Shown: piece after piece, positions 1 through 64,000 of the stretch | Layout of the letters: each line of letters begins with the position of its first letter | Position numbering within the stretch: position 1 is the stretch's first letter | Assembly (NCBI RefSeq): GCF_003628145.1 | Contig: NZ_RBZV01000005.1 | Span: 186,001-250,000 of the forward strand | DNA: 64,000 bases | Reading direction: 5' to 3' | From: Trinickia fusca | GTDB taxonomy: Bacteria > Pseudomonadota > Gammaproteobacteria > Burkholderiales > Burkholderiaceae | The notes under the pieces: generated by a model | Told to the model about the DNA's origin: nothing | Databases searched by the model: none | The model's input: only the letters and a program-made list of their open reading frames with translations | Position numbers and translations under genes: made by a program

Positions 1-1
1 C

Positions 2-307
2 ATACAGGCCCGCGAGGGGATAGGGCCGGCCGAGGCCATCTCCAGGGCGGCCGTCATCCGTATGCGACCGGTGCTGATGACCACGGCCGCGATGGTGACG
101 GGCCTCATCCCGCTGCTCTTCGCCGGGGGCGCCGGTGCGGCGAGCCGTTTCGCCATCGGTATCGTCGTCGTCACGGGCATGATGGTCGGCACGCTGTTCA
201 CGCTCTTCGTACTGCCGACGATTTACAGTCTGATCGCCAAAGATCACCGCGCGCATGCGATGTCCGCACGGGCGCAGGAACTCACGCAGGAGGTGTCGAA
301 TGCTTAA
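2..307 (+). CDS. RND efflux pump inner-membrane transporter, C-terminal fragment
   Basis: The frame is open from the left edge, so only the last ~100 residues of a roughly 1,000-residue AcrB/MexB-type proton-driven pump are present. The fragment carries the family's conserved stretch after the penultimate helix region (RMRPVLMTTAAM at about base 59) followed by two hydrophobic helices (GLIPLLFAGGAGA and a V/G/M-rich segment ending FVLPTIYSL). Its stop codon overlaps the start of the outer-membrane factor gene by 8 bases, so the two are one operon and probably form a tripartite drug or solvent exporter with an upstream periplasmic adaptor outside the window. Confidence 0.93.
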   Translation: MQAREGIGPAEAISRAAVIRMRPVLMTTAAMVTGLIPLLFAGGAGAASRFAIGIVVVTGMMVGTLFTLFVLPTIYSLIAKDHRAHAMSARAQELTQEVSNA

Positions 308-1718
308 CCAGCGTGTCATCCTGTTGCCTGCTGCATGCCTGTCAGCGTTGCTCGCGAGCGGCTGTGCCATCGGTCCCGACTATGCGTCGCCGCAGCCGCC
401 TGAGCACGCAGCCGCACACTTTCTCAGCACGGGCAACGTAGCCGCTGTTGCACCGCTGCCCGACGCATGGTGGCGGCTCTACGACGATCCGAATCTCGAT
501 GCGCTTGTGCAACGCGCGTTCGCGGCCAATACAGACTTACGCGTAGCCGAGGCGAACCTCGAGCACGAGCGGGCCGTCTTGTCGGAAGTCGGCAACGCCC
601 GCTTTCCGTCCACCGAGCTGTCGGCTTCGAAGTTCTACGGCAACAACACGTCGCCGTCGGGCCAGGGCCTGCCGACACCCAATAAGCAATGGACCTCGAC
701 CGGGGCCGTCGTCGCATCATGGGAAATCGATCTGTTGGGCCGCGTTCGGCGCAGCGTCGAGGCCGAACGCGACAACGTCGAAGCGGTGCAAGCCGCGCGC
801 GACGCGGTGCGCGTCAAGGTGGCCGCCGACACCACGCGCAATTATGTCGAGGCCTGCGCGCTCGCTGAATCGGTCACCACGGCGCATGCATCGATCGACA
901 TCGCGCGGCAGACGCTCGGGCTGACGCAACAGCAGGTGCATGCGGGGGCTGCTTCGCCGTTCGATGCCGAGCGCGCTGCCGCCACGCTGGCGGCCACGGA
1001 AGCGAGCTTGCCGCCACTCGAGGCCCAGCGTCAAAACGCGTTGTTCGCGCTCGCCGCACTCGCCGGGTCTGCGCCCTCCGATGTCCCCGAGGCAGCCGCG
1101 GCGTGTACGCATGCGCCGAAACTGGCTGGGCCGATCCCGGTGGATGACGGCGCCGCGCTGCTGAAACGTCGCCCTGATGTGCGCGAGGCGGAGCGCAAGC
1201 TCGCGGCCGACACGGCGCGCATCGGCGTCGCGATGGGCGATCTCTATCCGCGCATCTATGTGAACGGTGCCATCAACTATCTGCGCGACGGGTCGAGCAG
1301 TGCCAGCGGTGGCCCCGGTACGCCGGCCTGGACCTTCGGCGTCGGGCCCGCGCTGACCTGGAGCTTTCCCAACATCGGCGTAGCGCGTGCGCGTGTGAAA
1401 CAGGCAAAGGCGCAGACACAGGCATCGCTCGCGACTTTCGACGGCACGGTGCTGAACGCGTTGCGCGACGTCGAGCAGGCGTTGACGAGTCTCGGCGCGC
1501 AAGAGCGGCGTTATGTCTCACTCGCGCAAGCGGATGAGCGAACCAGCAACGCCTATCGGCTTGCAAACGACCGTTACCGAGCCGGCAATATTTCGCAACT
1601 CGAATTGCTCGATGCCAGCCGCGATCGGGTGGCCGCTCAGGCCGCGTTGGCAGATTCGGCCGTGTCGCTCAATGCCGCACGCGTCGACCTGTTCAATGCG
1701 CTCGGTGGAGGTTGGTAG
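300..1718 (+). CDS. OprM/NodT-family outer-membrane efflux lipoprotein
   Basis: 472 residues, the usual size for the outer-membrane channel of an RND pump. A type II signal peptide ends at the lipobox ASGC (Cys22), followed by the family start AIGPDYxxP. Two repeated TolC-like helical halves follow, with the typical RRPDVREAERKL motif near residue 285 and VxQALTSL/LELLDASR near the C-terminus. I place the start at 300 (MLNQR), not at the upstream in-frame GTG/ATG codons, because GCAGGAGG sits 5-12 bases ahead and the signal peptide begins there. It overlaps the RND gene by 8 bases (coupled translation). Substrate cannot be read from sequence. Confidence 0.95.
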   Translation: MLNQRVILLPAACLSALLASGCAIGPDYASPQPPEHAAAHFLSTGNVAAVAPLPDAWWRLYDDPNLDALVQRAFAANTDLRVAEANLEHERAVLSEVGNARFPSTELSASKFYGNNTSPSGQGLPTPNKQWTSTGAVVASWEIDLLGRVRRSVEAERDNVEAVQAARDAVRVKVAADTTRNYVEACALAESVTTAHASIDIARQTLGLTQQQVHAGAASPFDAERAAATLAATEASLPPLEAQRQNALFALAALAGSAPSDVPEAAAACTHAPKLAGPIPVDDGAALLKRRPDVREAERKLAADTARIGVAMGDLYPRIYVNGAINYLRDGSSSASGGPGTPAWTFGVGPALTWSFPNIGVARARVKQAKAQTQASLATFDGTVLNALRDVEQALTSLGAQERRYVSLAQADERTSNAYRLANDRYRAGNISQLELLDASRDRVAAQAALADSAVSLNAARVDLFNALGGGW

Positions 1719-1725
1719 CACCTGC

Positions 1726-1761
1726 GCAAGCGGCACGACGAAGACACGCAGTGCCGCTTGC
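1726..1761. terminator. Hairpin between convergent genes
   Basis: A perfect 10-bp stem (GCAAGCGGCA at 1726-1735 with TGCCGCTTGC at 1752-1761) sits in the 51-base gap between the efflux gene and the convergent LuxR-type gene. There is no clear T run, so it may act as a weak bidirectional terminator or need Rho. Confidence 0.5.
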
Positions 1762-1769
1762 GTTGCCGG

Positions 1770-2459
1770 TCAGTCCACGCCGAACAGCGTGGCCGGCGTG
1801 ATGTAGAAATAGCCCATTTCGATGGCTTTCTCGATCAGCTCGGGCTTAGACGACACCGCGAACTTGTCCTTCAGGGCATCGATGTGATGTTCGACGGTTC
1901 TGACCGAGATCGAAAGCAGATCGGCGATTCGACGTGCCACGCCGCCGCGCAGCAGGAAAAACAAAATCTCGGTCTCGCGCGGCGTGAGATCGACTCCCTG
2001 CGTTTCTCCTCTGATGACGAAGCTTCCACGCGGCAGCGACTTCGGCAAGCGCGGCTCCAGGCGCGCCAACTGCAGCATGCTGCTATTGATATTCGTGATG
2101 TCAGTACCGTGGATGAGCACGCCGCGCGCGTTCGTTTCACAATCGACAAAGGGTTTTTTCACGACGAGATAGGCTTTCACGCCTGTCTCCGACGCATGGT
2201 AGACGTTGATGCTTCTCACGGTGCTGCCTTGTTCCATAACGAATCTGTCCTGGGCGACATAGGAATCGTCAAAAGAACCGAATGCGGCCGGTAAATCCGA
2301 GTGCCGTAGACCCAGCAACGAGAGCTCCTCGCCCAATCCCATCGACCGCTTGAATTCTGCATTTCCGTAAAGGAATGTCGATCCGACAGCCTTGCACGCA
2401 CAAGCGCCCGGCATCTGATCGATGAGGCTTGAAAATGCCGAGCTGATCAAATCGCTCAT
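1770..2459 (-). CDS. LuxR-family regulator with N-terminal PAS-like sensor
   Basis: 229 residues. The N-terminal ~130 residues look like a PAS fold (a short helix, then the GNAEFKRSMG segment and strands ending HGTDIT), and the C-terminal ~65 residues are a LuxR/FixJ DNA-binding domain: LTPRETEILFFLLRGG, then RRIADLLSISVRTVEHH as the recognition helix. There is no receiver domain and no acyl-homoserine-lactone-type domain, so the ligand is unknown. The gene is divergent from the monooxygenase cluster and shares a 330-base intergenic region with it, so it is the obvious candidate regulator of that cluster (inference from position). Confidence 0.85.
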   Translation of the reverse strand: MSDLISSAFSSLIDQMPGACACKAVGSTFLYGNAEFKRSMGLGEELSLLGLRHSDLPAAFGSFDDSYVAQDRFVMEQGSTVRSINVYHASETGVKAYLVVKKPFVDCETNARGVLIHGTDITNINSSMLQLARLEPRLPKSLPRGSFVIRGETQGVDLTPRETEILFFLLRGGVARRIADLLSISVRTVEHHIDALKDKFAVSSKPELIEKAIEMGYFYITPATLFGVD

Positions 2460-2789
2460 CGCGCATTTCTCCTGAGTGGACTAGTCGCATCGCGCTGACA
2501 GGGTGCGATTTCAGCCAGCGATGCGCGATGCTCTTTCGATACGGCTGGCTCGAATCGAAATGGGTAGAAAGTACGGAAGCGCTGCGTAGACGTGCAGGCT
2601 ACCATCATTTCAAGAGGTTTGCGTACCGCCGAGCATCGGTGATGGTCCGACACTCGCTTCGGATTACGCAACTCTCTTACCTTTTCTTTTCCGTAAATAG
2701 TGCGATTCCCGATAGCAGGACGTAACACCGATTGGCGTCGGTGCGATAGCGCTTGACGGAAGCGACACGATTTCCATTTGGAGCTAACC
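2460..2789. promoter_or_regulatory. Divergent control region, LuxR regulator / monooxygenase cluster
   Basis: A 330-base gene-free stretch between the two divergent units. It contains an inverted repeat CACCGA-N6-TCGGTG (2726-2743) flanked by two copies of CGATAGC, about 50 bases ahead of the plus-strand ABM gene, a plausible regulator site. A pyrimidine-rich tract lies at about 2670-2695. I cannot pick a convincing -35/-10 pair. Confidence 0.4.
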
Positions 2790-3116
2790 ATGGCAAAGAA
2801 CGAAGCGGTTATCAGTGCGGGAAAAGGCGTCACGTTCGTGAATATCATCGAAGTGACGCCCGAAAATCAGGCCAAGGTGATCGAGGTGCTCAATGAAGGC
2901 GTCGAGAAAGTGATCCGCCATAAGGACGGGTTCATTTCCGCGAGCATCCTCGCGAGCAAGGACGGCACGAGCGTGATCAACATCGCGCAATGGGAAAGCC
3001 CCGAGAACGTGAAGGCGGTTCGCGAGGACCCGGCTGCGCAAGAGTATGCGAAGCGTACGGCGGCGATCGCGAAGGCGGTGCCGAACCTTTATTCGGTCGT
3101 GTCCGTGCACGCCTGA
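2790..3116 (+). CDS. ABM-domain (antibiotic biosynthesis monooxygenase-like) protein
   Basis: 108 residues, the normal length of a single dimeric alpha-beta-barrel ABM domain. The pattern of a first strand (GVTFVNIIEVTPEN), a helix, then GFISASILASKDGTSVINIAQWES and a C-terminal strand is typical. Such proteins either oxidise aromatic polyketides without cofactor or act as small accessory/heme-type proteins. The start at 2790 (MAKNE) follows GGAG at 2779; the frame extends four codons further upstream but lacks a ribosome site there. It is the first gene of a cluster with two flavin monooxygenases. Confidence 0.82.
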   Translation: MAKNEAVISAGKGVTFVNIIEVTPENQAKVIEVLNEGVEKVIRHKDGFISASILASKDGTSVINIAQWESPENVKAVREDPAAQEYAKRTAAIAKAVPNLYSVVSVHA

Positions 3117-3201
3117 CGCACCCTGACGCGATGCGGCCGCCGCGCGCCTACGTTCCCGCGCTCGGCGGCCGTCAACGATCCGCTACTATCGGCGCCCGAT
3201 C

Positions 3202-4452
3202 ATGACAGTCACTATAGACACCGGAATTTTGATCGCAGGGGCAGGCATCGGTGGGCTCACTACGGCGTTGGCGCTACATGCCCACGGCGTGAGCGACCTG
3301 TTGATCATCGAAGCAGCGAAACAAATTCGCCCCCTCGGGGTAGGCATCAACATTCAGCCGGCAGCCGTCGCCGAGCTATACGCCCTTGGTCTCAAGCGCT
3401 CGATGGAGCAGTCCGGGATCAAAACCGAGCGGGTGGAGCATTGGGACGAAAAGGGCACGCTGCTATTTAGCGAACCCCGTGGTCTGGCGGCCGGCAACCC
3501 CTATCCGCAGATTTCGATTCACCGTGGCGCGCTCGAAATGTTCCTGCTGCGCGCCGTCAAAGGCCGACTCGGGCAGCGCACCGTGCGGACCGGCATACGC
3601 CTCGTTTCGTTCACTGAAGACAGCGATGGATCCGTGTCCGCCCTGGCAGTCGATCAGTCGACGGGCAACGAGATTCGGCTGAGGGCCAAAGGCCTGATCG
3701 GCGCCGACGGCATCCACTCGGCGATTCGAGCGCAATTATCCGGGGACGGCAACAAGCTGGTGCCCACTCCTATCACGATGTGGCGGGGTGTGACCGAGCG
3801 CGATCGTTTCCTCGATGGGCGAACGATGATCATCGCCAACGATGTCTACTCGTCAAGGGTCATCGCGTATCCGATCTCCAGTGAACATGGCCAGCGAGGC
3901 ACCGATCTCGTCAACTGGGTCTGCATGGTATCGGCGGACACGCGCGCTCGTTTTGATCGCCCGGACTGGAGCGAGCAGGGCACGCTCGAAGACATCCTGC
4001 CGTTCTTCTCGGAATGGCGCCTGGATTGGCTCAACATCGAGGACCTGGTCCGCAGGAGCCGCGTCATTCTGAAATACCCGATGGTCGATCGCGATCCCCT
4101 GGAACGCTGGGGTAGCGGCCGCGTCACGCTGCTCGGCGATGCGGCTCACCTCATGTACCCCGTCGGCGCGAACGGCGCCTCGCAGGCGATTCTCGATGCG
4201 TCGACGCTCGCGTTCGAGATTTCGAGTCGCAAGGACATTCCGTCCGCGTTCGAACACTACGAGAACGCAAGGCGGCCTGCGACGAGCAAGATCGTGCTCG
4301 AAAACCGGATGCGTGACCGGGGGGAGCGGCGTATCTCCGGCAAGAACGACGGTCAAAAAACCGCCGCCATCGACGGCATCGTCAATCGCTACAAGCAAAA
4401 CGTCGAAAGCCAATACAAGCATCAACCATCTACGGAGGGACAGTCTTCATGA
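3202..4452 (+). CDS. FAD-dependent aromatic hydroxylase, PhzS/salicylate-hydroxylase type
   Basis: 416 residues with the three group A flavoprotein hydroxylase signatures: a Rossmann GxGxxG at the N-terminus (IAGAGIGGLT), the internal GADGIHSAIR motif near residue 170, and the GDAAHLMYPVGANGASQAI ribityl-binding motif near residue 312. The sequence style, including WRGVTERD, is close to PhzS, which hydroxylates 5-methylphenazine-1-carboxylate, but no phenazine genes are in view and the substrate remains unknown. The stop codon overlaps the next gene (ATGA), so it is translationally coupled to the Baeyer-Villiger enzyme. Confidence 0.87.
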   Translation: MTVTIDTGILIAGAGIGGLTTALALHAHGVSDLLIIEAAKQIRPLGVGINIQPAAVAELYALGLKRSMEQSGIKTERVEHWDEKGTLLFSEPRGLAAGNPYPQISIHRGALEMFLLRAVKGRLGQRTVRTGIRLVSFTEDSDGSVSALAVDQSTGNEIRLRAKGLIGADGIHSAIRAQLSGDGNKLVPTPITMWRGVTERDRFLDGRTMIIANDVYSSRVIAYPISSEHGQRGTDLVNWVCMVSADTRARFDRPDWSEQGTLEDILPFFSEWRLDWLNIEDLVRRSRVILKYPMVDRDPLERWGSGRVTLLGDAAHLMYPVGANGASQAILDASTLAFEISSRKDIPSAFEHYENARRPATSKIVLENRMRDRGERRISGKNDGQKTAAIDGIVNRYKQNVESQYKHQPSTEGQSS

Positions 4453-6056
4453 GCACGATCCAACAGCGCTTCGATGCGATCGTCATCGGCGCCGGTTTCG
4501 CGGGCATCTACGCGTTATACAAGCTGCATCGCGAGCTTGGACTCAGCGTTCGGTGCTTCGAGAAGGGCGGCGGCGTAGGGGGAACCTGGTTTTGGAATCG
4601 CTATCCCGGCGCGCGCACCGACACCGAGACGCGCGTGTATCGGTACTCCTTCGACAAGGAGATCTACGACGGCTGGGACTGGCGCAGCCGCTTCGCCAAT
4701 CAGCCCGAGGTGCTCGCCTATCTTCGCTCGATCACGAAGCACTATGAGCTCGACGAGCACATCACGCTCAACACGTTCATCAAATCCGCCGTCTATGACG
4801 AAGGCGCGAGAGAGTGGATCGTGACGACGTCGAACGGCGACGTTTATGCCTGTACCTACCTGGTTTCGGCCATTGGCGTGCTGTCGAAGCTGCATATTCC
4901 CGATATCCCGCATCGGGACAAGTTTCGCGGGGCCGTCGTTCACACGGGCACGTGGCCGGAGGCGCTGACGCTCGACGACAAGCGTGTGGGCGTGATCGGC
5001 ACCGGCTCCACCGGTGTCCAGCTGATTTCCGCCGCCGCGAAGGCGGCACATCACGTAACCGTCTTCCAACGTTCCGCGCAGTATTGCGTGCCGGCCGGCG
5101 ACGATCTCGTGGGTGAACAGGAGATCGCCGACTACCGGGAAAACTTCGACAAGGTCTGGGACGGCATCAGGGACACGCGCGTGGCGTGCGGCTTCCCGGA
5201 GAGCATCGTGCCGACGTTCAGCGTGTCGGCCGAGGAACGCGAAAAGGTGTTCGAGGACAACTGGAAGATCGGCACGGGCTTCCGATTCATGTTCGGCACG
5301 TTCGGCGACATCGCGAGTAACGAGGACGCGAACAAAGAGGCCACGAATTTCATCGAGAAGAAAATCCATGAGATCGTGACGGATCCCGAAACGGCGAGAA
5401 AGCTGATTCCGGATCAGCTCTACGCCAAGCGCCCGATTTCGATCAACGGTTACTACGAGATCTACAATCAAGCGAACGTCTCGCTCGTCTCGTTGAAGGA
5501 GACCGACATCGTCGAATTCACCGAGGACGGCGTGCGAACCGCGGACGGGCAAGAGCATCAACTCGATGTCCTGGCATTCGCGACCGGCTTCGAGACGATC
5601 GTCGGCAGCTTCAAGGACGTCGAGATTCGCGGACTGGACGGTGTCGAACTGCAGCAGCATTGGAAGGACGAGGCGACGAGCTACATGGGTGTCGCGACGG
5701 CGAATTTCCCGAATTTCTTCATGGTGCCCGGCCCGAAGAGCGTGTTCTGCAACATCCCGCCCGGCATCGAAGCGCAGCTCGATTGGATCGGTGAGTTGAT
5801 CCGGAAGGCCCGGTCCGAAGCGGCGACCGCCATTCTCGTCACACCCGACGCCGAGCGCGACTGGACGCAACTTTGCGATACGTACGCGGCGTACACGCTG
5901 TTGCCGAAAGTCAAATCGTGGATCTTCGGGGCCAACGTCCCTGGTGCCAAGAGCCAGACGCTGTTTTATTTCGGTGGACTAAACGGTTATCGTCAGGCTT
6001 GGTCGGATCTGTCGCAGAACAGTTTCAAAGGCTTCGTCTTCGACAGCGGAAAATGA
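4449..6056 (+). CDS. Baeyer-Villiger monooxygenase (FAD/NADPH)
   Basis: 535 residues, the usual size for type I Baeyer-Villiger enzymes such as cyclohexanone monooxygenase, which insert oxygen beside a ketone to give an ester or lactone. An N-terminal FAD Rossmann motif (IGAGFAGIYALYKL), the diagnostic FxGxxxHxxxW fingerprint (FRGAVVHTGTWPE, about residues 157-169), and a second NADPH Rossmann motif (GVIGTGSTGVQLI) just after it are all intact, as is the family's GGTWFWNRYPGARTD segment. It forms a unit with the ABM and PhzS-like genes, suggesting sequential oxidation of a ring compound. Confidence 0.94.
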   Translation: MSTIQQRFDAIVIGAGFAGIYALYKLHRELGLSVRCFEKGGGVGGTWFWNRYPGARTDTETRVYRYSFDKEIYDGWDWRSRFANQPEVLAYLRSITKHYELDEHITLNTFIKSAVYDEGAREWIVTTSNGDVYACTYLVSAIGVLSKLHIPDIPHRDKFRGAVVHTGTWPEALTLDDKRVGVIGTGSTGVQLISAAAKAAHHVTVFQRSAQYCVPAGDDLVGEQEIADYRENFDKVWDGIRDTRVACGFPESIVPTFSVSAEEREKVFEDNWKIGTGFRFMFGTFGDIASNEDANKEATNFIEKKIHEIVTDPETARKLIPDQLYAKRPISINGYYEIYNQANVSLVSLKETDIVEFTEDGVRTADGQEHQLDVLAFATGFETIVGSFKDVEIRGLDGVELQQHWKDEATSYMGVATANFPNFFMVPGPKSVFCNIPPGIEAQLDWIGELIRKARSEAATAILVTPDAERDWTQLCDTYAAYTLLPKVKSWIFGANVPGAKSQTLFYFGGLNGYRQAWSDLSQNSFKGFVFDSGK

Positions 6057-6070
6057 GGTAGCTATACCCG

Positions 6071-6098
6071 GCGCGGCCGGCTCGCTCGCCGGCTGCGC
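6071..6098. terminator. GC-rich hairpin between convergent genes
   Basis: GCGCGGCCGGC pairs with GCCGGCTGCGC across a six-base loop, just after the Baeyer-Villiger gene and before the convergent methyltransferase. A weak T-rich stretch follows on the plus strand. Likely terminator for one or both. Confidence 0.55.
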
Positions 6099-6112
6099 GT
6101 CTGCTTTGGGGT

Positions 6113-7561
6113 TCACACCAGCCCAAGCCGCGCGAGCCGCTCCGGGCGCGCCGCGCCTTCATCGGTCAGCCATCGCTCCATGGCGATGGCCTCTTCGACG
6201 TTGACGAGGACACCATTGCCGAGCAGCTCGCACGGAACGAATGCCGGTTCAGAGCGCTCGACGATTCGCTTGATCGCATTGCCGATGACCGCGTTTTCTG
6301 CCTGCCGGGAAGCCGCGTTCGGATAACCTCCCGCTTTCGCAAAAGGCGTCAACGCGCCGGCCGCGACCAGAAAAAGCAGGTTCTGCCGTATTTCCATCGC
6401 GTTGCGTTGCGGTCCGCTCAAGCGCGCAACGATGTCCCCGATGCGCATCGCGCCCTGCGCCAGCACCGAGCGCAAATCGCCGATGAAATCAGCCTGGAAG
6501 CTCAGTACTCCTCGCGGAATGTTCACGCGTATATCGATCTGCTCGACATCGGGCACGCAGCCTACGATAGCGTCATCCAGCGATCCGATCGAATGGCGTG
6601 GCGCGTTGCCCGTCGGCGTTCCGCGAACGAACACGTCGCGCCGGAAGCGTCGATTGACGGCAAAATCCGCCGCCAGGTGCCGCAGGCGTGCATTGGGAAG
6701 CGCTGCAATCGACTCGGCCGCTTGCTTGTCCATCGTGAGCGGCGCATGGTTGTCCGCCAGCGTTGCGCTGCCCACGTAGGTCAGGCCTGTTCGGGCCATG
6801 TCGTCGGCGACGTCGACCGAGTAATGCACTTCCCAGGTGCCGTTCAGAAACTCATGCGCCAGGTAATTGACGGGATCGTTTGAGAACGCCGTCACCGCTT
6901 CGACTGCCGCGGGATTCTCCCGGAAATACTTGAAGCTCGGGTTGCCCAGTTGCTGCATCGTGTCCAGGGCGGCTCCCGTGCGTCGTTCCACGCTGCCTTC
7001 CGCGGCTTGCGACAATTCCAGCATGAGCTTGCGTAGCGGTGTCTCGGCGGACCATCCCGGGAAACAGTTGTAGCTCAGATAGACGAGGCCGCCGTCCTCG
7101 AGCTTGCGCGAGATGATCTGTTGCAGCGTGTTTCGCACATTGGCATCGACCCAGCTGTAGATGCCGTGCAGCACGATGAAATCGAAAGAGGGCAGGTCCT
7201 TGTCGAGCAGTTCTTCGAAGCTGGACTCGTGAAAGACGACGTTTTCTATCCCCAATTCAGCCGCACGGCGTGCAGCGGCCTCGATGTGCGCAGGATTGAA
7301 GTCGCACGCATGGAACTCGGCTTGGGGAAATGCCCCCGCGTTGATGATGGTCGAGTGCGCGAAGCCACACCCCAGATCCAGATAGGTGAATGGCCGGTCG
7401 AAATCTCGGGGTGGGATGCCACCCAACACGCCAACGTAATTCAGCCAGGCGGGGGAGAGTTCGCGGTGAAACCTGTCCGGAAACGTAACGTCGCTAAGGT
7501 AGCCGGAGGGGCGATCGGAGGCTTGCATGAAATATTGGGGACATGTGCTCATGCCCTGCAC
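6113..7561 (-). CDS. Class I SAM-dependent methyltransferase with methyltransferase-regulatory domain
   Basis: 482 residues. The N-terminal half is a Rossmann-type methyltransferase: motif I TYLDLGCGFAHS near residue 60, an acidic residue after the second strand (HACDFNP), and FDFIVLHGIYSWV as motif IV. The C-terminal ~250 residues match the regulatory domain often fused in this family. Substrate unknown; relatives occur next to LPS, flagellar or small-molecule genes. The start may be Met1 or Met4. It sits alone between the oxygenase cluster and the aldehyde dehydrogenase genes, with no coupling to either. Confidence 0.85.
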   Translation of the reverse strand: MQGMSTCPQYFMQASDRPSGYLSDVTFPDRFHRELSPAWLNYVGVLGGIPPRDFDRPFTYLDLGCGFAHSTIINAGAFPQAEFHACDFNPAHIEAAARRAAELGIENVVFHESSFEELLDKDLPSFDFIVLHGIYSWVDANVRNTLQQIISRKLEDGGLVYLSYNCFPGWSAETPLRKLMLELSQAAEGSVERRTGAALDTMQQLGNPSFKYFRENPAAVEAVTAFSNDPVNYLAHEFLNGTWEVHYSVDVADDMARTGLTYVGSATLADNHAPLTMDKQAAESIAALPNARLRHLAADFAVNRRFRRDVFVRGTPTGNAPRHSIGSLDDAIVGCVPDVEQIDIRVNIPRGVLSFQADFIGDLRSVLAQGAMRIGDIVARLSGPQRNAMEIRQNLLFLVAAGALTPFAKAGGYPNAASRQAENAVIGNAIKRIVERSEPAFVPCELLGNGVLVNVEEAIAMERWLTDEGAARPERLARLGLV

Positions 7562-7647
7562 AGTGGGCGTGTGCCTGCTGCAGTGAGGCGGGTAAAGTCA
7601 GCTTACCATACCGCCTTTCGCCAAGCCGTGCGGTCTGCCACGGCGTT

Positions 7648-8052
7648 CTAGCCTTCGGAAGAAGGCCCATGCCGACACCCCCGCGGAGGCTCCCCTCGCG
7701 CCTCCAGTGCCTTCGCTTCCTCGTCCGTATAAAGTCGCGACCGAGTCAAAAACCTCAGCCCTTCCGGTGCTTCCAACGAAAACCCGGCTCCGCGTCCCGG
7801 TACGGCATCGATGATCAGATGCGTATGACGCCAATACTCGAATTGCGCTGCGCCGATATAAAACGGCTCGTTCTCCAGCATGCCAAGAAACACATCGACG
7901 TCGCCCACCTGAAACTCATTACGCGGATAGCACATCGGCGCGCTGCCATCACAGCAGCCGCCCGATTGATGAAACAACAGTGGCCCGTGACGTTGCCTGA
8001 GCTTCGCGATCAACGCGCGCGCCGCCTCTGTACACGATACGCGTTCGGTCAT
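7648..8052 (-). CDS. DUF779 family protein
   Basis: 134 residues with the family hallmark HQSGGCCDGSAPMC (vicinal cysteines) and a central FYIGAAQFEYWRHTHLIID block. DUF779 genes are regularly found immediately downstream of acetaldehyde/aldehyde dehydrogenases, as here; the function is not established, though the Cys cluster suggests metal or thiol chemistry. It follows the dehydrogenase by 50 bases on the same strand and is probably co-transcribed. No good Shine-Dalgarno is visible because a GC hairpin occupies that position. Confidence 0.85.
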   Translation of the reverse strand: MTERVSCTEAARALIAKLRQRHGPLLFHQSGGCCDGSAPMCYPRNEFQVGDVDVFLGMLENEPFYIGAAQFEYWRHTHLIIDAVPGRGAGFSLEAPEGLRFLTRSRLYTDEEAKALEARGEPPRGCRHGPSSEG

Positions 8053-8059
8053 GTCAACC

Positions 8060-8080
8060 GGCCGGGCTTGCCGCCCGGCC
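8060..8080. promoter_or_regulatory. Hairpin immediately upstream of the DUF779 start codon
   Basis: GGCCGGGC (8060-8067) pairs with GCCCGGCC (8073-8080) across five bases, ending 7 bases before the DUF779 ATG on the minus strand and covering where a ribosome site should be. It could attenuate read-through from the dehydrogenase or limit DUF779 translation. Confidence 0.45.
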
Positions 8081-8102
8081 GCTCCTTGGCTGTCGTAAGA
8101 GG

Positions 8103-9623
8103 TTAGAAGAAACCCAACGCCTTCGGGCTATAACTCACGAGCAAGTTCTTCGTTTGCTGATAGTGATTGAGCATCATGCGATGGTTCTCGCGGCCGATGC
8201 CCGATTGCTTGTAACCACCGAACGCCGCATGTGCCGGATAGGCGTGATAGCAATTCGTCCAGACGCGGCCCGCCTGAATCTCGCGGCCGAGCCGATAGGC
8301 GCGGCTGCCGTCGCGCGTCCACAAGCCGGCACCGAGACCATACAGACTATCGTTGGCAATCCTTAGCGCTTCTTCATCATCCTTGAACGTCGTTACCGAC
8401 ACCACCGGTCCGAAGATCTCCTCCTGAAAGATGCGCATGCGGTTATGGCCGAGGAATACCGTCGGCTCGACGTAGTAGCCGCCAGCGAGATCGCCGGATA
8501 GATGCCTCTGATTTCCCCCGGCGAGCACCTGCGCGCCTTCCTGGCGGCCGATGTCGATGTACGACAGGATCTTCTCGAGTTGATCGCTGCTTGCTTGCGC
8601 GCCGATCATCGTGTCGGTGTCGAGCGGGTCGCCACTCTTGATGGCCTGCACGCGCGTGAGCGCCTTGTCCATGAAGCGATCGTAGATCGACTCGTGAATC
8701 AGCGCCCGCGACGGGCACGTACACACTTCACCTTGATTCAGCGCGAACATGACGAAGCCTTCGATCGCTTTGTCGAGGAACTCGTCGTCGTGTGCAGCCA
8801 CGTCGGAGAAGAACAGGTTCGGGCTTTTGCCACCGAGCTCGAGCGTCACCGGAATGATGTTCTGCGACGCGTACTGCATGATGAGCCGCCCGGTCGTCGT
8901 TTCGCCTGTGAACGCAATCTTCGCGATGCGCGGGTTGCTGGCGAGCGGTTTGCCGGCTTCGATGCCGAAGCCGTTGACGACGTTGACGACGCCGGGCGGC
9001 AGCACGTCGGCGATCAGCTCCATCACGAGCAGGATCGTGCTGGGCGTCTGCTCGGCCGGCTTGATGACGACGCAATTGCCGGCCGCCAGCGCCGGCGCGA
9101 GCTTCCATGCCGCCATCAGAATCGGGAAGTTCCACGGAATGATCTGTCCGACGACGCCGAGCGGCTCGTGGAAGTGGTAGGCGACCGTATCGTGATCGAC
9201 CTCGCTGATCGAACCTTCCTGCGCGCGGATGACGCCGGCGAAGTAGCGGAAGTGGTCGACGGCGAGGGGCAGGTCGGCCGCCAACGTTTCACGCACAGGC
9301 TTGCCGTTTTCCCAGCACTCGGCCACAGCCAGCATTTCAAGGTTCTGCTCGAGTCGATCGGCGATCGTCAGCAGTACCTTGGCGCGCTCGGCCACGCTCG
9401 TGCGGCCCCATTTCTCGCGCGCGGCGTGCGAGGCGTCGAGCGCAAGCTCGATATCCTCAGCGGTGGAGCGTGGAATCTGACAGAACGGTTTGCCCGTGAC
9501 CGGCGAAATGTTGTCGAAATACTCGCCTTTGACGGGCTCGACCCACTTGCCGTCGATGAAATTGCCGTAGCGGGCACGGAATGTGACCAGGCTGCCAGGC
9601 TGGTTGGGCTGGACGTAACGCAT
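8103..9623 (-). CDS. NAD-dependent aldehyde dehydrogenase (AcoD/ExaC type)
   Basis: 506 residues, full length. It has the general-base Glu in [10 protein letters not shown], the nucleophilic Cys in [11 protein letters not shown], the cofactor-binding [13 protein letters not shown] segment and the ITGETTTGR-type loop (FTGETTTGR). Relatives with a second Cys two residues after the nucleophile oxidise acetaldehyde and other short aldehydes in ethanol or acetoin use. Start is 9623 ([10 protein letters not shown]) with GGAGGA seven bases ahead; the frame extends 15 codons further but without a ribosome site. Followed by DUF779 and divergent from a GAF regulator that likely controls it. Confidence 0.94.
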
Positions 9624-9774
9624 CGTTTCCTCCAAGGCGGTGTGGTTGTTCGTGCACCGTAGCGCCACCGGGGTTGGCGGAAGGTAGGTTGGGGAAACGC
9701 ATGATGCGGCTGGGCGAGCGTTGCTTTACCATCGCAGATCTACATTGGAGACAGCTCGATCGGGAGGCCGGACG

Positions 9775-10971
9775 ATGCCGTATTCCCGCCAAGCCTTGCG
9801 CAGTCGCCGTGCAGTGCTCGAACGGGACTGGGCGAGTTACGGCCGCGCACCGGTGCAGGCATCCTTGCCTGCCGCGGTGGGCAGCGATGTGTTGCATTCC
9901 TGGCGCCGTTCGTTCGCACAGGTGCCCGATTCGCGCCGCGCCGCGCCCGTCGACGAGGCGGCCGAGTCGTCCTGGCTGGCGTCGCCTTTACGGCGGGCGG
10001 CTTCGCCTTTGCTCGACGAGCTGTCGCAACTCGCCGAGGAGGGCGGGCTCGTGGCCGCGATCGGCGATGAAACCGGGCGGCTGCTGTGGACGTCGGCGGC
10101 TCGGCCGATGCTGCGCCGTGCGGCTCAGGTGCATTTCGTGCCAGGCGGGCGGTGGGATGAAGCGTCGATCGGTACCAATGCGCTGTCGATGGCGCTGGGG
10201 CAGCAGCGGCCCGTTACCGTATTCTCGGCGGAGCATTACGTCGAAACGGTGCACGATTGGGTCTGCTATGCCGCTCCGATCGCCGACCCGACGAGCGGGT
10301 GCATCGCCGGTGTCGTCGACCTGTCCACGACATGGGACAAACACAATCCGCTGGGCCTCGCCGCAGCCGCTTCGTTCGCGCAGCGCATCGCCGCACTATT
10401 GCCGCAACTGGCGGCGCAAGCCGAGCTCGAGCTGTGCGTACTCGGCGAGCCCGTCGTGCGTTTTAGGGGGCGGCGGCTCAAGCTGACGCGTCGGCATGTC
10501 GAGATTCTGTGTCTGCTCGCCATGGCCCCGGAAGGGCTGAGCCTCGACGCGCTGCATGCACAGCTTTATGGCGATGCTTCGGTATCGCTGGGTACGTTGA
10601 AGGCCGAGATTTCGCATCTGCGGCGTGAACTCGCAGGCGCAATCGATTCGCGGCCCTATCGGCTGACGGTGCCTGTGAAAGCGGATTTTCTCGCGGTCGA
10701 AGATGCGCTCGGGCGCGGCTCGTTCGACGATGCGCTGAGCACTTATCCGGCGCTGCTGCTGCCGTGTTCGCAAGCGCCGGCCATCAGCGAGCGCCGCCAT
10801 TTCATCGAAGCGGGCATTGTCAAGGCCGTGTGGAATTGTGTCGACGCGGAGACGCTATGGCGCTATGCCTCGCGCGTCGACGATTCAAGTGCGCTCGAAC
10901 GGTTGCTCGCGCTGTTGCCGCGGGATGACCCGCGGCGGCCGTTGTTGACGAGGCGCCTTGCGGAAGGATGA
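9775..10971 (+). CDS. AcoR-like GAF-domain regulator with winged-helix output, no sigma-54 domain
   Basis: 398 residues. The N-terminal ~250 residues follow the AcoR sensor plan: HSWRRS near residue 43, a GAF-like fold containing ASIGTNALSMAL, and the AEHYVETVHDWVCYAAPI block. Unlike AcoR there is no AAA+ ATPase: the rest (from about 230) contains LKLTRRHVEILCLLA and LGTLKAEISHLRREL, which read as an OmpR/SARP-type winged helix. It is divergent from the aldehyde dehydrogenase and probably senses a related compound. Start at 9775 chosen for GGGAGG at 9761. Confidence 0.82.
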   Translation: MPYSRQALRSRRAVLERDWASYGRAPVQASLPAAVGSDVLHSWRRSFAQVPDSRRAAPVDEAAESSWLASPLRRAASPLLDELSQLAEEGGLVAAIGDETGRLLWTSAARPMLRRAAQVHFVPGGRWDEASIGTNALSMALGQQRPVTVFSAEHYVETVHDWVCYAAPIADPTSGCIAGVVDLSTTWDKHNPLGLAAAASFAQRIAALLPQLAAQAELELCVLGEPVVRFRGRRLKLTRRHVEILCLLAMAPEGLSLDALHAQLYGDASVSLGTLKAEISHLRRELAGAIDSRPYRLTVPVKADFLAVEDALGRGSFDDALSTYPALLLPCSQAPAISERRHFIEAGIVKAVWNCVDAETLWRYASRVDDSSALERLLALLPRDDPRRPLLTRRLAEG

Positions 10972-11026
10972 AGGCTGATGCTCGGGCCTACGGGCCTGAT
11001 GAAGCACTTCGTTACGCCGGCCGCCG

Positions 11027-11842
11027 TTAGTTGCGCTGCGGCGGCGATTTCTGGCCGAAATCGGGCACGATGCAGTCGTGCAGGTATTTGCCGAATGCGT
11101 CGATGTCATTCAGATAGCACGTGATGGCCGATGCGGTTGGGTCGACGTAGCGGTCGATGCCGTCGCGCTCTTCCCACCGAAAGTCGATCACCGTCTCCTT
11201 TGGGAGGATTCGGAACTGCGGGCGTTCGGATAGCGTGTAGAGGATTCGAACGATCTCCGTTTGCCGGGCCTTCAATTCCGGGGCATAACACCAATTTGCG
11301 TAGTCGCTTTGCATGAAGCGAGGATGGTTCGAAAGGAAGAAATGCCTCACTTCGCGTGCTGTGTCGGATGGCAATGCAATTCGTCCTCCACGGGCGTCCC
11401 AGCGCAGATTGAATAGCGCCTTGCAGGCATCTTGCTGCTCCGCGATAAAGGCGCGTGCCTTGGCGTATTCGCTGTCGAGTGGTGACGAGCCCGTCGGCAA
11501 GGGCGGACGCCCAATCCGTCCCTTGTACGCTTCGATGGCGGTTTGTTTCCACCTATGCAGGACATCGGCTTTGTGAAGGTCGATAAAGCGATCGATTCGA
11601 CGATGGCAGCTCGGGCACAGCCAGATGCCGTTCGATGCCGACTCGCGTTCTTCGTCGCTCTGGTTCTCGTCGTAACGCGGTGCATCGGGGCGGCTGCCGC
11701 AAATGTGTGCGCCGTCGCCGATATTCTGCTTGTTGCCTACCCGCTGGCCCGGCATCCCCGTGGGTATGCCGCAATGCGGCGCCGAGCAGATGCCGCCCAC
11801 TTCAGCGGCCAATTCGACGCGGATCTTGTCGACAAACGGCAT
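11027..11842 (-). CDS. HNH-endonuclease-like protein
   Basis: 271 residues. The N-terminal ~85 residues carry a zinc/HNH pattern: CSAPHC near residue 19, GDGAHICG (the His of the beta-beta-alpha-metal fold) and NGIWLCPSCHRRID with the second Cys pair and a His. The remaining ~185 residues match nothing I recognise and could be a targeting or sensing domain. Stand-alone proteins of this build are common in defence islands, but no partner gene is adjacent. It lies between convergent regulator and MFS units. Confidence 0.7.
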   Translation of the reverse strand: MPFVDKIRVELAAEVGGICSAPHCGIPTGMPGQRVGNKQNIGDGAHICGSRPDAPRYDENQSDEERESASNGIWLCPSCHRRIDRFIDLHKADVLHRWKQTAIEAYKGRIGRPPLPTGSSPLDSEYAKARAFIAEQQDACKALFNLRWDARGGRIALPSDTAREVRHFFLSNHPRFMQSDYANWCYAPELKARQTEIVRILYTLSERPQFRILPKETVIDFRWEERDGIDRYVDPTASAITCYLNDIDAFGKYLHDCIVPDFGQKSPPQRN

Positions 11843-11929
11843 GACGTGTTCCTGTTGTTGTGGTTATGCCGATTATCGCGCGAAGCGCGGCAACACCCCT
11901 TGCAAACGGACCATTCAAGCGCGGTTAGT

Positions 11930-13177
11930 TCACTGCGAAGTCACCGACTGCGCCACCGGTTGCGCGACGCGCGACGGCGCGAAATACCAGAGGGCCGCCG
12001 CCGTTTGCATGACGATCAATACGGCCCAGACGGTCTGATGCGCGAGTGCCGGATGCGAGCCGCCCTGTGTCGGCCAGTGTCCGAGTGCCGCACCGATGGC
12101 CACTTGGAGGGCGAAGATGCCGACGAAGATCACGAGCGTGAGCGTCGTGTTCACGCGGCCGATCAGTTGTACCGGAAAGTATTTGGCGAGGACCGAGTAG
12201 GTGAGAATGCCCGTCCCGCCCAGCGCCCCATACGCCGCCCACAGGACCGGTTCGGGCAGCGGCACGCGGGCGGCGATGATCGCTTGAACGACAACGAAGA
12301 GCATCATCGTCACGCCGGAGAATCGGTGTACCGACACACCGTTGCGCTCGAGCATGCGCGCAAGCGCGCCGAAGGCGATATTGCCCACGATGAAGGCGGT
12401 GCCGAGCACCGATACGAGTGACGCGGCACGGGCGGCCGCGTGGTCGGTGTTTTGCAGCACGACGTCGCGCAGAAACGCTCCCACCCAAAGCGACTGCATC
12501 GCATAGAAGACGCTTTGCGAGAGTGCGGAGAACGTCGCGGTTTTCCAGAACGCGTGGCTGCTCAACACGCTCCAAGTCCCCTTGATCTGCTCGAGCGTGC
12601 TTGTGTGCCTATGCGGGGCCGGCGAGGACGGCGTGAATACCCAAATGGACGCCGCGACGACCACCGTGACGATCGTGAGATCGAAACAGATCGTGCGCCA
12701 GCCGGTGACCGATAGCAGCCATGTCAGGGGCGTGCCGACCACGACGCCGCCGAGCCCACCGGCTGCCATGACGAGGCCGTTGATCAACGTCAGCTGGCTG
12801 CCCGGAAAATACTGCGCGGTGGCCTTGAATGCGCCACCGAGACAGACCGACATCCCGATGCCGATCAGCAGACGCCCGAGCATCATGGTGCCGAGGCTGT
12901 GCGCGGCGCCGAACATGAACACGCCGAGCGCTGCGATGAGCATCGTGCATGCGGTCACGCGAGCCGGCCCAAAGCGGTCGAGCAAGACCCCGGCTGGAAT
13001 TTGAGCGCCGGCGAAGCCGAGAAAGTAGAGACTCGTCAGCGTGCCCAGGTCGGTGGCCGACAAACCCAAGTCATGGGTTAGAAAGGGGGCGAACCCGAGA
13101 TTCACGCCCCGGAACAGATACGAAACGAAATAGCCGAGTGAGAAGAAGACGAAAACACGTAGTCTGGCGGCTTTCAT
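11930..13177 (-). CDS. MFS transporter
   Basis: 415 residues, twelve predicted helices. MFS signatures include the loop 2-3 motif region GAQIPAGVLLDRFGPARV near residue 56 and GRLLIGIGMSVCLGGAFKA. The style resembles the nitrate/cyanate and general ACS branches, but the substrate cannot be assigned. The gene is divergent from a LysR-type regulator (106-base shared region), which is its likely controller. Confidence 0.88.
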   Translation of the reverse strand: MKAARLRVFVFFSLGYFVSYLFRGVNLGFAPFLTHDLGLSATDLGTLTSLYFLGFAGAQIPAGVLLDRFGPARVTACTMLIAALGVFMFGAAHSLGTMMLGRLLIGIGMSVCLGGAFKATAQYFPGSQLTLINGLVMAAGGLGGVVVGTPLTWLLSVTGWRTICFDLTIVTVVVAASIWVFTPSSPAPHRHTSTLEQIKGTWSVLSSHAFWKTATFSALSQSVFYAMQSLWVGAFLRDVVLQNTDHAAARAASLVSVLGTAFIVGNIAFGALARMLERNGVSVHRFSGVTMMLFVVVQAIIAARVPLPEPVLWAAYGALGGTGILTYSVLAKYFPVQLIGRVNTTLTLVIFVGIFALQVAIGAALGHWPTQGGSHPALAHQTVWAVLIVMQTAAALWYFAPSRVAQPVAQSVTSQ

Positions 13178-13283
13178 GATGCGGCAGATTTTTCTATTGA
13201 ATTTGAACGTTCGAGTATCTGCGACAAAGCCAGCCCAAGCCAGCGAGAGATTTTGGCGGGGATTGTGAGTAAAATTTGACGGT

Positions 13284-14198
13284 ATGGCTACGTCACTTCC
13301 CCCTTTACAGGCTCTACGCGCGCTAGAAGCGGCTGCGCGCAGGCGCAGCTTCAGCCGCGCTGCCGAAGAATTACATTTGACACATAGTGCCGTCAGCCAT
13401 CATCTTCGAGGGCTCGAAGCGCAGCTCGGCGTCGAACTGTTTCGCCGGGTCGGTGCGCACATGATCCCCACGGCCGCGGGTGCGCAACTGGCTGAGCGCG
13501 TGCGGCATAGCCTCGACGACCTGCGCGATGCGCTGGACGTGGCTCGCCGCGCCACGGGCGCCGGCGGCGCGGCAAGGCTCGAGGTCAGCGCGATGTCGGA
13601 TTTGCTGTCGCTTTGGCTGATGCCGCGGCTCGGCGATTTCTATGACCAGCATCCGCTGATCGACCTCACCCTGCACATGCACGCCGACGTCGTTCCACCG
13701 GACCCGTACTCGGTCGACGTCGGGATCTGGCATCGTCGGGTCGACGAATCGGGCTTCCAGATTCGCAAGCTGCTGGATGACCAGGTGATCGCGGTGTGCA
13801 GCCCGGCATTGCTGGCTCGCTATCCGGATTTCACCATCGAGGATCTACCGACGATGCCGCTGCTGCGTTTCACGCGGCGGTCCTGGCGCGACTTCTTCGA
13901 GGCCGCCGGTTTGCAAGCGGACGAGCCCGATCGCGGACCGATCTTCGACGACGCCGGCTTGATGTTGCAGGCAACCCTTTCAGGGCACGGTGTCGCCACG
14001 GCACGGCTCCAGATGGCGCGCGACTACCTCGAGCGTGGTGCGCTGGTCCAGCTTGGTCACGTGAGGATCCCCGCGTCGCTCGACTATTTCTTTACATGGC
14101 GGGCAGGGCATCCGCGTGAAGCCGCGATTCTGCAGTTCTACAAGTGGATCAAGGGACAACTGCGCAATCAGGCGTCGACGTCCATCGTTCGGCGGTGA
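13284..14198 (+). CDS. LysR-family regulator, GcvA-like
   Basis: 304 residues. An N-terminal winged helix-turn-helix with LPPLQALRALEAAARRRS and SRAAEELHLTHSAVSHHLRGL, then a periplasmic-binding-like effector domain with the GcvA-type start (LSLWLMPRLGDFYDQHP). Divergent from the MFS gene. Effector unknown. Confidence 0.9.
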   Translation: MATSLPPLQALRALEAAARRRSFSRAAEELHLTHSAVSHHLRGLEAQLGVELFRRVGAHMIPTAAGAQLAERVRHSLDDLRDALDVARRATGAGGAARLEVSAMSDLLSLWLMPRLGDFYDQHPLIDLTLHMHADVVPPDPYSVDVGIWHRRVDESGFQIRKLLDDQVIAVCSPALLARYPDFTIEDLPTMPLLRFTRRSWRDFFEAAGLQADEPDRGPIFDDAGLMLQATLSGHGVATARLQMARDYLERGALVQLGHVRIPASLDYFFTWRAGHPREAAILQFYKWIKGQLRNQASTSIVRR

Positions 14199-14201
14199 CG
14201 A

Positions 14202-15143
14202 TCAACGCGCTCGCCGATGCGATAACGGCGCATGCCGGCTCGTCCCCCTCTCTTGCGCGGCGCGACGCATGCGCGCCATCAATTCGATGACTTCGGGGCG
14301 GGTCTCACGCTTGGCCGTCAGCAGATGATAGGAACGCGGCGATGCGACCTCGAAGCGGCTCACTCGCACGAGATCGTGCTTGCTCAGCCATGCATCGGCG
14401 ACAGGCACGCGGGCCAGTGCGATGCCGAGACCCGCTTGCGCAGCTGCGAGCACGACGTTGTAGTCCTCGAATCGGCGATCCTGTGGACGCGGTTTCAATG
14501 CGATGCCATGCGGCGCGAACCACGCGCGCCAGCCCGTCAGCTCAGAGTCGTGCAGCAGTGGCCAGTCGAGCAGATGCCGGGGGTCTTTGGCGCGTAGCTG
14601 CGAGGCGAGGGCGGGGGCGGCGACAGGATAGAGCGTCTCCGGCATCAATGGCTCGACGTCGACACCGCGCCAGGGGCCGCTGCCATAGCGCACGGCGATG
14701 TCGACTGCGCCGGCGGCCACATCGGCATTGCGATGCTCGACGGCGAGCTCGATCCTCAAGGCCGGTGGCCCTGCTTCGAGCGCAGGCAGGCGATCGAGCA
14801 GCCATAGGTTAGCGAAGGCCGGTGACACGCTGATCTTGACGAGCCGCGGTGCCGCGCGGGTACGCCATTGGTCGGTGGCGCCGTCGATGATCGAGAACGC
14901 CTGCTCGATGCGCCCGAGCAAGATCTGGCCATCGGGCGTCAGCCGCACGCCACGCCCATGCCGCTCGAACAGTGCGTAGCCGAGCCAGTTCTCGACGGCC
15001 TGGACGCGGCGGCTGATGGCGCCGTGCGTGACGCCGGTCGCTTCGGCCGCTGCACTGAACGAGCCTTCGCGGGCGACGGTGCAGACCGTCTCGAGGCTGG
15101 CCAGCGGCGGGCGGGCCGTCAATGGGGTGTGCGCCATGATCAC
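14202..15143 (-). CDS. LysR-family regulator
   Basis: 313 residues. Helix-turn-helix at residues ~12-70 (SFSAAAEATGVTHGAISRRVQAVE) followed by a substrate-binding-like domain with the GcvA-type features (FANLWLLDRLPALE, LDWPLLHDSELTGW). Met1 or Met3 could be the start. It is divergent from the EamA transporter with only 58 bases between them and so is its likely regulator; it converges on the preceding LysR gene with 3 bases between stops. Confidence 0.9.
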   Translation of the reverse strand: MIMAHTPLTARPPLASLETVCTVAREGSFSAAAEATGVTHGAISRRVQAVENWLGYALFERHGRGVRLTPDGQILLGRIEQAFSIIDGATDQWRTRAAPRLVKISVSPAFANLWLLDRLPALEAGPPALRIELAVEHRNADVAAGAVDIAVRYGSGPWRGVDVEPLMPETLYPVAAPALASQLRAKDPRHLLDWPLLHDSELTGWRAWFAPHGIALKPRPQDRRFEDYNVVLAAAQAGLGIALARVPVADAWLSKHDLVRVSRFEVASPRSYHLLTAKRETRPEVIELMARMRRAAQERGTSRHAPLSHRRAR

Positions 15144-15201
15144 ATCTCGCTATCGATTTGTGCGCTAGCTTAACAGCCGCAAAATCCGCACGATAGCGGA
15201 T

Positions 15202-16095
15202 ATGAATACCTCCCTGACATCTCGTTCCTCGACGTTCCCGTTGCTTGCCGCAGGGGCCGTCGCTTTTACCGTACTTTCGTGGGCCAGCGCGTTTCCCTTC
15301 ATCCGCATCGGATTGCAAGGCCTTGCGCCGCTGCAATTGGGCGCCGCCCGCTTTGCGACCGCCGCGTTGCTTGTCCTGGCGTGGATCGTCTATGCGCGGC
15401 CCAAGCCGCCTTCGCTACGCGATGCGGTCCGCTTCGGGCTGTGCGGTCTGTTCGGCATCGCCATCTACAACGCGCTGCTCAACACAGGCGAGAAGACGGT
15501 TGCCGCCGGCGCCGCAAGCTTCATCGTCAATACGCTGCCGATCTTCACGGCGTTGTTCGCGACGGTGTTTCTGCGCGAGAAATTCAATCGCTGGGGCTGG
15601 CTCGGATCGCTGTTCAGTTTCGCGGGGATCGGTGTGATCGCCTATGCGCAGCCGGGCGGCTTGATGCCGGGAGCAGGGGCGAGCTTGATCCTGCTGGCCG
15701 CGATCAGCTCGGCCACGTACTTCGTGCTGCAAAGGCCGTTGATCGCGGTGTACGGCCCGCTTCCTTGCACGGCCTATACCTTGCTGGCCGGCGCGTTGCT
15801 GCTTTCGCCGTGGCTGCCGGGTGCGCTCGCAGCACTGCCCGCCGCACCGCCGGCTACCGCGAAGGCCGTGCTGATGCTCGGCGTATTCCCGGCAGCGCTC
15901 GGTTATGCAACGTGGACTTACGCGCTCGGCTACTTCGGTGCGGCGCGCGCGGCCAACTTTCTGTATCTGACGCCGGCCATGGCCACCGTGCTGTCGATGC
16001 TGCTGACGGGCGAGCGTGTCCATGCGGAGACGGTGACGGGCGGGCTCATGGTGGTCGCCGGTGTGGCGTTCGTGGCGTGGCGTGGGCGGCGCTGA
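15202..16095 (+). CDS. EamA (DMT) family exporter
   Basis: 297 residues with ten predicted helices in two five-helix EamA repeats; the first repeat begins LSWASAFPFIRIGL and the second near residue 150 (GASLILLAAISSATYFVLQRPLI). Family members export amino acids or other small metabolites. Controlled probably by the divergent LysR gene. Substrate unknown. Confidence 0.9.
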   Translation: MNTSLTSRSSTFPLLAAGAVAFTVLSWASAFPFIRIGLQGLAPLQLGAARFATAALLVLAWIVYARPKPPSLRDAVRFGLCGLFGIAIYNALLNTGEKTVAAGAASFIVNTLPIFTALFATVFLREKFNRWGWLGSLFSFAGIGVIAYAQPGGLMPGAGASLILLAAISSATYFVLQRPLIAVYGPLPCTAYTLLAGALLLSPWLPGALAALPAAPPATAKAVLMLGVFPAALGYATWTYALGYFGAARAANFLYLTPAMATVLSMLLTGERVHAETVTGGLMVVAGVAFVAWRGRR

Positions 16096-16134
16096 GCGAG
16101 CGGCGGCCCACGCATGCAGTTATGCAGTCAGGAC

Positions 16135-16935
16135 TCAATCGGCGGCGGATGAGGCGGCTTGGGGTGCCGAGCCCGCGCCCAGACGTTGAAGCACGAGGAC
16201 GATGGCCATCGCGGCAAGGATCGTCAGCGAGGCCGAGACGCGATCGAGTGCGAGGCCGCCTTGCGCGTGGGCCTTGGTCAGCGTATCGCCGAGCGTGGCG
16301 CCAAGCGGACGCGTGATGACATAGGCGGACCAGAACAGCACGCTCATCGGGACGCGCTTGCTCCAGCGCCACGTAACGGCGACGATCGCCAGCAGGCCGG
16401 CGAACACCAGCGCGCCACCCTCGAAGCCGAGGCCCGCCGAGTCGGCCGCAAAATCGCCGAGCGCCGTGCCGAGCGTGTTCGATACCAGAATGGCGACCCA
16501 GTAGAACACCTCGTCTTTGGGCCGCGCGATATGCGCGTATTCGATGCGGCCACACACACGCCGCCACGCGAACAGGATCGCCAGCACGGCGAGCAGCAGC
16601 GCGGCCGACGACGCCACGTAGCCAAGGCCGACGGTGCGGTCGAGGAAGTCGGACAGCGTCGTGCCGACCGTCGTCGTCGCGATCACGACGCACCAATACA
16701 CGGGTGCACGATAGCGATCGGCGCGCACCTGCAGCGTCAACGTGACGGCGAAGAACGCCAGGAAGATCAGCGTGGCGACGGCATAGCCGAGGTTGAACGT
16801 CATCGATAGCGCGTCGCCGCCGGTTTCGCCGACCGTCGTCGCGAGGATCTTGGCGAGCCAGAACGTTGCTGTGACGGCGGGTACCTTACTGAGTAATGTG
16901 TCGTGCTGGAAAGCGATGTCCGTGCGGGTCGTCAT
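16135..16935 (-). CDS. COG4705-type integral membrane protein
   Basis: 266 residues with seven or eight hydrophobic helices and repeated KxxxTTVGETGGD/TTVGTTLSDFLDR/NTLGTALGDFAADS/PLGATLGDTLTK motifs, the internally repeated signature of the uncharacterised membrane-anchored COG4705 family. In other bacteria these genes lie near manganese or metal stress functions, but no role is proven. The start follows AGGACTC-type sequence upstream. Stands alone. Confidence 0.85.
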   Translation of the reverse strand: MTTRTDIAFQHDTLLSKVPAVTATFWLAKILATTVGETGGDALSMTFNLGYAVATLIFLAFFAVTLTLQVRADRYRAPVYWCVVIATTTVGTTLSDFLDRTVGLGYVASSAALLLAVLAILFAWRRVCGRIEYAHIARPKDEVFYWVAILVSNTLGTALGDFAADSAGLGFEGGALVFAGLLAIVAVTWRWSKRVPMSVLFWSAYVITRPLGATLGDTLTKAHAQGGLALDRVSASLTILAAMAIVLVLQRLGAGSAPQAASSAAD

Positions 16936-17160
16936 CGTGAGTCCTCCGTAACTGAAACTGAAACCGAAGCCTGCTTATCGGGAAGCAAGGAGAGATACAA
17001 AGCCGCCAGTGTGCCCGCATCAAGCTTAAGAATCCCTTATGCGGCTGCATGGCTGCGGTTCGTGTGTCCGGAACTGCGGCGTATCGAAGCACAAGAGGGC
17101 GACGTTTGCGTGGCATAATCGCGCCTCGTTTACATCAGACCGTTTTACGTCGGCATCGGC
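16936..17160. promoter_or_regulatory. Divergent intergenic region, COG4705 gene / copper cluster
   Basis: 225 bases. The sequence TTGCGTGGCATAATCGC (from 17105) has a good -10 (CATAAT, 17114-17119) about 40 bases before the first DUF2946 gene. No recognised copper-response palindrome was found. Confidence 0.3.
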
Positions 17161-17544
17161 ATGGTGCGTCTTCGCCTCGAGAGAATCGGCTGTCTGCTCG
17201 GATTGCTTGCAATCCTGATGGCGACGCTCGCGCCGACGATTTCGCAGGCCATGGCGGCGCGAACGCGTGTCGATGCGCTGGCCGCTACCTATTGCTCGGC
17301 CCAGCAGAGCGGCACCGCCGATGGCACGGGCAACCGGTCGTCGACCGACGGTGCGCTCGCCCATCTGCAGGCGTGCGGCTACTGCCATCTGTTCGCGCAC
17401 GCGCCAGTACTTCCTACCCCTGAGCTGTCCTTCGATGCCGTCGTCTGGGTCATTCAAGCGCGCGTGACGGCGCGCTACGAAAGCCTGCGACGTGTCGCGC
17501 CGCTCACTGCCGCGCGACCTCGCGCTCCCCCTTTCCTCGCTTGA
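17161..17544 (+). CDS. DUF2946 family protein (first copy)
   Basis: 127 residues. An N-terminal hydrophobic helix (LGLLAILMATLAPTISQAMAA) works as signal peptide or anchor, and a central CGYCHLFAHAP motif is the family's conserved metal-like Cys/His site. DUF2946 proteins are encoded beside copper-related TonB receptors and copper-binding proteins in proteobacteria; the biochemical role is unknown. First gene of the copper cluster. Confidence 0.82.
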   Translation: MVRLRLERIGCLLGLLAILMATLAPTISQAMAARTRVDALAATYCSAQQSGTADGTGNRSSTDGALAHLQACGYCHLFAHAPVLPTPELSFDAVVWVIQARVTARYESLRRVAPLTAARPRAPPFLA

Positions 17545-17702
17545 CGCACTTCGACTGCTAGCGACGCCTTCAACGCGTCGCGGTGGTGCTTGCTCGCGCG
17601 CAGGCACGATCTGTGTGCGTGTTCGTGCGCGCAGGTGCGGTCGACGATCCATCGCCGATTCGATCGGCACCCTCCATTCTTTCAACGATTCGTTTGTTTG
17701 CT

Positions 17703-18080
17703 ATGACTACGTCTATGAAAAACGCTCTGTTCGTTCGCGGCGCGCTGGCCGCGTTGTTGGTCGCAGTGGCTCCGCTCGCGTTGTCGCATGCGTTGCCGAA
17801 AGTGCAACAACCTGCTTCGGGGGCTACGGTGGCCGAAGCGCCACACGAGGTGTCGATCGAGTTCGGCGAGGCGCTCGAGCCCGCATTCAGCTCGATCGCC
17901 GTGGCCGATGCCAACGGCAAGTCCGTGCTCGAGGGGCAATCGGCCGTCGATGGCGGCGATGCCAAGAAGATGCACGCGGCGCTGTCGAAGCTCGCGCCGG
18001 GGACTTACACGGTGACGTGGACAGCCGTCGCCAGCGATGGCCACCGCACGCAAGGGCATTACAGCTTCACGGTGAAGTAA
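17703..18080 (+). CDS. copC: CopC-domain periplasmic copper protein
   Basis: 125 residues. A signal peptide ends near ALSHA, leaving mature His at the copper-binding N-terminus (HALPKVQQPASGATV), as in CopC/YobA proteins where that His with a C-terminal DGH binds Cu(II); DGHRTQGHYSF is present near residue 115. A single immunoglobulin-like CopC domain without fused CopD. Start at 17703 (MTTSM) or 17715 (MKNAL); upstream in-frame codons from 17583 are unlikely because they precede the signal peptide by 40 residues. Confidence 0.9.
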   Translation: MTTSMKNALFVRGALAALLVAVAPLALSHALPKVQQPASGATVAEAPHEVSIEFGEALEPAFSSIAVADANGKSVLEGQSAVDGGDAKKMHAALSKLAPGTYTVTWTAVASDGHRTQGHYSFTVK

Positions 18081-18142
18081 GGGCGCATCGACGTGACAAG
18101 GGTGCGCGCGACGGTTACGGCATGGCGTGAGCGACGAGGGGC

Positions 18143-18529
18143 ATGATGCGTCGTCGTCACGCTACGTGTGCCGCATGGACGGGCCTGATCGCGATCTGGC
18201 TCGCCATCGTCGCACCCATCGTCACCCAATGGCTGGCCTCACAAGAAGAGGCGGGCGCGACCTTCACTGCCACGCTGTGCTCGGCGCGCCCGCTCGACGC
18301 TCGCAATAGCCCCGACCGCGCCACGTCATCGCCACCTTCGCATCACGCGAAATCTTGTGGCTACTGCAATCTGCTCGCGCATCATCCGCCGCTCACACAC
18401 GCGATATGGGCGGACTGGGCGGTTTTGCATGCAGACGTGCCAAGAGCGCACCGGGCTGCCTCTACCGTGCGCGTATCGGTGCGATTCGCGCTGGCTTGCC
18501 CGCGCGGGCCACCGCACATGGTTTCCTGA
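18143..18529 (+). CDS. DUF2946 family protein (second copy)
   Basis: 128 residues with one N-terminal hydrophobic segment (AAWTGLIAIWLAIVAPIVTQWLA) and the CGYCNLLAHHPP motif, matching the CGYCxLxAHxP site of the first copy at 17161. The two flank copC and are probably co-transcribed with it. Start Met1 or Met2. Family function unknown. Confidence 0.82.
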   Translation: MMRRRHATCAAWTGLIAIWLAIVAPIVTQWLASQEEAGATFTATLCSARPLDARNSPDRATSSPPSHHAKSCGYCNLLAHHPPLTHAIWADWAVLHADVPRAHRAASTVRVSVRFALACPRGPPHMVS

Positions 18530-18590
18530 TCGTTGCTTCGCGCTGCCGTTGTGGGCAGCGCCTGACTGACTCTCCAACCTGGAAACCGAC

Positions 18591-19160
18591 ATGCACACTC
18601 CCTTTCTCGGGCGCGGGCACGGCTGCGGCCGTCTCACGCTTATCGCAGCCATCACGCTGATCGCCGGCGTTGCCACCTCGTTGTGCGCTCATGCGCATAT
18701 CACCGCTCAACCGAACGAAGGTGCAGCGGGCAGCTACTTCGAAACGGCGCTCAAGGTGCCGCACGGCTGCGATGGTTCACCGACCGTCGCGCTGCGCGTC
18801 GCGATGCCCGACGGCGTGACGTCCGTCAAGCCGCAAATGAAGCCGGGCTGGCACGTGGACATCGAACGGCGTCCGCTCGATCCGCCGCTCAAAGGCGAGC
18901 ATGGCACGACGATCGCCGAAGTCGTGACGGCCGTGCAATGGAGCGGCAATTCGCTGCCCGACAGCCAGTACGACACGTTCGGCATCGTGATGAAGCTGCC
19001 CGACGAAGCGGGCAAGACGCTCTATTTCCCTGTCGTGCAGACCTGCGAGAGTGGCCGTCGCGAATGGACCGACATTCCGGCCGAAGGGCAGAGCTGGCAC
19101 GCCGTGCACAGCCCCGCGCCGTTCGTCCGCGTCGCGTCTGGCGCGGCGCACGCGCACTGA
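18591..19160 (+). CDS. YcnI-like DUF1775 copper-associated exported protein
   Basis: 189 residues. A signal peptide ends CAHA, followed by HITAQPNEGAAGSYFETALKVPHGC. The mature N-terminal His and the conserved VPHGCDGSPT block are the YcnI/DUF1775 hallmarks; the Bacillus protein binds Cu(II) through that His and a Trp. No C-terminal anchor is present, so it is probably periplasmic in this organism. Its position after copC/DUF2946 and before a TonB receptor supports a role in copper trafficking. Confidence 0.88.
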   Translation: MHTPFLGRGHGCGRLTLIAAITLIAGVATSLCAHAHITAQPNEGAAGSYFETALKVPHGCDGSPTVALRVAMPDGVTSVKPQMKPGWHVDIERRPLDPPLKGEHGTTIAEVVTAVQWSGNSLPDSQYDTFGIVMKLPDEAGKTLYFPVVQTCESGRREWTDIPAEGQSWHAVHSPAPFVRVASGAAHAH

Positions 19161-19241
19161 CCTGCATTCGCTACAGGGCGGTCAAGCATCACAGAAGTGC
19201 AACCGCCCGAACAAGAACAAAAGCAAGAGGATTTGAAGACC

Positions 19242-21392
19242 ATGTTTGAACTGACTACGCGCCGGCGTGCGCTGTCGGGTGTCGCGGCATTGCTGGCGAC
19301 GCATACATTCGCGCAGGCCGCCGAGAGCGCGCCGGCAACAGCCGCTGTATCGGCATCCACATCGACATCGACGCTGGCGTTACGCGAAACCACGCTGCCG
19401 CCCGTGATCGTCAACGGCGCGAGTGCGAACTCGCTGACGTCGCAGCCGGCGACGACGCGCAAGCGGGTGCTCGACGAGACGGTCGGCTCGGTCGGCTTCG
19501 TCGACAGCGAGAGCTACGCAAACACGTATGCCTTTACGCTGCGCGACGTGTTGAAGAATGTGCCCGGTGTGTTCGCGCAGAGCCGCTACGGGCAGGAGAT
19601 GCGTTTGTCGATTCGCGGCTCGGGGATAGCGCGTTCGTATCACACGCGCGGGCTCGAGATCCTGCAAGACGGCATCCCGACGAATCTGGCCGATGGCAGC
19701 GGCGACTACTACCAGATCGATCCGCTCGCGCTCAATGCGGCCGAAGTCTACAAGGGCGGCAACGGTCTTGCGTATGGCTCGGCAACGCTCGGCGGCGCGA
19801 TCGACTTCATCACGCCGACGGCCTATACGGCAATCGCGCCGAACGTCGTGCGTCTCGAAGGCGGCAGCTATGGAACGGTGCGTACCAGTGCCCAGTTCTC
19901 GCGTGTGGTGGGGCCGCTCGATTTCATCGGTACGTTCACCGTCGACCATAACGATGGTTTCCGCCAACATGAGCGCGGGCAATACGAGCAATTCAACGCG
20001 AACGTCGGCTATCGGTTCAGCCCGCGCGTGGAGACGCGCTTCTACCTCGGCGCCTATATCGTCGATCAGCAATTGCCGGGCACGCTGTCGCTCTACGACG
20101 CCTTGCACAATCCGACCAAGGCCGCCGCAAGCGCGCTCGCGGGCGATCAGGCGCGCAATACGCGCACCGAACGCATCGCGAATCGCACGACGGTCAAGCT
20201 CGACGTCGGCCAGCTCGACTTCAGCACGTGGGCGATTCACAAGAGCTTGTATCACCCGATCTTTCAAGTCATCGATCAGGATGGCTGGACGTACGGCTTC
20301 GCGCCGCGCTATACGGCCACGCTGTCGCTTGGTGGCATGCGCGACGACGTGATCGCGGGCGCGCGTTTTTTCGGCGGTAACACGGCGAATCGCCAATACG
20401 TGAACGTGGCCGGCAATCGTGGCGCGCAAACGCTCGATTCGACGCAAAGCGCCTACAACTACGAGGCGTATGTCGAGAGTCGCCTGTTCTTCCTGCCGAC
20501 GGTCGCGTTGATGACGGGCCTCAAGGCATTGCGCGACGTGCGCGAGTATGTCGATCACGGCGGGCTGGTGGCCGATCCGCAGTACAAGTCGACGAGCGCG
20601 ACCTACAGCGGCCTCGATCCGAAGGCGGGGCTGATGTGGCAGCCGAGCCGCGACATCCAGGCGTTCGTCGACATCACGCGCAGCCAGGACGTGCCCGACT
20701 TCGGCGACCTGAACCAAACGTTTTCGAACACGATGCGCTTCGTGCCGTTGCGTTCGCAGCATGCATGGACGCTCGAAATCGGCACGCGCGGCAGCCGCGA
20801 CCGTATGAGCTGGGACGTGACGGCCTATCGCTCGCTCGTGCGCGATCAGCTGTTGCAGTACACGACGAACCCCGACGTTCCGGCCTCGACGTTCAACGCG
20901 AACAAGACCGTGCTGCAAGGCATCGAGGCATCGGCATCGGTCGATCTGATGCGCGACATTGCGCGTGCCGGCGCCGGCGACAAGCTCACCTTCTCGGCAC
21001 TGTGGAACTACAGCGATTTTCGCTTCAAGGACGATCCGCAATACGGCAACAACCGTATTGCAGGCGTGCCCGTGAACGTGTTGCGTGCCGCGCTTGGCTA
21101 TTCGCAGCCGAACGGCTTTCATGTCAGCGCCAGTGTCGATTGGGTGCCGGCTGGCGCGTGGGCCGACGACGCCAATACATTGCGCGTGCCCGGCTACACG
21201 TTGCTCGGCTTGCAGGCCGGCATCGATCTGCGCAACGGCCTGTCGCTGTTCGTCGATGCGCGCAATCTGACGAACAAGCGCTACGTCAGCGACATCAGTA
21301 CCGTCGCCAACGCACGCACGGTCAGCAACACGGCCATCTTCTATCCCGGTGAGGGACGCAGCGTATTCGCAGGCATGCGCTACGCGTTCTGA
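19242..21392 (+). CDS. TonB-dependent outer-membrane receptor, probably copper-linked
   Basis: 716 residues. The mature N-terminus has a TonB-box-like ETTLPPVIVNG, then a plug domain (LRDVLKNVPGVFAQSRYG, IRGSGIARSYHTRGLEILQDGIP, AEVYKGGNGLAYGSATLGGAIDF) and a 22-strand-type barrel ending in an aromatic (FAGMRYAF). The start at 19242 (MFELTTRR) is preferred over 19197 because of AAGAGG at 19224-19229 and the signal-peptide-like leader. The ligand is inferred to be copper or a copper chelate from the neighbours only. Confidence 0.9.
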   Translation: MFELTTRRRALSGVAALLATHTFAQAAESAPATAAVSASTSTSTLALRETTLPPVIVNGASANSLTSQPATTRKRVLDETVGSVGFVDSESYANTYAFTLRDVLKNVPGVFAQSRYGQEMRLSIRGSGIARSYHTRGLEILQDGIPTNLADGSGDYYQIDPLALNAAEVYKGGNGLAYGSATLGGAIDFITPTAYTAIAPNVVRLEGGSYGTVRTSAQFSRVVGPLDFIGTFTVDHNDGFRQHERGQYEQFNANVGYRFSPRVETRFYLGAYIVDQQLPGTLSLYDALHNPTKAAASALAGDQARNTRTERIANRTTVKLDVGQLDFSTWAIHKSLYHPIFQVIDQDGWTYGFAPRYTATLSLGGMRDDVIAGARFFGGNTANRQYVNVAGNRGAQTLDSTQSAYNYEAYVESRLFFLPTVALMTGLKALRDVREYVDHGGLVADPQYKSTSATYSGLDPKAGLMWQPSRDIQAFVDITRSQDVPDFGDLNQTFSNTMRFVPLRSQHAWTLEIGTRGSRDRMSWDVTAYRSLVRDQLLQYTTNPDVPASTFNANKTVLQGIEASASVDLMRDIARAGAGDKLTFSALWNYSDFRFKDDPQYGNNRIAGVPVNVLRAALGYSQPNGFHVSASVDWVPAGAWADDANTLRVPGYTLLGLQAGIDLRNGLSLFVDARNLTNKRYVSDISTVANARTVSNTAIFYPGEGRSVFAGMRYAF

Positions 21393-21497
21393 GGCTGAGC
21401 GGACGACGCGCGCCGTGGGCGTGTCCGACGACGCGCGTGAGGGTGTAGTCCGTAGTCCGCGGCGCCGCACGTCGGAAAAGACGGCGCCGCGCGGCGC

Positions 21498-21785
21498 TCA
21501 ACGCGGCAGAACGCGCTTGCGTGGATCGACACAGCGGCGCGGGTCGACGGGTTCCGGCGCGTGATGATGCTTGGGGGCCGGCTGCGCAGCCAGCAGATGG
21601 TCGGCGAGCTTCGCGATCTCGAGCAGCAATTGCATGCCGTCGGGCCCCGCTACGTGCGGGACGCCCGGCTCGTGCGCCATCTTCAATCCTTCGACTGCCA
21701 GCTCGGCGACGGGCTCGAGGACCGAGGCCGTGCGATGCGCATGGCCTCGGCCTGGGTGGGGTTTCGGTTTGCGGTTCTCTTCCAT
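21498..21785 (-). CDS. Small His/Pro-rich hypothetical protein at the secretion-island edge
   Basis: 95 residues with no recognised domain. It is rich in His and Pro, with an amphipathic helix in the middle (SVLEPVAELAVEGLKMAHE and MQLLLEIAKLADHLLA) and a basic C-terminus. I start it at 21785 (MEENRKPKP) since GGAG lies eight bases ahead; the frame runs 19 codons further to 21842 into the operator. It is divergent from the secretion operon and may be expressed from the same operator region, so it might be a soluble accessory or secreted factor. Confidence 0.55.
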   Translation of the reverse strand: MEENRKPKPHPGRGHAHRTASVLEPVAELAVEGLKMAHEPGVPHVAGPDGMQLLLEIAKLADHLLAAQPAPKHHHAPEPVDPRRCVDPRKRVLPR

Positions 21786-21813
21786 CAAGGCGTCTCCGAC
21801 AAGCGAACTGAAA

Positions 21814-21844
21814 TTGACTGTGTTGCGTATCGACACTATCATAC
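21814..21844 (+). promoter_or_regulatory. Promoter with 18-bp palindromic operator (site 1)
   Basis: TTGACT (21814-21819), 17-base spacer, TATCAT (21837-21842). The -10 lies in the operator GTATCGACACTATCATAC (21827-21844), one of ten copies of GTATS-N8-SATAC in front of the secretion and pilus genes. Drives the operon starting at 21857; the minus-strand gene at 21785 may share it. Confidence 0.7.
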
Positions 21845-21856
21845 GAAATCAAATCG

Positions 21857-22291
21857 ATGCCCATCGTAACATATATGACGCGTAGCCTTGGCAAACCGAG
21901 GAGTGATCTGATCGACCTGCTGAAGTCGCGGGTCGGGCAGATGGTCGCCCGTCGCATCGACGAAGCGTATGGCGTGACGCCTTCACCGGAGGAGCGGCGT
22001 CGGCTTCAGCGCAGGGCCGCGCGGATGGTGGCGCTCGTGCGCGAGATGAATCGCGACCAGCTCGAGGCGTGCGACCCGGAGCTGGACCGTTTCTTTGCTG
22101 CGATGCCGTTCGGCGACGCGATCGCCGTGGCGATCGAGATCGAATTCAAATGGCCGCATCACATCGACACGCTGCCCGAGGCGAGCCGGCGGCTGAACCT
22201 CGTCCGCAAGGCGGGGCAATACGCGACGTTGCTGAGCGAGGAGAAGATCGCGAGCATCTTCGAACGCGTCTCGCGCATGGAGCGGCGCTAG
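21857..22291 (+). CDS. Unrecognised 144-residue protein, first gene of the dotM-dotL operon
   Basis: No family recognised. The protein is helical and charged, with an N-terminal segment (RSDLIDLLKSRVGQMVARRIDEAYG), an arginine-rich helix and a final helix (EEKIASIFERVSRMERR); no signal peptide or membrane segment, so probably cytoplasmic. It starts only ~10 bases after the predicted transcription start, with no Shine-Dalgarno, so Met1 (21857) or Met7 (21875) could be used. It is followed by the transglycosylase after one base, and so belongs to the secretion operon; a chaperone-like or coupling-complex role is possible but unproven. Confidence 0.7.
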   Translation: MPIVTYMTRSLGKPRSDLIDLLKSRVGQMVARRIDEAYGVTPSPEERRRLQRRAARMVALVREMNRDQLEACDPELDRFFAAMPFGDAIAVAIEIEFKWPHHIDTLPEASRRLNLVRKAGQYATLLSEEKIASIFERVSRMERR

Positions 22292-22292
22292 C

Positions 22293-22721
22293 ATGCTCTA
22301 TCTGCCGCTGCCCCCCGTGCCCGAGCAGACGTTCGATTACTGCGTCGCGCTGGCTGAAGAGAAGTATCAGGTGCCTGCATGCATCCTGCGCGCCGTGCAC
22401 GAGATCGAATCGGGCGGCGATCTGCGGCCCGGCCTCGTGCATCCGAACAGCAACGGTACGAAGGACTACGGTGTCACGCAGATCAATACCGTGTGGGCCA
22501 ACTACTTCCAACGCAAATTCGGCATCCCGGCCACGGCGCTGGCCGATAACGCGTGCCTTGCCGTGAACGGCTCGGCCTACATCATTCGTTATGAAATCAA
22601 TGCGACCGGCAGCCTCTGGGCCGGCGTCGGCAACTATCACAGCCGGACGCCGGGCGAGCACGATCGCTATGTGTGGCGCGTGGCACGCGCCGTCGGGAGG
22701 TACGGATGCCAGATCAAGTGA
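22293..22721 (+). CDS. Lytic transglycosylase (SLT fold), VirB1-like
   Basis: 142 residues, a single SLT domain. The catalytic Glu is in ILRAVHEIESGGD (near residue 37), followed by GTKDYGVTQINTVWA, the typical second motif, and VGNYHSRTPG near the end. Such enzymes open peptidoglycan for type IV secretion assembly and occur in IncI and Dot/Icm-like loci. No signal peptide is visible at the N-terminus (MLYLPLPPVPEQ), which is unusual for a periplasmic enzyme. Starts one base after the previous stop; overlaps dotM by 16 bases. Confidence 0.9.
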   Translation: MLYLPLPPVPEQTFDYCVALAEEKYQVPACILRAVHEIESGGDLRPGLVHPNSNGTKDYGVTQINTVWANYFQRKFGIPATALADNACLAVNGSAYIIRYEINATGSLWAGVGNYHSRTPGEHDRYVWRVARAVGRYGCQIK

Positions 22722-23785
22722 ACGAGCGCGGTGGCTCGCCGATGTTCCTGCTGGGCATACTCGCGTTCGTGGCCGCCCTTGTGGCGCTGTGGCATCTGAA
22801 GCATGAGGCCATCTCTCGAAGCCTGCTGATCTGGAAGGCCTACGAAGTGTGGCCGGCTGCGCATCTGTCGAGCACGGCCGATGCGCTGCGCGCGCGGCTC
22901 GGCATCTATTACCGCTACGCACGCGTGCTCACGCTTTGGGAGCTCGTCGTCGTCGGCTGGCAAATCGGCGCGTTCTATTTGTTCATTCCCGTAGGCTTCG
23001 CGGCGTGGGTCGCCTATGGCGCCTGGCGTCATCCGATGGTGCGTGCGATGCGTGTGCATACGATCCAGTCGCTGCTCGAAGCGCAAAGCCGCAGCTTCTC
23101 GGCCGTCGCCCCCGTGCTGCGGCGCGATTTGTCGAACGACCGCTCGCGCGAGTGGGCGTCGTCGGTGCATCCCGAAGAGTGGGTGGCGCAGCAAGGGTTG
23201 ATCGTGAGCGGCAGGCTCGACGTCGAACGCACGCGCGAGTTGCTCGTGCAGCAGCTGGGCAAGCCGATTGCGTCGTTTGCCGAGATGAGCGACGCGGAAC
23301 GCGCGCTGTTCGCAGTCTTCGGCTTGCGCGTGTTCTTCAAGGACACCGATGCGTCGAAAACGCTCGTCGACACCTTGAACTACAGCGCGATCAATGCTCA
23401 GTCGCGGCCCGACCTCACGCTCGCGAAAGCTGCGTTCGAGCGTTGCGCGAGTTCCGATGCCGCACGCCGCTGGCTGCGCAAGCATCCGTATCCGCGCACG
23501 CTGTTGATGGCGCTCTTGATCGAGGCGCGGCAAATGGGCGTGCTGCCATCGTCGAATTTCATCTGGCTCAAGCCGCTCGATCGTGCGCTCTGGTATCCGC
23601 TCAACACGGCAGGACGCAAGGTGCCGTTCATCGAGTCGGCCGGGGTGTTCAACCAGATGCAAGCCGAGGAAGTGGCGTGGGACAACGACTGCCAGCTGAT
23701 GGCGCCGCATGTCGAAGACGCCATCGTGGGGCTCAAAAAGTATCTCGAGGAAACAGGGATTCTCGAAGGCGAATCCGTCTCGTAG
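22706..23785 (+). CDS. dotM: DotM/IcmP (TrbA) coupling-complex membrane protein
   Basis: 359 residues. Two or three N-terminal helices (FLLGILAFVAALVALWHL; LWELVVVGWQIGAFYLF) followed by a large soluble domain. Family markers are the EMSDAERALFAVFGLRVF stretch and NFIWLKPLDRALWYPLNTAGR near residue 290, both close to Legionella DotM and IncI TrbA. DotM forms the type IV coupling complex with DotL and recruits acidic effector signals in Legionella. Start at 22706 (MPDQVNERGG) follows GGGAGG. Directly upstream of the TrbB-like gene and dotL, the conserved trbA-trbB-trbC order of IncI plasmids. Confidence 0.93.
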   Translation: MPDQVNERGGSPMFLLGILAFVAALVALWHLKHEAISRSLLIWKAYEVWPAAHLSSTADALRARLGIYYRYARVLTLWELVVVGWQIGAFYLFIPVGFAAWVAYGAWRHPMVRAMRVHTIQSLLEAQSRSFSAVAPVLRRDLSNDRSREWASSVHPEEWVAQQGLIVSGRLDVERTRELLVQQLGKPIASFAEMSDAERALFAVFGLRVFFKDTDASKTLVDTLNYSAINAQSRPDLTLAKAAFERCASSDAARRWLRKHPYPRTLLMALLIEARQMGVLPSSNFIWLKPLDRALWYPLNTAGRKVPFIESAGVFNQMQAEEVAWDNDCQLMAPHVEDAIVGLKKYLEETGILEGESVS

Positions 23786-23806
23786 CGTTCGATGAGGAAG
23801 ACATCT

Positions 23807-24937
23807 ATGAAGCTCAAGTTTGAAAGCAACCGGCCGCAAGCCCGGGACATCGTGCTCGTCGAGCCGGATGGCACCGTCTACACGTCGTTTGGCAAGAGCG
23901 GTTATCTGAACGCGGCCACGCGCACGCGCTTCGCGAGTGGACAGGCGGCCGCCACCGGGGCGTTCTCCATCTCGTCGGGCGAAGCGCCGCCTGATGGCGA
24001 GCCGGTCGAGCGTGGCACGGCCAATCACGGCCTCGTGTTCGTCAGCGAAGTAGACGGCCAGGAGAAGGTTGCGTTGATCGAGCGCTTTGCGACCGAGCAG
24101 GATGCGCGCCATGCCTTGATGCTCGTGCAGTCCGCGTTGCGGCGGTATGTGCTGAGCCGCCGCTATGGCCGCGTCTGGCGCGTGTTGCTGCGCGGTGTGG
24201 GCGTGCCTTTTGTCACGCTGCTGGTCACGATGGCGCTCGTGCGCTACCTCGATTCGCACAACGGCTCGATCGAAGCGCTCAACACGTTGCTGCACACTGC
24301 TCAGGCCAATCCGCAAGCCGGCCTGCTGCCTGGTATCCAGCCGCCTCCCGGCAGCGCACCGGCCGTGTTGCCGCCCGCGCGCGCCGACGTGCCTGCGCTC
24401 TCCGCGCAACCCGCGCCGACGCCAGCGTTCGCGCCTGCATTCGCGTCGGCATCGGGATCGGATGCTTCGTCGCCGGAAGCATCGGCGTTCGCGCATGCAC
24501 CGGCCGTCACGCGCGCCATGACGTCGATTCATTTCGGCCTCGAGAATCAGCCGCCCGGGAAGACGCTGTATGTCTATTCGGATCCGAATTGCCCCGCCTG
24601 CAGGCGCTTCGAGTCGCACATCGACGATCTGTCGAAGGATTTCTCGGTCTATGTGTTTCCGGTAGCGTATCAGGACGGCTCGGCTAAGGTCGCGGCACAA
24701 ATCCTGTGTGCGCAGGACCGCAAGCAGAAGTGGATCGACACGATGACGCACGCGAAATCCGGTGACGTCGCGGCAGGCAACGACTGCGTGCAGGCCTATA
24801 GCGGCATCAAGGCCAACATGGAGTCGTTCGATGCGCTCGGTTTCACGTCGACGCCGCGCATCGTCAGCGGGACGGGCTACGTGTTCGCGCCGGGCGCCAC
24901 GGCGAACGCGATCCGCATTCAGACGGCTGCGCAATAA
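23807..24937 (+). CDS. trbB: TrbB-like membrane protein with DsbC-type thioredoxin domain
   Basis: 376 residues. An N-terminal cytoplasmic part (~130), one membrane helix (VPFVTLLVTMALVRYL), a Pro/Ala-rich linker of ~90 residues, and a C-terminal thioredoxin fold with the active site SDPNCPACRRFESH (CPAC) and the cis-Pro loop STPRIV. This is the layout of a periplasmic disulfide isomerase tethered to the inner membrane. It lies between dotM and dotL as trbB does in IncI. Probable clients are the Cys-rich exported proteins and PilV tips of this island (inference). Start at 23807 after GAGGAAG. Confidence 0.85.
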   Translation: MKLKFESNRPQARDIVLVEPDGTVYTSFGKSGYLNAATRTRFASGQAAATGAFSISSGEAPPDGEPVERGTANHGLVFVSEVDGQEKVALIERFATEQDARHALMLVQSALRRYVLSRRYGRVWRVLLRGVGVPFVTLLVTMALVRYLDSHNGSIEALNTLLHTAQANPQAGLLPGIQPPPGSAPAVLPPARADVPALSAQPAPTPAFAPAFASASGSDASSPEASAFAHAPAVTRAMTSIHFGLENQPPGKTLYVYSDPNCPACRRFESHIDDLSKDFSVYVFPVAYQDGSAKVAAQILCAQDRKQKWIDTMTHAKSGDVAAGNDCVQAYSGIKANMESFDALGFTSTPRIVSGTGYVFAPGATANAIRIQTAAQ

Positions 24938-24943
24938 CCGCGT

Positions 24944-27625
24944 ATGGCGCAAAAGTACGGCACTTCGCGCTGGCAGGAGATCGATCAGCAGCGCATCACG
25001 CTCGATCCGCGTACGCTGACCGAGCGTTTCAGCGCGTGGCTCAAGGGGCCGCGCAACTATGCGAAGTTTCAGATCTCGATGGCGGTGGCCGCCTGCGTGC
25101 TGGCGTTCGCGTGGTTGCCGATCACGTTTGCCATGGTCATGGCGCATCTGTGGTTCAAGCTGCAGCGCCATACGTTGCCGATGCGCTATCCGAAGGACCT
25201 CGGCGGCATCGATCCATCACTCGACGTCGAGAAGCCCAACCCCAACGGCAAGGGCGAAATCGTCGAACGCCGGCCCGCCGACGGCATCCTGTATCTGGGC
25301 AATCAGCGCTCGCCCGATCGCACCGATCATCTGCAAGAGCTGTGGGCCACCAACGACGATGCACGGACGCACATGCTGCTGATGGGCACGACGGGCTCGG
25401 GCAAGACCGTCACGCTGCTGTCGTTGTGCTTCAATGCGCTGAGCTGGGGCTCGGGCTTCTTCTATTCCGACGGCAAGGCCGACTCGAGCCTGCATGCCGC
25501 CGTCTGGGCATTGTGCCGCCGCGTGGGGCGCGAGGACGACTACCTCGTGCTGAACTTCATGACGGGCGGGGCGGATCCGTACAAGCAACGCAAGTCGACG
25601 GAGAAGTCGTCGAACGGCACGAATCCCTGGTACGAGGGCGGGCCCGACTTCCTGTCGCAGCTGTCGTCGGCACTGCTGCCCAAGGCAAGCGGCGACGGCG
25701 CACAGTGGCAGCAAAAGGCCGTCAACATGATGGATGCGCTGATCCGTACGCTGTGCTATGAGCGTGCCGTCGGCAACATCACGCTGTCGATCGGCGTGAT
25801 TCGCGAGTATCTATCGCTGCCCAACCTCGTGAAGCTGTACCTGAAGGGCAAGCGTGGCGAGATCCCCGAATTCGCTTTCCTGCCGATCAAGGCCTATCTC
25901 GAAACAGGCTTGCCGGGCTTCCGGCCCGAGTATGCCGAGAAACCGGAGAAGTGGGATCAAACGGTATGGGACCAGCATGGCTATCTGACGGGCCAGTATG
26001 CGCGGACGCTGTCGATGCTGATGGACACATACGGAGCCATCTTCAAGGACAAGTACTCCGAAGTCGACATGATGGACGTGCTGCTGAACCGGCGCGTGCT
26101 CGTCGTCATGATTCCGACGCTCGAGAAGTCCTCGCAGGAGGCGGCCAACCTCGGCAAGCTGATCGTCTCGAGCATCCGCCTGATGATGGCGATGAATCTG
26201 GGCCACAAGCTCGAAGGGACCTACGCGGACATCATCGATACCAAAGCGACGAAGTCGCCGGCGCCGTACATCATCACGATGGACGAACTCGGCTACTACT
26301 TCGCCGAGGGCATTGCCTTGATGTTCGCGCAGGCACGCAGTCTCGGCTTCATGATGATCGCGGCGGGGCAGGACATCGCCGCGATGGCCAAGGGCGACAA
26401 CAAGGAAGAAGTCGATTCGATGATCGCCAACACGAAGATCAAGTATTCGTTGGCGCTCGAAGATCCCGACAAGACGCTCGAGGTGTTTCGCAAGGTGGCG
26501 GGCGAGTCGATCTCGGTGGAGGTCGGCTCGTTCGAAGGCTCGGTCAATCACTTCACGTCGGCGCACTATCGTCGCAATATGACGGGCTCGATCCAGCGCC
26601 GCGACCGCATCGACCTGCAGGAACTGAAGGCGCTGAAGGAAATGGAAGGGGTACTGATCTTCAAGGATCAGGTGACGCGCGCACGCAGCTTCACGTGGTT
26701 TCATTCGGTGCAGAAGACGAAGCTGCCGTTTCGCTTGAACCGCTTCCTGCAGGTGGACCGTCCCGCGCGCGTGACGCTGGGGGACAAGCTTCGGAAGATC
26801 GAAGGCACCGGCAAGCGCACGGGCGCGGGCGATCGCATTGCCAAGTCGATTCGGCTCGGGCAGGCGCCGGCCTATCCCCCTACGCGCGATCCGATCCTCG
26901 ATGCGATGCGCGCGACCTATCGCGACATCGAGACACACAACCCCACTGAAAACGCCGTCAATCGTGGCATCGCCTACTATGTGGCCGCGGTCGAAGCGAT
27001 GCGCGCGCATCGTGCCGACGACTCGGGTCGTTATTGGCGGCCAGCCCAGGTTGCGCAAGCAGTGAACGAACAGGGGTTCGAGCGCGCGGACGAAAGCACG
27101 GCACCGGATGCGTCGTCACCGCAGCAGGAGAACAAGGAGATCGAGGCGCCACTGTCGCCACCACCGTCAACGCCGCCCTACGTCGCGGCGCCGCTCGAGA
27201 CAGCCGACACGCTGTCGATAGCGGACGTGCCGCACGCGCTGGAGGAGTCTGGCGTGGCCGACACCGTTGACGTTTCAGAGCCGCCATCCGTGCCGGTGCC
27301 CGAGGTCGAGGAAGAGGATGTGCGCCCGACGATCGAGCGCAACCCGGTCTATTACCAGCCTCCGTTGTGCGAAAAGCCCGACGTGTCGGATCCTCAGCGG
27401 ACGGTGATCGGCTTCACCGACAAGACGATCGAAGCGCTGGCGGAGGTGGAAGAGGCGTTGGGCCGCGACGATCCGCTGGCCTCGGTCAAGGCCATGGAGG
27501 CGCAGATCGCCTCACATCTGACCTGGACCCAGCCGGGCGTGCCGCTGACCGACGATGAGTGGGCACACCTGTTCGGCCGCATCGAGGCGACGATGGGCCG
27601 CCTGTCGAGCGAGGCGGCGCGATGA
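24944..27625 (+). CDS. dotL: DotL/TrbC type IV coupling ATPase
   Basis: 893 residues. An N-terminal membrane region with two helices (residues ~40-75), then the VirD4/FtsK-like ATPase: Walker A LLMGTTGSGKTVTLL near residue 145 and Walker B IITMDELGYYF near 445. Further blocks GFMMIAAGQDIAAM and KYSLALEDPDKTLEVF match DotL/TrbC. The C-terminal ~220 residues are acidic and Pro-rich; in Legionella this tail binds adaptor proteins such as IcmS/IcmW, although the sequence is different here. It would select and pass substrates to the Dot channel. Confidence 0.95.
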   Translation: MAQKYGTSRWQEIDQQRITLDPRTLTERFSAWLKGPRNYAKFQISMAVAACVLAFAWLPITFAMVMAHLWFKLQRHTLPMRYPKDLGGIDPSLDVEKPNPNGKGEIVERRPADGILYLGNQRSPDRTDHLQELWATNDDARTHMLLMGTTGSGKTVTLLSLCFNALSWGSGFFYSDGKADSSLHAAVWALCRRVGREDDYLVLNFMTGGADPYKQRKSTEKSSNGTNPWYEGGPDFLSQLSSALLPKASGDGAQWQQKAVNMMDALIRTLCYERAVGNITLSIGVIREYLSLPNLVKLYLKGKRGEIPEFAFLPIKAYLETGLPGFRPEYAEKPEKWDQTVWDQHGYLTGQYARTLSMLMDTYGAIFKDKYSEVDMMDVLLNRRVLVVMIPTLEKSSQEAANLGKLIVSSIRLMMAMNLGHKLEGTYADIIDTKATKSPAPYIITMDELGYYFAEGIALMFAQARSLGFMMIAAGQDIAAMAKGDNKEEVDSMIANTKIKYSLALEDPDKTLEVFRKVAGESISVEVGSFEGSVNHFTSAHYRRNMTGSIQRRDRIDLQELKALKEMEGVLIFKDQVTRARSFTWFHSVQKTKLPFRLNRFLQVDRPARVTLGDKLRKIEGTGKRTGAGDRIAKSIRLGQAPAYPPTRDPILDAMRATYRDIETHNPTENAVNRGIAYYVAAVEAMRAHRADDSGRYWRPAQVAQAVNEQGFERADESTAPDASSPQQENKEIEAPLSPPPSTPPYVAAPLETADTLSIADVPHALEESGVADTVDVSEPPSVPVPEVEEEDVRPTIERNPVYYQPPLCEKPDVSDPQRTVIGFTDKTIEALAEVEEALGRDDPLASVKAMEAQIASHLTWTQPGVPLTDDEWAHLFGRIEATMGRLSSEAAR

Positions 27626-28164
27626 TCGGACGCCGGGCCTTTTGCAAGGCGTTTGCGGCGGCCGCAGCGCTGGCGCCGACGCTCACGCCTGCGCGGGCCA
27701 GCGAAGAACTTGGCGCCGCGGAGGTGCCGACGCTGCTATGGGTGCGTCGCGGCACCGACGAAGCGCAGCTCGATTACTCGACCGAAGAGGGCTATCGCGC
27801 GATCGTCTGGATGTTGCGCGATGTGCGGGCTGGCATCGTCGGTACGCCGGACTGGCGGCTGCTGCAGCAATGGTCGTGGATGCAGGCCTGGCTCGCGGGC
27901 TATGGGCACCATGTGCGGTTCGACATTCATTCAGGGCTGCGTACCAAATCCACGAACACCTATTACGAAGGCGCACTGGCGTCGTATCACCTGCCCGACG
28001 AACGCATGGTGTTTCGCGCCGGCGACTTCAGCACGCCGTCGATTCCAAGCGAGTATATGGGGCGGCTCGCCTATCTTTCGCGCCAGGGCGGCGTCGGCTT
28101 CTATGCGCGTGATTTCATCCATACGGACGTCAGGGGGCGCGTGGTGGCATGGCGGTCACGGTAG
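27622..28164 (+). CDS. DUF882/YcbK-like exported peptidase-fold protein
   Basis: 180 residues. The N-terminal arginine pair and hydrophobic stretch (IGRRAFCKAFAAAAALAPTLTPARA) resemble a Tat signal peptide. The rest matches the M15-like DUF882 fold: FDIHSGLRTKSTN, ASYHL, and the final VGFYARDFIHTDVRGRVVAW with the conserved His. Family members are thought to be murein L,D/D,D-peptidase-like. ATGA overlap with dotL shows coupling, so a role in wall remodelling for the secretion machine is likely. Confidence 0.8.
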   Translation: MIGRRAFCKAFAAAAALAPTLTPARASEELGAAEVPTLLWVRRGTDEAQLDYSTEEGYRAIVWMLRDVRAGIVGTPDWRLLQQWSWMQAWLAGYGHHVRFDIHSGLRTKSTNTYYEGALASYHLPDERMVFRAGDFSTPSIPSEYMGRLAYLSRQGGVGFYARDFIHTDVRGRVVAWRSR

Positions 28165-28481
28165 AGGTCCGTATCGGTTATCGGCTCGGCCGGGCCGAGT
28201 AAAGCGACGGCAAATCGCGATGTGACGCATCTATCTTCGGTTATCCTTCCATTTCTCAGACGATTGCATGCGTGTTGCTGGACCAGGGAGTGTTCAAGTC
28301 CGTCGGTTGATGCGTATAATCCAGTCGATACATAATCCACAAGGGAGAACCGCATGGATTGGCGTGGAGCAGGAGAAACGTTTGCGTCGGGCGCAAGGTC
28401 TGCGTTCGGGGCGGGCGTCCACGGCAGTCGTTCGTGTCGTGCGAGGCAAGCACACACGGCCAATCGGGCGGCGCTGACACC
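28165..28481 (+). promoter_or_regulatory. Intergenic leader with operator site 2 (28314-28331)
   Basis: 317 bases without a gene. It holds GTATAATCCAGTCGATAC at 28314-28331, which contains a perfect -10 (TATAAT, 28315-28320) in the same place as in the other operators; no convincing -35 was found, so an activator may be needed. The 150-base leader down to 28482 shows nothing else clear. Confidence 0.55.
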
Positions 28482-29000
28482 ATGACTCAAAAACCGAGCG
28501 GTAAAGGGCCCATTCTGGCGCTCGACCTCGAGAAATTTCGAGTGAAGTACGGTCTTTCCATTAGTTCAGCGTGCGAAATTTTCGGCTTGCAGCGAGCCAA
28601 ATGGACTGCGTTACAGAAAACGCCGTCCGCCGTCCTGACCGACAACACCGTCTGCATCCTGCTCGATTTCTATGAGCGGAACCCGGGGACGATTCCGATT
28701 CGCCGCATCATCAACATCCGGCAGCACATGGTCGACCTCGGCTACGATCCCGACAACCCGACCGACAAAGCGCTGTTCGCCACCACGCATGGCCGTGAAA
28801 AGGCCGCCTCGTACCGGTGGGATGGCGGGCAGGGCGGGATCAGCAAGCCGGTCGAGCGGCTGATCGAAGCAACCGATCGTCTGCCGACCGAATCGGGCAG
28901 GAAGAAGCGGCAGATTCTCGAGAGCATCGCGCGCGAGGTCGCAGCGCGACAAGGCATCCGCGATCCGCTTTCGCGCGGCTCGTGGCGCAAGGACGACTGA
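28482..29000 (+). CDS. Unrecognised protein with possible N-terminal helix-turn-helix
   Basis: 172 residues, soluble and basic. The N-terminal ~70 residues (LEKFRVKYGLSISSACEIFGL then AKWTALQKTP and VCILLDFYERNPG) have the spacing of a degenerate XRE/Cro-type helix-turn-helix. The C-terminus is arginine/lysine-rich (ESGRKKRQILESIAREVAARQG). It may be a regulator of the island or a DNA-binding accessory factor. No good Shine-Dalgarno before 28482, but no better start exists. Followed by an unknown gene after 12 bases. Confidence 0.65.
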   Translation: MTQKPSGKGPILALDLEKFRVKYGLSISSACEIFGLQRAKWTALQKTPSAVLTDNTVCILLDFYERNPGTIPIRRIINIRQHMVDLGYDPDNPTDKALFATTHGREKAASYRWDGGQGGISKPVERLIEATDRLPTESGRKKRQILESIAREVAARQGIRDPLSRGSWRKDD

Positions 29001-29012
29001 GCGGGAGAGGCG

Positions 29013-29621
29013 ATGATAAAGGCCAAGCGCCCTGGGATCGACGTGAGCGTCGTGCTGTTTTACAAGTCGGGCAGCATTCCCCCGCAACTGAATGTGCGGG
29101 ACGTCACGCTTCCGTTGGCGCGGCGCATGCCGGGCTACATAACGGGCCTGTCGGGGCATCAGCGCATGGAAAGCATGATGTACGCGCGGCAGCATGCGGA
29201 TGCCAAGCGGCTCGAGATGATCGTCATCGATCTGCTCGTCGGCTTCGAGTTGCCGCTCTATCCGAAGGTGCTGCCACCCGAGCTCGTCAAGGAGCACGAC
29301 GTGCTGAACTTGTTCCGGGCTTCGAAAGAATTGATCGCCTGCATTGCCGACTACTGGCAGCAGTGGGTCGTCGAGGACGAGGGGCAGCGTGCGAAGGATC
29401 GCTACGAGTGGACCAAGCCTGCCGACTTCGTGGCCAGACGGCCCGATCTTCTGCCGCGTCTGTTCGAGCTCGAGGAGTTCGATCACATCCACGTGGTCAC
29501 GCACCCGGTCATCACCGCCTATCACGACAAGCCGCTCACGGCGACGTCGTTCCGAATCGACCATCCGCTGATCGAGCGCGCCTCGGCACGCTTCCATCCC
29601 GACATCGAAGTGCTCGTTTAA
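29013..29621 (+). CDS. Unrecognised 202-residue protein
   Basis: Soluble, no signal peptide or membrane helix, no family recognised. It contains a SGHQRMESMMYARQHADAKRLE segment and an acidic, aromatic middle (ADYWQQWVVEDEGQRAKDRYEW). GAGAGG lies just before the start. It forms a two-gene unit with the preceding HTH-like gene and ends at a strong terminator. Its place between dotL and the membrane-protein operon suggests a cytoplasmic accessory of the secretion system, such as an adaptor or chaperone, but this is only context. Confidence 0.65.
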   Translation: MIKAKRPGIDVSVVLFYKSGSIPPQLNVRDVTLPLARRMPGYITGLSGHQRMESMMYARQHADAKRLEMIVIDLLVGFELPLYPKVLPPELVKEHDVLNLFRASKELIACIADYWQQWVVEDEGQRAKDRYEWTKPADFVARRPDLLPRLFELEEFDHIHVVTHPVITAYHDKPLTATSFRIDHPLIERASARFHPDIEVLV

Positions 29622-29671
29622 AGCCCGGTATCGGCATTGGCGGGTAAGTCCCGCGATAGGCTCCACCGAAC

Positions 29672-29706
29672 GCCCCGCGCATCGATCCGATGCGCGGGGC
29701 TTTTTT
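29672..29706 (+). terminator. Rho-independent terminator
   Basis: A 13-bp GC stem around ATCC (GCCCCGCGCATCG with its complement, 29672-29700) followed by TTTTTT. It ends the dotM-dotL/28482-29621 transcripts. Confidence 0.9.
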
Positions 29707-29753
29707 CATTCGTCCACCGCATACAAGCGGAAAACGGTCAAAACGGTCGGTAC

Positions 29754-29793
29754 TTGCGTTCGTCGTTTTCAATACGTATGATACATGCGATAC
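29754..29793 (+). promoter_or_regulatory. Promoter with palindromic operator (site 3)
   Basis: TTGCGT (29754-29759), exactly 17 bases, then TATGAT (29777-29782). The -10 is inside the operator GTATGATACATGCGATAC (29776-29793), so a bound protein would block polymerase. Starts the operon from 29855 to 34169. Confidence 0.75.
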
Positions 29794-29854
29794 GAAATAC
29801 ACAGGGCACATTCGAACTGGCCGCGAACGGCTGAGGCAAGAAGCGAGGCACCGT

Positions 29855-30628
29855 ATGGAAAACACTTTGCAGGCCGCGCGAGCGGACGGTGGGGCCCAAT
29901 TCGACGGGCGCCGCATAGAGCTGACCGCGTCCGGGAAGGTCGTGGTCATGGCAGTCATCGCCGGCGCGGCGTTCGTCGGGTGGTCGGTTTATCAGCGCTA
30001 CGGCGCTGCCGAGCCGGCTGCGGTGTCAGCGCGGCATGCGGTGCTCGCTCATGAGCAGCGTGCCGCCGCGCCGACGAATACGGCAGTCGTAGCTAGTGAG
30101 CCTGAGCACGCCGGCCCAAGTGCGAACACGAGCTCGCTGGCCAGCGCGAATGCGCCGTCGCTCGCGCAGATGACGCAGATGCTGCTGAAAGAGCGCGCCG
30201 ATCACAACGTGCAGACGGCCGCATGGCGCACCGTCAACGATGCCAATCGTCAGCAGCTGGCGAATTTGGCGGCCAGCTTGCAATCGCTCGAGGCAAAGGT
30301 CGGAGCGTTGCAGCGGGCTGCGCAAGCTACGCCGGCCGCCCGCGTGCCACGCGAAGCAGTGGCCGAAGCGGCCGCGAGCGCAAAGAACCTGAGCAAGGCG
30401 GCGGACACCGCCAAAGCCGCGACCGATGTCGACGTGGGCTCGCTGCCGGTGGAGTCCGTGTCCGCGCAAGCGTTGGGCGTCGGTAGCTTCGGCAACGGCG
30501 TCGTCGAAATCGGCGGGCAGAAGTTGACCGCCGGTCAGCTGTTCCAGGCCGGCGAGACGATCGTCGCGATCGATCCGGTCAGCCGTTCGATCGTCACGAA
30601 CCGGCGCATCCTCAACGTCACGAACTGA
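29855..30628 (+). CDS. Single-pass membrane protein with coiled coil, DotF/TraP-like layout
   Basis: 257 residues. A short cytoplasmic N-terminus, one helix (VVVMAVIAGAAFVGWSVY, residues ~32-49), an Ala-rich periplasmic linker, a coiled coil (residues ~100-160, NRQQLANLAASLQSLEAKVGALQ in part) and a small C-terminal beta domain (EIGGQKLTAGQLFQ to the end). This is the layout of DotF/IcmG and IncI TraP, but sequence similarity alone does not convince me. The C-terminal domain also resembles PilP-type beta folds. Start at 29855 follows GAGG. Confidence 0.72.
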   Translation: MENTLQAARADGGAQFDGRRIELTASGKVVVMAVIAGAAFVGWSVYQRYGAAEPAAVSARHAVLAHEQRAAAPTNTAVVASEPEHAGPSANTSSLASANAPSLAQMTQMLLKERADHNVQTAAWRTVNDANRQQLANLAASLQSLEAKVGALQRAAQATPAARVPREAVAEAAASAKNLSKAADTAKAATDVDVGSLPVESVSAQALGVGSFGNGVVEIGGQKLTAGQLFQAGETIVAIDPVSRSIVTNRRILNVTN

Positions 30629-30635
30629 GATTGTC

Positions 30636-31427
30636 ATGAGCGAACCGAGCTTCCTCGTACGCATCGCGCTCGGCGTGGGTCTGGCGCGCAGAACCGCGCC
30701 GGCGCTGCGTGCGCAGACCATCAATGAAGCGCCGCAGGTGCCGGCTCAAGAGAGCGCATCGCCACTGCGACGCACGCAGCCGAGCGCATCGGCTCAGGCA
30801 CCGCAAGCGGCGCAAGCAGGCCAAGCCGCGCACGCGGCAAGCCGCCCGCAGCCTGCCGCGATGCCGTCACGCGCGGAGTCGAACGCGCATGCCGCGCCGC
30901 ATGCACAAGCAGCCGCGACGCGCTCTGGCGCGCCGGCACACCATGTGCCGCTCAAAAGCGCCCCGCAGGTGTCCGACGGCGGCCCGTTGCGCGGCACCGA
31001 AACCGACATCGGCACCGTGATGCCTGCGGCCGCGCAGCTGAATGGCGACCTCGACATCGAAGAGAGCATCGTCTTGCAATGCGTCGTGCGCGGCAACGTC
31101 ACGCAAGTCGGCGATCACCAGGTCGTCCTGTCGTCGACGGGCGGCATCCACGGCACGCTGCGCGCCCACACGGCTGTGATCGGCGGCACGGTGGAAGGTG
31201 ACGTGTTCGCCGATCGCGTCGTCGTGCTCGAGACGGGCATCGTCAACGGCAACATCGAATACACGACGCTGGCGATCAAGGAGGGGGCGACGGTCAACGG
31301 TATGTTGACGCGCATCGTGCCCAATGTGGTCGCCGCCGCGGAAGGCGCGGCGGCCGAGCGCGTGCGCTTCGTCGAGCAACCTGGCTTGCGCGCCGTGGCC
31401 GGTGCGGGGCAGGAGCGGGTTGCATGA
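30636..31427 (+). CDS. Bactofilin-domain protein
   Basis: 263 residues. The first ~110 are an Ala/Gln/Pro-rich disordered region; residues ~130-225 form a bactofilin right-handed beta helix with the typical ladder: LNGDLDIEESIVLQCVVRGNV, GGIHGTLRAHTAVIGGTVEGDV, VVVLETGIVNGNIEYTTLAIKEGA in shorter overlapping segments. Bactofilins polymerise without nucleotide and scaffold envelope machines. Its presence within a Dot/Icm operon, 7 bases after the DotF-like gene and overlapping the next, is unusual and suggests a scaffold for the secretion apparatus or pilus. Confidence 0.85.
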   Translation: MSEPSFLVRIALGVGLARRTAPALRAQTINEAPQVPAQESASPLRRTQPSASAQAPQAAQAGQAAHAASRPQPAAMPSRAESNAHAAPHAQAAATRSGAPAHHVPLKSAPQVSDGGPLRGTETDIGTVMPAAAQLNGDLDIEESIVLQCVVRGNVTQVGDHQVVLSSTGGIHGTLRAHTAVIGGTVEGDVFADRVVVLETGIVNGNIEYTTLAIKEGATVNGMLTRIVPNVVAAAEGAAAERVRFVEQPGLRAVAGAGQERVA

Positions 31428-31702
31428 CGAAGCCGCGCGGCAGGCCGAGCCGTGCGATGGTCGGTGTACTGGTCGGATGGAGCGTGCTTTGCATCGTGGC
31501 GTTACAGGTGCCGTTTCCGCACTTTCTGTTCTTTTGCGAGCACGTCGAGGCGATGTACCAGGGCCTGGCCGACGACGCGATCGTCTACCACGTGATGCAA
31601 ACGTTTGTCGTGCTGATTTGGGCGGCTGGCGTGGGGTTGCTGGTGCTGGGTGGCTTGTTGGCCGGGAAAGTGAGCAAGCGTGCGAACAGTCATAGGCAAT
31701 GA
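31424..31702 (+). CDS. Small two-helix membrane protein
   Basis: 92 residues: a basic N-terminus (TKPRGRPSR), a first helix (MVGVLVGWSVLCIVALQVPF), a short loop, and a second helix (FVVLIWAAGVGLLVLGGLLAG) with a basic tail. ATGA overlap with the bactofilin gene. No family recognised; small bitopic or hairpin proteins of this kind occur in Dot/Icm loci (for example IcmV, IcmM, IcmC), but I cannot match it. Confidence 0.72.
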   Translation: MTKPRGRPSRAMVGVLVGWSVLCIVALQVPFPHFLFFCEHVEAMYQGLADDAIVYHVMQTFVVLIWAAGVGLLVLGGLLAGKVSKRANSHRQ

Positions 31703-31763
31703 GGTCGAGCAGGGTGGCAATGAGCGAGGAATGTCGGAGTCAGTTCGCATGAATGGGAGAAAC

Positions 31764-32165
31764 ATGAAGATCTCGGCGATGAGTGGCGTCGAGATCTTTT
31801 TCGTCGTCCTGATCGTCTTGACGATCGCGATGCGCGTGCATGACCGGCTGCCCGCCTCGTCCGAGGAGATCGAGACGGTGCAGACGTTGGCGTCATCGAA
31901 CGACGCAGCGAGGCTCGCCGTTGCCGCGAGTCTCTCGGCCGGATCGGTGAACAAAGGCGAGCTGAGGCAGTTGCGCGAGCAGGTCGCGGCGCTCGAAGCG
32001 CCGCGCAAGCGTGTCGACGAGCAAGCGCAGCAACGCACGTGGCACCGCTTGCTCATCGAGCGTCGCTTCGTATGGATCGTCGGAGCGATCGGTGGCCTGT
32101 CTGCGCTGGCCGTCGTGTCGTGGCGAAGCGCACGCGAGGCGACGACGCGCAAGCGGGCGGATTGA
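31764..32165 (+). CDS. Two-helix membrane protein with periplasmic coiled-coil loop
   Basis: 133 residues. Helix one (GVEIFFVVLIVLTIAM), a ~65-residue extramembrane helical loop (SNDAARLAVAASL, KGELRQLREQVAALE) and helix two (FVWIVGAIGGLSALAVVSW), with a basic end. Start at 31764 (MKISAMSG) is chosen for GGGAG five bases ahead; in-frame Mets at 31680, 31731 and 31749 are possible. Unrecognised; likely part of the inner-membrane secretion complex. Confidence 0.68.
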   Translation: MKISAMSGVEIFFVVLIVLTIAMRVHDRLPASSEEIETVQTLASSNDAARLAVAASLSAGSVNKGELRQLREQVAALEAPRKRVDEQAQQRTWHRLLIERRFVWIVGAIGGLSALAVVSWRSAREATTRKRAD

Positions 32166-32191
32166 CGCGCATTACACACAGAGGCTTAGAC

Positions 32192-32416
32192 ATGGCATTG
32201 GACGAGAACATCGAGGCAGTCCGCGACTTGCAGAACTCAGGCAACCACGTGGCTCGCTTGCTCGGTTATATGAGCATCGGCGTAGTGCCGAGCCGCGAAA
32301 ACATGGCAAACGCGCAGCAATGGCTCGTGTCGGCATCCGACAGGCTCGAGCCGATCTTGAAGGAAGCGGAAGCCAACAGGGTGTCGCAGCCCTCGCGGCC
32401 CAGTTTCAAGGGATGA
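32192..32416 (+). CDS. Small soluble hypothetical protein
   Basis: 74 residues, mostly helical (NIEAVRDLQNSGNHVARLLGY, ENMANAQQWLVSASDRLEPIL). Clear GAGG ribosome site before 32192. No signal peptide or known domain. Sits between the membrane-protein genes and the exported pair, so it could be a cytoplasmic chaperone or subunit. Confidence 0.65.
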   Translation: MALDENIEAVRDLQNSGNHVARLLGYMSIGVVPSRENMANAQQWLVSASDRLEPILKEAEANRVSQPSRPSFKG

Positions 32417-32460
32417 CGGCGCTTCACGCGTCCTGCCCGTTTCTACGGAGAGAGCATTCG

Positions 32461-32961
32461 ATGACGATGCACAACGTTAAGTGGTGGCTGTGTGTATCCG
32501 CGCTTGCCGCGACGGTTGCACAACCTGTGATGGCAGCCTGCACGATGGAGGCGCAGATGCAGAACGCTCAGCAGGCGGAGCAGTCGCGTCGGCTCAACAA
32601 CATCAACCTGCGCATGCAGACACTGTCGATGCTGAACCAGCTCGAGACTACCTGCCTGCAGGGCTTTCAAGCGATCCCGACGCAGTACATCGGCAACAGC
32701 ACGATTGCGATGGCTGCGCTGAACAAGATCGAGGAGGCCGCGTGCCAGTCCCTGGCGAACCAGGCGCGCAACACGGCGCAATCGGCGCTCACGGCCGCGC
32801 AAGCCCAGGTTCAGCAGCAGATCGACGGCATCGTGCAGGGCATCACCAAGTCGACGGGGAGCACGGGCATGCTGTCCGGGAATGTCGCGCAGAGCACGGG
32901 CGGCAGCGGTGACGGTGCGTGGTCGAAGATCGTGAACAAGTGGACGGGGTTGTTCCAATGA
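32461..32961 (+). CDS. Exported Gln/Asn-rich protein, T4SS-associated
   Basis: 166 residues with a signal peptide (HNVKWWLCVSALAATVAQPVMA). The mature part begins ACTMEAQMQNAQQAEQ, is helical, has three Cys (one near the mature N-terminus, then TTCLQGF and AACQSLAN) and ends in a Gly/Ser-rich tail (TGSTGMLSGNVAQSTGGSGDG). It precedes and overlaps by ATGA the larger exported protein. The size and helical, Cys-containing build recall VirB5/TrbJ-type surface subunits, but I see no motif to prove it. Confidence 0.72.
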   Translation: MTMHNVKWWLCVSALAATVAQPVMAACTMEAQMQNAQQAEQSRRLNNINLRMQTLSMLNQLETTCLQGFQAIPTQYIGNSTIAMAALNKIEEAACQSLANQARNTAQSALTAAQAQVQQQIDGIVQGITKSTGSTGMLSGNVAQSTGGSGDGAWSKIVNKWTGLFQ

Positions 32962-34169
32962 AGAAGACCGTTTCATGGTTGGCCATGCTCGTCATGGCAT
33001 TGGGGATGTCGGCCAGTACGAGTGCGTACGCGCTATGTGACGGTTGCGTGGTGGCCGCCGTGCAAGCCGCCGCGCTCGAAATCACAGGGGCGATCACCGC
33101 GCTCGGGACCACGCTGCAGACGGCGTTGATGGAGATCGACAGCGACATCGGCGCGATCGGCGCGAAGCAATCGGGCAGTAGCGTGATGGCGGCCAACACC
33201 CAGCGCGAAATGACGGCCCAGACGCAACAGCAACACGAAATCGACACGACGATGCAGGACACGGAGCTGCCGCTCGATCCGTGTGCGACTTCGGGAAGCA
33301 ACTACGCGTTGCAGGCCGTACATAGCGTGAACACCACCGCATCGAACTATCGGCCGGGCGGCAACGCGCCGGTGTCGAGCAAGCCGTTGTCGACTGCGCT
33401 CAATAACGTGGCGCCTTCGGCGGAGGCGTCGCGGCGAGCATCGACGACGATCCATGAGGCCAACTATTGCAATGCCAATGAAGTCCTGCTCGGCTACCCG
33501 GGATGCTCGAGTTCGTCGATGCCCGATGGCGACGCCAACGCCGATTCGCTGTATAGCGGAGCGGGTCAGCCGGGCAAGGACGTCGACCTGACGTTCACGA
33601 CGCAGGAAATCGAGGCCGCGCGTGCCTACGCACGCATGTCGATCGACCCCGAACCGCCGCAGTATGTCACGAAGGCCGAGGCCAATACGGAAGTCGGAAA
33701 GCTCTACATCGCGATGCAGAAAGCGTATCAGGCCAACATTTCGTCGGCGCAGAGCACGCTGAACAACATGATTGCGTCACGTGCGCCATTCCCGGGCAGC
33801 GATCAGCTGATCCGCGACATCAATTCGTCGTCCGACTCGGCAGCGCAGTACTTCAATGCGAATGCGTCGCCTGCGGCAAAGAGCTCCGGCAAGATGAGTC
33901 TGGCGGAGCTCGAAGACTTCGAAGCCGGCCGACGTTGGCGTAACCCGTATTGGCAGATCGAGATGGGCGCTGTCGCCGATCCGACCAAGCTGGCGCGTGA
34001 GCAGCTCTATACGACGGCGTTCATGGCAGACATGGCGTATCAGAACCTCCAGCGTTCGCAGCACATCGAGGTCTTGATGAGTCAGATCCTTGCCGTGCTC
34101 GAGCGTACCGGAGAGCGTCCCGCACTCGAAGCTCAACTGCAGCGCGTGCACGCCACCAATGCACATTGA
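32958..34169 (+). CDS. Large exported Cys-containing protein, T4SS-associated
   Basis: 403 residues with a signal peptide (KKTVSWLAMLVMALGMSASTSAYA). The mature N-terminus carries CDGCVVAAVQAAALEITGAI (a CxxC), followed by helices and Cys pairs (LDPCATSG, ANYCNANEVLLGYPGCS). The C-terminal half has repeated amphipathic helices (EDFEAGRRWRNPYWQIEMGA). Not recognised as a known Dot protein. Starts at 32958, coupled to the preceding gene; last gene of the site 3 operon. The Cys pattern makes it a plausible TrbB client. Confidence 0.72.
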   Translation: MKKTVSWLAMLVMALGMSASTSAYALCDGCVVAAVQAAALEITGAITALGTTLQTALMEIDSDIGAIGAKQSGSSVMAANTQREMTAQTQQQHEIDTTMQDTELPLDPCATSGSNYALQAVHSVNTTASNYRPGGNAPVSSKPLSTALNNVAPSAEASRRASTTIHEANYCNANEVLLGYPGCSSSSMPDGDANADSLYSGAGQPGKDVDLTFTTQEIEAARAYARMSIDPEPPQYVTKAEANTEVGKLYIAMQKAYQANISSAQSTLNNMIASRAPFPGSDQLIRDINSSSDSAAQYFNANASPAAKSSGKMSLAELEDFEAGRRWRNPYWQIEMGAVADPTKLAREQLYTTAFMADMAYQNLQRSQHIEVLMSQILAVLERTGERPALEAQLQRVHATNAH

Positions 34170-34187
34170 GACGTGTGGACATTGCGT

Positions 34188-34227
34188 TTGACTCTGTTCG
34201 AACGATAATGTATCGTATATATCATAC
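34188..34227 (+). promoter_or_regulatory. Promoter with palindromic operator (site 4)
   Basis: TTGACT (34188-34193), 17 bases, TATCGT (34211-34216), the -10 embedded in GTATCGTATATATCATAC (34210-34227). Same geometry as site 3. It would drive the structured leader and the lipase cassette. Confidence 0.72.
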
Positions 34228-34263
34228 GGAATCGAAAGCGCGTAACCGGGCGGTTCCGTATCG

Positions 34264-34308
34264 CGTTGGCGATTTAGGCGCCGCCCCCATTGGCGCCTTC
34301 CGCCAGCG
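34264..34308 (+). promoter_or_regulatory. Long two-part hairpin in the leader RNA
   Basis: Inner stem GGCGCC (34277-34282 with 34292-34297) inside outer stem CGTTGGCG (34264-34271) with CGCCAGCG (34301-34308), followed by GGTTTTCG. It lies ~45 bases after the predicted start of transcription of site 4. Confidence 0.55.
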
Positions 34309-34325
34309 GTTTTCGCCCTCGTTGC

Positions 34326-34373
34326 GCCGAATGTGCTGGCCGGGTTCTCGGCTCGCGCATTCGGCCTTTTTTT
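34326..34373 (+). terminator. Rho-independent terminator between promoter and gene (possible attenuator)
   Basis: GCCGAATGTGC pairs with GCGCATTCGGC (one G-U) around an 18-base loop and is followed by seven T. It lies after the site 4 promoter and before the gene at 34422. It may end the upstream operon, or attenuate the cassette, giving a ~150-nt leader RNA. Confidence 0.75.
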
Positions 34374-34421
34374 CGAATTGCGTCTGCCGCATCGTCGCGC
34401 GGACATTCGGGAGAACACGTC

Positions 34422-35015
34422 ATGAGCGGTCAGCGCAATGACGGGGACGTCGCACAGCGGCGTCAGAAGAACGTGGTGTTCCGGCTCGAACTCGAAGACC
34501 AAGGACAGCGCCTCACCACGCTTTACGTGATCGACGGCGTGATCGTCTATAGCGGGCTCATTCAGCGGCTCGTTTGGGAACAGCGCCGCCTTTCGACAAC
34601 CACATTTTCCGTGGGCGACATCGTCGAGCTCGGTGGCGATCGCGAGGACGGCCTCGTCCTGCGCTGTGCGGTCACGCACGTGGTACGCATCGAGCGGCTC
34701 CAGCCATACCGGGCGTGGCTCGACGAAGTCGATCGGCTCGCCCGCGAGCAATGGGGCGAGCCGCACTATACGGCGAAGTCGGGTGCGAACAGGCCCGGCG
34801 ATTCGTGGATCGAAGCCTATCTCGATGGCTGCTCGCCGGCCGCGGCCTGGAGCGAAGAGGTGCGCGCCGCGCAAATGTGGAGCGGCCTGCCGACATTCTC
34901 CGATACCTGGCCCGTCACGGCCAGTCCGCTCGATATCTGTGTCTTGCCGGATGTGCTTTCCATGACCGGCTCTGACTATTCGGATACCTATCTAAATTTC
35001 AATCAACGGGATTGA
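34422..35015 (+). CDS. Unrecognised 197-residue protein, first gene of lipase cassette
   Basis: Soluble, no signal peptide. The N-terminal ~90 residues form a beta-rich module (NVVFRLELEDQGQRLTTLYVI, TTFSVGDIVELGGD, LRCAVTHVVRIERL). The middle is Trp-rich and acidic, and the C-terminus is polar and Asp-rich. No family recognised. GGGAG precedes the start. It is 9 bases ahead of the exported propeller gene, so it belongs to the same unit; a chaperone, adaptor or second toxin component are open possibilities. Confidence 0.65.
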   Translation: MSGQRNDGDVAQRRQKNVVFRLELEDQGQRLTTLYVIDGVIVYSGLIQRLVWEQRRLSTTTFSVGDIVELGGDREDGLVLRCAVTHVVRIERLQPYRAWLDEVDRLAREQWGEPHYTAKSGANRPGDSWIEAYLDGCSPAAAWSEEVRAAQMWSGLPTFSDTWPVTASPLDICVLPDVLSMTGSDYSDTYLNFNQRD

Positions 35016-35024
35016 AGAGGCTTC

Positions 35025-36161
35025 ATGAAAGTACGTGCAATTGCCTTGTCGTTATTTGCTATGGGAGTGATGAGCATGACAGCTAGTGCGGTAGCGGCGC
35101 CTCGCGCCGAAGCGAGCAGTTCCCAGGTGTCTGCGCATGCGGACGCGCCAAAGCTCGATTGGACGATCAGGCGCGGTGTGATGGGGCTCACCGGGCCGAC
35201 GATCAAGAAGGTCAGCTTTAGTCCCGACAGTCGCTATCTGGCAATCGTCGAGAGTCCGAGCTGGCTCGAAACCGATATTTCGGTGTGGGACCTCGAGCAG
35301 CACAAGGAGCAAGCGCACATCCATTGCCCCTTCAATTACGCCGATTCGCTCGACGACGATCTGCTCTGGATACATGACGGCAAGGTGATCACGTTCGGCG
35401 CGAAGAAGCAATGGAATCCGATGACGGGCGAAGCATTGCACGATAACCCCGCGATCGGCCGCAGTGCGCGCTTGAACAAGGATCGCACGAAGATGCTGAC
35501 GATCGTGGGCGCGATCGGCGAGCCCACGACGATCCACGTGTACGACACGAGGACGTGGGCATTGCAGAAGATCGAACTCGACGGCCTCGAATCGTCGGTC
35601 GCGTCGTGGACAGCCGACGACAAGATTCTCGTGAGCGTGAGCGTCGTGCCGGCATCGCATGGCAAGACGATCGATGGTCGCGTCATCGACTGGTACGACT
35701 CGGCGGTCCGCTTGATCGATCCGAGCGGCAAGTCGCCGACCAAGGCGGTGTGGTTCCCGCCGACGAAGATGAGCGATCAGGACTTGGCCCACTCGTTCCC
35801 CATTGGTGCGCGGACGAAGACCAACTTTGCCACCAACGAAGTCGTCCTGGAGTCTGGCGAAATCGTCGATGCGGCCACGCTGGCGATTCGCCGCTACCAC
35901 TCGTTCGATCCGACTGACGACGCGCCGGGATCGTTCGGGTACGCGTTCAGCCCGGACGGTAAGCGGATCTATCTGAAGGGTTCGACCTTCGTCGAAAAGC
36001 GCAAGACGATCGACAACACCATAGTCGATACGGCTTCGGGCAAGCCGCTTGTGCAGTTTTCGGGAGCACTGGACGGGGTCGCGGATCTCGACGCGAGCCC
36101 CGACGGCAAGACGCTGGCAATCGGCAGCGAGCACTCGGTGCTCATCTACCGCCTCCGATAA
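35025..36161 (+). CDS. Exported beta-propeller (WD40/TolB-like) protein, candidate immunity factor
   Basis: 378 residues. A signal peptide (VRAIALSLFAMGVMSMTASAVAA) is followed by propeller-type blades: VSFSPDSRYLAIVES, then TTIHVYDTRTWALQKIEL, YAFSPDGKRIYLKGS and LDASPDGKTLAIGSEHSVLIY at the C-terminus. No enzyme motif. It is 25 bases ahead of the lipase-like gene. A periplasmic binding protein next to a lipase without signal peptide is the arrangement of effector-immunity pairs in other secretion systems; I infer an immunity or modulating role, untested. GAAGAGG precedes the start. Confidence 0.78.
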   Translation: MKVRAIALSLFAMGVMSMTASAVAAPRAEASSSQVSAHADAPKLDWTIRRGVMGLTGPTIKKVSFSPDSRYLAIVESPSWLETDISVWDLEQHKEQAHIHCPFNYADSLDDDLLWIHDGKVITFGAKKQWNPMTGEALHDNPAIGRSARLNKDRTKMLTIVGAIGEPTTIHVYDTRTWALQKIELDGLESSVASWTADDKILVSVSVVPASHGKTIDGRVIDWYDSAVRLIDPSGKSPTKAVWFPPTKMSDQDLAHSFPIGARTKTNFATNEVVLESGEIVDAATLAIRRYHSFDPTDDAPGSFGYAFSPDGKRIYLKGSTFVEKRKTIDNTIVDTASGKPLVQFSGALDGVADLDASPDGKTLAIGSEHSVLIYRLR

Positions 36162-36186
36162 CCAATAACAACGTTGGAGCCATTTC

Positions 36187-37608
36187 ATGACACAGGCCGC
36201 GCCTTCGGCGACGACTAGAGACTTGATCACGGCAGCCGTCGCATCCTACGAGAAACCTGAGGATCGCGCCGTGATGGGCGCTCAGTGGGAGCAGATTCCA
36301 CTTAACAAGATTCTGAAAGACAACCCTTCTTTGGAGAAGAAATTCGACCGAGTCGGTTTTCATGGACAAGTCAACGTCAACATGAATACCGGCGAGATCA
36401 TCATTGCCGATCGCGGTACCGCCAATGCGAAAAATTTGTACACCGATGCTCAGCTCGCGCTTCACCTGTCCACGAACGCACAGCCATTGGCCGACGAGTT
36501 TGCTCGACTGAGCTTGAAGGCGGCCGAGGAGAAGCTTGCCACGAGAGGCGTGAAGCCCAGTGCCGTCTATGTGACGGGGCATTCGCTCGGTGGCTACGAG
36601 TCGCAAGGGCAAACCGTCATGCTGAGTACTGCCAAGGATGAAGCAGGGAAGCCGCTTTTACCGGCCGACGTGAAGCTCGTTAATCTGTCGATCGATGCAC
36701 CCGGTATTGCACGGCTGGCTGACAAGGGCGACAGTTCACGTTATTCGAGCTACAACCTTTCGGCTCAGGCCGACGGCGTGCATCTGGCCGGCGGAAGTCA
36801 CCTGAAGGGCACGCAAGAGTTCACCGTGCCTGTCGGCCCGACCGTGGCCTCGACGGCGGGCCTGGTGGGGGCCGGAGTGGCGGTAACAGTGGCGACCGAT
36901 GGCGCTGGTGCATCGGCCGGTGCGGGGCTCATCAAGAAGGGCGTCCAAAACGAGTTGCAGGCGCACTCGAGCAAGATGGTGATGGACTTCGTCAACAAGA
37001 CTGCCTTGTCCGATCAGATCGTGGTCGATCTCGGGCGTGTACCGAAGGATCAGGTGCAGGCGATGATGAAGCAGCCGCGTGTGCAGGCGCCTGAGCCCGT
37101 TGCGCCTGCCTGCGTGGCGCCTGCGGCAGCGGCTCCTGCTGCTGCGCAAGCTCAGGCTCAACCGCATGCCAGCGTCGTGACGAACGCGACGGCTCACGAA
37201 GCCGCGGCAACGAAGCACGAGGCGTCGCATACGGCTACGGAGCAGCATAAGGCGGCAGGTGCTCATGAAAGTGCGCGCACGCATGCTGCCGAGCATGAAG
37301 AGCATCATCACCATCAGCAGCACCACCATCACGGCCATGCACATCAGCACGAGCATGAACAAGCGCATTCGCAGGAGCAAGCGCATGAGCATGGCCACGG
37401 TGATTCGGATCACGAAGCACATCATCATGAAGCGGACCACGAACAGCACCAGCACGATGGTCACAATGTGTACGGCTTTGATGGGAACGGCAGCATGAGT
37501 CCCGATTTGGCGGGGGGCGGCGATGCCCAGCACTCGGCGTATGTCGAACGCTGGCTCGAGGATCGCGGCTATGAGCCCCGGGCGCGCGTGGCGCCGAAGA
37601 TGGCTTGA
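36187..37608 (+). CDS. Lipase-like alpha/beta hydrolase with His-rich tail, candidate secreted effector
   Basis: 473 residues, no signal peptide. A class 3 lipase-type core: IIIADRGTANAKNL near residue 71 (the RGT oxyanion region), then VYVTGHSLGGYESQG with nucleophile Ser133, and possible Asp/His partners in NLSIDAPGIARL and ADGVHLAGGSH. Residues ~221-249 are a Gly/Ala/Val-rich hydrophobic stretch (ASTAGLVGAGVAVTVATDG). Residues ~350-430 are extremely His/Glu-rich (for example HEEHHHHQQHHHHGHAHQHE). A short conserved-looking tail follows. Lack of signal peptide, the membrane-active domain and its neighbours make it a good candidate type IVB effector (inference). Confidence 0.75.
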   Translation: MTQAAPSATTRDLITAAVASYEKPEDRAVMGAQWEQIPLNKILKDNPSLEKKFDRVGFHGQVNVNMNTGEIIIADRGTANAKNLYTDAQLALHLSTNAQPLADEFARLSLKAAEEKLATRGVKPSAVYVTGHSLGGYESQGQTVMLSTAKDEAGKPLLPADVKLVNLSIDAPGIARLADKGDSSRYSSYNLSAQADGVHLAGGSHLKGTQEFTVPVGPTVASTAGLVGAGVAVTVATDGAGASAGAGLIKKGVQNELQAHSSKMVMDFVNKTALSDQIVVDLGRVPKDQVQAMMKQPRVQAPEPVAPACVAPAAAAPAAAQAQAQPHASVVTNATAHEAAATKHEASHTATEQHKAAGAHESARTHAAEHEEHHHHQQHHHHGHAHQHEHEQAHSQEQAHEHGHGDSDHEAHHHEADHEQHQHDGHNVYGFDGNGSMSPDLAGGGDAQHSAYVERWLEDRGYEPRARVAPKMA

Positions 37609-37636
37609 TGAGGGCTTGATCGTTTCTGGCTGTACC

Positions 37637-37671
37637 CGAACCCTCTCTGTATCGAGTACGGAGAGGGTTCG
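37637..37671. terminator. Bidirectional terminator, lipase gene / pilV array
   Basis: CGAACCCTCTC pairs perfectly with GAGAGGGTTCG around a 13-base loop between the convergent lipase and last pilV gene. Confidence 0.75.
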
Positions 37672-37686
37672 CAATCTAGGCCGCGT

Positions 37687-39012
37687 CTACTTCTGGCAAT
37701 GCCAATAGGCGATACCGGGCCAAGTCAGCCGGCAACCGGTCATAAACCAGCCTCCGCCCGACCGGTAAATGTAGTTCCACTCGTCCTGCCCCATCCCGTT
37801 GATGCCGCTGATAGAGCAGGTCTTCCAGCTGGAGTCGGCGATCTGCTCGGTGAGACATCCATTCTCAGGCGGATTAAACGAACCGTTTATGAGTGAGGAG
37901 AAGCTGTTCGCTGCCGTCCACACACCTGATTGGCAAAACAGCGGGCCTGTGCCTGAGTTGCCGATCGCACCAGATGGCTGGCACGGCTGGCCCTCCGTTG
38001 CGCTACCGTTCGGTTCGACGTAGCTTGCGTTGACGTTGCCGAGCGCTGTGACGTTTCCAGAAGCGGTGACGTTACCGGACGCTGTGACGTTGCCTGAGGC
38101 CGTGACATTGCCGGATGAAGAAACATCGCCGTTCGCGGCGACGTTGCCGGCGGTCAGTGGAGCATAGGCAGAGCCTACTGAGTTGGTCAGCACAGTGCCG
38201 CCGTCTGCTTGCAGCACGGCTTGCGAACCGACGCCGATGAGCCTGCTGTTGCCAACCGTGACCGTAGGCGTGCCGCCAGGGTTCTGAACGTCGACGCCTT
38301 GAGCATTCACGTTGGTGGCGTTGACGGTGGTCGCGTTGACGTTGTTCGCGCTATCGATGTCGTGTGAACCCATGTTCAGCGCGGTCTGCATGGTATTGAG
38401 CTCAGGGTGGCCTGCGACGGCGACCCGATACAGATAGGCATTGTTCGACTGCACGTTCGTGAAGGCGAGCAACGAGGCGAGGTGTCCGCTACCGGGGTTC
38501 GTGTAGTTGGCGAGCGGCAGTTTCCATCCACCGTAAGCACCGTTGGCGTTGGCCGGGCTCATCGATGCATCGCCGGCTTGATTGGCGTAAGGCACGAAGC
38601 CCCCTTGTGCGCCGGCTTGTGCGGCGATCTGCACGAGTTGTCGGGTGTTGGAGATCGACGTGCCACCTTGCGAGGTGACGAGCGACTGCAGTTGTCCTGC
38701 CAAAGGCTGCAGCACTTGCAGTTGCCACGTTTGTCCGAAGACGTTGCTGGGGGAGAAGCCATTGGGCAGATACCCGGCAGCGATCAGCATGGCGGGAGTG
38801 ATGGTAACGGGCGCGGTGGCTGTCGCGAGCGCGGCGATGGTCGTGCCGTTGTCCTGCACGTACTGCTGGGCAGCCTTATCGAACGTCATCATCTGACTGG
38901 CCGTGGCGGCGGTTTGCACGTTCGTCACACCGAGCTTGGCCCAAGTGGTGAAGCCTGCTACCCCGATCATCGAAAGCGTGAGCGCCACGATGTATCCAAG
39001 AATTGCGTCCAT
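37687..39012 (-). CDS. pilV: PilV-type pilus tip adhesin, array copy 8 (distal)
   Basis: 441 residues. The N-terminal hydrophobic pilin helix and the shared shaft (AGYLPNGFSPSNVFGQTW, TRQLVQIAAQAGAQGGFVPY) are followed by the NVNATTVNATNVNAQGVDVQ repeat. Its linker is the longest of the array, with SGNVTA-type hexapeptides repeated about five times (bases ~38020-38125). After the conserved GTGPLFCQSGVW comes a unique 76-residue tip with several Cys ending YWHCQK. Start at MDAILG (39012) rather than the longer frame because all copies agree there and AAAGAAAACA-type purine sequence precedes it. No own operator; 189 bases behind copy 7. Confidence 0.87.
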   Translation of the reverse strand: MDAILGYIVALTLSMIGVAGFTTWAKLGVTNVQTAATASQMMTFDKAAQQYVQDNGTTIAALATATAPVTITPAMLIAAGYLPNGFSPSNVFGQTWQLQVLQPLAGQLQSLVTSQGGTSISNTRQLVQIAAQAGAQGGFVPYANQAGDASMSPANANGAYGGWKLPLANYTNPGSGHLASLLAFTNVQSNNAYLYRVAVAGHPELNTMQTALNMGSHDIDSANNVNATTVNATNVNAQGVDVQNPGGTPTVTVGNSRLIGVGSQAVLQADGGTVLTNSVGSAYAPLTAGNVAANGDVSSSGNVTASGNVTASGNVTASGNVTALGNVNASYVEPNGSATEGQPCQPSGAIGNSGTGPLFCQSGVWTAANSFSSLINGSFNPPENGCLTEQIADSSWKTCSISGINGMGQDEWNYIYRSGGGWFMTGCRLTWPGIAYWHCQK

Positions 39013-39201
39013 TGTTTTCTTTCCTTGTAGTTGAACGACATGATCGTTGTCATGCGTGCGGGTGATTGCACGGTCATTCAAAAAGGAAAGGCGGTGGACC
39101 TCTGGCTAGTGGCGCATGAGTTCGCATAACAGCTCAGACATTGGCTGCTATCGATTCATTCCCAATCGGAGAGCCGGCGCGATGATCTCGACGCCGGTGA
39201 A

Positions 39202-40071
39202 TCAAGTCGTATTAAAGAACGAAGCCTGCCGGCTTACGTCCCCGCGTCCGGCGTGTCGAAACAGTTGGCCCACACCTGGCGAGCCGGGACCACTGATGAG
39301 CTTGCCGTTGCCGACCACGACGGTGGGCGTGCCACCGGGGTTCTGAACGTTGACGCCTTGGGCATTGACGTTGGTGGCGTTGACGGTCGCAGCGTTGACG
39401 TTGTTTGCACTATTGATGTCGTGCGAGCCCATGTTCAACGCGGTTTGCATGGTATTGAGTTCAGGGTGGCCCGGTACGGCGACACGGTACAGATAGGCGT
39501 TGCTCGACTGCACGTTCGTGAAGGCGAGCAACGAGGCCAAGTGCCCGCTGCCAGGGTTCGTGTAGTTGGCGAGCGGCAGTTTCCATCCGCCGTAAGCGCC
39601 GTTCGCGTTGGTGGGGCTCATCGACGCATCGCCGGCTTGATTGGTGTAAGGCACGAAGCCGCCTTGTGCACCGGCTTGCGCGGCGATCTGCACGAGCTGC
39701 CGAGTGTTGGTGATCGGTGTGCCGCCTTGTGAGGTGACGAGCGATTGCAGTTGTCCTGCCGAAGGCTGTAGCACCTGCAATTGCCAAATCTGGCCGAAGA
39801 CGTTGCTGGGGGAGAAGCCGTTGGGCAGATACCCGGCAGCGATCAGCATCGCGGGTGTGACGGTGACGGGAGCAGTGGCCGTCGCGAGCGCGGCGATGGT
39901 CGAGCCGTTGTCCTGCACGTACTGCTGAGCGGCTTTATCGAACGTCAGCATCTGGCCGGCGGTAGCCGCCGTTTGCACGTTCGCTACGCCGAGCCTGGCC
40001 CAGGTGGTGAAGCCTGCTACGCCGATCATCGACAGCGTGAGCGCCACGATGTACCCAAGGATTGCATCCAT
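39202..40071 (-). CDS. pilV: PilV-type protein lacking its tip, array copy 7 (truncated)
   Basis: 289 residues. Identical in build to its neighbours through NVNAQGVNVQNPGGTP and GNGKLI, then departs into an unrelated 30-residue end (GPGSPGVGQLFRHAGRGDVS) with no linker, no FCQSGVW motif and no tip. This looks like a deletion that fused the shaft to downstream sequence. The frame stays open, so a tipless pilin-like protein could still be made and might cap or block the pilus. It has its own promoter/operator at 40148. Confidence 0.75.
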   Translation of the reverse strand: MDAILGYIVALTLSMIGVAGFTTWARLGVANVQTAATAGQMLTFDKAAQQYVQDNGSTIAALATATAPVTVTPAMLIAAGYLPNGFSPSNVFGQIWQLQVLQPSAGQLQSLVTSQGGTPITNTRQLVQIAAQAGAQGGFVPYTNQAGDASMSPTNANGAYGGWKLPLANYTNPGSGHLASLLAFTNVQSSNAYLYRVAVPGHPELNTMQTALNMGSHDINSANNVNAATVNATNVNAQGVNVQNPGGTPTVVVGNGKLISGPGSPGVGQLFRHAGRGDVSRQASFFNTT

Positions 40072-40147
40072 TGTTTTTCCTTTAATTGAGGGGATCTGCG
40101 ACGGCGGCATATCCTGAAGAGACACGTACTCACCGACTCTTTAGAAT

Positions 40148-40165
40148 GTATCGTTATATTGATAC
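40148..40165 (-). promoter_or_regulatory. Operator of pilV copy 7 (site 5)
   Basis: GTATCGTTATATTGATAC. On the minus strand the -10 TATCAA starts at the second operator base, with a weak -35 TATACA 17 bases upstream. 77 bases before the start codon. Confidence 0.65.
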
Positions 40166-40281
40166 GAAAAATGTACAGAATTGTATAGTGCGCTCGGTCA
40201 TGCCGTTCACCTGCGCACGTGACCTACGGCGAGAGCGGGGAGTGCGCGCGACGGCGTACTCAAGAAAGGAGGGGTGACTGT

Positions 40282-40320
40282 CCTGATCGATGCGGACGAT
40301 GCATTGAGGCATCGATCAGG
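40282..40320 (-). terminator. Palindrome after pilV copy 6
   Basis: CCTGATCGATGC and GCATCGATCAGG, a perfect 12-bp stem with 15-base loop. The same stem sequence follows copies 2 and 5, with variants after 3 and 4. No T run. Confidence 0.6.
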
Positions 40321-40359
40321 ATTACTTCAGATCTGTGCTAAGCCGCTACCCGGTTCTTC

Positions 40360-41601
40360 TCATTGGAATCGCGCACAAACCAATTGATTCATATATCCCG
40401 TATCCCCGGACATGTGAGACGTGCAGCCGGCAAATACGTCACCGGATTGCTGAGACGCGGGGTTGTTGAAGACCGTACTAAGGCACGAATATGTACCACT
40501 TGGTACCACGATAGACGTTGCCGACATCGCCGCGTATCCGGGCGGGCAGTATCGCGTTGTCTCAACGCCCCACGTTTCGAGCCATTGAAGCACCTGCGTG
40601 TCCGGAATGGTGTTGAATAGCGCTGGTTGCCACACGCCGGATTTGCAAAAGATTGGACCGGTACCCGACTTGGCCATCGTGCCGTTCGGGGCGCATGCTT
40701 GGCCAGCGGCGACAATGCCATTGGGCTGGATGTAATTCCCGGCGACCGTGCCATCGGAGCTGATATCGCCCGCGCTGAGGGGCGCGGAGCTTCCCGCGGA
40801 GGTAGTCAGGACGGTGCCGCCGTCCGCTTGCAGGATGGCTTGCGAGCCCACGCTTGTCAGTTTGGTGTTGCCGACCATGACAGTAGGCGTGCCATTGGGG
40901 TTTTGAACGTCGACACCTGTGGCATTCACGTTGGCTGCGTTATCAACGTCGTGGGTGCCCATGTTCAACGCGGTTTGCATGGTATTGAGTTCGGGATGGC
41001 CCGGTACGGCGACACGGTATAGATAGGCGTTGCTCGACTGCATGTTCGTGAAGGCGAGCAACGAGGCCAAGTGCCCGCTGCCAGGGTTCGTGTAGTTGGC
41101 GAGCGGCAGTTTCCATCCGCCGTAAGCGCCGTTCGCGGTGGTGGGGCTCATCGACGCATCGCCGGCTTGATTGGCGTAAGGCACGAAGCCGCCTTGGGCC
41201 CCAGCCTGTGCGGCGATCTGCACGAGTTGTCGGGTGTTCGAGATCGGCGTGCCGCCTTGCGAGGTGACGAGCGACTGCAATTGCCCTGCTGAAGGCTGTA
41301 GCACTTGCAGTTGCCAAGTCTGGCCGAAGACGTTGGTGGGCGAGAAGCCATTGGGCAGATACCCGGCAGCGATCAGCATGGCGGGAGTGATGGTGACGGG
41401 AGCGGTGGCTGTCGCGAGCGCGGCGATGGTCGAGCCGTTGTCCTGCACGTATTGCTGAGCGGCTTTATCGAACGTGAGCATCTGGCCGGCGGTAGCCGCC
41501 GTTTGCACGTTCGCTACGCCAAGCCTGGCCCAGGTGGTGAAGCCTGCTACGCCGAGCATCGATAGCGTGAGTGCCACGATGTACCCAAGAATTGCATCCA
41601 T
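40360..41601 (-). CDS. pilV: PilV-type pilus tip adhesin, array copy 6
   Basis: 413 residues. Shared shaft, then a short linker without hexapeptide repeats (APLSAGDISSDGTVAGNYIQP) and the motif KSGTGPIFCKSGVW. The unique 89-residue tip has four Cys (TTRYCPPGY, GTYSCLST, FAGCTSH, LVCARFQ). The start at 41601 follows AAAGGAGAAAACA, a clear ribosome site; the frame extends 14 codons upstream through that site. Own operator at 41681. The linker form AGNYxQPNG is shared with copy 2. Confidence 0.88.
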   Translation of the reverse strand: MDAILGYIVALTLSMLGVAGFTTWARLGVANVQTAATAGQMLTFDKAAQQYVQDNGSTIAALATATAPVTITPAMLIAAGYLPNGFSPTNVFGQTWQLQVLQPSAGQLQSLVTSQGGTPISNTRQLVQIAAQAGAQGGFVPYANQAGDASMSPTTANGAYGGWKLPLANYTNPGSGHLASLLAFTNMQSSNAYLYRVAVPGHPELNTMQTALNMGTHDVDNAANVNATGVDVQNPNGTPTVMVGNTKLTSVGSQAILQADGGTVLTTSAGSSAPLSAGDISSDGTVAGNYIQPNGIVAAGQACAPNGTMAKSGTGPIFCKSGVWQPALFNTIPDTQVLQWLETWGVETTRYCPPGYAAMSATSIVVPSGTYSCLSTVFNNPASQQSGDVFAGCTSHMSGDTGYMNQLVCARFQ

Positions 41602-41680
41602 TGTTTTCTCCTTTGGTTGAGGGGGAATCTGCGACAACGACATCTCCTGAAGAGACGCGTATTCACAGATTCATTTGAAT

Positions 41681-41698
41681 GTATCGTTGCATTGATAC
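41681..41698 (-). promoter_or_regulatory. Operator of pilV copy 6 (site 6)
   Basis: GTATCGTTGCATTGATAC. Minus-strand -10 TATCAA inside it, -35 CAGACA 17 bases upstream. 80 bases before the start codon. Confidence 0.68.
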
Positions 41699-41816
41699 GG
41701 AAAATATACGGAAGTGTCTGAATTGTTCCGTCATGCCGTGCACCTGCGCGCACGTGACCTATGGGGAGAGCGGGGAGTGCACGCGGCGGCGTGCTCGGGA
41801 AAGGAGGGGTGACTGT

Positions 41817-41855
41817 CCTGATCGATGCGGACGATGCATTGAGGCATCGATCAGG
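41817..41855 (-). terminator. Palindrome after pilV copy 5
   Basis: CCTGATCGATGC / GCATCGATCAGG, identical to the one after copy 6, and embedded in a ~100-base intergenic block shared with 40231-40330. The 387-base gap 41602-41988 contains this palindrome and operator site 6 and nothing else recognised. Confidence 0.6.
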
Positions 41856-41988
41856 ATTACTTCAGGACATCGACCAAAGCAGGATCGTCGAGGCAGGGAG
41901 GAGTTTGAGCAGGAAGTGTCTTCGTCAGCATCGCCAGCGATGCGTCATCCAGGCGGGCATTCGATCTTGTTCTTGTCCGCGGCGCACA

Positions 41989-43197
41989 TCACTTGGCACA
42001 AACGGCGTGGGCAATGCAGGTGCCGGTGTTACCTTCGTCGCAGAAGTATCCGTTGCTCGTCGGGGCGCAGGTGCGTGGCCCGATCTCGCGTCCGTCCCCG
42101 CCGCGGCTCATGTCGCAACTTCCTCCAGTCAATGTGTACGAAGCCGGGCACGTGGCCACGCCCGACGGCTGCCAGTCACCCGACGAGACGGTAAGAGTGG
42201 TCACCGAGCCGGCAGATTGCCATACGCCCGATTGGCAGAACAACGGACCGTTGCCTGAATTGCCGATCAGCCCGTCTGACGGACAGGTGGTGCCGGCCAC
42301 AGCGTGACCATAGGGCTGAAGATATGAGGCATAAAGCATTGAGTAGTTACTGGCATTGGCATTGGTCACGACCGTGCCGTTGTCGCTTTGCAGGTAGATC
42401 TGCTGAAGCCCGCTCTGGTTGACGATCGACGCATTGCCGACGGTGACGGTGGGCGTGCCGTTACCGTTTTGCACGTTGACGCCTTGAGCATTGACGTTGG
42501 TAGCGTTGACGGTTGTAGCGTTGACGTTGTTCGCACTATCGATGTCGTGTGCCCCCATGTTCAGCGCCGTCTGCATGGTGTTGAGCTCGGGATGGCCGGG
42601 TATGGTGACACGATACAGGTAGGCGTTGGTTGATTGCACGTTGGTGAAGGCGAGCAGCGAGGCGAGGTGCCCGCTGCCAGGGTTCGCGTAGTTCGTCAGC
42701 GCCATACGCCATCCTCCATAGGCACCATTGGCGTTGGCGGGAGTCATCGACGCATCGCCGGCTTGATTGGTGTAAGGCACGAAGCCGCCTTGTGCACCGG
42801 CTTGCGCGGCGATCTGAACGAGCTGCCGAGTATTCGAGATCGGCGTGCCGCCTTGCGAGGTAACGAGCGATTGCAGTTGTCCTGCCGAAGGCTGGAGTAC
42901 CTGCAGCTGCCAAGTCTGTCCGAAGACATTGCTGGGGGAGAAGCCGTTGGGCAGATAGCCGGCAGCGATCAGCATGGCCGGGGTGACGGTGACGGGCGCG
43001 GTGGCTGTCGCGAGCGCGGCGATGGTCGAGCCGTTGTCCTGCACATACTGCTGTGCTGCTTTATCGAACGTGAGCATCTGGCCGGCGGTAGCTGCCGTTT
43101 GCACGTTCGCTACGCCGAGCCTGGCCCAGGTGGTGAAGCCTGCTACCCCGATCATCGACAGCGTGAGCGCCACGATGTACCCAAGAATTGCATCCAT
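41989..43197 (-). CDS. pilV: PilV-type pilus tip adhesin, array copy 5
   Basis: 402 residues. Shared shaft, with MALTNYANPG instead of LPLANYTNPG in one segment (as in copy 3). The linker is the shortest and most divergent (NASIVNQSGLQQIYLQSDNG, SNYSMLYASYLQPYGHA). After NSGNGPLFCQSGVW comes a 76-residue tip with about six Cys, including ATCPASYTLTGGSCDM, which resembles the copy 4 tip (AACPSGYNLTGGGYQL). AAAGGAGAAAACA precedes the start at 43197; the open frame upstream is not used by analogy. Own operator at 43277. Confidence 0.88.
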   Translation of the reverse strand: MDAILGYIVALTLSMIGVAGFTTWARLGVANVQTAATAGQMLTFDKAAQQYVQDNGSTIAALATATAPVTVTPAMLIAAGYLPNGFSPSNVFGQTWQLQVLQPSAGQLQSLVTSQGGTPISNTRQLVQIAAQAGAQGGFVPYTNQAGDASMTPANANGAYGGWRMALTNYANPGSGHLASLLAFTNVQSTNAYLYRVTIPGHPELNTMQTALNMGAHDIDSANNVNATTVNATNVNAQGVNVQNGNGTPTVTVGNASIVNQSGLQQIYLQSDNGTVVTNANASNYSMLYASYLQPYGHAVAGTTCPSDGLIGNSGNGPLFCQSGVWQSAGSVTTLTVSSGDWQPSGVATCPASYTLTGGSCDMSRGGDGREIGPRTCAPTSNGYFCDEGNTGTCIAHAVCAK

Positions 43198-43276
43198 TGT
43201 TTTCTCCTTTGGTTGAGGGTGAATCTGCGATAACGACATCTCCTGACGAGACGCGTGTTCACGAACTAATAAAAAT

Positions 43277-43294
43277 GTATCGTTGTATTGATAC
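43277..43294 (-). promoter_or_regulatory. Operator of pilV copy 5 (site 7)
   Basis: GTATCGTTGTATTGATAC. Minus-strand -10 TATCAA inside it and a good -35 TAGACA 17 bases upstream. 80 bases before the start codon. Confidence 0.7.
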
Positions 43295-43413
43295 GAAATA
43301 CAGAACGAATTGTCTAACGCATTTCGCACATGATGTGCAGTTGCACGCGTGTGACTTCCAACGAGAACGAGGAGAGCGCGCGACGGCGTGCTCGAGAAAG
43401 GAGAGGTGACTGT

Positions 43414-43452
43414 CCTGATCGACGCGTCCGATGCATTGAGGCATCGATCAGG
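43414..43452 (-). terminator. Palindrome after pilV copy 4
   Basis: CCTGATCGACGC / GCATCGATCAGG, 12-bp stem with one G-U pair, same family as the others. Confidence 0.58.
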
Positions 43453-43502
43453 GCTACTTCAGTTCATCGCCAAAGGACAAGGCGTCGAGGTATCGCTTAC
43501 CG

Positions 43503-44819
43503 CTAGCCGGAGCAGACGGCATAGGGAACGAATTGCGAGTACCCCGGGAATCCTCCCGGGTGCACAAGCCAGCCTGTATAGCGCCCCTGCGCCGGATCGA
43601 AATACGGCATGCTCACATCCGGGGCGTTTCCATCAGCATTGAACCCACTATTCGGCGCATAGTTCGTCAACTGATATCCACCGCCTGTGAGGTTATAGCC
43701 ACTCGGGCATGCAGCAACAGAGGTGTAAGGACCACTCGACGAATCGCCATAAGCTGGTGATCCAGATACCACCATCGAATTTGTCGACAAGCTTCTCCAC
43801 ATGCCCGATTGGCAAAACAGAGGGCCGGTGCCCGAGTTGGCGATCATGCCGGGCTTCTGGCAAGGCTGACCAGCTACCGCGCCGCCGGTCGGCTGAAGGT
43901 AGCTCGCATTGACGTTGCCGTTGGCGTCGACGTCACCGTTCGCCATGACGTTGCCTGCGGTAAGCGGGGCGTAGGCACTGCCGGCAGAGTTGGTCAGCAC
44001 GGTGCCGCCGTCCGCTTGCAAGACGGCTTGTGAGCCCACGCCTGCCAGCTTGGTATTGCCTATTGTGACCGTAGGAGCGCCACTGGCGTTCTGAACGTCG
44101 ACGCCTTGAGCATTCACGTTGGTGGCGTTGACGGTCGTCGCGTTGACATTGTTCGCACTGTCGATGTCGTGTGTGCCCATGTTCAACGCCGTTTGCATGG
44201 TGTTGAGCTCGGGGTGGCCTGCGACGGCGACGCGGTACAGATAGGCGTTGTTCGACTGCACGTTCGTGAAGGCGAGCAGCGAAGCAAGATGCCCGCTGCC
44301 AGGGTTCGTGTAGTTGGCGAGCGGCAGTTTCCATCCACCGTAAGCACCGTTGGCGTTGGCCGGGCTCATCGATGCATCGCCGGCTTGATTGGCGTAAGGC
44401 ACGAAGCCACCTTGCGCGCCGGCTTGTGCGGCGATCTGCACGAGTTGCCGGGTGTTCGAGATCGGCGTGCCGCCTTGCGAGGTGACGAGCGACTGTAGTT
44501 GTCCTGCCGAAGGCTGGAGCACCTGCAATTGCCAAATCTGTCCGAAGACGTTGCTGGGGGAGAAGCCGTTGGGCAGGTAGCCGGCAGCGATCAGCATGGC
44601 CGGGGTGACGGTGACGGGAGCGGTGGCTGTGGCGAGCGCGGCGATGGTCGAGCCATTGTCCTGCACGTACTGCTGGGCAGCCTTATCGAATGTCAGCATC
44701 TGGCTGGCCGTGGCGGCGGTTTGCACGTTCGCCACGCCGAGCCTGGCCCAGGTGGTAAAGCCTGCTACCCCGATCATCGATAGCGTGAGCGCCACGATGT
44801 ATCCAAGAATTGCGTCCAT
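43503..44819 (-). CDS. pilV: PilV-type pilus tip adhesin, array copy 4
   Basis: 438 residues. Shared shaft, linker with GDVDANGNVNASYLQP (one to two hexapeptides), motif NSGTGPLFCQSGMW, then the longest tip (97 residues) with AACPSGYNLTGGGYQL and ending PYAVCSG. The tip is Tyr/Gly-rich with fewer Cys than the others. No GTATC-type operator upstream; the preceding 582 bases hold a palindrome and AT-rich sequence. Confidence 0.88.
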   Translation of the reverse strand: MDAILGYIVALTLSMIGVAGFTTWARLGVANVQTAATASQMLTFDKAAQQYVQDNGSTIAALATATAPVTVTPAMLIAAGYLPNGFSPSNVFGQIWQLQVLQPSAGQLQSLVTSQGGTPISNTRQLVQIAAQAGAQGGFVPYANQAGDASMSPANANGAYGGWKLPLANYTNPGSGHLASLLAFTNVQSNNAYLYRVAVAGHPELNTMQTALNMGTHDIDSANNVNATTVNATNVNAQGVDVQNASGAPTVTIGNTKLAGVGSQAVLQADGGTVLTNSAGSAYAPLTAGNVMANGDVDANGNVNASYLQPTGGAVAGQPCQKPGMIANSGTGPLFCQSGMWRSLSTNSMVVSGSPAYGDSSSGPYTSVAACPSGYNLTGGGYQLTNYAPNSGFNADGNAPDVSMPYFDPAQGRYTGWLVHPGGFPGYSQFVPYAVCSG

Positions 44820-45401
44820 TGTTTTCTTTCCTTGTGATTGAACGAGTTCGCTTCAGCGCCTTCTGCGCCAAAACAGGAATTGATGCGGCCGCGCGCGACC
44901 CTGTGCGCGTAGCGGCGTCTTGCAAGAGAGAGAACGGAGGGGGCGCGCGAGCGTGCCGCATAAAGGTGGGCTTAGCGGGCGGACGAAATGTCCGACACCG
45001 GGGCACGAGACGGGTACGTGAGCGAGGAGGGGGACGCTATCGGAAACGCCAGCTCAAACGGAGCTTCGCGGGCGGCGTTGAGTCAACAACGCGCTGAGGC
45101 ATGCGTTCCGTCATCGATGCTTAAATTGGAGGAGCCTTTGTCGGGAAATGATGATGTCAGTATATTCGGATCGCTAATCGAATAGACGAAGGGAAAGTGA
45201 CGGCAATATAAGAGAAGAGAAATTTGATTGGTGCGCAAAAATCCTGATCGGCCGATTAACCGATCGAGGCCGATCAGGATGAGCGTGATTGCCTGCCTGT
45301 TATTGTCTCTGCGAGAAAGAGAATGTGCCGCATGAGCTAGGAATGCCGGCAACACAAAGGCCTCACTCGCAGAGCGCGTTTTTATTCCATGGGTGAACCG
45401 A
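44820..45401. other. Largest gap in the pilV array, with a 13-bp palindrome
   Basis: 582 bases without a convincing gene (a 65-codon plus-strand frame at 44988 has no support). It contains ATCCTGATCGGCC / GGCCGATCAGGAT at 45241-45280, a perfect terminator-like palindrome after copy 3, a second inverted repeat CTCTGCGAG (45307) / CTCGCAGAG (45366), and an AT-rich tract around 45120-45240. No island operator is present. Confidence 0.55.
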
Positions 45402-46676
45402 TCAGCTTATGCAGAAGTGAGTCTCATAATACGAGTCCCATGGGCTGTATGCGTAGGATTGGCCCGTCATGTACCCAAAGTCTGCCGTTCCGCCAGGGCA
45501 ACTGCAGTTGCCTGTGATGGGGTTAGGTTGGCAGTATTCTTGATAACCTGGGATCAGTATGCCGCTTGGCCAGTATTTGCGAAGGACGTATTGCCCCCCT
45601 GTCGAACCGGCCTGTTTCCAGATATGCGATTGGCAAAACAGAGGGCCATTACCCGAGTTGCCGATCATGCCGTTGGTCGGGCAGGGTTGACCGGATGCTG
45701 CCCCCCCATTTGGCTGCACGTAATTGGCGTTGACATTGCCGGAAGCGGTGACGTCGCCGGACGCCGTGATGTTGCCAGAAGAGGAGACGTCGCCGTTCGC
45801 GGCGATGCTGCCGGCGGTCAGCGGTGCATAGGCGGATCCCGTTGAGTTGGTCAATACCGTGCCGCCATCCGCTTGCAGGACGGCTTGTGAACCGACGCCG
45901 ATGAGCTTGCTGTTGCCGATCGTGACGGTGGGCGTACCGCCGGGGTTCTGAACGTCGACGCCTTGGGCATTGACGTTGTTGGCGTTGACGGTTGTCGCGT
46001 TGACGTTGTTTGCGCTATCGATGTCGTGTGCCCCCATATTCAACGCCGTTTGCATGGTGTTGAGCTCGGGGTGTCCTGCGACGGCAACGCGATATAGATA
46101 GGCGTTGTTCGATTGCACGTTGGTGAACGCAAGCAGCGAGGCGAGGTGTCCGCTGCCGGGGTTCGCGTAGTTCGTCAGTGCGATACGCCATCCTCCATAG
46201 GCACCGTTGGCGTTAGCGGGAGTCATCGACGCATCGCCGGCTTGATTGGCGTAAGGCACGAAGCCACCTTGGGCGCCGGCTTGGGCGGCGATCTGCACGA
46301 GTTGTCGGGCGTTGGAGATCGGTGTGCCGCCTTGCGAGGTGACGAGCGATTGCAGTTGTCCTGCCGCAGGCTGCAGCACTTGCAGTTGCCAGGTCTGCCC
46401 GAAGACGTTGCTGGGGGAGAAGCCGTTGGGGAGATACCCGGCGGCTATCAGCATCGCAGGCGTGACGGTGACAGGAGAAGTGGCTGTCGCGAGCGCGGCG
46501 ATGGTCGAGCCGTTGTCCTGCACGTACTGCTGAGCGGCTTTATCGAACGTCAGCATTTGACCGGCAGTGGCTGCCGTTTGTACGTTCGCTACGCCAAGCC
46601 TGGCCCAGGTAGTAAAGCCTGCTACCCCGATCATCGAAAGCGTAAGCGCGACGATGTATCCAAGAATCGCGTCCAT
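45402..46676 (-). CDS. pilV: PilV-type pilus tip adhesin, array copy 3
   Basis: 424 residues. Shared shaft (IALTNYANPG variant), linker with GDVSSSGNITASGDVTASGN (about four hexapeptides), motif NSGNGPLFCQSHIW, and a 71-residue tip with Cys in YQEYCQPNP, GNCSCPGG and HFCIS. Start at 46676. Its operator is site 8 at 46788, 112 bases upstream. Confidence 0.88.
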   Translation of the reverse strand: MDAILGYIVALTLSMIGVAGFTTWARLGVANVQTAATAGQMLTFDKAAQQYVQDNGSTIAALATATSPVTVTPAMLIAAGYLPNGFSPSNVFGQTWQLQVLQPAAGQLQSLVTSQGGTPISNARQLVQIAAQAGAQGGFVPYANQAGDASMTPANANGAYGGWRIALTNYANPGSGHLASLLAFTNVQSNNAYLYRVAVAGHPELNTMQTALNMGAHDIDSANNVNATTVNANNVNAQGVDVQNPGGTPTVTIGNSKLIGVGSQAVLQADGGTVLTNSTGSAYAPLTAGSIAANGDVSSSGNITASGDVTASGNVNANYVQPNGGAASGQPCPTNGMIGNSGNGPLFCQSHIWKQAGSTGGQYVLRKYWPSGILIPGYQEYCQPNPITGNCSCPGGTADFGYMTGQSYAYSPWDSYYETHFCIS

Positions 46677-46787
46677 TGTTTCTTTCCTTAAGTTGAGTGA
46701 CGTCTATGACGAAAAGTCTCTTGCGGAGACAGAAGGTCGATGACCGTGCCGCCGTGGACGGTGGCTCGATCAGTCGATTTAAATAAT

Positions 46788-46805
46788 GTATCGATACATC
46801 GATAC
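46788..46805 (-). promoter_or_regulatory. Operator of pilV copy 3 (site 8)
   Basis: GTATCGATACATCGATAC, the most symmetric copy. Minus-strand -10 TATCGA inside it; -35 poor. The 394-base gap 46677-47070 holds this and the palindrome at 46920 only. Confidence 0.65.
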
Positions 46806-46919
46806 AAAATACAAAGCGGTTTTTTTAACTCGCTCTCACGCGTCAGCTATTCGTGACGATGAGATGCAGTGAGGGGAGTCCGCCGCGCGTGAGTGGCGAT
46901 ACGCGGCGACTGTGAAGAT

Positions 46920-46953
46920 CCTGATCGATGCGTGTAACGCAGCATCGATCAGG
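46920..46953 (-). terminator. Palindrome after pilV copy 2
   Basis: CCTGATCGATGC / GCATCGATCAGG, 12-bp perfect stem, same sequence as after copies 5 and 6. Confidence 0.6.
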
Positions 46954-47070
46954 TTGACTTTGCGTCAGCTGACAGGCTTATTGCGTTTCGAAGAATCGGT
47001 CACGCTTGCCTGAGTGTGTTGGGGAGGCCGGTACCTCTTCCGAGGTGCTGAAATCAGCCGTGGTGTGGAC

Positions 47071-48306
47071 TTACTTGGAGCAAGAAACGACCGTCAACCC
47101 ATTTCCACCCGTGCCCCAGGGGTGATTCCCGTTGATGCCTTGCACCTCGGTAACGACGCCGAACCTAAAGTTCTGCGAATAGCAAAAGCGGTGGCCGCAT
47201 GTGATCGACCATGCGGCGTAGTCGTACCCCGGTGGATTCGGGTCGCCGTTGGCTACGCAGGCGGCATCAACCGCAGCTGCCGTGGTCGCGATATCCTGGA
47301 AGGTAGCGGCCAACGACCATACCCCAGCCTGGCAAAACACCGGCACGTTGCCCGACTTGGCAATCGAGCCGTCCGGGGCGCATGACTGGCCGACGGTGAC
47401 AGCGCCATTGGGCTGGAGGTAATTTCCGGCGACTGTACCATTGGACGTGATATCGCCCGAGTTGAGCGGGGCGTAGGCGGACCCGGCAGTGTTGGTCAGC
47501 GCGGTGCCGCCGTCGGCTTGCAGGACGGCTTGCGAACCGACGCCGATGAGCCTGCTGTTGCCGACCGTGACGGTAGGCATACCGTTGGGATTCTGAACGT
47601 CGACCCCTTGGGCATTGACGTTCGTCGCGTTGACGTTGTTCGCACTATCGATGTCTTGTGCGCCCATGTTCAGCGCGGTCTGCATCGTGTTGAGCTCGGG
47701 GTGCCCCGCCACGGCGACGCGATACAGATAGGCGTTGTTCGACTGCACGTTCGTGAAGGCGAGTAACGAGGCGAGGTGTCCGCTACCGGGGTTCGTGTAG
47801 TTGGCGAGCGGCAGTCTCCATCCACCGTAAGCACCGTTCGCGTTGGCGGGAGTCATCGACGCATCGCCGGCTTGATTGGCGTAGGGCACGAAACCACCTT
47901 GCGCGCCGGCTTGTGCGGCGATCTGCACGAGCTGCCGGGTATTGGAGATCGGTGCACCGCCTTGCGAGGTAACGAGCGATTGCAGTTGTCCTGCCAAAGG
48001 CTGCAGCACTTGCAGTTGCCACGTTTGTCCGAAGACGTTGCTGGGGGAGAAGCCGTTGGGCAGATACCCGGCAGCGATCAGCATCGCGGATGTGACGGTG
48101 ACGGGAGAAGTGGCCGTAGCGATGGTGGCGATGGTCGTGCCGTTGTCCTGCACGTACTGCTGGGCAGCCTTATCGAACGTCATCATCTGACTGGCCGTGG
48201 CGGCCGTTTGCACGTTTGCGACACCGGACCTGGCCCAGGTGGTGAACCCTGCTACCCCGATCATCGAAAGCGTGAGCGCCATGATGTACCCAAGAATTGC
48301 ATCCAT
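47071..48306 (-). CDS. pilV: PilV-type pilus tip adhesin, array copy 2
   Basis: 411 residues. Begins MDAILGYIMALTLSMIG; shared shaft, short linker (APLNSGDITSNGTVAGNYLQP, like copy 6), motif KSGNVPVFCQAGVW (the most divergent version), and an 81-residue tip with Cys in DAACVANG, SITCGHRFC and VVSCSK. The frame continues 15 codons upstream of 48306, but GAAAGAAAAG precedes the chosen ATG. No own operator, so it is probably read through from copy 1. Confidence 0.87.
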   Translation of the reverse strand: MDAILGYIMALTLSMIGVAGFTTWARSGVANVQTAATASQMMTFDKAAQQYVQDNGTTIATIATATSPVTVTSAMLIAAGYLPNGFSPSNVFGQTWQLQVLQPLAGQLQSLVTSQGGAPISNTRQLVQIAAQAGAQGGFVPYANQAGDASMTPANANGAYGGWRLPLANYTNPGSGHLASLLAFTNVQSNNAYLYRVAVAGHPELNTMQTALNMGAQDIDSANNVNATNVNAQGVDVQNPNGMPTVTVGNSRLIGVGSQAVLQADGGTALTNTAGSAYAPLNSGDITSNGTVAGNYLQPNGAVTVGQSCAPDGSIAKSGNVPVFCQAGVWSLAATFQDIATTAAAVDAACVANGDPNPPGYDYAAWSITCGHRFCYSQNFRFGVVTEVQGINGNHPWGTGGNGLTVVSCSK

Positions 48307-48484
48307 TGCTTTTCTTTCCTCTGAGAGAGCGACCTTCGCTTCGGCGAGCATTGCGCCGAAGCACTAAGCTGCGCACGGCCGCTATCGGCGGCCGATTCGA
48401 AGCAAGGAGGAAAGGTGGAGCGCGGGCAGGCGGCGAGCGCCAGGTATCAAGCCGCTTCGGAGCAATGCTTGGCTGGAAGCAACG

Positions 48485-48509
48485 GCCATTCGACGGACGA
48501 GCGAATGGC
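48485..48509 (-). terminator. Hairpin after pilV copy 1
   Basis: GCCATTCG / CGAATGGC, 8-bp perfect stem, in the 271-base gap between copies 1 and 2. Weaker than and unrelated to the other array palindromes. Confidence 0.45.
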
Positions 48510-48577
48510 GATGGGGTGGGCGTCGGCTTGAAGTACGTGCCCCCCGATAGGTTGGCCAAGTCCGGTTGATAACCGCA

Positions 48578-49906
48578 TCAGTGGACCTGGAGGCAGACGG
48601 CGTAGGCTTGAGCCGGGTTGTCGACATGGTTGGAGCCAAAACAGTTGGCATACCAGCCGTTACCCGAAGGCATGGACGAATGCAGCCAGGCGATGGTCCC
48701 ATCCTGGCAGTTGCCGCCGCCGCTGATCACAATTTCGTTCGCGTTGCAGGAGGCGTACCCCGCGTCGGGATAGTTGCCGTCCGGGTTGATGATATTTCCG
48801 AAGGTGCTATAGACAACGCGCGTGGACGCCGATGCCATGCTGGTCCCCCACACGTTCGACTGACAGAAGAGCGGCCCGCTGCCCGACGTTGCGATGAGAC
48901 CGTTCGGCGCGCACGGTTGTCCAACCGTCGCAACGCCATTCGGCTGCACGTAGTTGGCGTTGACGTTGCCGGAAGCCGTGACGTTACCGGACGCAGTGAT
49001 GTTGCCGGAAGACGTGATGTCGCCGTTCGCGCCGATGCTGCCGGCGGTCAGCGGGGCATAGGCGGACCCGGTAGAGTTGGTCAGCACCGTGCCACCATCG
49101 GCTTGCAGAACGGCTTGTGAGCCCAGGCCGATGAGCTTGTTGTTGCCGACGGTGACGACCGGCGTGCCGCCAGGGTTTTGAACGTCGACGCCGTGGGCAT
49201 TGACGTTGGTGGCGTTGACGGTCGTCGCGTTGACGTTGTTTGCGCTATTGATGTCTTGCGCCCCCATGTTCAACGCGGTCTGCATGGTATTGAGCTCGGG
49301 GTGCCCCGCGATGGCCACGCGGTACAGATAGCCGTTGTTCGATTGAACGTTGGTGAAGGTCAGCAGCGAGGCGAGGTGTCCGCTGCCGGGGTTCGTATAG
49401 TTGGCGAGCGGTAGCTTCCATCCGCCGTATGCGCCGTTGGCGTTGACGGGCGTCATCGACCCATCGCCAGCTTGATTGGCGTAGGGCACGAAGCCGCCTT
49501 GGGCACCGGCCTGCGCGGCGATCTGCGCGAGTTGCCGGGTATTGGAGATCGGTGTGCCGCCTTGCGAGGTGACGAGCGATTGCAACTGGCCGGGCGCCGG
49601 CTGCAAGACTTGCAGCTCCCATGTCTGGCCGAATGCATTGGTGGGGGCGAAGCCGTTGGGCAAGTAGCCTGCGGCCGCGAGCATGGCCGTCGTGACGGTG
49701 ACAGGGGCGTTCGATGTCGCCGCGCCGGCGATCGCCGTGCCATTGTCCTGCACATATTGCTGTGCCGCTTTGTCGAACGTGAGCATCTGGCTCGCGGTGG
49801 CAGCGGTTTGCACGTTCGTGACGCCGAGCCTGGCCCAAGTCGTAAAGCCTGCGACGCCGATCATCGATAGTGTGAGTGCCACCATGTAGCCGAGAATCGC
49901 ATCCAT
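48578..49906 (-). CDS. pilV: PilV-type pilus tip adhesin, array copy 1 (pil-operon copy)
   Basis: 442 residues. The most divergent shaft of the set (AIAGAATSNAPVTVTTAMLAA, FAPTNAFGQTWELQV), suggesting it is the ancestral or least-converted copy. Linker with GDITSSGNITASGNVTASGN (about four hexapeptides), motif TSGSGPLFCQSNVW, then an 89-residue tip with Cys in YASCNANEIV, GGNCQDG, YANCFGS and AVCLQVH. It closes the dot-pil operon, 62 bases after the PilM-like gene, so it is the copy expected to be expressed with the pilus machinery. Confidence 0.9.
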   Translation of the reverse strand: MDAILGYMVALTLSMIGVAGFTTWARLGVTNVQTAATASQMLTFDKAAQQYVQDNGTAIAGAATSNAPVTVTTAMLAAAGYLPNGFAPTNAFGQTWELQVLQPAPGQLQSLVTSQGGTPISNTRQLAQIAAQAGAQGGFVPYANQAGDGSMTPVNANGAYGGWKLPLANYTNPGSGHLASLLTFTNVQSNNGYLYRVAIAGHPELNTMQTALNMGAQDINSANNVNATTVNATNVNAHGVDVQNPGGTPVVTVGNNKLIGLGSQAVLQADGGTVLTNSTGSAYAPLTAGSIGANGDITSSGNITASGNVTASGNVNANYVQPNGVATVGQPCAPNGLIATSGSGPLFCQSNVWGTSMASASTRVVYSTFGNIINPDGNYPDAGYASCNANEIVISGGGNCQDGTIAWLHSSMPSGNGWYANCFGSNHVDNPAQAYAVCLQVH

Positions 49907-49968
49907 TTTGCTAAGTCCTCATCGCACTGTGATTGGAAGAAACGTGTGGTCATCGAAAGTTTGGCTCC

Positions 49969-50448
49969 TCAAGGCGTGACCTGTACCCACTCGAGCAACG
50001 CGCCGACCGGAAGCGAAGCCGGCACGGCAGACACGTCCCCGAATTGGACGTTGACCGCCTGGCCCTGGCTCTGCACGCGATACCAGGCCGCGCTGCGTTG
50101 GGTGTCCGTCATCATCTGTCCCGCCGCGCCGCCGACGACGGGCGCGTAGGCGTACACGTTGCGGGCGCCGCCTGCCGCGGGCGTCGTCATGCACACGGCA
50201 CCGACCGGCGTGGTCGCGCCGGTCGGCATTGCGACCGTCAGCGACGCGCTGATCGCGCCCGGCGAGGCGATGGCCGTGTCGAGACACGCGGCCGCGAACG
50301 CTTCGACGCGCTGCGCCGACACGATCTCGAAGTTCTCCATCTGGCCCGGCTTGCCTGCGCCGGCCACGGCCAACGCGAGCTGGTTCATCTGCGCCGCGAC
50401 GCCGATGAAGAACAACACGACCATGACGGGCAGGGCGAAGAAGGCCAT
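49969..50448 (-). CDS. Small single-pass membrane protein, PilM-like
   Basis: 159 residues: an N-terminal helix (AFFALPVMVVLFFIGVAAQ) followed by a periplasmic domain (ENFEIVSAQRVEAFAAACLDT, GALLEWVQVTP) with two Cys. Size and layout match IncI PilM, a ~145-residue inner-membrane component of thin-pilus assembly, though usually at the other end of the operon; a minor pilin is the alternative. It begins immediately after the ATPase stop codon. Confidence 0.6.
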   Translation of the reverse strand: MAFFALPVMVVLFFIGVAAQMNQLALAVAGAGKPGQMENFEIVSAQRVEAFAAACLDTAIASPGAISASLTVAMPTGATTPVGAVCMTTPAAGGARNVYAYAPVVGGAAGQMMTDTQRSAAWYRVQSQGQAVNVQFGDVSAVPASLPVGALLEWVQVTP

Positions 50449-51438
50449 TTAGATGCGCCCCGATTCGACGGTCGCGCTCACGATGCGGCGCTGACGATCG
50501 ATTTCCGACGACAGCTGCGAGAAGTCGCCTTTGCGCAGCGTCGCGCGAATGGCCGTTTCGTTGGTCGCGCCCGCGATGACGAGCGGCGTGACCGTGATCA
50601 CGCGACGCTCCGAGCCGCCGTAGCTGGCCATCCGCATGCTCTGGTGAATGACGGCGCACAGGGCATCGGCGAGAAAGCTCACGTCGAGTCCCGACTCGCG
50701 CACCATGTTCTTCATCCGCTCGAGTGCCGTCTGCACGTCGTTCGCGTGCAGTGTCGACGAAACGAGGTGTCCGCTCGTGCCCGCGAGTACGGCTTGTGCG
50801 GCGGCTTCGCGCGTCCGGATCTCGCCGAGCATGATGAGGTTCGGTGCCGCACGCAGCAGCCGATGAATGGTGGTGCCGAACTCGCTGTCGTTGTGCACTT
50901 CAGTCTGATAGCAGGTACCGACGACCGAACCCGACCCATGCCGTCCTTGCAGCACGATTTCGACGGGGTTCTCGACGGTGCAGGCCGTGCCGCCGAAGCG
51001 CTTCAAGCGCTCGAGCATCCACGAGGCCTGGCTCATCGATTTGCCGTCGCCGGTGGCGCCCGTCCACAGCACGAGGCCGCCTTTGGCGAATGCATCGGAG
51101 AGCATCGCGTCGAGCAGCCGCGGCGGGTAGCCGAGCCGACTGTATTCGATGGGGCGATCGAGCAGGCGGCGGCAGATGTAGACGTCGCCTTCCAGCGTTT
51201 CGATGCGCTGCACGCGCAGCCCGATGCCTTCCCAGTCGGCACGAAAGTCGAGCCCTGTGCGGTGTTCCTGCAGACGGCGACGCAGCGCCAGCGATTCGTC
51301 GAGCGAAAGATCGACGAGCGAGCGCCGCTCCTTGTCGCTGGGGCTCGTCTTGAACCATGCGCCGTCCGGTTCGAGATAGAGATCCGAGAAGGGCAGGTCC
51401 TTCAGCGCGACTCCTACCAATGATTCGTCGTATGCCAT
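50449..51438 (-). CDS. PilT-like secretion ATPase of the type IVb pilus
   Basis: 329 residues. Walker A is WTGATGDGKSMSQ near residue 130, with NLIMLGEIRTREAA as Walker B and the His-box SSTLHANDVQTALERM. This is a GspE/PilT-family hexameric ATPase without the N-terminal loading domain or Zn motif, close in layout to retraction ATPases. In IncI R64 the gene called pilT codes a transglycosylase instead, so I give no symbol. Start at 51438 (MAYDESLV) or 51486; neither has a good ribosome site. Lies between pilS and the PilM-like gene. Confidence 0.83.
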   Translation of the reverse strand: MAYDESLVGVALKDLPFSDLYLEPDGAWFKTSPSDKERRSLVDLSLDESLALRRRLQEHRTGLDFRADWEGIGLRVQRIETLEGDVYICRRLLDRPIEYSRLGYPPRLLDAMLSDAFAKGGLVLWTGATGDGKSMSQASWMLERLKRFGGTACTVENPVEIVLQGRHGSGSVVGTCYQTEVHNDSEFGTTIHRLLRAAPNLIMLGEIRTREAAAQAVLAGTSGHLVSSTLHANDVQTALERMKNMVRESGLDVSFLADALCAVIHQSMRMASYGGSERRVITVTPLVIAGATNETAIRATLRKGDFSQLSSEIDRQRRIVSATVESGRI

Positions 51439-51514
51439 CGAGCGTGTCGTGATGCGTGAAGCGTCTTGAAGCAACGGCGCGCACACGAGCGGCGCGCGTC
51501 GTCGTGCGGTGCGG

Positions 51515-52015
51515 TTACTGGAACGTGAGGATGATCTTGGGCGTACCGGCGCAAGCGTTCGCGGCGGACACCGCGTCGGGCTGGTTGGCCTGCGAGAAGG
51601 TCGTGCCGTTCACCACCAGCGAGACGTAGTCCGTCAAGCTGGTGAGGACGTGCGAGCACTGCTCGACCGTCTCGGACCCGCCGCCGCCGAACGTGATCTG
51701 GCCTTCGGTATTCCCCGCGACTGGGGCGAACTGGACCGCATTGCCCCAGGCATCGAAGATGCCGCCGGCGCGCACCATGTCGCCGGGGATGATGCCCGCG
51801 TTTACGAGCGGCGTCGCATTGGCCGTCGTGAAGTTCGTATAGCCATTGTTGTTCTGCGAGAACTGCGCGCGGGCATTCGTGGCGACCTGTGTCATGTCCG
51901 TCACCACGGTGCTGCTCTTGTTGGTGGCGAACGCTTTGTAGCCGGCGAGGCCGACCCCTGCAAGCGCGAGCAGGCCCAGCACGATCGCGACGACGCGACC
52001 TAAAATCCCATCCAT
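51515..52015 (-). CDS. pilS: PilS-type major type IVb pilin
   Basis: 166 residues. It opens MDGILGRVVAIVLGLLALAG, a very short leader with a Gly before the hydrophobic helix, then a pilin globular domain with two Cys (EQCSHVLTSLTDYVSLVV, ANACAGTPKIIL) that can form the C-terminal disulfide typical of type IVb pilins. The same MDxILG start is seen in all PilV copies. Major subunit because of position after pilR and abundance of small residues. No Glu at position +5 of the likely mature chain. Confidence 0.85.
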   Translation of the reverse strand: MDGILGRVVAIVLGLLALAGVGLAGYKAFATNKSSTVVTDMTQVATNARAQFSQNNNGYTNFTTANATPLVNAGIIPGDMVRAGGIFDAWGNAVQFAPVAGNTEGQITFGGGGSETVEQCSHVLTSLTDYVSLVVNGTTFSQANQPDAVSAANACAGTPKIILTFQ

Positions 52016-52049
52016 ATCGAACTCCTATGAAGTCAAAGAAAAACAGTGG

Positions 52050-53105
52050 TCAGAGAGAACCCATCGACGAAGCGAGGATCGAAGCAATCGCGTTGGTGCC
52101 GAGCTGCAGCACGAAGAACGCAAAGAACATGAGCCCTGAAAACACAGCCGAGATCAGTAAGCCCTTGAACATCAGCTGCCGCTCGAGCGTCTCCGCGTAT
52201 TGGCGCGCGACGACCTCGATCTTGTCGGGGAAGTCGGGGTAGCCCACGTACGCGCCGATTTCGTCGATGAGGTCCAGCGACGGAAACTCGTAGCCGGACC
52301 GACGCATCGCGGCATCCATCTTCAAGCCGTTCTTGAGCCCACCGTAGATGGGCCGCAGACGCGACGCCTGCCACGGCGACGACGTGAGGATTTGTCCTGC
52401 GAGCGCTTCGGTGTCGGGCACGCCCGCGCGCAGCAGCGCCGCGAACGACAGCAGCCACGCGAAGCCGAGGATCTCGCGATAGACCGAGAAGGCCATCACG
52501 TACTTGTCGAACAGCGCACGGCCCGGCACGGCTTGCTGACCGGTCCAGCGCGGCAGCGCCCACCACGTCAGCAGACACGAGGCGACGAACAGCCCGAGAA
52601 TGACCGGCGCCTGCCAGCCGACCGCGATCTGTCCCATCGCATACAGCGCATACGCCCAGCCAGTCCATTTCCGCACGGGCACCGCGGCCGTGAACTGCGG
52701 CACGATGTAGTAGCCGATCACGAACAGCACGGCGTACAGGGCGAACAGGTACATCACCGGCGCGAAGAGGCTCGCCTGCAGCTTGCGGCGTATGCGGCCC
52801 GTGCGTTCTCGCACGTCGAGCACGAGACGCATCGCGTTGGCGAGCTGGCCCGTTTTCTCGCCCGAGGCCAGCACGCTGCGCTCGAGGTCGGTCAGGTTGT
52901 CGGCCAGTGCGCGCATCAACGTCTCGCCGTCGATGACCTTGCGCCAGACGCGGTGTGCGGCCTCGGCCGACCGCTTGCGGCCGCGCCGGCTCAGGCGGTC
53001 ACGGAAGTCTTCGAGGATTTCGGTGAGCGTGCGGCCGTTGTCGATCTGGCTCGACGCCTGTTCGTACAGCCGTTTGCGCAGGCTCCATGACAAACCGGCG
53101 GTCAT
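52050..53105 (-). CDS. pilR: PilR, inner-membrane platform protein (GspF/PilC family)
   Basis: 351 residues with two GspF domains and three hydrophobic helices (FAPVMYLFALYAVLFVIGYYI near residue 135, PVILGLFVASCLLTWW, and the C-terminal MFFAFFVLQLGTNAIA). The motif ASGEKTGQLANAMRLV near residue 85 is the family's signature. It anchors the pilus assembly ATPase. ATGA overlap with pilQ. Confidence 0.92.
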   Translation of the reverse strand: MTAGLSWSLRKRLYEQASSQIDNGRTLTEILEDFRDRLSRRGRKRSAEAAHRVWRKVIDGETLMRALADNLTDLERSVLASGEKTGQLANAMRLVLDVRERTGRIRRKLQASLFAPVMYLFALYAVLFVIGYYIVPQFTAAVPVRKWTGWAYALYAMGQIAVGWQAPVILGLFVASCLLTWWALPRWTGQQAVPGRALFDKYVMAFSVYREILGFAWLLSFAALLRAGVPDTEALAGQILTSSPWQASRLRPIYGGLKNGLKMDAAMRRSGYEFPSLDLIDEIGAYVGYPDFPDKIEVVARQYAETLERQLMFKGLLISAVFSGLMFFAFFVLQLGTNAIASILASSMGSL

Positions 53106-54886
53106 AGTTCCTCCATCTTTGCTTCGAGTTTGTGAACGTTGCGATGCACGTCGAGCGGATCGACCCTGCCGGCCAGTGCGAGGTCGATCGCGTTGGCGAG
53201 CATCGACTTGTCTGCGCCTTCCTTGCGGCGATGATTGCGGCGGGCCACCAGCAGGCCGTGCGTCAGGAAGTCGCTCATGAACGCTTCATCGGTGATGACG
53301 ACCTCGGCCACGGCCTGACGACCGCGGATCTTGTCGCCGTGGCAGGTCTCGCAGCCGCAGCCGCGCACGCGCACCTTCGACAGGTCGCCCCAGGTCGCGA
53401 GCGCCTTCACCATGTAGGCGGGCAAGGCATCGGGCGTGTCGAGCAGCGGCACGCTGCAATCGGGGCACAGCACCGGCACGACGCGTTGCGCGATCATGCC
53501 GACGATCAGTTCGTGGTCGCAGATCTGCGCGCGCGCCAGGCGCTCGCGGTCGAGCATCTCGAGCCGTGGAATCGACTTGTAGGCGTCGGTCACGTGCAGC
53601 GTGGTCCAGACGAAGTGGCCCGTCATCGCGGCTTGCAACGCGGCTACGGCTTCGTCGGCCGCGCGGATTTCGCCGAGCAGCAGGATGTCGGGGTCCATCC
53701 GCAGCGTCATGCGCACCATGTCGCGGAAGTCTTCGCCGTTGGCGGACAGCGCAATGGCCCACGGCTGCGGATATTCGGGCGGGTCTTCGATGGTGATCTG
53801 GCGCGCTTCGGGGAAGATCTGCGCCTGATACTTCATGAGCTTGAACAGCGTCGTCGTCTTGCCGCTGCCGGTCGGCCCCGTCACGATCACGATGCCCATC
53901 GGCAGTCGTACCAGACGTTCGCACAGCTCGATCTGCAACGGGGTAAGGCCCGCGACTTCGAAATCGCCCTCGGGCCGTGACGGCGCGCGCAGATCGATCG
54001 GCCGGGCCGCGGCCGGCCCCGTATCGTTTTGCGGACCGTATTGCAGACGCGCGACCATGAAGCTGCACCCGGCTTCGACGGGATACATCGGGCCGCGGAT
54101 GATACGAACGCTCGAGAGCCCGGTGTCGTGCAGCACGTCGCCGTGGATTTGCGCATCCTGGAACGCGCGCGGGTTATACGTCGATTGCTTGACCGTCGCG
54201 AGGCCCGTGTACATCGCGCGCACGAGCGCATCGCCTTCCTCGCGCCGCATCGTGAAGTTCTTGGCGACCTTGTAATCGCCCTTCAGGCGGATCTGCACCT
54301 CGGCATATTTCTCGCGCACGAGTACGCACATGTCGCTGGCGCCCATCGCCGCGCTGTCGGTGAAGATGCGGCGTGCCAGGCTCAGCGTCATCAAGTCCGC
54401 TTCGTCCTGGGCACCGCGGCCGGCCTGGCTCTGGCGCAGCGCTTCGAGATCCTGCGCGGAGACCTTGTGCACCTTCGGCACGACCCCTTTGCGCGACAAG
54501 TCGCCGAGCCACGTGAGGAAGGGCGGGGTGGCCGCATGCCGTGCGTCGACGTGGATTTCGAGCGATTGCGCATCGAGAATCTGCTGGACTTGCTCTTGGG
54601 TGAGCGTGCCCGAGCGGATCGCGAGATCGCCGATGCGGCCGCCGGCTTTCTCCTGCACGTTGAGCAGGCGGCTCAGCTGATGCTGGTTGAGCAGGCCGAG
54701 GTCGAGCGCGACGCGGCCGAAGCGGCGACCCATCGTCGCGCGATAGACGACGTGCGGCTGCAACCCCACGGGCGGCAGCGGCAACGGCGCCGGTTCGTCG
54801 GCGACCAGCGACGGGTTCGCCAGGCGAGCATCGGCATTCGATTCGGCCACGAAGGTCGTTTTGCGAAATCGTTCGGAAAGTCGCAT
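53102..54886 (-). CDS. pilQ: PilQ, pilus-extension ATPase (GspE/PilB family)
   Basis: 594 residues. An N-terminal MshEN-like module (LGLLNQHQLSRLL, IGDLAIRSGTLTQEQV), then the ATPase: Walker A IVTGPTGSGKTTTLFKL near residue 355, Asp box, Walker B DILLLGEIRAADEAV, His box TTLHVTDAYK. A tetracysteine zinc site VLCPDCS ... CGCETCHG is in the C-terminal part, as in extension ATPases. The start at 54886 (MRLSERF) follows GAGGAG and overlaps pilO (TGATG); the open frame upstream is pilO shadow. Confidence 0.93.
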   Translation of the reverse strand: MRLSERFRKTTFVAESNADARLANPSLVADEPAPLPLPPVGLQPHVVYRATMGRRFGRVALDLGLLNQHQLSRLLNVQEKAGGRIGDLAIRSGTLTQEQVQQILDAQSLEIHVDARHAATPPFLTWLGDLSRKGVVPKVHKVSAQDLEALRQSQAGRGAQDEADLMTLSLARRIFTDSAAMGASDMCVLVREKYAEVQIRLKGDYKVAKNFTMRREEGDALVRAMYTGLATVKQSTYNPRAFQDAQIHGDVLHDTGLSSVRIIRGPMYPVEAGCSFMVARLQYGPQNDTGPAAARPIDLRAPSRPEGDFEVAGLTPLQIELCERLVRLPMGIVIVTGPTGSGKTTTLFKLMKYQAQIFPEARQITIEDPPEYPQPWAIALSANGEDFRDMVRMTLRMDPDILLLGEIRAADEAVAALQAAMTGHFVWTTLHVTDAYKSIPRLEMLDRERLARAQICDHELIVGMIAQRVVPVLCPDCSVPLLDTPDALPAYMVKALATWGDLSKVRVRGCGCETCHGDKIRGRQAVAEVVITDEAFMSDFLTHGLLVARRNHRRKEGADKSMLANAIDLALAGRVDPLDVHRNVHKLEAKMEEL

Positions 54887-56169
54887 CACAAGGCTCCTCG
54901 AGAGTTGACCGCATTCGGTCTGTGTATCGCTTCGGCCGCGATGGCTTGGGCACCCGCCGGCAACGCATACAACGTGGCCGACGCGGCCCATAGCTGGGTC
55001 GAGGCGTTCCAGTCGAGCGATTCGACACGCAGACCGGGAATCGCGTCGAACGCAGTGCCCATGCCCATCCACGGCGGTGTCTTGAGCACCAGCTTGGCGG
55101 GCCAGGTCGACCAGGGATCGGGCGCCGGCTTGGCGGCGTTGTCGCCGGGCAGCATGGGCTTGGGCGGCGTCGTGCTCAGCGTGAGATCGAGGCCGTACGT
55201 TTGTGCGAGCGTCCAGATTGCGCGCCGGGCCGCCTGCTCCACCTGCGCACGCGTGTCGGGTTGCGCAAACGTCAAGGGGAAGTCGCGTGTGGAGACCGCG
55301 TGGTCCGCGTCCGCGGACAGCATGCCGGGTGCCTGTTCGGCCGAGCCGCCCGCACGCTTCCAATCGGCGCTGACCGACACGCCGTGCATCTGGATCGCGC
55401 AGTGCCAGCCCGACAGCATCCAGCCCGCGACGGCGAGCTGCTGGGTGCTCCAGGCCTGGCGACAGACGTCGAGGCCGGCCGACGGCATCGGCTCCTGGGT
55501 CCACGGCAAGATGCGCGACTGCGCGTCGTGGCGCGCCTGCAGGGCCGCTGCGATGGCGCGTTGTCGCGCGAGCGCGGCCTGCCGCTGCTCTTCGACCTCG
55601 CGCTCGTGATACATCCACGCGGCCAGTCCCGCTGCACCGAGCGCGGCCATGAACGAACACGTCACGGCGATCGGCACCCATGGCCGGCTTTGCAGATCGC
55701 GCAGCACGAGGTGCTTCGAGGTCGACAGCGCCATTTCGGCGAGGTCGTCGACAGTTCCTTCCGCCTCTTCCCAGTCGCCGAGCGTCAGGTGCTGCTCGCG
55801 CACGCGCAGCAGGTCTTCGAGCTTGCCGACCTGGTCGCCTTCAGGAATGACTTCCTGGCCGTCGCGTACCGCGATGTACCAGTAGCGGTCGTCGTCGAGC
55901 TTGTAGAGCCCCATCCACGGCTGTGGGCGCTGCTCGGCGACGATCGTCGCGAGCGACTTGAGCTTGGAGGGCGCGCTCACGCCCGGAATCGGCTCGCAGA
56001 AGCCGACTTGCACGGAGCCCGTCATCGTCTTGCGCACGAGGCCCCAACGGCCTTTCTCCAGCGACAGCGCGCGCAGTTCCTTCGCTTTCGGCACGGAATC
56101 CTCGTGCCGCCAGGAGAGCCCCGCCGCGAAGACGCCCTTGACGCCGGGCAGAGTCAGGATGGCGGCCAC
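54886..56169 (-). CDS. pilO: PilO, type IVb pilus inner-membrane protein
   Basis: 427 residues. An N-terminal cytoplasmic domain (~170 residues), one helix (VPIAVTCSFMAALGAAGLAAWMY near residue 175), a coiled region (EREVEEQRQAALARQRAIAAAL in pieces) and a periplasmic domain. This is the IncI PilO (PAP_PilO) layout, linking the ATPase platform with the PilN secretin. The start codon is GTG, preceded by GAGGAG. It follows pilP by one base and overlaps pilQ. Confidence 0.88.
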   Translation of the reverse strand: MAAILTLPGVKGVFAAGLSWRHEDSVPKAKELRALSLEKGRWGLVRKTMTGSVQVGFCEPIPGVSAPSKLKSLATIVAEQRPQPWMGLYKLDDDRYWYIAVRDGQEVIPEGDQVGKLEDLLRVREQHLTLGDWEEAEGTVDDLAEMALSTSKHLVLRDLQSRPWVPIAVTCSFMAALGAAGLAAWMYHEREVEEQRQAALARQRAIAAALQARHDAQSRILPWTQEPMPSAGLDVCRQAWSTQQLAVAGWMLSGWHCAIQMHGVSVSADWKRAGGSAEQAPGMLSADADHAVSTRDFPLTFAQPDTRAQVEQAARRAIWTLAQTYGLDLTLSTTPPKPMLPGDNAAKPAPDPWSTWPAKLVLKTPPWMGMGTAFDAIPGLRVESLDWNASTQLWAASATLYALPAGAQAIAAEAIHRPNAVNSRGAL

Positions 56170-56170
56170 G

Positions 56171-56740
56171 TCAACTCCTCAGCACGTGAACCTGCTTGCC
56201 GCGCGCGAGCGTGATGCTCGAGTCGGTGATGCCCGTGACCTTCCAGCCGCCATCGATCGTGTCGCCCTGGCGGACTGCCACGTTGTGGCCGTCCACGCTG
56301 AGCATCGCGTTGCAGTGGTTGTCGAAGCAGCTGATCGAGACGACCTGCATGCCGCCGGCGCCGTGGGTCGCGGCCGCCGCACCTGGCGCCGACGGGCTCG
56401 CGGACGGCGCCATGTTCATGCTCATCGGCGGCATCACGGGCATGCCCATACCGGGGGCTTGCATCGCTTGCGGCGGGGCGCCTGCCGTGTCGATTTCGAC
56501 GCGCAGCTTGGCGATCTTCGCTTTGGCTTCGAGAATCATGATCTGCGCTTGCAGGTCAGCGAGCTCGTCGGCAGGCGACATCGACGAAGCGGTTGCCGTG
56601 ACGGCGGGCTTGGCGGGCGGCGCTGCTTGCGCGGATGCATCGTCCTGCGCGAACGCGCAAGGGATGGCGAACGCCGTCGCGGTGAGAGCGATCAGCGATG
56701 CGATGGTCGGGTTCTTTGGCTTGTGCTTGTGCATATGCAT
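56171..56740 (-). CDS. pilP: PilP, periplasmic type IVb pilus protein
   Basis: 189 residues. Signal peptide (NPTIASLIALTATAFAIPCAFA), a coiled segment (LADLQAQIMILEAKAKIAKL), a Met/Pro/Ala linker, and a C-terminal beta domain (MQVVSISCFDNHCNAMLSV, GDTIDGGWKVTGI) with two Cys. Matches IncI PilP, which connects PilO with the PilN secretin ring. Start Met1 or Met3 (MHMHKHKP). Confidence 0.88.
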   Translation of the reverse strand: MHMHKHKPKNPTIASLIALTATAFAIPCAFAQDDASAQAAPPAKPAVTATASSMSPADELADLQAQIMILEAKAKIAKLRVEIDTAGAPPQAMQAPGMGMPVMPPMSMNMAPSASPSAPGAAAATHGAGGMQVVSISCFDNHCNAMLSVDGHNVAVRQGDTIDGGWKVTGITDSSITLARGKQVHVLRS

Positions 56741-56751
56741 GACGTACTCCG

Positions 56752-58479
56752 TTACAGCAGGCGCGCCGTGATGACGACGGCGATGACGCTGTCGGCGCGC
56801 TGCGCGTCGATACCGCCGCCGAGCAGGGGCATGTAGGGGCTGCCGACACCGTTGTTCGTGCTGTTCGTCGACTGCTGACGCATGCCTGTCAGCACGAGCG
56901 TTTCGCCAGGCTTCAGGCTCACGCTCTGTTCGAAGCGTGTGACCTGCATCGTCGGCAGCTGCACGCTCGACTGGCCCGAGCCCGAACCCGACGTGAACGT
57001 CTGCAGGTTCAGCAGATCCGACAACGTCATGTCGAAGTCGATGAGGATGCGGCCGTCGATGACCTTCGGCAGGAAGCTGCTCGTGAAGCCGGGTACCAGC
57101 GTGGCCGTCTGCATCGTCGTGGACGAGCCGACGCTGGCCGTCTGCGTGCTCTGCGTCGACGACACGTAGCTCTGCTGCTTGGCCGCCTGCAGCGCGAGCA
57201 GCTTGCCGTTTTGCGTGATGCCCGAGCGCGAGATCAGCTGCGACACGTTACCGAGCGTCGACAGCGCCTGCACGGCTGCATTCGTGCCGTTGAGCGTGCC
57301 GCTCAGGATGTTGGCGCCGAAGGTCATCGGCGCGGAACTGCTCATGACCGTCGGCGGCGCCGCGCCGGAGACCTTGAAGCCGGTATGGCCGCCCGCTGTC
57401 TTGTAGGCGAGCGTGAAGTTCAGGCCGTAGTTGTCCTCTTGCGTGAGTTGCACCTGATAGACGTGCACGTCGATCGCCACTTGCTTGCCGAACATCGCTT
57501 CGAGGCTCTTGACCCAGCCATCGACGCGGTCGCATTGCGGTGGCGTGCCCGTGATCGTCAGCACGCCGAGGTTCTTGTCGGCCACCACTTGCGCGCCGGG
57601 GCCGGCAACGGCGGCGGCAGTCTTCTCGAGGGTTTCCCACGGACTGACCTGCACGCCGAGCGTGATCGTCTGTCCACCCGTGCCGGAGTTGCTGGAGCCG
57701 CCCGTGCTCGTCTGTGCCGAACTGGCCGTCGACGAGCCGCCGCCGGGCCCTTGCGATGATTGCGAGCCGCTCGAATCGCCGGTCGAGATCGAGCCGTTCA
57801 TGCTCGCGATGTCGGCGATGCTGGGCAGCGTGAAGCTGCGCGTCTCGGTCTTGAAGAACGTGACGGTGCCGTCCTGATAGCGCGACCAGACGCCGTAATG
57901 CGCATCGACGACGTCGAGAAAGCCTTTGAACGATCCCACGTAGCGCAGCGGCGGGCGCGGCGGCTCGAACACCTGTCCATCGCGCGCACTGCTACCGCCT
58001 GCGCCTACCGTGGGAAACGAGGCCATGGCGGCGGGCGGCAGGTTGGGCAGACGCATCGTGCCGCCCGCTGCATCCGGCGAGGGCAGCGAAAGCGAGCCTG
58101 ACGCCGGTGAGCCCGTTGCCATGTTGGTGGCGCTCGATGTTTGCACGGAGGCATCGATGACCGCCTGCACGCCGACGTTTTCGGCGATCCAGGCGGCGAT
58201 GTCGCGCAGCGTGGCCGATTCGCTGTCCTTGAAGACGACGCGCTTGTCGTACACCTCGGGTTGCGGCTTGCTCGCGCGGATTTTCTCGCCGAGCAGCCAC
58301 GCGCCTTCGTGTACGGCGACCACGGGGCGGGTGGCACGGACGTTGTCGTAGTTCGAACGCGCTTGCGCATCGAGGGACGCTTGCTCGCGGTTCACTTGCT
58401 GCACGCCGCAACCGGCAAGCATGAACAGAATCGCCGTCGCAGCAGCGGTGGCGGTGACGTAGGGCAATGAACGCGTCAT
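56752..58479 (-). CDS. pilN: PilN, outer-membrane secretin lipoprotein
   Basis: 575 residues. Lipobox LAGC (residue ~24), then two N-type secretin ring domains, a Ser/Gly/Gln-rich linker (SSGSQSSQGPGGGSSTASSA region), and the C-terminal secretin barrel with VAIDVHVYQVQLTQEDNYGL and the terminal FEQSVSLKPGETLVLTGM motif. PilN is the channel through which the thin pilus crosses the outer membrane. ATGA overlap with the PilL-like gene before it. Confidence 0.93.
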   Translation of the reverse strand: MTRSLPYVTATAAATAILFMLAGCGVQQVNREQASLDAQARSNYDNVRATRPVVAVHEGAWLLGEKIRASKPQPEVYDKRVVFKDSESATLRDIAAWIAENVGVQAVIDASVQTSSATNMATGSPASGSLSLPSPDAAGGTMRLPNLPPAAMASFPTVGAGGSSARDGQVFEPPRPPLRYVGSFKGFLDVVDAHYGVWSRYQDGTVTFFKTETRSFTLPSIADIASMNGSISTGDSSGSQSSQGPGGGSSTASSAQTSTGGSSNSGTGGQTITLGVQVSPWETLEKTAAAVAGPGAQVVADKNLGVLTITGTPPQCDRVDGWVKSLEAMFGKQVAIDVHVYQVQLTQEDNYGLNFTLAYKTAGGHTGFKVSGAAPPTVMSSSAPMTFGANILSGTLNGTNAAVQALSTLGNVSQLISRSGITQNGKLLALQAAKQQSYVSSTQSTQTASVGSSTTMQTATLVPGFTSSFLPKVIDGRILIDFDMTLSDLLNLQTFTSGSGSGQSSVQLPTMQVTRFEQSVSLKPGETLVLTGMRQQSTNSTNNGVGSPYMPLLGGGIDAQRADSVIAVVITARLL

Positions 58480-59273
58480 TCCATGACTCCTGCTTTATCG
58501 ACGACGACTGAGTGATTCCCCTTCCAGATGTCCGCACGCACGTCGGCACCGTCTTCGGCCATTTGCGTGAAGACTTTTTCGACGGCGCTCTGGAAGTCGG
58601 TGCCGTAGGCGTAGTCGTGCGGCACGACCCAGTCGTCGGGCGTATTCCATGTGATGGCCCAGCCCGCTTGCTTGGCCCAGCCCGACAGCTGCGTTTCGAG
58701 CGATTGGCCGCCGACGAGCGCGAACGACACGGCCGTGTCGGCACTCGATTGCGGATCAGGCGCATCGGTCTTGTGGCTCGTCACGCGCGTGGCCATGCCG
58801 GGCATGCGGTGCAGCGAGACGAGGTGATGGTCCCAATCGATCGTCACGGCCACGCTGGTAAGCGGTGCGATGGCATTCGCAAGCACGATGTCCCACGGCA
58901 GCCCACCGCTCCATGCACCGGTCTGGTCGCGATCGACGTCGTTGAATTCGATGCGGAACGTATGCGGCACGATGACGGGCAACATGTCCGCCAGGGCGAT
59001 GTCATGCCCCTTGCCGCGCGGTATCTCGATGTCGGAAGGCCGAAAACCGACTTGCGTGATCTTTCTGACCGGCACCGGAGTCGGCGCCGGCTCGGCGAGC
59101 GGCTTGACGGCGATGTCGGTCGAGTCGTCGGCCGTGGCAACCGGGCTCGGCGCGGCGGGCGGCGGCGTTTCGTTGATGAAGCCTGCTCGCGCGGCCGGGG
59201 CGCACACGAGGCCGAGCCCAAGGGCCGACAGTGCGGCAACGATCTTGATGTTGTGCATGTCGCACCTTTTCAT
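58476..59273 (-). CDS. pilL: PilL-like exported protein with TcpQ-type domain
   Basis: 265 residues. Signal peptide (HNIKIVAALSALGLGLVCAPAARA), a Pro-rich linker, and two related modules: residues ~85-150 (IALADMLPVIVPHTFRIEFN, GGLPWDIVLANAI) and a C-terminal TcpQ-like module (SLETQLSGWAKQAGWAITWN, FQSAVEKVFTQMAE). TcpQ/PilL proteins help the secretin assemble. The ATG at 59273 overlaps the icmT stop (ATGA); an internal ATG at 59258 with AAAGG ahead is an equal candidate. Confidence 0.85.
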   Translation of the reverse strand: MKRCDMHNIKIVAALSALGLGLVCAPAARAGFINETPPPAAPSPVATADDSTDIAVKPLAEPAPTPVPVRKITQVGFRPSDIEIPRGKGHDIALADMLPVIVPHTFRIEFNDVDRDQTGAWSGGLPWDIVLANAIAPLTSVAVTIDWDHHLVSLHRMPGMATRVTSHKTDAPDPQSSADTAVSFALVGGQSLETQLSGWAKQAGWAITWNTPDDWVVPHDYAYGTDFQSAVEKVFTQMAEDGADVRADIWKGNHSVVVDKAGVME

Positions 59274-59539
59274 TCGTAGTATCTCCGGTGATGCCACCAG
59301 GCGCGCCCGTGGATCGCCGTGCCGCGCAGCGTGTGGCGAATGGCGCGCAACAGCACGGGCAGCGTGTAGCCCTTGCGTTCCATCAGGTAGAAGCCGACGA
59401 TCGCGAGGAGGGCCGCGGCAAATGTCCAGATGCGCGGAAAGTAAAGCGCGATCAGGATCGGGAAATAGCCGCGTGCATCGATGCCGAGAATGCGCGGCGT
59501 CAGCGACGCATCGCGCCAGATTGAGCGACGCACTTTCAT
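59270..59539 (-). CDS. icmT: IcmT/TraK, small Dot/Icm membrane protein
   Basis: 89 residues. The WRDASLTPRILGIDARGYFP start matches the IcmT family pattern WRDASKTPxFxxxDAR, followed by two helices (ILIALYFPRIWTFAAALLAIV) and an aromatic-basic C-terminus. In Legionella IcmT is needed for Dot/Icm function and pore activity; IncI TraK is the counterpart. It overlaps both neighbours by ATGA (dotB upstream, pilL downstream), joining the Dot and Pil halves of the operon. Confidence 0.9.
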   Translation of the reverse strand: MKVRRSIWRDASLTPRILGIDARGYFPILIALYFPRIWTFAAALLAIVGFYLMERKGYTLPVLLRAIRHTLRGTAIHGRAWWHHRRYYE

Positions 59540-60651
59540 TCGTTCGATTCCCCCGCGTAGCGACGGTAGGCCTTCTCGTCGATGAGCCCCGCATCGCGCA
59601 ACTCGCGCAGGCCATGCGCCATGTCTTGCTTCCTCTCGGCGACGACCTTGCGCAGGAACGCACCCCATTGCGTGTAGGGCATGTCGCTCATCTGGCGTTT
59701 GGTATCGCTGTCGAAGTACAGGTACTCGCGCACGGCCACCCGATTGCCGTCGAGCGTGGGCACCAGAATCTGCACGACGATGAGCCGCAGCGAGCCGAGG
59801 ATCTTCGAGGCGATCGCCGAATGCTGATCGGCCGGAAACACTTGAATCGCGCGACTGATCGTTTCGGAGACGCTCTCGGTATGCATCGTCCCGTACGCGC
59901 CGTGGCCCGTCAGCGCGGCTTCGACGAGCGCGCCGATCGTTTCGGCATCACGCGCCTCGCCGATGCCGATGAGGGTCGGCTTGCAGCGCATCGCGTTGCG
60001 AATGCCGCGTGCGAAGCTCGGGATGTGGCGGCCGATCTGCATCTGCCGGATCTTCGGGCCGCAGTTCTTGACCTTCGTGAACAGAAATTCGATCGGGTCT
60101 TCGTAGAGCAGGATCTTCGCGTCGCCGTTGTTCTCGGAGACGTCTGCGTAGAACGACGACATCAGCGTCGTCTTGCCCGAGCCGGTCGGGCCGCAGATGA
60201 GCACGAGGCCGCGCGGCTGGAACAAGTTCTCGAGGATGCCCGCGGGCAACTTCAGCGCCTCGAGCGTGGGCGGCGTCTCGGGAATCGTCCGCATCGTGAT
60301 CGACAGGCCGTCCTCGGCGTCGCCGATCTGCGCGCCCGCGATGTTGACCCGGTAGCGGCTCGTATCGCGCTCGATGACGAAGCGATACGGGCGGTCGGCA
60401 TCGTTGCCGCCTTTGATCACGCCGATCAGCTCACTGCCGAACGACACCGCGAGCATCGTCTTGATCTCGCCGTCCTTGATCGTGCGCTCGGTCAACGGAA
60501 TCTGACGGCCCTTGATTTCGCCCCATACGACGTCGCCCGTCTGAAAGACGATGTCGGACGAGCCCACTTCGGCGCAGTAGGCGAGAAAGGCTTGGAGCTC
60601 GTTGGCGCCGAAGTTGGCCTCGAGCTTGAACGGTTGCGGTGCTTCGATCAT
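59536..60651 (-). CDS. dotB: DotB/TraJ secretion ATPase
   Basis: 371 residues. PilT-like fold with Walker A ICGPTGSGKTTLMSSF near residue 165, acidic box LLYEDPIEFL, Walker B region TLIGIGEARDAETI and His box YGTMHTESVSETI. Close to Legionella DotB and IncI TraJ, the hexameric cytoplasmic ATPase that energises type IVB secretion. Start at 60651 (MIEAPQP); the longer frame is dotC shadow. ATGA overlap with dotC and icmT. Confidence 0.95.
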   Translation of the reverse strand: MIEAPQPFKLEANFGANELQAFLAYCAEVGSSDIVFQTGDVVWGEIKGRQIPLTERTIKDGEIKTMLAVSFGSELIGVIKGGNDADRPYRFVIERDTSRYRVNIAGAQIGDAEDGLSITMRTIPETPPTLEALKLPAGILENLFQPRGLVLICGPTGSGKTTLMSSFYADVSENNGDAKILLYEDPIEFLFTKVKNCGPKIRQMQIGRHIPSFARGIRNAMRCKPTLIGIGEARDAETIGALVEAALTGHGAYGTMHTESVSETISRAIQVFPADQHSAIASKILGSLRLIVVQILVPTLDGNRVAVREYLYFDSDTKRQMSDMPYTQWGAFLRKVVAERKQDMAHGLRELRDAGLIDEKAYRRYAGESNE

Positions 60652-61556
60652 CGCTTGCTCCCCGAGGTGGCCGGACCTATCGACGCGCCTTGCGGGGCGG
60701 ATGGGGCAGCGATCACGGCTTGCCATTTCGACGGATCGGTGACGAAGCCGCCGTGATCGGTCACGCGATAGAGCGTGTCGCCGACGTCGATGTGATTGCG
60801 GTCGCCCGACACGACGCGCGGCGCGACGGCCACTTCCGGTTCGGAGACCATTCCTTTGTTGAGCAATTCGGAGTAGCGCAGCATTCCCGTGTAATCGCGA
60901 TTCAGTCTTGCAAGATTCGTTTCGAGGATCTGATCGGCCAGCGCCTGGCCCTGCGCATAGCCGAGCATGACCTGGTCCTTCCAGTAGGCGCGCTCGGCCG
61001 TGGTCTTGGGGAGCATTCCCGAGAATGGCAATGCGTCGACCTGCGGCTTGATGCGAAGCCCGATGAACAGGTAGTCGCGCCAGGTGGGCGGCAAGGTCAC
61101 GAACCGTGCGGGCACGATGATCTTGTACATGGCGTCGGCGCGGCGAACCTGGTCGGTCGTGGCCTCGATGGCGTCACGCGCTTCGGTGATGACGGGCGGC
61201 AGCACGCCGTTCTTCGTGACCAGCGCGCCGAAGCGGTACAACGTGTCGAGCCTCGCGGCGCGCGCTTCGAGTTCGGCGATCAGAATGGCCGAGCGATCGG
61301 CCAGCCCGCGATGACTGCCGAGCGGCAAGGCGAGCTCGCGCAGCTCGTTGGCACGAATCGGCGAGATCGCCGCAGCGACCGGCATCGTGTCGACCGAGAG
61401 GTTGGCGATGTCGTCGACGGAGAAACCCGACGTGTCGTGCTCGGCACCCAACACGCGAGCGGGCGCTGCAGCGATGAGCACGCCGCACCACGCCGCCGCA
61501 CAGACGGTGCGCAAGGCTGGCCGTTCAGAGCGCACGGTAGCGAAGCTCCAGCGCAT
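60648..61556 (-). CDS. dotC: DotC/TraI outer-membrane-core protein
   Basis: 302 residues. Family markers include AISPIRANELRELALPLGSHRGLADRSA, LPPVITEARDAI, LPPTWRDYLF and YWKDQVMLGYAQGQALAD (given in pieces). With DotD and DotH it forms the outer-membrane core ring. Legionella DotC is a lipoprotein; here the N-terminal hydrophobic segment (AAAWCGVLIAAAPARVLGA) has no proper lipobox and may be cut by signal peptidase I. It overlaps dotD by 32 bases. Confidence 0.93.
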   Translation of the reverse strand: MRWSFATVRSERPALRTVCAAAWCGVLIAAAPARVLGAEHDTSGFSVDDIANLSVDTMPVAAAISPIRANELRELALPLGSHRGLADRSAILIAELEARAARLDTLYRFGALVTKNGVLPPVITEARDAIEATTDQVRRADAMYKIIVPARFVTLPPTWRDYLFIGLRIKPQVDALPFSGMLPKTTAERAYWKDQVMLGYAQGQALADQILETNLARLNRDYTGMLRYSELLNKGMVSEPEVAVAPRVVSGDRNHIDVGDTLYRVTDHGGFVTDPSKWQAVIAAPSAPQGASIGPATSGSKR

Positions 61557-61968
61557 CGGCCTTCAACACCACGTCGGCGCGTCCGCCCAATTGCGTGCCG
61601 ATGTTCTCGAGCACCTGCACGAAGCTCGTGTTGGTCGCGTCGATCGACACCGGGAGCGGCACGGCACGGCCGCTGACGGAGAACTGCAATCCCTTCGCTT
61701 CGGCGATCTTGCGCAGAACCTCGGGCGCATCGCCGCGCCACTGCACGGTCATGAACTCGCCCGAGACGAGCACGGTGCCGCTTTTGGGCACGACCGCCGA
61801 AATGCCGCCGGCACGCGAAATGTCGACCAGCAGCGCGTCGATGCGCCGCGCCGAGTCGTCGAGTTGGCCATCGAGCTTGTGGCCCGTTTCGTCGACGGGC
61901 GCCGGCTGCGTCACGCAGCCAGCGAGGCAGGAGATCAAGGCCGCAGTCAAAACGTATGTCGATCGCAT
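61525..61968 (-). CDS. dotD: DotD/TraH outer-membrane lipoprotein
   Basis: 147 residues. Lipobox LAGC at residues 15-18 (ALISCLAGCVTQPAP), then a secretin-N-domain-like fold (TVQWRGDAPEVLRKIAEAKGL, VLENIGTQLGGRADVVL). DotD anchors and helps DotH insert in the outer membrane. First gene of the 12-kb dot-pil operon; two island operators lie upstream. Confidence 0.93.
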   Translation of the reverse strand: MRSTYVLTAALISCLAGCVTQPAPVDETGHKLDGQLDDSARRIDALLVDISRAGGISAVVPKSGTVLVSGEFMTVQWRGDAPEVLRKIAEAKGLQFSVSGRAVPLPVSIDATNTSFVQVLENIGTQLGGRADVVLKADALELRYRAL

Positions 61969-62026
61969 ATGGAAAGCTCTGTCTGTCCGAATCGACGCGA
62001 TGCTTGTGCGTGACGTCGAGTATTTC

Positions 62027-62044
62027 GTATCAAGGCTATCATAC
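62027..62044. promoter_or_regulatory. Operator site 9, dotD side
   Basis: GTATCAAGGCTATCATAC, 59 bases before the dotD start. On the minus strand TATGAT could be a -10. Pairs with site 10, centre spacing 45 bases, about four helical turns. Confidence 0.68.
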
Positions 62045-62071
62045 GAAACATTTAAAAGGCAACTGTGTTGC

Positions 62072-62089
62072 GTATACAGTTCATCATAC
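62072..62089. promoter_or_regulatory. Operator site 10, between dotD and the XRE gene
   Basis: GTATACAGTTCATCATAC. The flanking ACTGTGTTGC just upstream is shared with site 1 at 21817-21826, pointing to common descent of the two control regions. Confidence 0.65.
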
Positions 62090-62298
62090 GTACTATTGAC
62101 GACGATCTGCGATGCGGCGATCGCGACATGAATCGAGGGGCGGCGATCGAGGTGAGGGTGTTCGTCGTCATGTTGAAATTGCCGCGAATGCCGATATGAC
62201 GGGGCTTTCTATTGGGGTCGGAAGTCGGAATAAGCGGGATTGCAGAGGTTCGACAAACAGGTAACAAAGTGCAACTCAGCTTGACTGTCTGAAATTGC

Positions 62299-62348
62299 TT
62301 GACAGGAAAAAAATTAGTAAGAATAATTGCGTACCGTTATAACGATAT
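62299..62348 (+). promoter_or_regulatory. Strong promoter of the XRE gene with a degenerate operator
   Basis: TTGACA (62299-62304), 17 bases, AATAAT (62322-62327): near-consensus. The expected start point falls in GTACCGTTATAACGATAT (62331-62348), a degenerate version of the island operator containing the perfect palindrome CGTTATAACG. This is consistent with autorepression. The 398-base gap 61969-62366 holds this and sites 9-10 only. Confidence 0.65.
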
Positions 62349-62366
62349 AGAAACGCGTACGGGGAT

Positions 62367-62732
62367 ATGAGCACAAGACCAAAGCCACTTACGCTGCTCA
62401 AAGCGTATCGAATAGCCAACAATCTGGATACGAACAAGATCTGCGAGCAGGCCCGGATCTCGCGTTCGTATCTGACGAGGGTCGAACAGGGCGCGACACC
62501 GAGTGCCGAGATTGCCGCACGGCTGGTCCGGGTGCTGACCAGCGCCGAGTGCGTGCGTGTTCCGCAGCGCGCTACTACGCCCACGCGAGCCGAATCGCTC
62601 GAAAGCGCGCGCCGTCTGCTCGAGCAGACCAAGGCATTGCATGCCGAATTCGCCGAGCAGGGCATCCGCGAAATACATTTGCTTTATCCGCAGCGTTATC
62701 AAGCCGGAGTGGAAGACCATGGCTTCGCCTAA
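62367..62732 (+). CDS. XRE-type helix-turn-helix protein, candidate island regulator
   Basis: 121 residues. The N-terminal ~55 residues are an XRE/Cro fold (LLKAYRIANNLDTNKICEQA, RISRSYLTRVEQGATPS, AARLVRVL). The second half is a helix (RAESLESARRLLEQTKALHAE) and a short end that could dimerise. Its own promoter and degenerate operator suggest autoregulation, and I propose it binds the GTATS-N8-SATAC sites. It overlaps dotI by 14 bases and so shares its expression. Confidence 0.8.
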   Translation: MSTRPKPLTLLKAYRIANNLDTNKICEQARISRSYLTRVEQGATPSAEIAARLVRVLTSAECVRVPQRATTPTRAESLESARRLLEQTKALHAEFAEQGIREIHLLYPQRYQAGVEDHGFA

Positions 62733-63408
62733 TGCTCAACCCAGTCAGGCTTCGCGCGGCGTATTCGAGGTCCATCCGGCTGTCAGGCTATTGACCGAGA
62801 CGTTCCTCTATAAATTCAGTTGGCCGAAATTGCTGGGCACCAATCTGATTCTCGGCATTGCATTGCTGGTTTCGGTGACGGCCAATGTGGTGCTGATGAC
62901 GAGAAACGTACCGCCGGTTTATTTCGCCGTGACAGCCGACGGCCGAATCATGCGTCTGGCTCCGCTTTCCGAGCCGCTCGTGTCGCCCGAGGAAGTGGTG
63001 CAGTTCGCGCAGAACTGTGTGACCCGCTCGTTCTCGCTCGACTTCGTCGCCGACCAGATGCGCACCAAGCTCCAGTCACTGCACGACTGCTACACCGACG
63101 AAGGCTTTCACGCGCTGATGACGGCGTTCGACAAGAGCAACCTGCTCACGAAGATTCGTGAAGCGCGGCTCGTGTCGTCGGCCGTCGCTACCGGGGCAGG
63201 CGTGATCTCGGCCGTCGATGCCCGCGATCCGCGCGGCTACAAGTGGACGGTGCAGCAGCCTATTTCGATCACGCTGGTGAACCAGACGGAGCGGCGCTCC
63301 TACAGCTTCATCATCGAAACGCACATTCAGCGCGTCCCGACTGTCGACAACCCGAAGGGGATTTCGACGACAGCACTTCAGATTATTGGCAACGGTCAAA
63401 ACAACTAG
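62719..63408 (+). CDS. dotI: DotI/IcmL (TraM) inner-membrane protein
   Basis: 229 residues. One membrane helix (LLGTNLILGIALLVSVTANVVLM in part, residues ~35-60) and a periplasmic domain that looks like VirB8/DotI: NVPPVYFAVTADGRI, WTVQQPISITLVNQTERRS, then a C-terminal strand. Matches IcmL/TraM, which forms inner-membrane channel rings. Start at 62719 (MASPNAQPS) follows GGAG; the upstream frame is out-of-frame XRE sequence. Confidence 0.93.
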   Translation: MASPNAQPSQASRGVFEVHPAVRLLTETFLYKFSWPKLLGTNLILGIALLVSVTANVVLMTRNVPPVYFAVTADGRIMRLAPLSEPLVSPEEVVQFAQNCVTRSFSLDFVADQMRTKLQSLHDCYTDEGFHALMTAFDKSNLLTKIREARLVSSAVATGAGVISAVDARDPRGYKWTVQQPISITLVNQTERRSYSFIIETHIQRVPTVDNPKGISTTALQIIGNGQNN

Positions 63409-63416
63409 GTGACGGC

Positions 63417-63677
63417 ATGACTGACGGCTTCAAACCCCTTCCGACGGCGATCGAGATAGCCGAAGCATCGAAGGACAAAGAGGGCACGCATCCTTTGGCT
63501 AGTGTTGAGGGCACCGATTGGCATCATGAGTTCGAACTGATCGACCCGTTCATTGCCACGCGCAAGGAACTCGAGGAGCTCTGGCAGAGTGCGCCGAATC
63601 GTCGTGCGCAGGACTGGCTGACGGGCATCATGGACACGCGCCGGATGTATGCCGTGGTGACGGGTAGCCCGTTCTGA
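63417..63677 (+). CDS. Small unrecognised protein between dotI and dotH
   Basis: 86 residues, acidic, no signal peptide or helix in the membrane. Contains GTDWHHEFELIDPFIATRKELEEL in pieces and ends NRRAQDWLTGIMDTRRMYAV. It starts 8 bases after dotI and ends 10 bases before dotH. In Legionella and IncI, dotI and dotH are adjacent, so this inserted gene is not part of the classical set. Confidence 0.7.
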   Translation: MTDGFKPLPTAIEIAEASKDKEGTHPLASVEGTDWHHEFELIDPFIATRKELEELWQSAPNRRAQDWLTGIMDTRRMYAVVTGSPF

Positions 63678-63687
63678 GGTGATGCTG

Positions 63688-64000
63688 ATGAGCCGTTCGC
63701 TCACGAGACCGGTACTGGCCATCGCGCTGCTTGGCCTGACTCACATCGCGGCGGCGCAGATGGCGCGCCCCACCAACATGGCTGCCAACGGGGGCGCCGG
63801 CGACGCCTATGGGGCGGCGGCCGGTGGCGGTGCGCAAGGGGCAACGCGGCAAGGTGTGTATGCCAACCCGAACGCGCCGCAGCCTTTGCCGCCGTTGGCG
63901 CAACAGTCGAACGCCAATTTCGACGCCGCCGTCGACCTCGTTACGCCGCTTACGGGGCCGCAGATCCGCGCATTGCGCAAGCGCATCGACGACGCCAAGC
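63688..64000 (+). CDS. dotH: DotH/TraN outer-membrane-core protein, N-terminal fragment
   Basis: First ~104 residues; the gene runs past the right edge. A signal peptide (PVLAIALLGLTHIAAAQ), a low-complexity Gly/Ala/Asn stretch, then FDAAVDLVTPLTGPQIRALRKRIDDAK, which matches the conserved DotH/IcmK block (PLTPEQIRxLRxRxD). Start at 63688 (MSRSLTRP) with GAGGTG ahead; 63682 is an alternative. It would form the outer ring with DotC and DotD. Confidence 0.9.
   Translation, partial: MSRSLTRPVLAIALLGLTHIAAAQMARPTNMAANGGAGDAYGAAAGGGAQGATRQGVYANPNAPQPLPPLAQQSNANFDAAVDLVTPLTGPQIRALRKRIDDAK

Follow-up and report, generated by a model that had tools for sequence, protein, structure and literature searches.

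Eight pilV-type genes lie in tandem on one strand of the Trinickia fusca DNA analysed here (a stretch of 64,000 nucleotides, referred to as the window), and seven of them encode different C-terminal tips. It is probable that PilV tips of the shufflon pool have here been fixed as a multi-gene repertoire, carried on the targeting pilus of a protein-delivering T4BSS. The shufflon is the textbook example of a single adhesin gene with switchable tips, and plasmids keep these tips as invertible cassettes. In the array, each shufflon-pool tip would have been given its own complete shaft gene and site-specific inversion abandoned.

The pilV array and its tips

The array occupies positions 37687–49906 as the last part of a IVb pil cluster, with gene spacings of 1059–1857 bp, and its products match the PilV family PF04917 (Shufflon_N) above cut-off. 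Starts were set at the ATG before DAILGY, which gives the upper coordinate of each entry below, and an AGGA-containing stretch, a candidate ribosome-binding site, was found upstream of every one.

48578..49906, minus strand: pilV c1, immediately following the pil genes; tip 48578–48847 (89 aa); PF04917 E 1e-34
47071..48306, minus strand: pilV c2; tip 47071–47316 (81 aa); no tip relative found
45402..46676, minus strand: pilV c3; tip 45402–45617 (71 aa)
43503..44819, minus strand: pilV c4; tip 43503–43796 (97 aa)
41989..43197, minus strand: pilV c5; tip 41989–42219 (76 aa)
40360..41601, minus strand: pilV c6; tip 40360–40629 (89 aa)
39202..40071, minus strand: pilV c7; shaft only, tip lost
37687..39012, minus strand: pilV c8; tip 37687–37917 (76 aa)

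The eight same-strand genes and seven different tips of 71–97 aa given in the preliminary description were thus confirmed, each tip following a CQSGxW-type junction, and the remaining copy (c7) is tipless. A family search of the genome gave ten matches, namely the eight array copies, one on contig C39, which is a ninth full-length copy lying alone outside the window (L010:8598-9911; the orphan), and one of another class on contig C4. A large pilV array was present in only one of the 11 Trinickia genomes examined (one per species); the array is a lineage-specific expansion.

The tips are distinct, as first described, but not all are unrelated, with weak likeness between c4 and c5 (E 0.002) and between c1 and c5 (E 0.043). 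Plasmid relatives were found for six of eight tips (the array tips and that of the orphan): c1 in 5 plasmid records, c3 in 10 (the best, at 62.9%, in a shufflon plasmid), c4 in 6, including an unannotated stretch adjoining an integrase, c5 in 4 at 57–69% identity (and at 59–73% in two other genomes), c6 in 2 and c8 in 26. The c2 and orphan tips had no plasmid match at E 1e-3, and c2 had none beyond its own genome among 398 genomes. An integrase is annotated at six of the nine places read around tip relatives; at the other three none is annotated, and one of these (B. multivorans, L072) is without an sfx-like site.

The shufflon of plasmid p2 in Pseudomonas koreensis P19E3, which is reported to rearrange in reads (PMC6158609), matches c8, c1, c6, c4, c5, c3 and, weakly, the orphan, with c4 and c5 matching the same cassette and E-values taken from a one-locus database. 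Unlike the array copies, its cassettes lie behind 17 perfect sfx cores, with an integrase. As most tips have plasmid relatives and this one shufflon matches seven types, the tips belong to the shufflon pool and are fixed here as full genes. Against G023, B. multivorans and Paraburkholderia phytofirmans PsJN, c5 shows shaft identities of 43, 35 and 31% and tip identities of 60, 61 and 68%, respectively. However, c5 and G006a, both from Trinickia, are equally different in shaft (69%) and tip (72%), and the argument for tip exchange therefore rests on other genera. No Foldseek match was found for the c5 tip at E 0.001; for this tip only, a fold in common with the resistin-like/PCSK9 C-terminal beta module was considered.

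The adjoining pil and T4SS genes

The genes on either side of the array encode components of a IVb pilus and a T4SS, together with a candidate effector and immunity partner.

22673..23785, plus strand: TrbA-like
23792..24937, plus strand: TrbB-like, thioredoxin domain
24944..27625, plus strand: TrbC-like T4SS protein
32955..34169, plus strand: TraW (NF033888, over cut-off)
35025..36161, plus strand: beta-propeller-like protein whose N-terminus looks signal-like by eye; candidate immunity partner
36187..37608, plus strand: lipase-like protein, GHSLGG by eye, no Pfam match; candidate T4SS effector
49969..50448, minus strand: small protein where a minor pilin would be expected, without a Pfam match; sister loci retain it
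50449..51486, minus strand: second T2SSE-family ATPase (PilT-like)
51515..52015, minus strand: major pilin PilS (PF08805)
52050..53105, minus strand: PilR (T2SSF)
53102..55681 (open frame), minus strand: PilQ (T2SSE ATPase)
54886..56169, minus strand: PilO (PF06864)
56171..56740, minus strand: protein at the PilP position, single Pfam match, below cut-off
56752..58479, minus strand: PilN secretin
58476..59663, minus strand: fusion of a TraK-like N-terminus with a TcpQ domain, linking the T4SS and pil modules
59536..60726, minus strand: TraJ ATPase of T4BSS
60648..61556, minus strand: TraI-like
62557..63408, plus strand: TraM/IcmL-DotI-like, below NCBIfam cut-off; a traN match starts at 63928

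As the open frame of PilQ overlaps pilO, its true start is probably further in. BLAST with R64 proteins gave matches to traH-K, traM-O, traU, traW, traY, trbA-C and several pil proteins, and the adjoining T4SS is IncI/Dot-Icm-like. These matches could point to an integrated IncI-like conjugative T4SS, the tips of which recognise recipients, and the recipient range of TP114 is reported to be set by PilV variants (PMC9045228). However, nikA, nikB, sog, nuc and excA of R64 had no BLAST match in this draft genome, though this is weak evidence because the 24 of 42 R64 proteins without a match include some whose genes are present by Pfam. A search for one relaxase family, MOBP (PF03432), also found none in the draft genome, and in four sister species none on the contigs bearing the T4SS, although two of the four carry one elsewhere; in the sister species the T4SS is retained and the pilus varied, replaced or absent. 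A conjugative role is therefore unlikely, and the earlier proposal that the tips recognise partner cells is doubtful in the sense of mating; since no PF03432 relaxase was found in the genome, targets of protein delivery would be the likelier partners.

The C-terminal domain of the lipase-like protein, a candidate signal, was also found on an unrelated hydrolase in sister loci. This domain, common to two hydrolase types, gave nine matches, spread over 5 of the 11 Trinickia genomes, eight of them inside the T4SS stretches read and one (L131) where no T4SS gene was seen; one match is weak. The beta-propeller-like gene also adjoins the lipase-like gene in G006, G009, G001 and G003. If the array is a repertoire on a targeting pilus, several tip variants would be produced, either jointly or each with its own control, and displayed on one IVb pilus, and a single cell could then bind several kinds of surface. 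The pilus would serve as the targeting arm of the Dot/Icm-type T4SS, which may deliver the neighbouring lipase-like protein, rather than DNA, into bound bacteria. The kib T4BSS of Pseudomonas putida IsoF, responsible for contact-dependent killing, shares with this locus a Dot/Icm-type T4SS and an adjoining candidate effector, but the kib effector is different, and the words 'pilus' and 'PilV' are absent from the main text of the kib paper in a term search.

Shaft evolution and possible means of switching

Residues 1–215 of seven copies (six in the array and the orphan) are 86–96% identical to those of c5, and their tips 32–41%. Mean DNA identity is 0.84–0.88, dropping to 0.64–0.74 in windows of codons 241–360. 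The shared N-terminus noted earlier therefore stands, but near-identity spans ~240 rather than ~270 residues, and whole shafts in the seven tip-bearing array copies are 324–365 aa long. Shaft dN/dS was 0.03–0.12 at dS 0.23–1.0 in all 36 pairs, and remains low in the tipless c7; the shafts are under purifying selection. The copies c1–c8 and the orphan form a single clade (support 91/94), in which the most divergent shaft is that of c1 (dS 0.74–1.0 against every other copy).

In Neisseria pilE/pilS, a constant part and variable ends occur in one locus, as in the pilV array. By analogy, c1, which abuts the pil genes, might be the expressed copy and c2–c8 silent donors for gene conversion, and the nearest partner of a copy does switch along the shaft, with globally significant identical tracts in 2 of 36 pairs, one of them c1/c3. 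Recombination through the shared 5′ regions, as had been suggested, has therefore taken place, but the idea that an expressed copy is still being rewritten is unsupported because the operon-proximal c1 is the most divergent. The supposed donors are also full genes with candidate ribosome-binding sites and, unlike in Neisseria, 7 of 8 copies are complete and all shafts are under selection, making silent cassettes improbable. Neutral tandem duplication leaving functionless extra copies would be in keeping with the broken c7 and the restriction of the array to a single genome of the genus, but is very unlikely given low dN/dS at high dS in every pair and the complete tip difference, which duplication alone does not explain.

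Possible regulatory elements were found in the array.

46785..46805, minus strand: palindrome GTATCRATRNANCGATACATT, 129 bp upstream of the c3 ATG
43274..43294, minus strand: palindrome GTATCRATRNANCGATACATT, 97 bp before c5
41678..41698, minus strand: palindrome GTATCRATRNANCGATACATT, 97 bp before c6
40145..40165, minus strand: palindrome GTATCRATRNANCGATACATT, 94 bp before the tipless c7
40282..40320: hairpin CCTGATCG...CGATCAGG, after c6
41817–41855, 43414–43452, 45243–45278 and 46920–46953: further hairpins, after c5, c4, c3 and c2, respectively

The palindrome appears operator-like and, as it precedes four copies, transcriptional switching among the pilV copies is plausible. Neither sigma-70-type promoters (4 found, 4.2 expected) nor terminators (10 found, 11.8 expected) were in excess in the array.

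An Rci-type query found no match in this genome at E 1e-10, and of three Phage_integrase matches in the genome none is on the array contig. In the whole window, five sfx-like 18-mers (≤3 mismatches) were detected, all at tip junctions on the same strand, and as many were found in 3 of 100 shuffles.

37918..37935, minus strand: c8 junction DNA, the best match to the sfx core, with 1 mismatch
40630, 42220, 43797 and 45618 (start positions), minus strand: other sfx-like junctions

Over eight junctions, 23 mismatches to the sfx core were observed against 26.4 expected from random synonymous codons encoding the same peptides (P 0.16), and 17 of the 23 fall at third codon positions. The junction DNA is thus no proof of descent from sfx sites, because the junction peptide by itself accounts for the likeness. 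With no Rci-like gene found and no inverted or conserved sfx sites at the junctions, which all face one way, an Rci shufflon was rejected; the array is not a shufflon, and the view that the variants are separate fixed genes, forming a repertoire of different tips on constant shafts, was borne out. A working shufflon with its recombinase in trans, to which the five junction sites might point, is scarcely credible as the sites share one orientation and Rci is reported to be inversion-only (PMC11852207), their mismatches fit the codon null, and the genome has no Rci-type match and the contig no integrase.

Relationship to known loci and meaning

The array shares with the Rci/sfx shufflon of R64 and TP114 the PilV shaft (PF04917), the CQSGxW junction peptide, the tip modules and the location following the other pil genes, but differs in that no rci and no conserved or inverted sfx sites were found and every tip is on a full-length gene. 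In the pil locus of pBPHYT01 in PsJN, a tip of the c5 type precedes one of the c3 type; three perfect sfx cores lie there in direct orientation, and the 10 kb read includes no annotated integrase. Unlike in the array, the second tip is without a full gene, and this locus is possibly an intermediate.

A wider reading, which we advance tentatively, is that a protein-injecting T4BSS co-opted shufflon adhesins as coexisting genes, with several tips shown simultaneously by a single cell, target bacteria chosen by regulated expression instead of DNA inversion, and the pilus acting as an exchangeable aiming module. With shufflon-pool tips kept as a permanent gene family for which no switch was found, the strategies of switching tips and of keeping all of them become directly comparable. 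If the T4SS does deliver the lipase-like protein, a dedicated and exchangeable tip set on the pilus would encode an injector's choice of target.

Composition of the pilV array

The window carries eight separate PilV-type genes (c1–c8), all on the same strand, as the preliminary description had it. A genome search with the Shufflon_N family gave ten matches, namely these eight, a full-length ninth copy lying by itself on contig C39 (the orphan) and, on contig C4, a match of a longer class.

37687–49906, array of eight PilV genes, same strand
48578–49906, c1, adjoining the pil genes (Shufflon_N, E 1e-34)
37687–39012, c8, at the far end of the array
L010:8598–9911, orphan PilV gene on contig C39

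The longer PilV-like class (G000:C4:100040–100633; open frames of 541–670 aa) is present in 9 of 11 Trinickia genomes. The orphan is flanked by formate-dehydrogenase-like genes on one side and a GNAT/fdhE/selA/selB-like group on the other (names assigned by eye), and in two sister species LysR- and nitrilase-like genes occupy its position.

Over residues 1–215, identity to c5, used as the reference, is 86–96% for six further array copies and for the orphan, while their tips (the variable C-terminal parts) share only 32–41%. Of the near-identical constant shaft of ~270 residues described earlier, about the first 240 bear this out; mean DNA identity falls from 0.84–0.88 up to codon 240 to 0.64–0.74 in windows 241–360. 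Different C-termini were likewise found, although not in all eight genes, as the tip of c7 is gone, and because c4 and c5 (E 0.002) and c1 and c5 (E 0.043) are weakly alike, 'different' is a safer word than 'unrelated'.

Of the family's 398 genomes, 78 had a Shufflon_N match, the number of candidates scored per genome being limited to five. No such limit applied to the search of the genus, where the genome of the array was followed by one with five matches (three array-class and two longer-class). No comparable array of tandem or fixed pilV genes was found among the literature matches listed, which is not proof of absence.

Junctions, tips and the shufflon

In the IncI reference plasmid R64, seven perfect sfx cores encode CQSGxW, and this motif, with few changes, ends every tip-bearing shaft in the array. 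Five sfx-like 18-mers were found in the window, a number reached by 3 of 100 shuffles; each sits at a tip junction, and the strand is the same for all five. The eight junctions (seven in the array and that of the orphan) differ from the sfx core at 23 positions, 17 of them third codon positions, against 26.4 expected when synonymous codons are drawn from the copies themselves (P 0.16). Ten shufflon-type loci yielded 61 sites (48 with no mismatch, 11 with one, 2 with two), a comparison rather than a test, as sites were picked at ≤2 mismatches, two loci are near-identical and a site-less tip-relative locus (L072) lies outside the list. A Phage_integrase search of the genome gave three matches, none on the contig of the array, and a Burkholderia contaminans shufflon integrase query, which also picks up other integrases, had no match at E 1e-10 in this genome, alone among 11 of the genus. 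As the junctions lie on one strand, their mismatches fit the codon null, no integrase is on the contig and Rci performs inversions only, as reported in an excerpt of PMC11852207, a working shufflon was rejected. The array is not a working shufflon, and the earlier proposal of fixed genes without inversion stands, no shufflon recombinase having been found nearby.

Among 72,556 plasmid records (E 1e-3), matches were found to the tips of c8 (26), c3 (10), c4 (6), c1 (5), c5 (4) and c6 (2), and the c2 and orphan tips had none; a search of 398 genomes of the family gave the c2 tip in its own genome only. Many plasmid relatives among the matches listed have no annotated gene, which is what silent cassettes would give. 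An annotated integrase was present in six of nine such stretches read, the others being from PsJN, P. aeruginosa (one stretch) and B. multivorans, the last (L072) with no sfx-like site. In PsJN pBPHYT01, a c5-type tip precedes one of the c3 type, the three sfx cores are all perfect and lie in direct orientation, and 10 kb contain no annotated integrase, perhaps the mark of a stalled shufflon. P. aeruginosa pNY5530-NR1 (L119), with seventeen sfx-like cores (≤1 mismatch each) over ~5.4 kb and almost no annotated genes, is a very large shufflon-like stretch. The P. koreensis p2 locus (17 sfx sites) matches the c8, c1, c6, c4, c5 and c3 tips and, weakly, the orphan tip, one cassette being matched by both c4 and c5 (E-values from a one-locus database); an excerpt of PMC6158609 describes two rearranged forms of this shufflon resolved in reads.

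Within Trinickia, the c5 tip and shaft are conserved alike (72 and 69%). However, between genera the tip is better kept than the shaft (60, 61 and 68% versus 43, 35 and 31% in G023, a further genome compared, B. multivorans and PsJN, respectively), suggesting that modules move from shaft to shaft. By their sequence, the tips of the array belong to the shufflon pool.

Maintenance and recombination of the copies

All 36 shaft pairs, those with c7 included, have dN/dS of 0.03–0.12 at dS 0.23–1.0, and the copies are kept; as the c7 shaft still has low dN/dS, its tip was probably lost recently. A possible ribosome-binding site precedes every copy. An exact palindrome, GTATCRATRNANCGATACATT, starts 94–129 bp before the ATG of c3, c5, c6 and the tipless c7. 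With two mismatches allowed there was no further site in the 6.1-Mb genome, a fifth match being the c3 site on the opposite strand, and ten sister genomes gave one weak match. Because c5–c7 have longer upstream homology in common, the four palindromes are not independent events. A hairpin, CCTGATCG...CGATCAGG, lies 3' of c2–c6, and consensus promoter and terminator scans of the array revealed no excess.

In the shaft tree, the array copies c1–c8 group with the orphan to the exclusion of the sister copies (support 91/94, slightly below the program's mark of 95), a lineage-specific expansion. Nearest partners switch along the shafts and identical tracts reach global significance in 2 of 36 pairs, so the copies have recombined, as the proposal of recombination through the shared 5' regions requires. 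A conversion system in which donor copies rewrite c1 is opposed by c1 having the most divergent shaft.

The secretion system and its lipase-like neighbour

Of 42 R64 proteins compared with a 98.5-kb stretch around the window, those matched are traH, I, J, K, M, N, O, U, W, Y, trbA, B, C and pilN, Q, R, T, V; 24 had no BLAST match, including nikA, nikB, sog, nuc, excA, rci, pilO and pilS. Such absence is weak evidence, as Pfam places both pilO and pilS at the locus. A stronger test, a search for one relaxase class (PF03432), found none in this genome; it is present in 6 of 11 genomes of the genus, never on the T4SS contigs. A bactofilin gene (30636–31427) within the T4SS cluster is kept in G006, G009, G001 and G003.

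Related genomes differ in their PilV sets at this locus, as had been suggested for comparison, with three array-class genes in T. diaoshuihuensis (G006) and two in G009, in both orientations. G001 has the T4SS and lipase with no pil operon between lipase and traK/J, and the pil operon of G003 is divergent and includes a PilV-like open frame of 591 residues. The pilus therefore seems to be a replaceable component of the T4SS. The gene at 58476–59663 encodes a fusion of a TraK-like N-terminus with a TcpQ domain, and the G001 stretch matches only residues 4–131 of this fusion.

A lipase-like gene with GHSLGG (by eye) and no Pfam match lies beside the array, and in an alignment its last 45 residues recur on another hydrolase type in sister loci.

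Genes beside the T4SS with the 45-residue C-terminal domain (two hydrolase types)
Window 36187–37608, lipase-like gene
L043:12356–13444
L043:14042–15361, match to the Tle1-like family PF09994
L044:10271–11374
L044:12030–13340

A profile of these residues matched nine times, and the 5 of 11 genomes concerned are those in which this T4SS was seen. Eight were inside T4SS stretches read (one at just 2e-8), and the ninth was on another G001 contig with no T4SS gene seen in 17 kb around it. The domain is a candidate delivery (translocation) signal; the P. putida IsoF T4BSS, as described in an excerpt of PMC9519443, offers an analogy by which this T4SS may deliver into bacteria.
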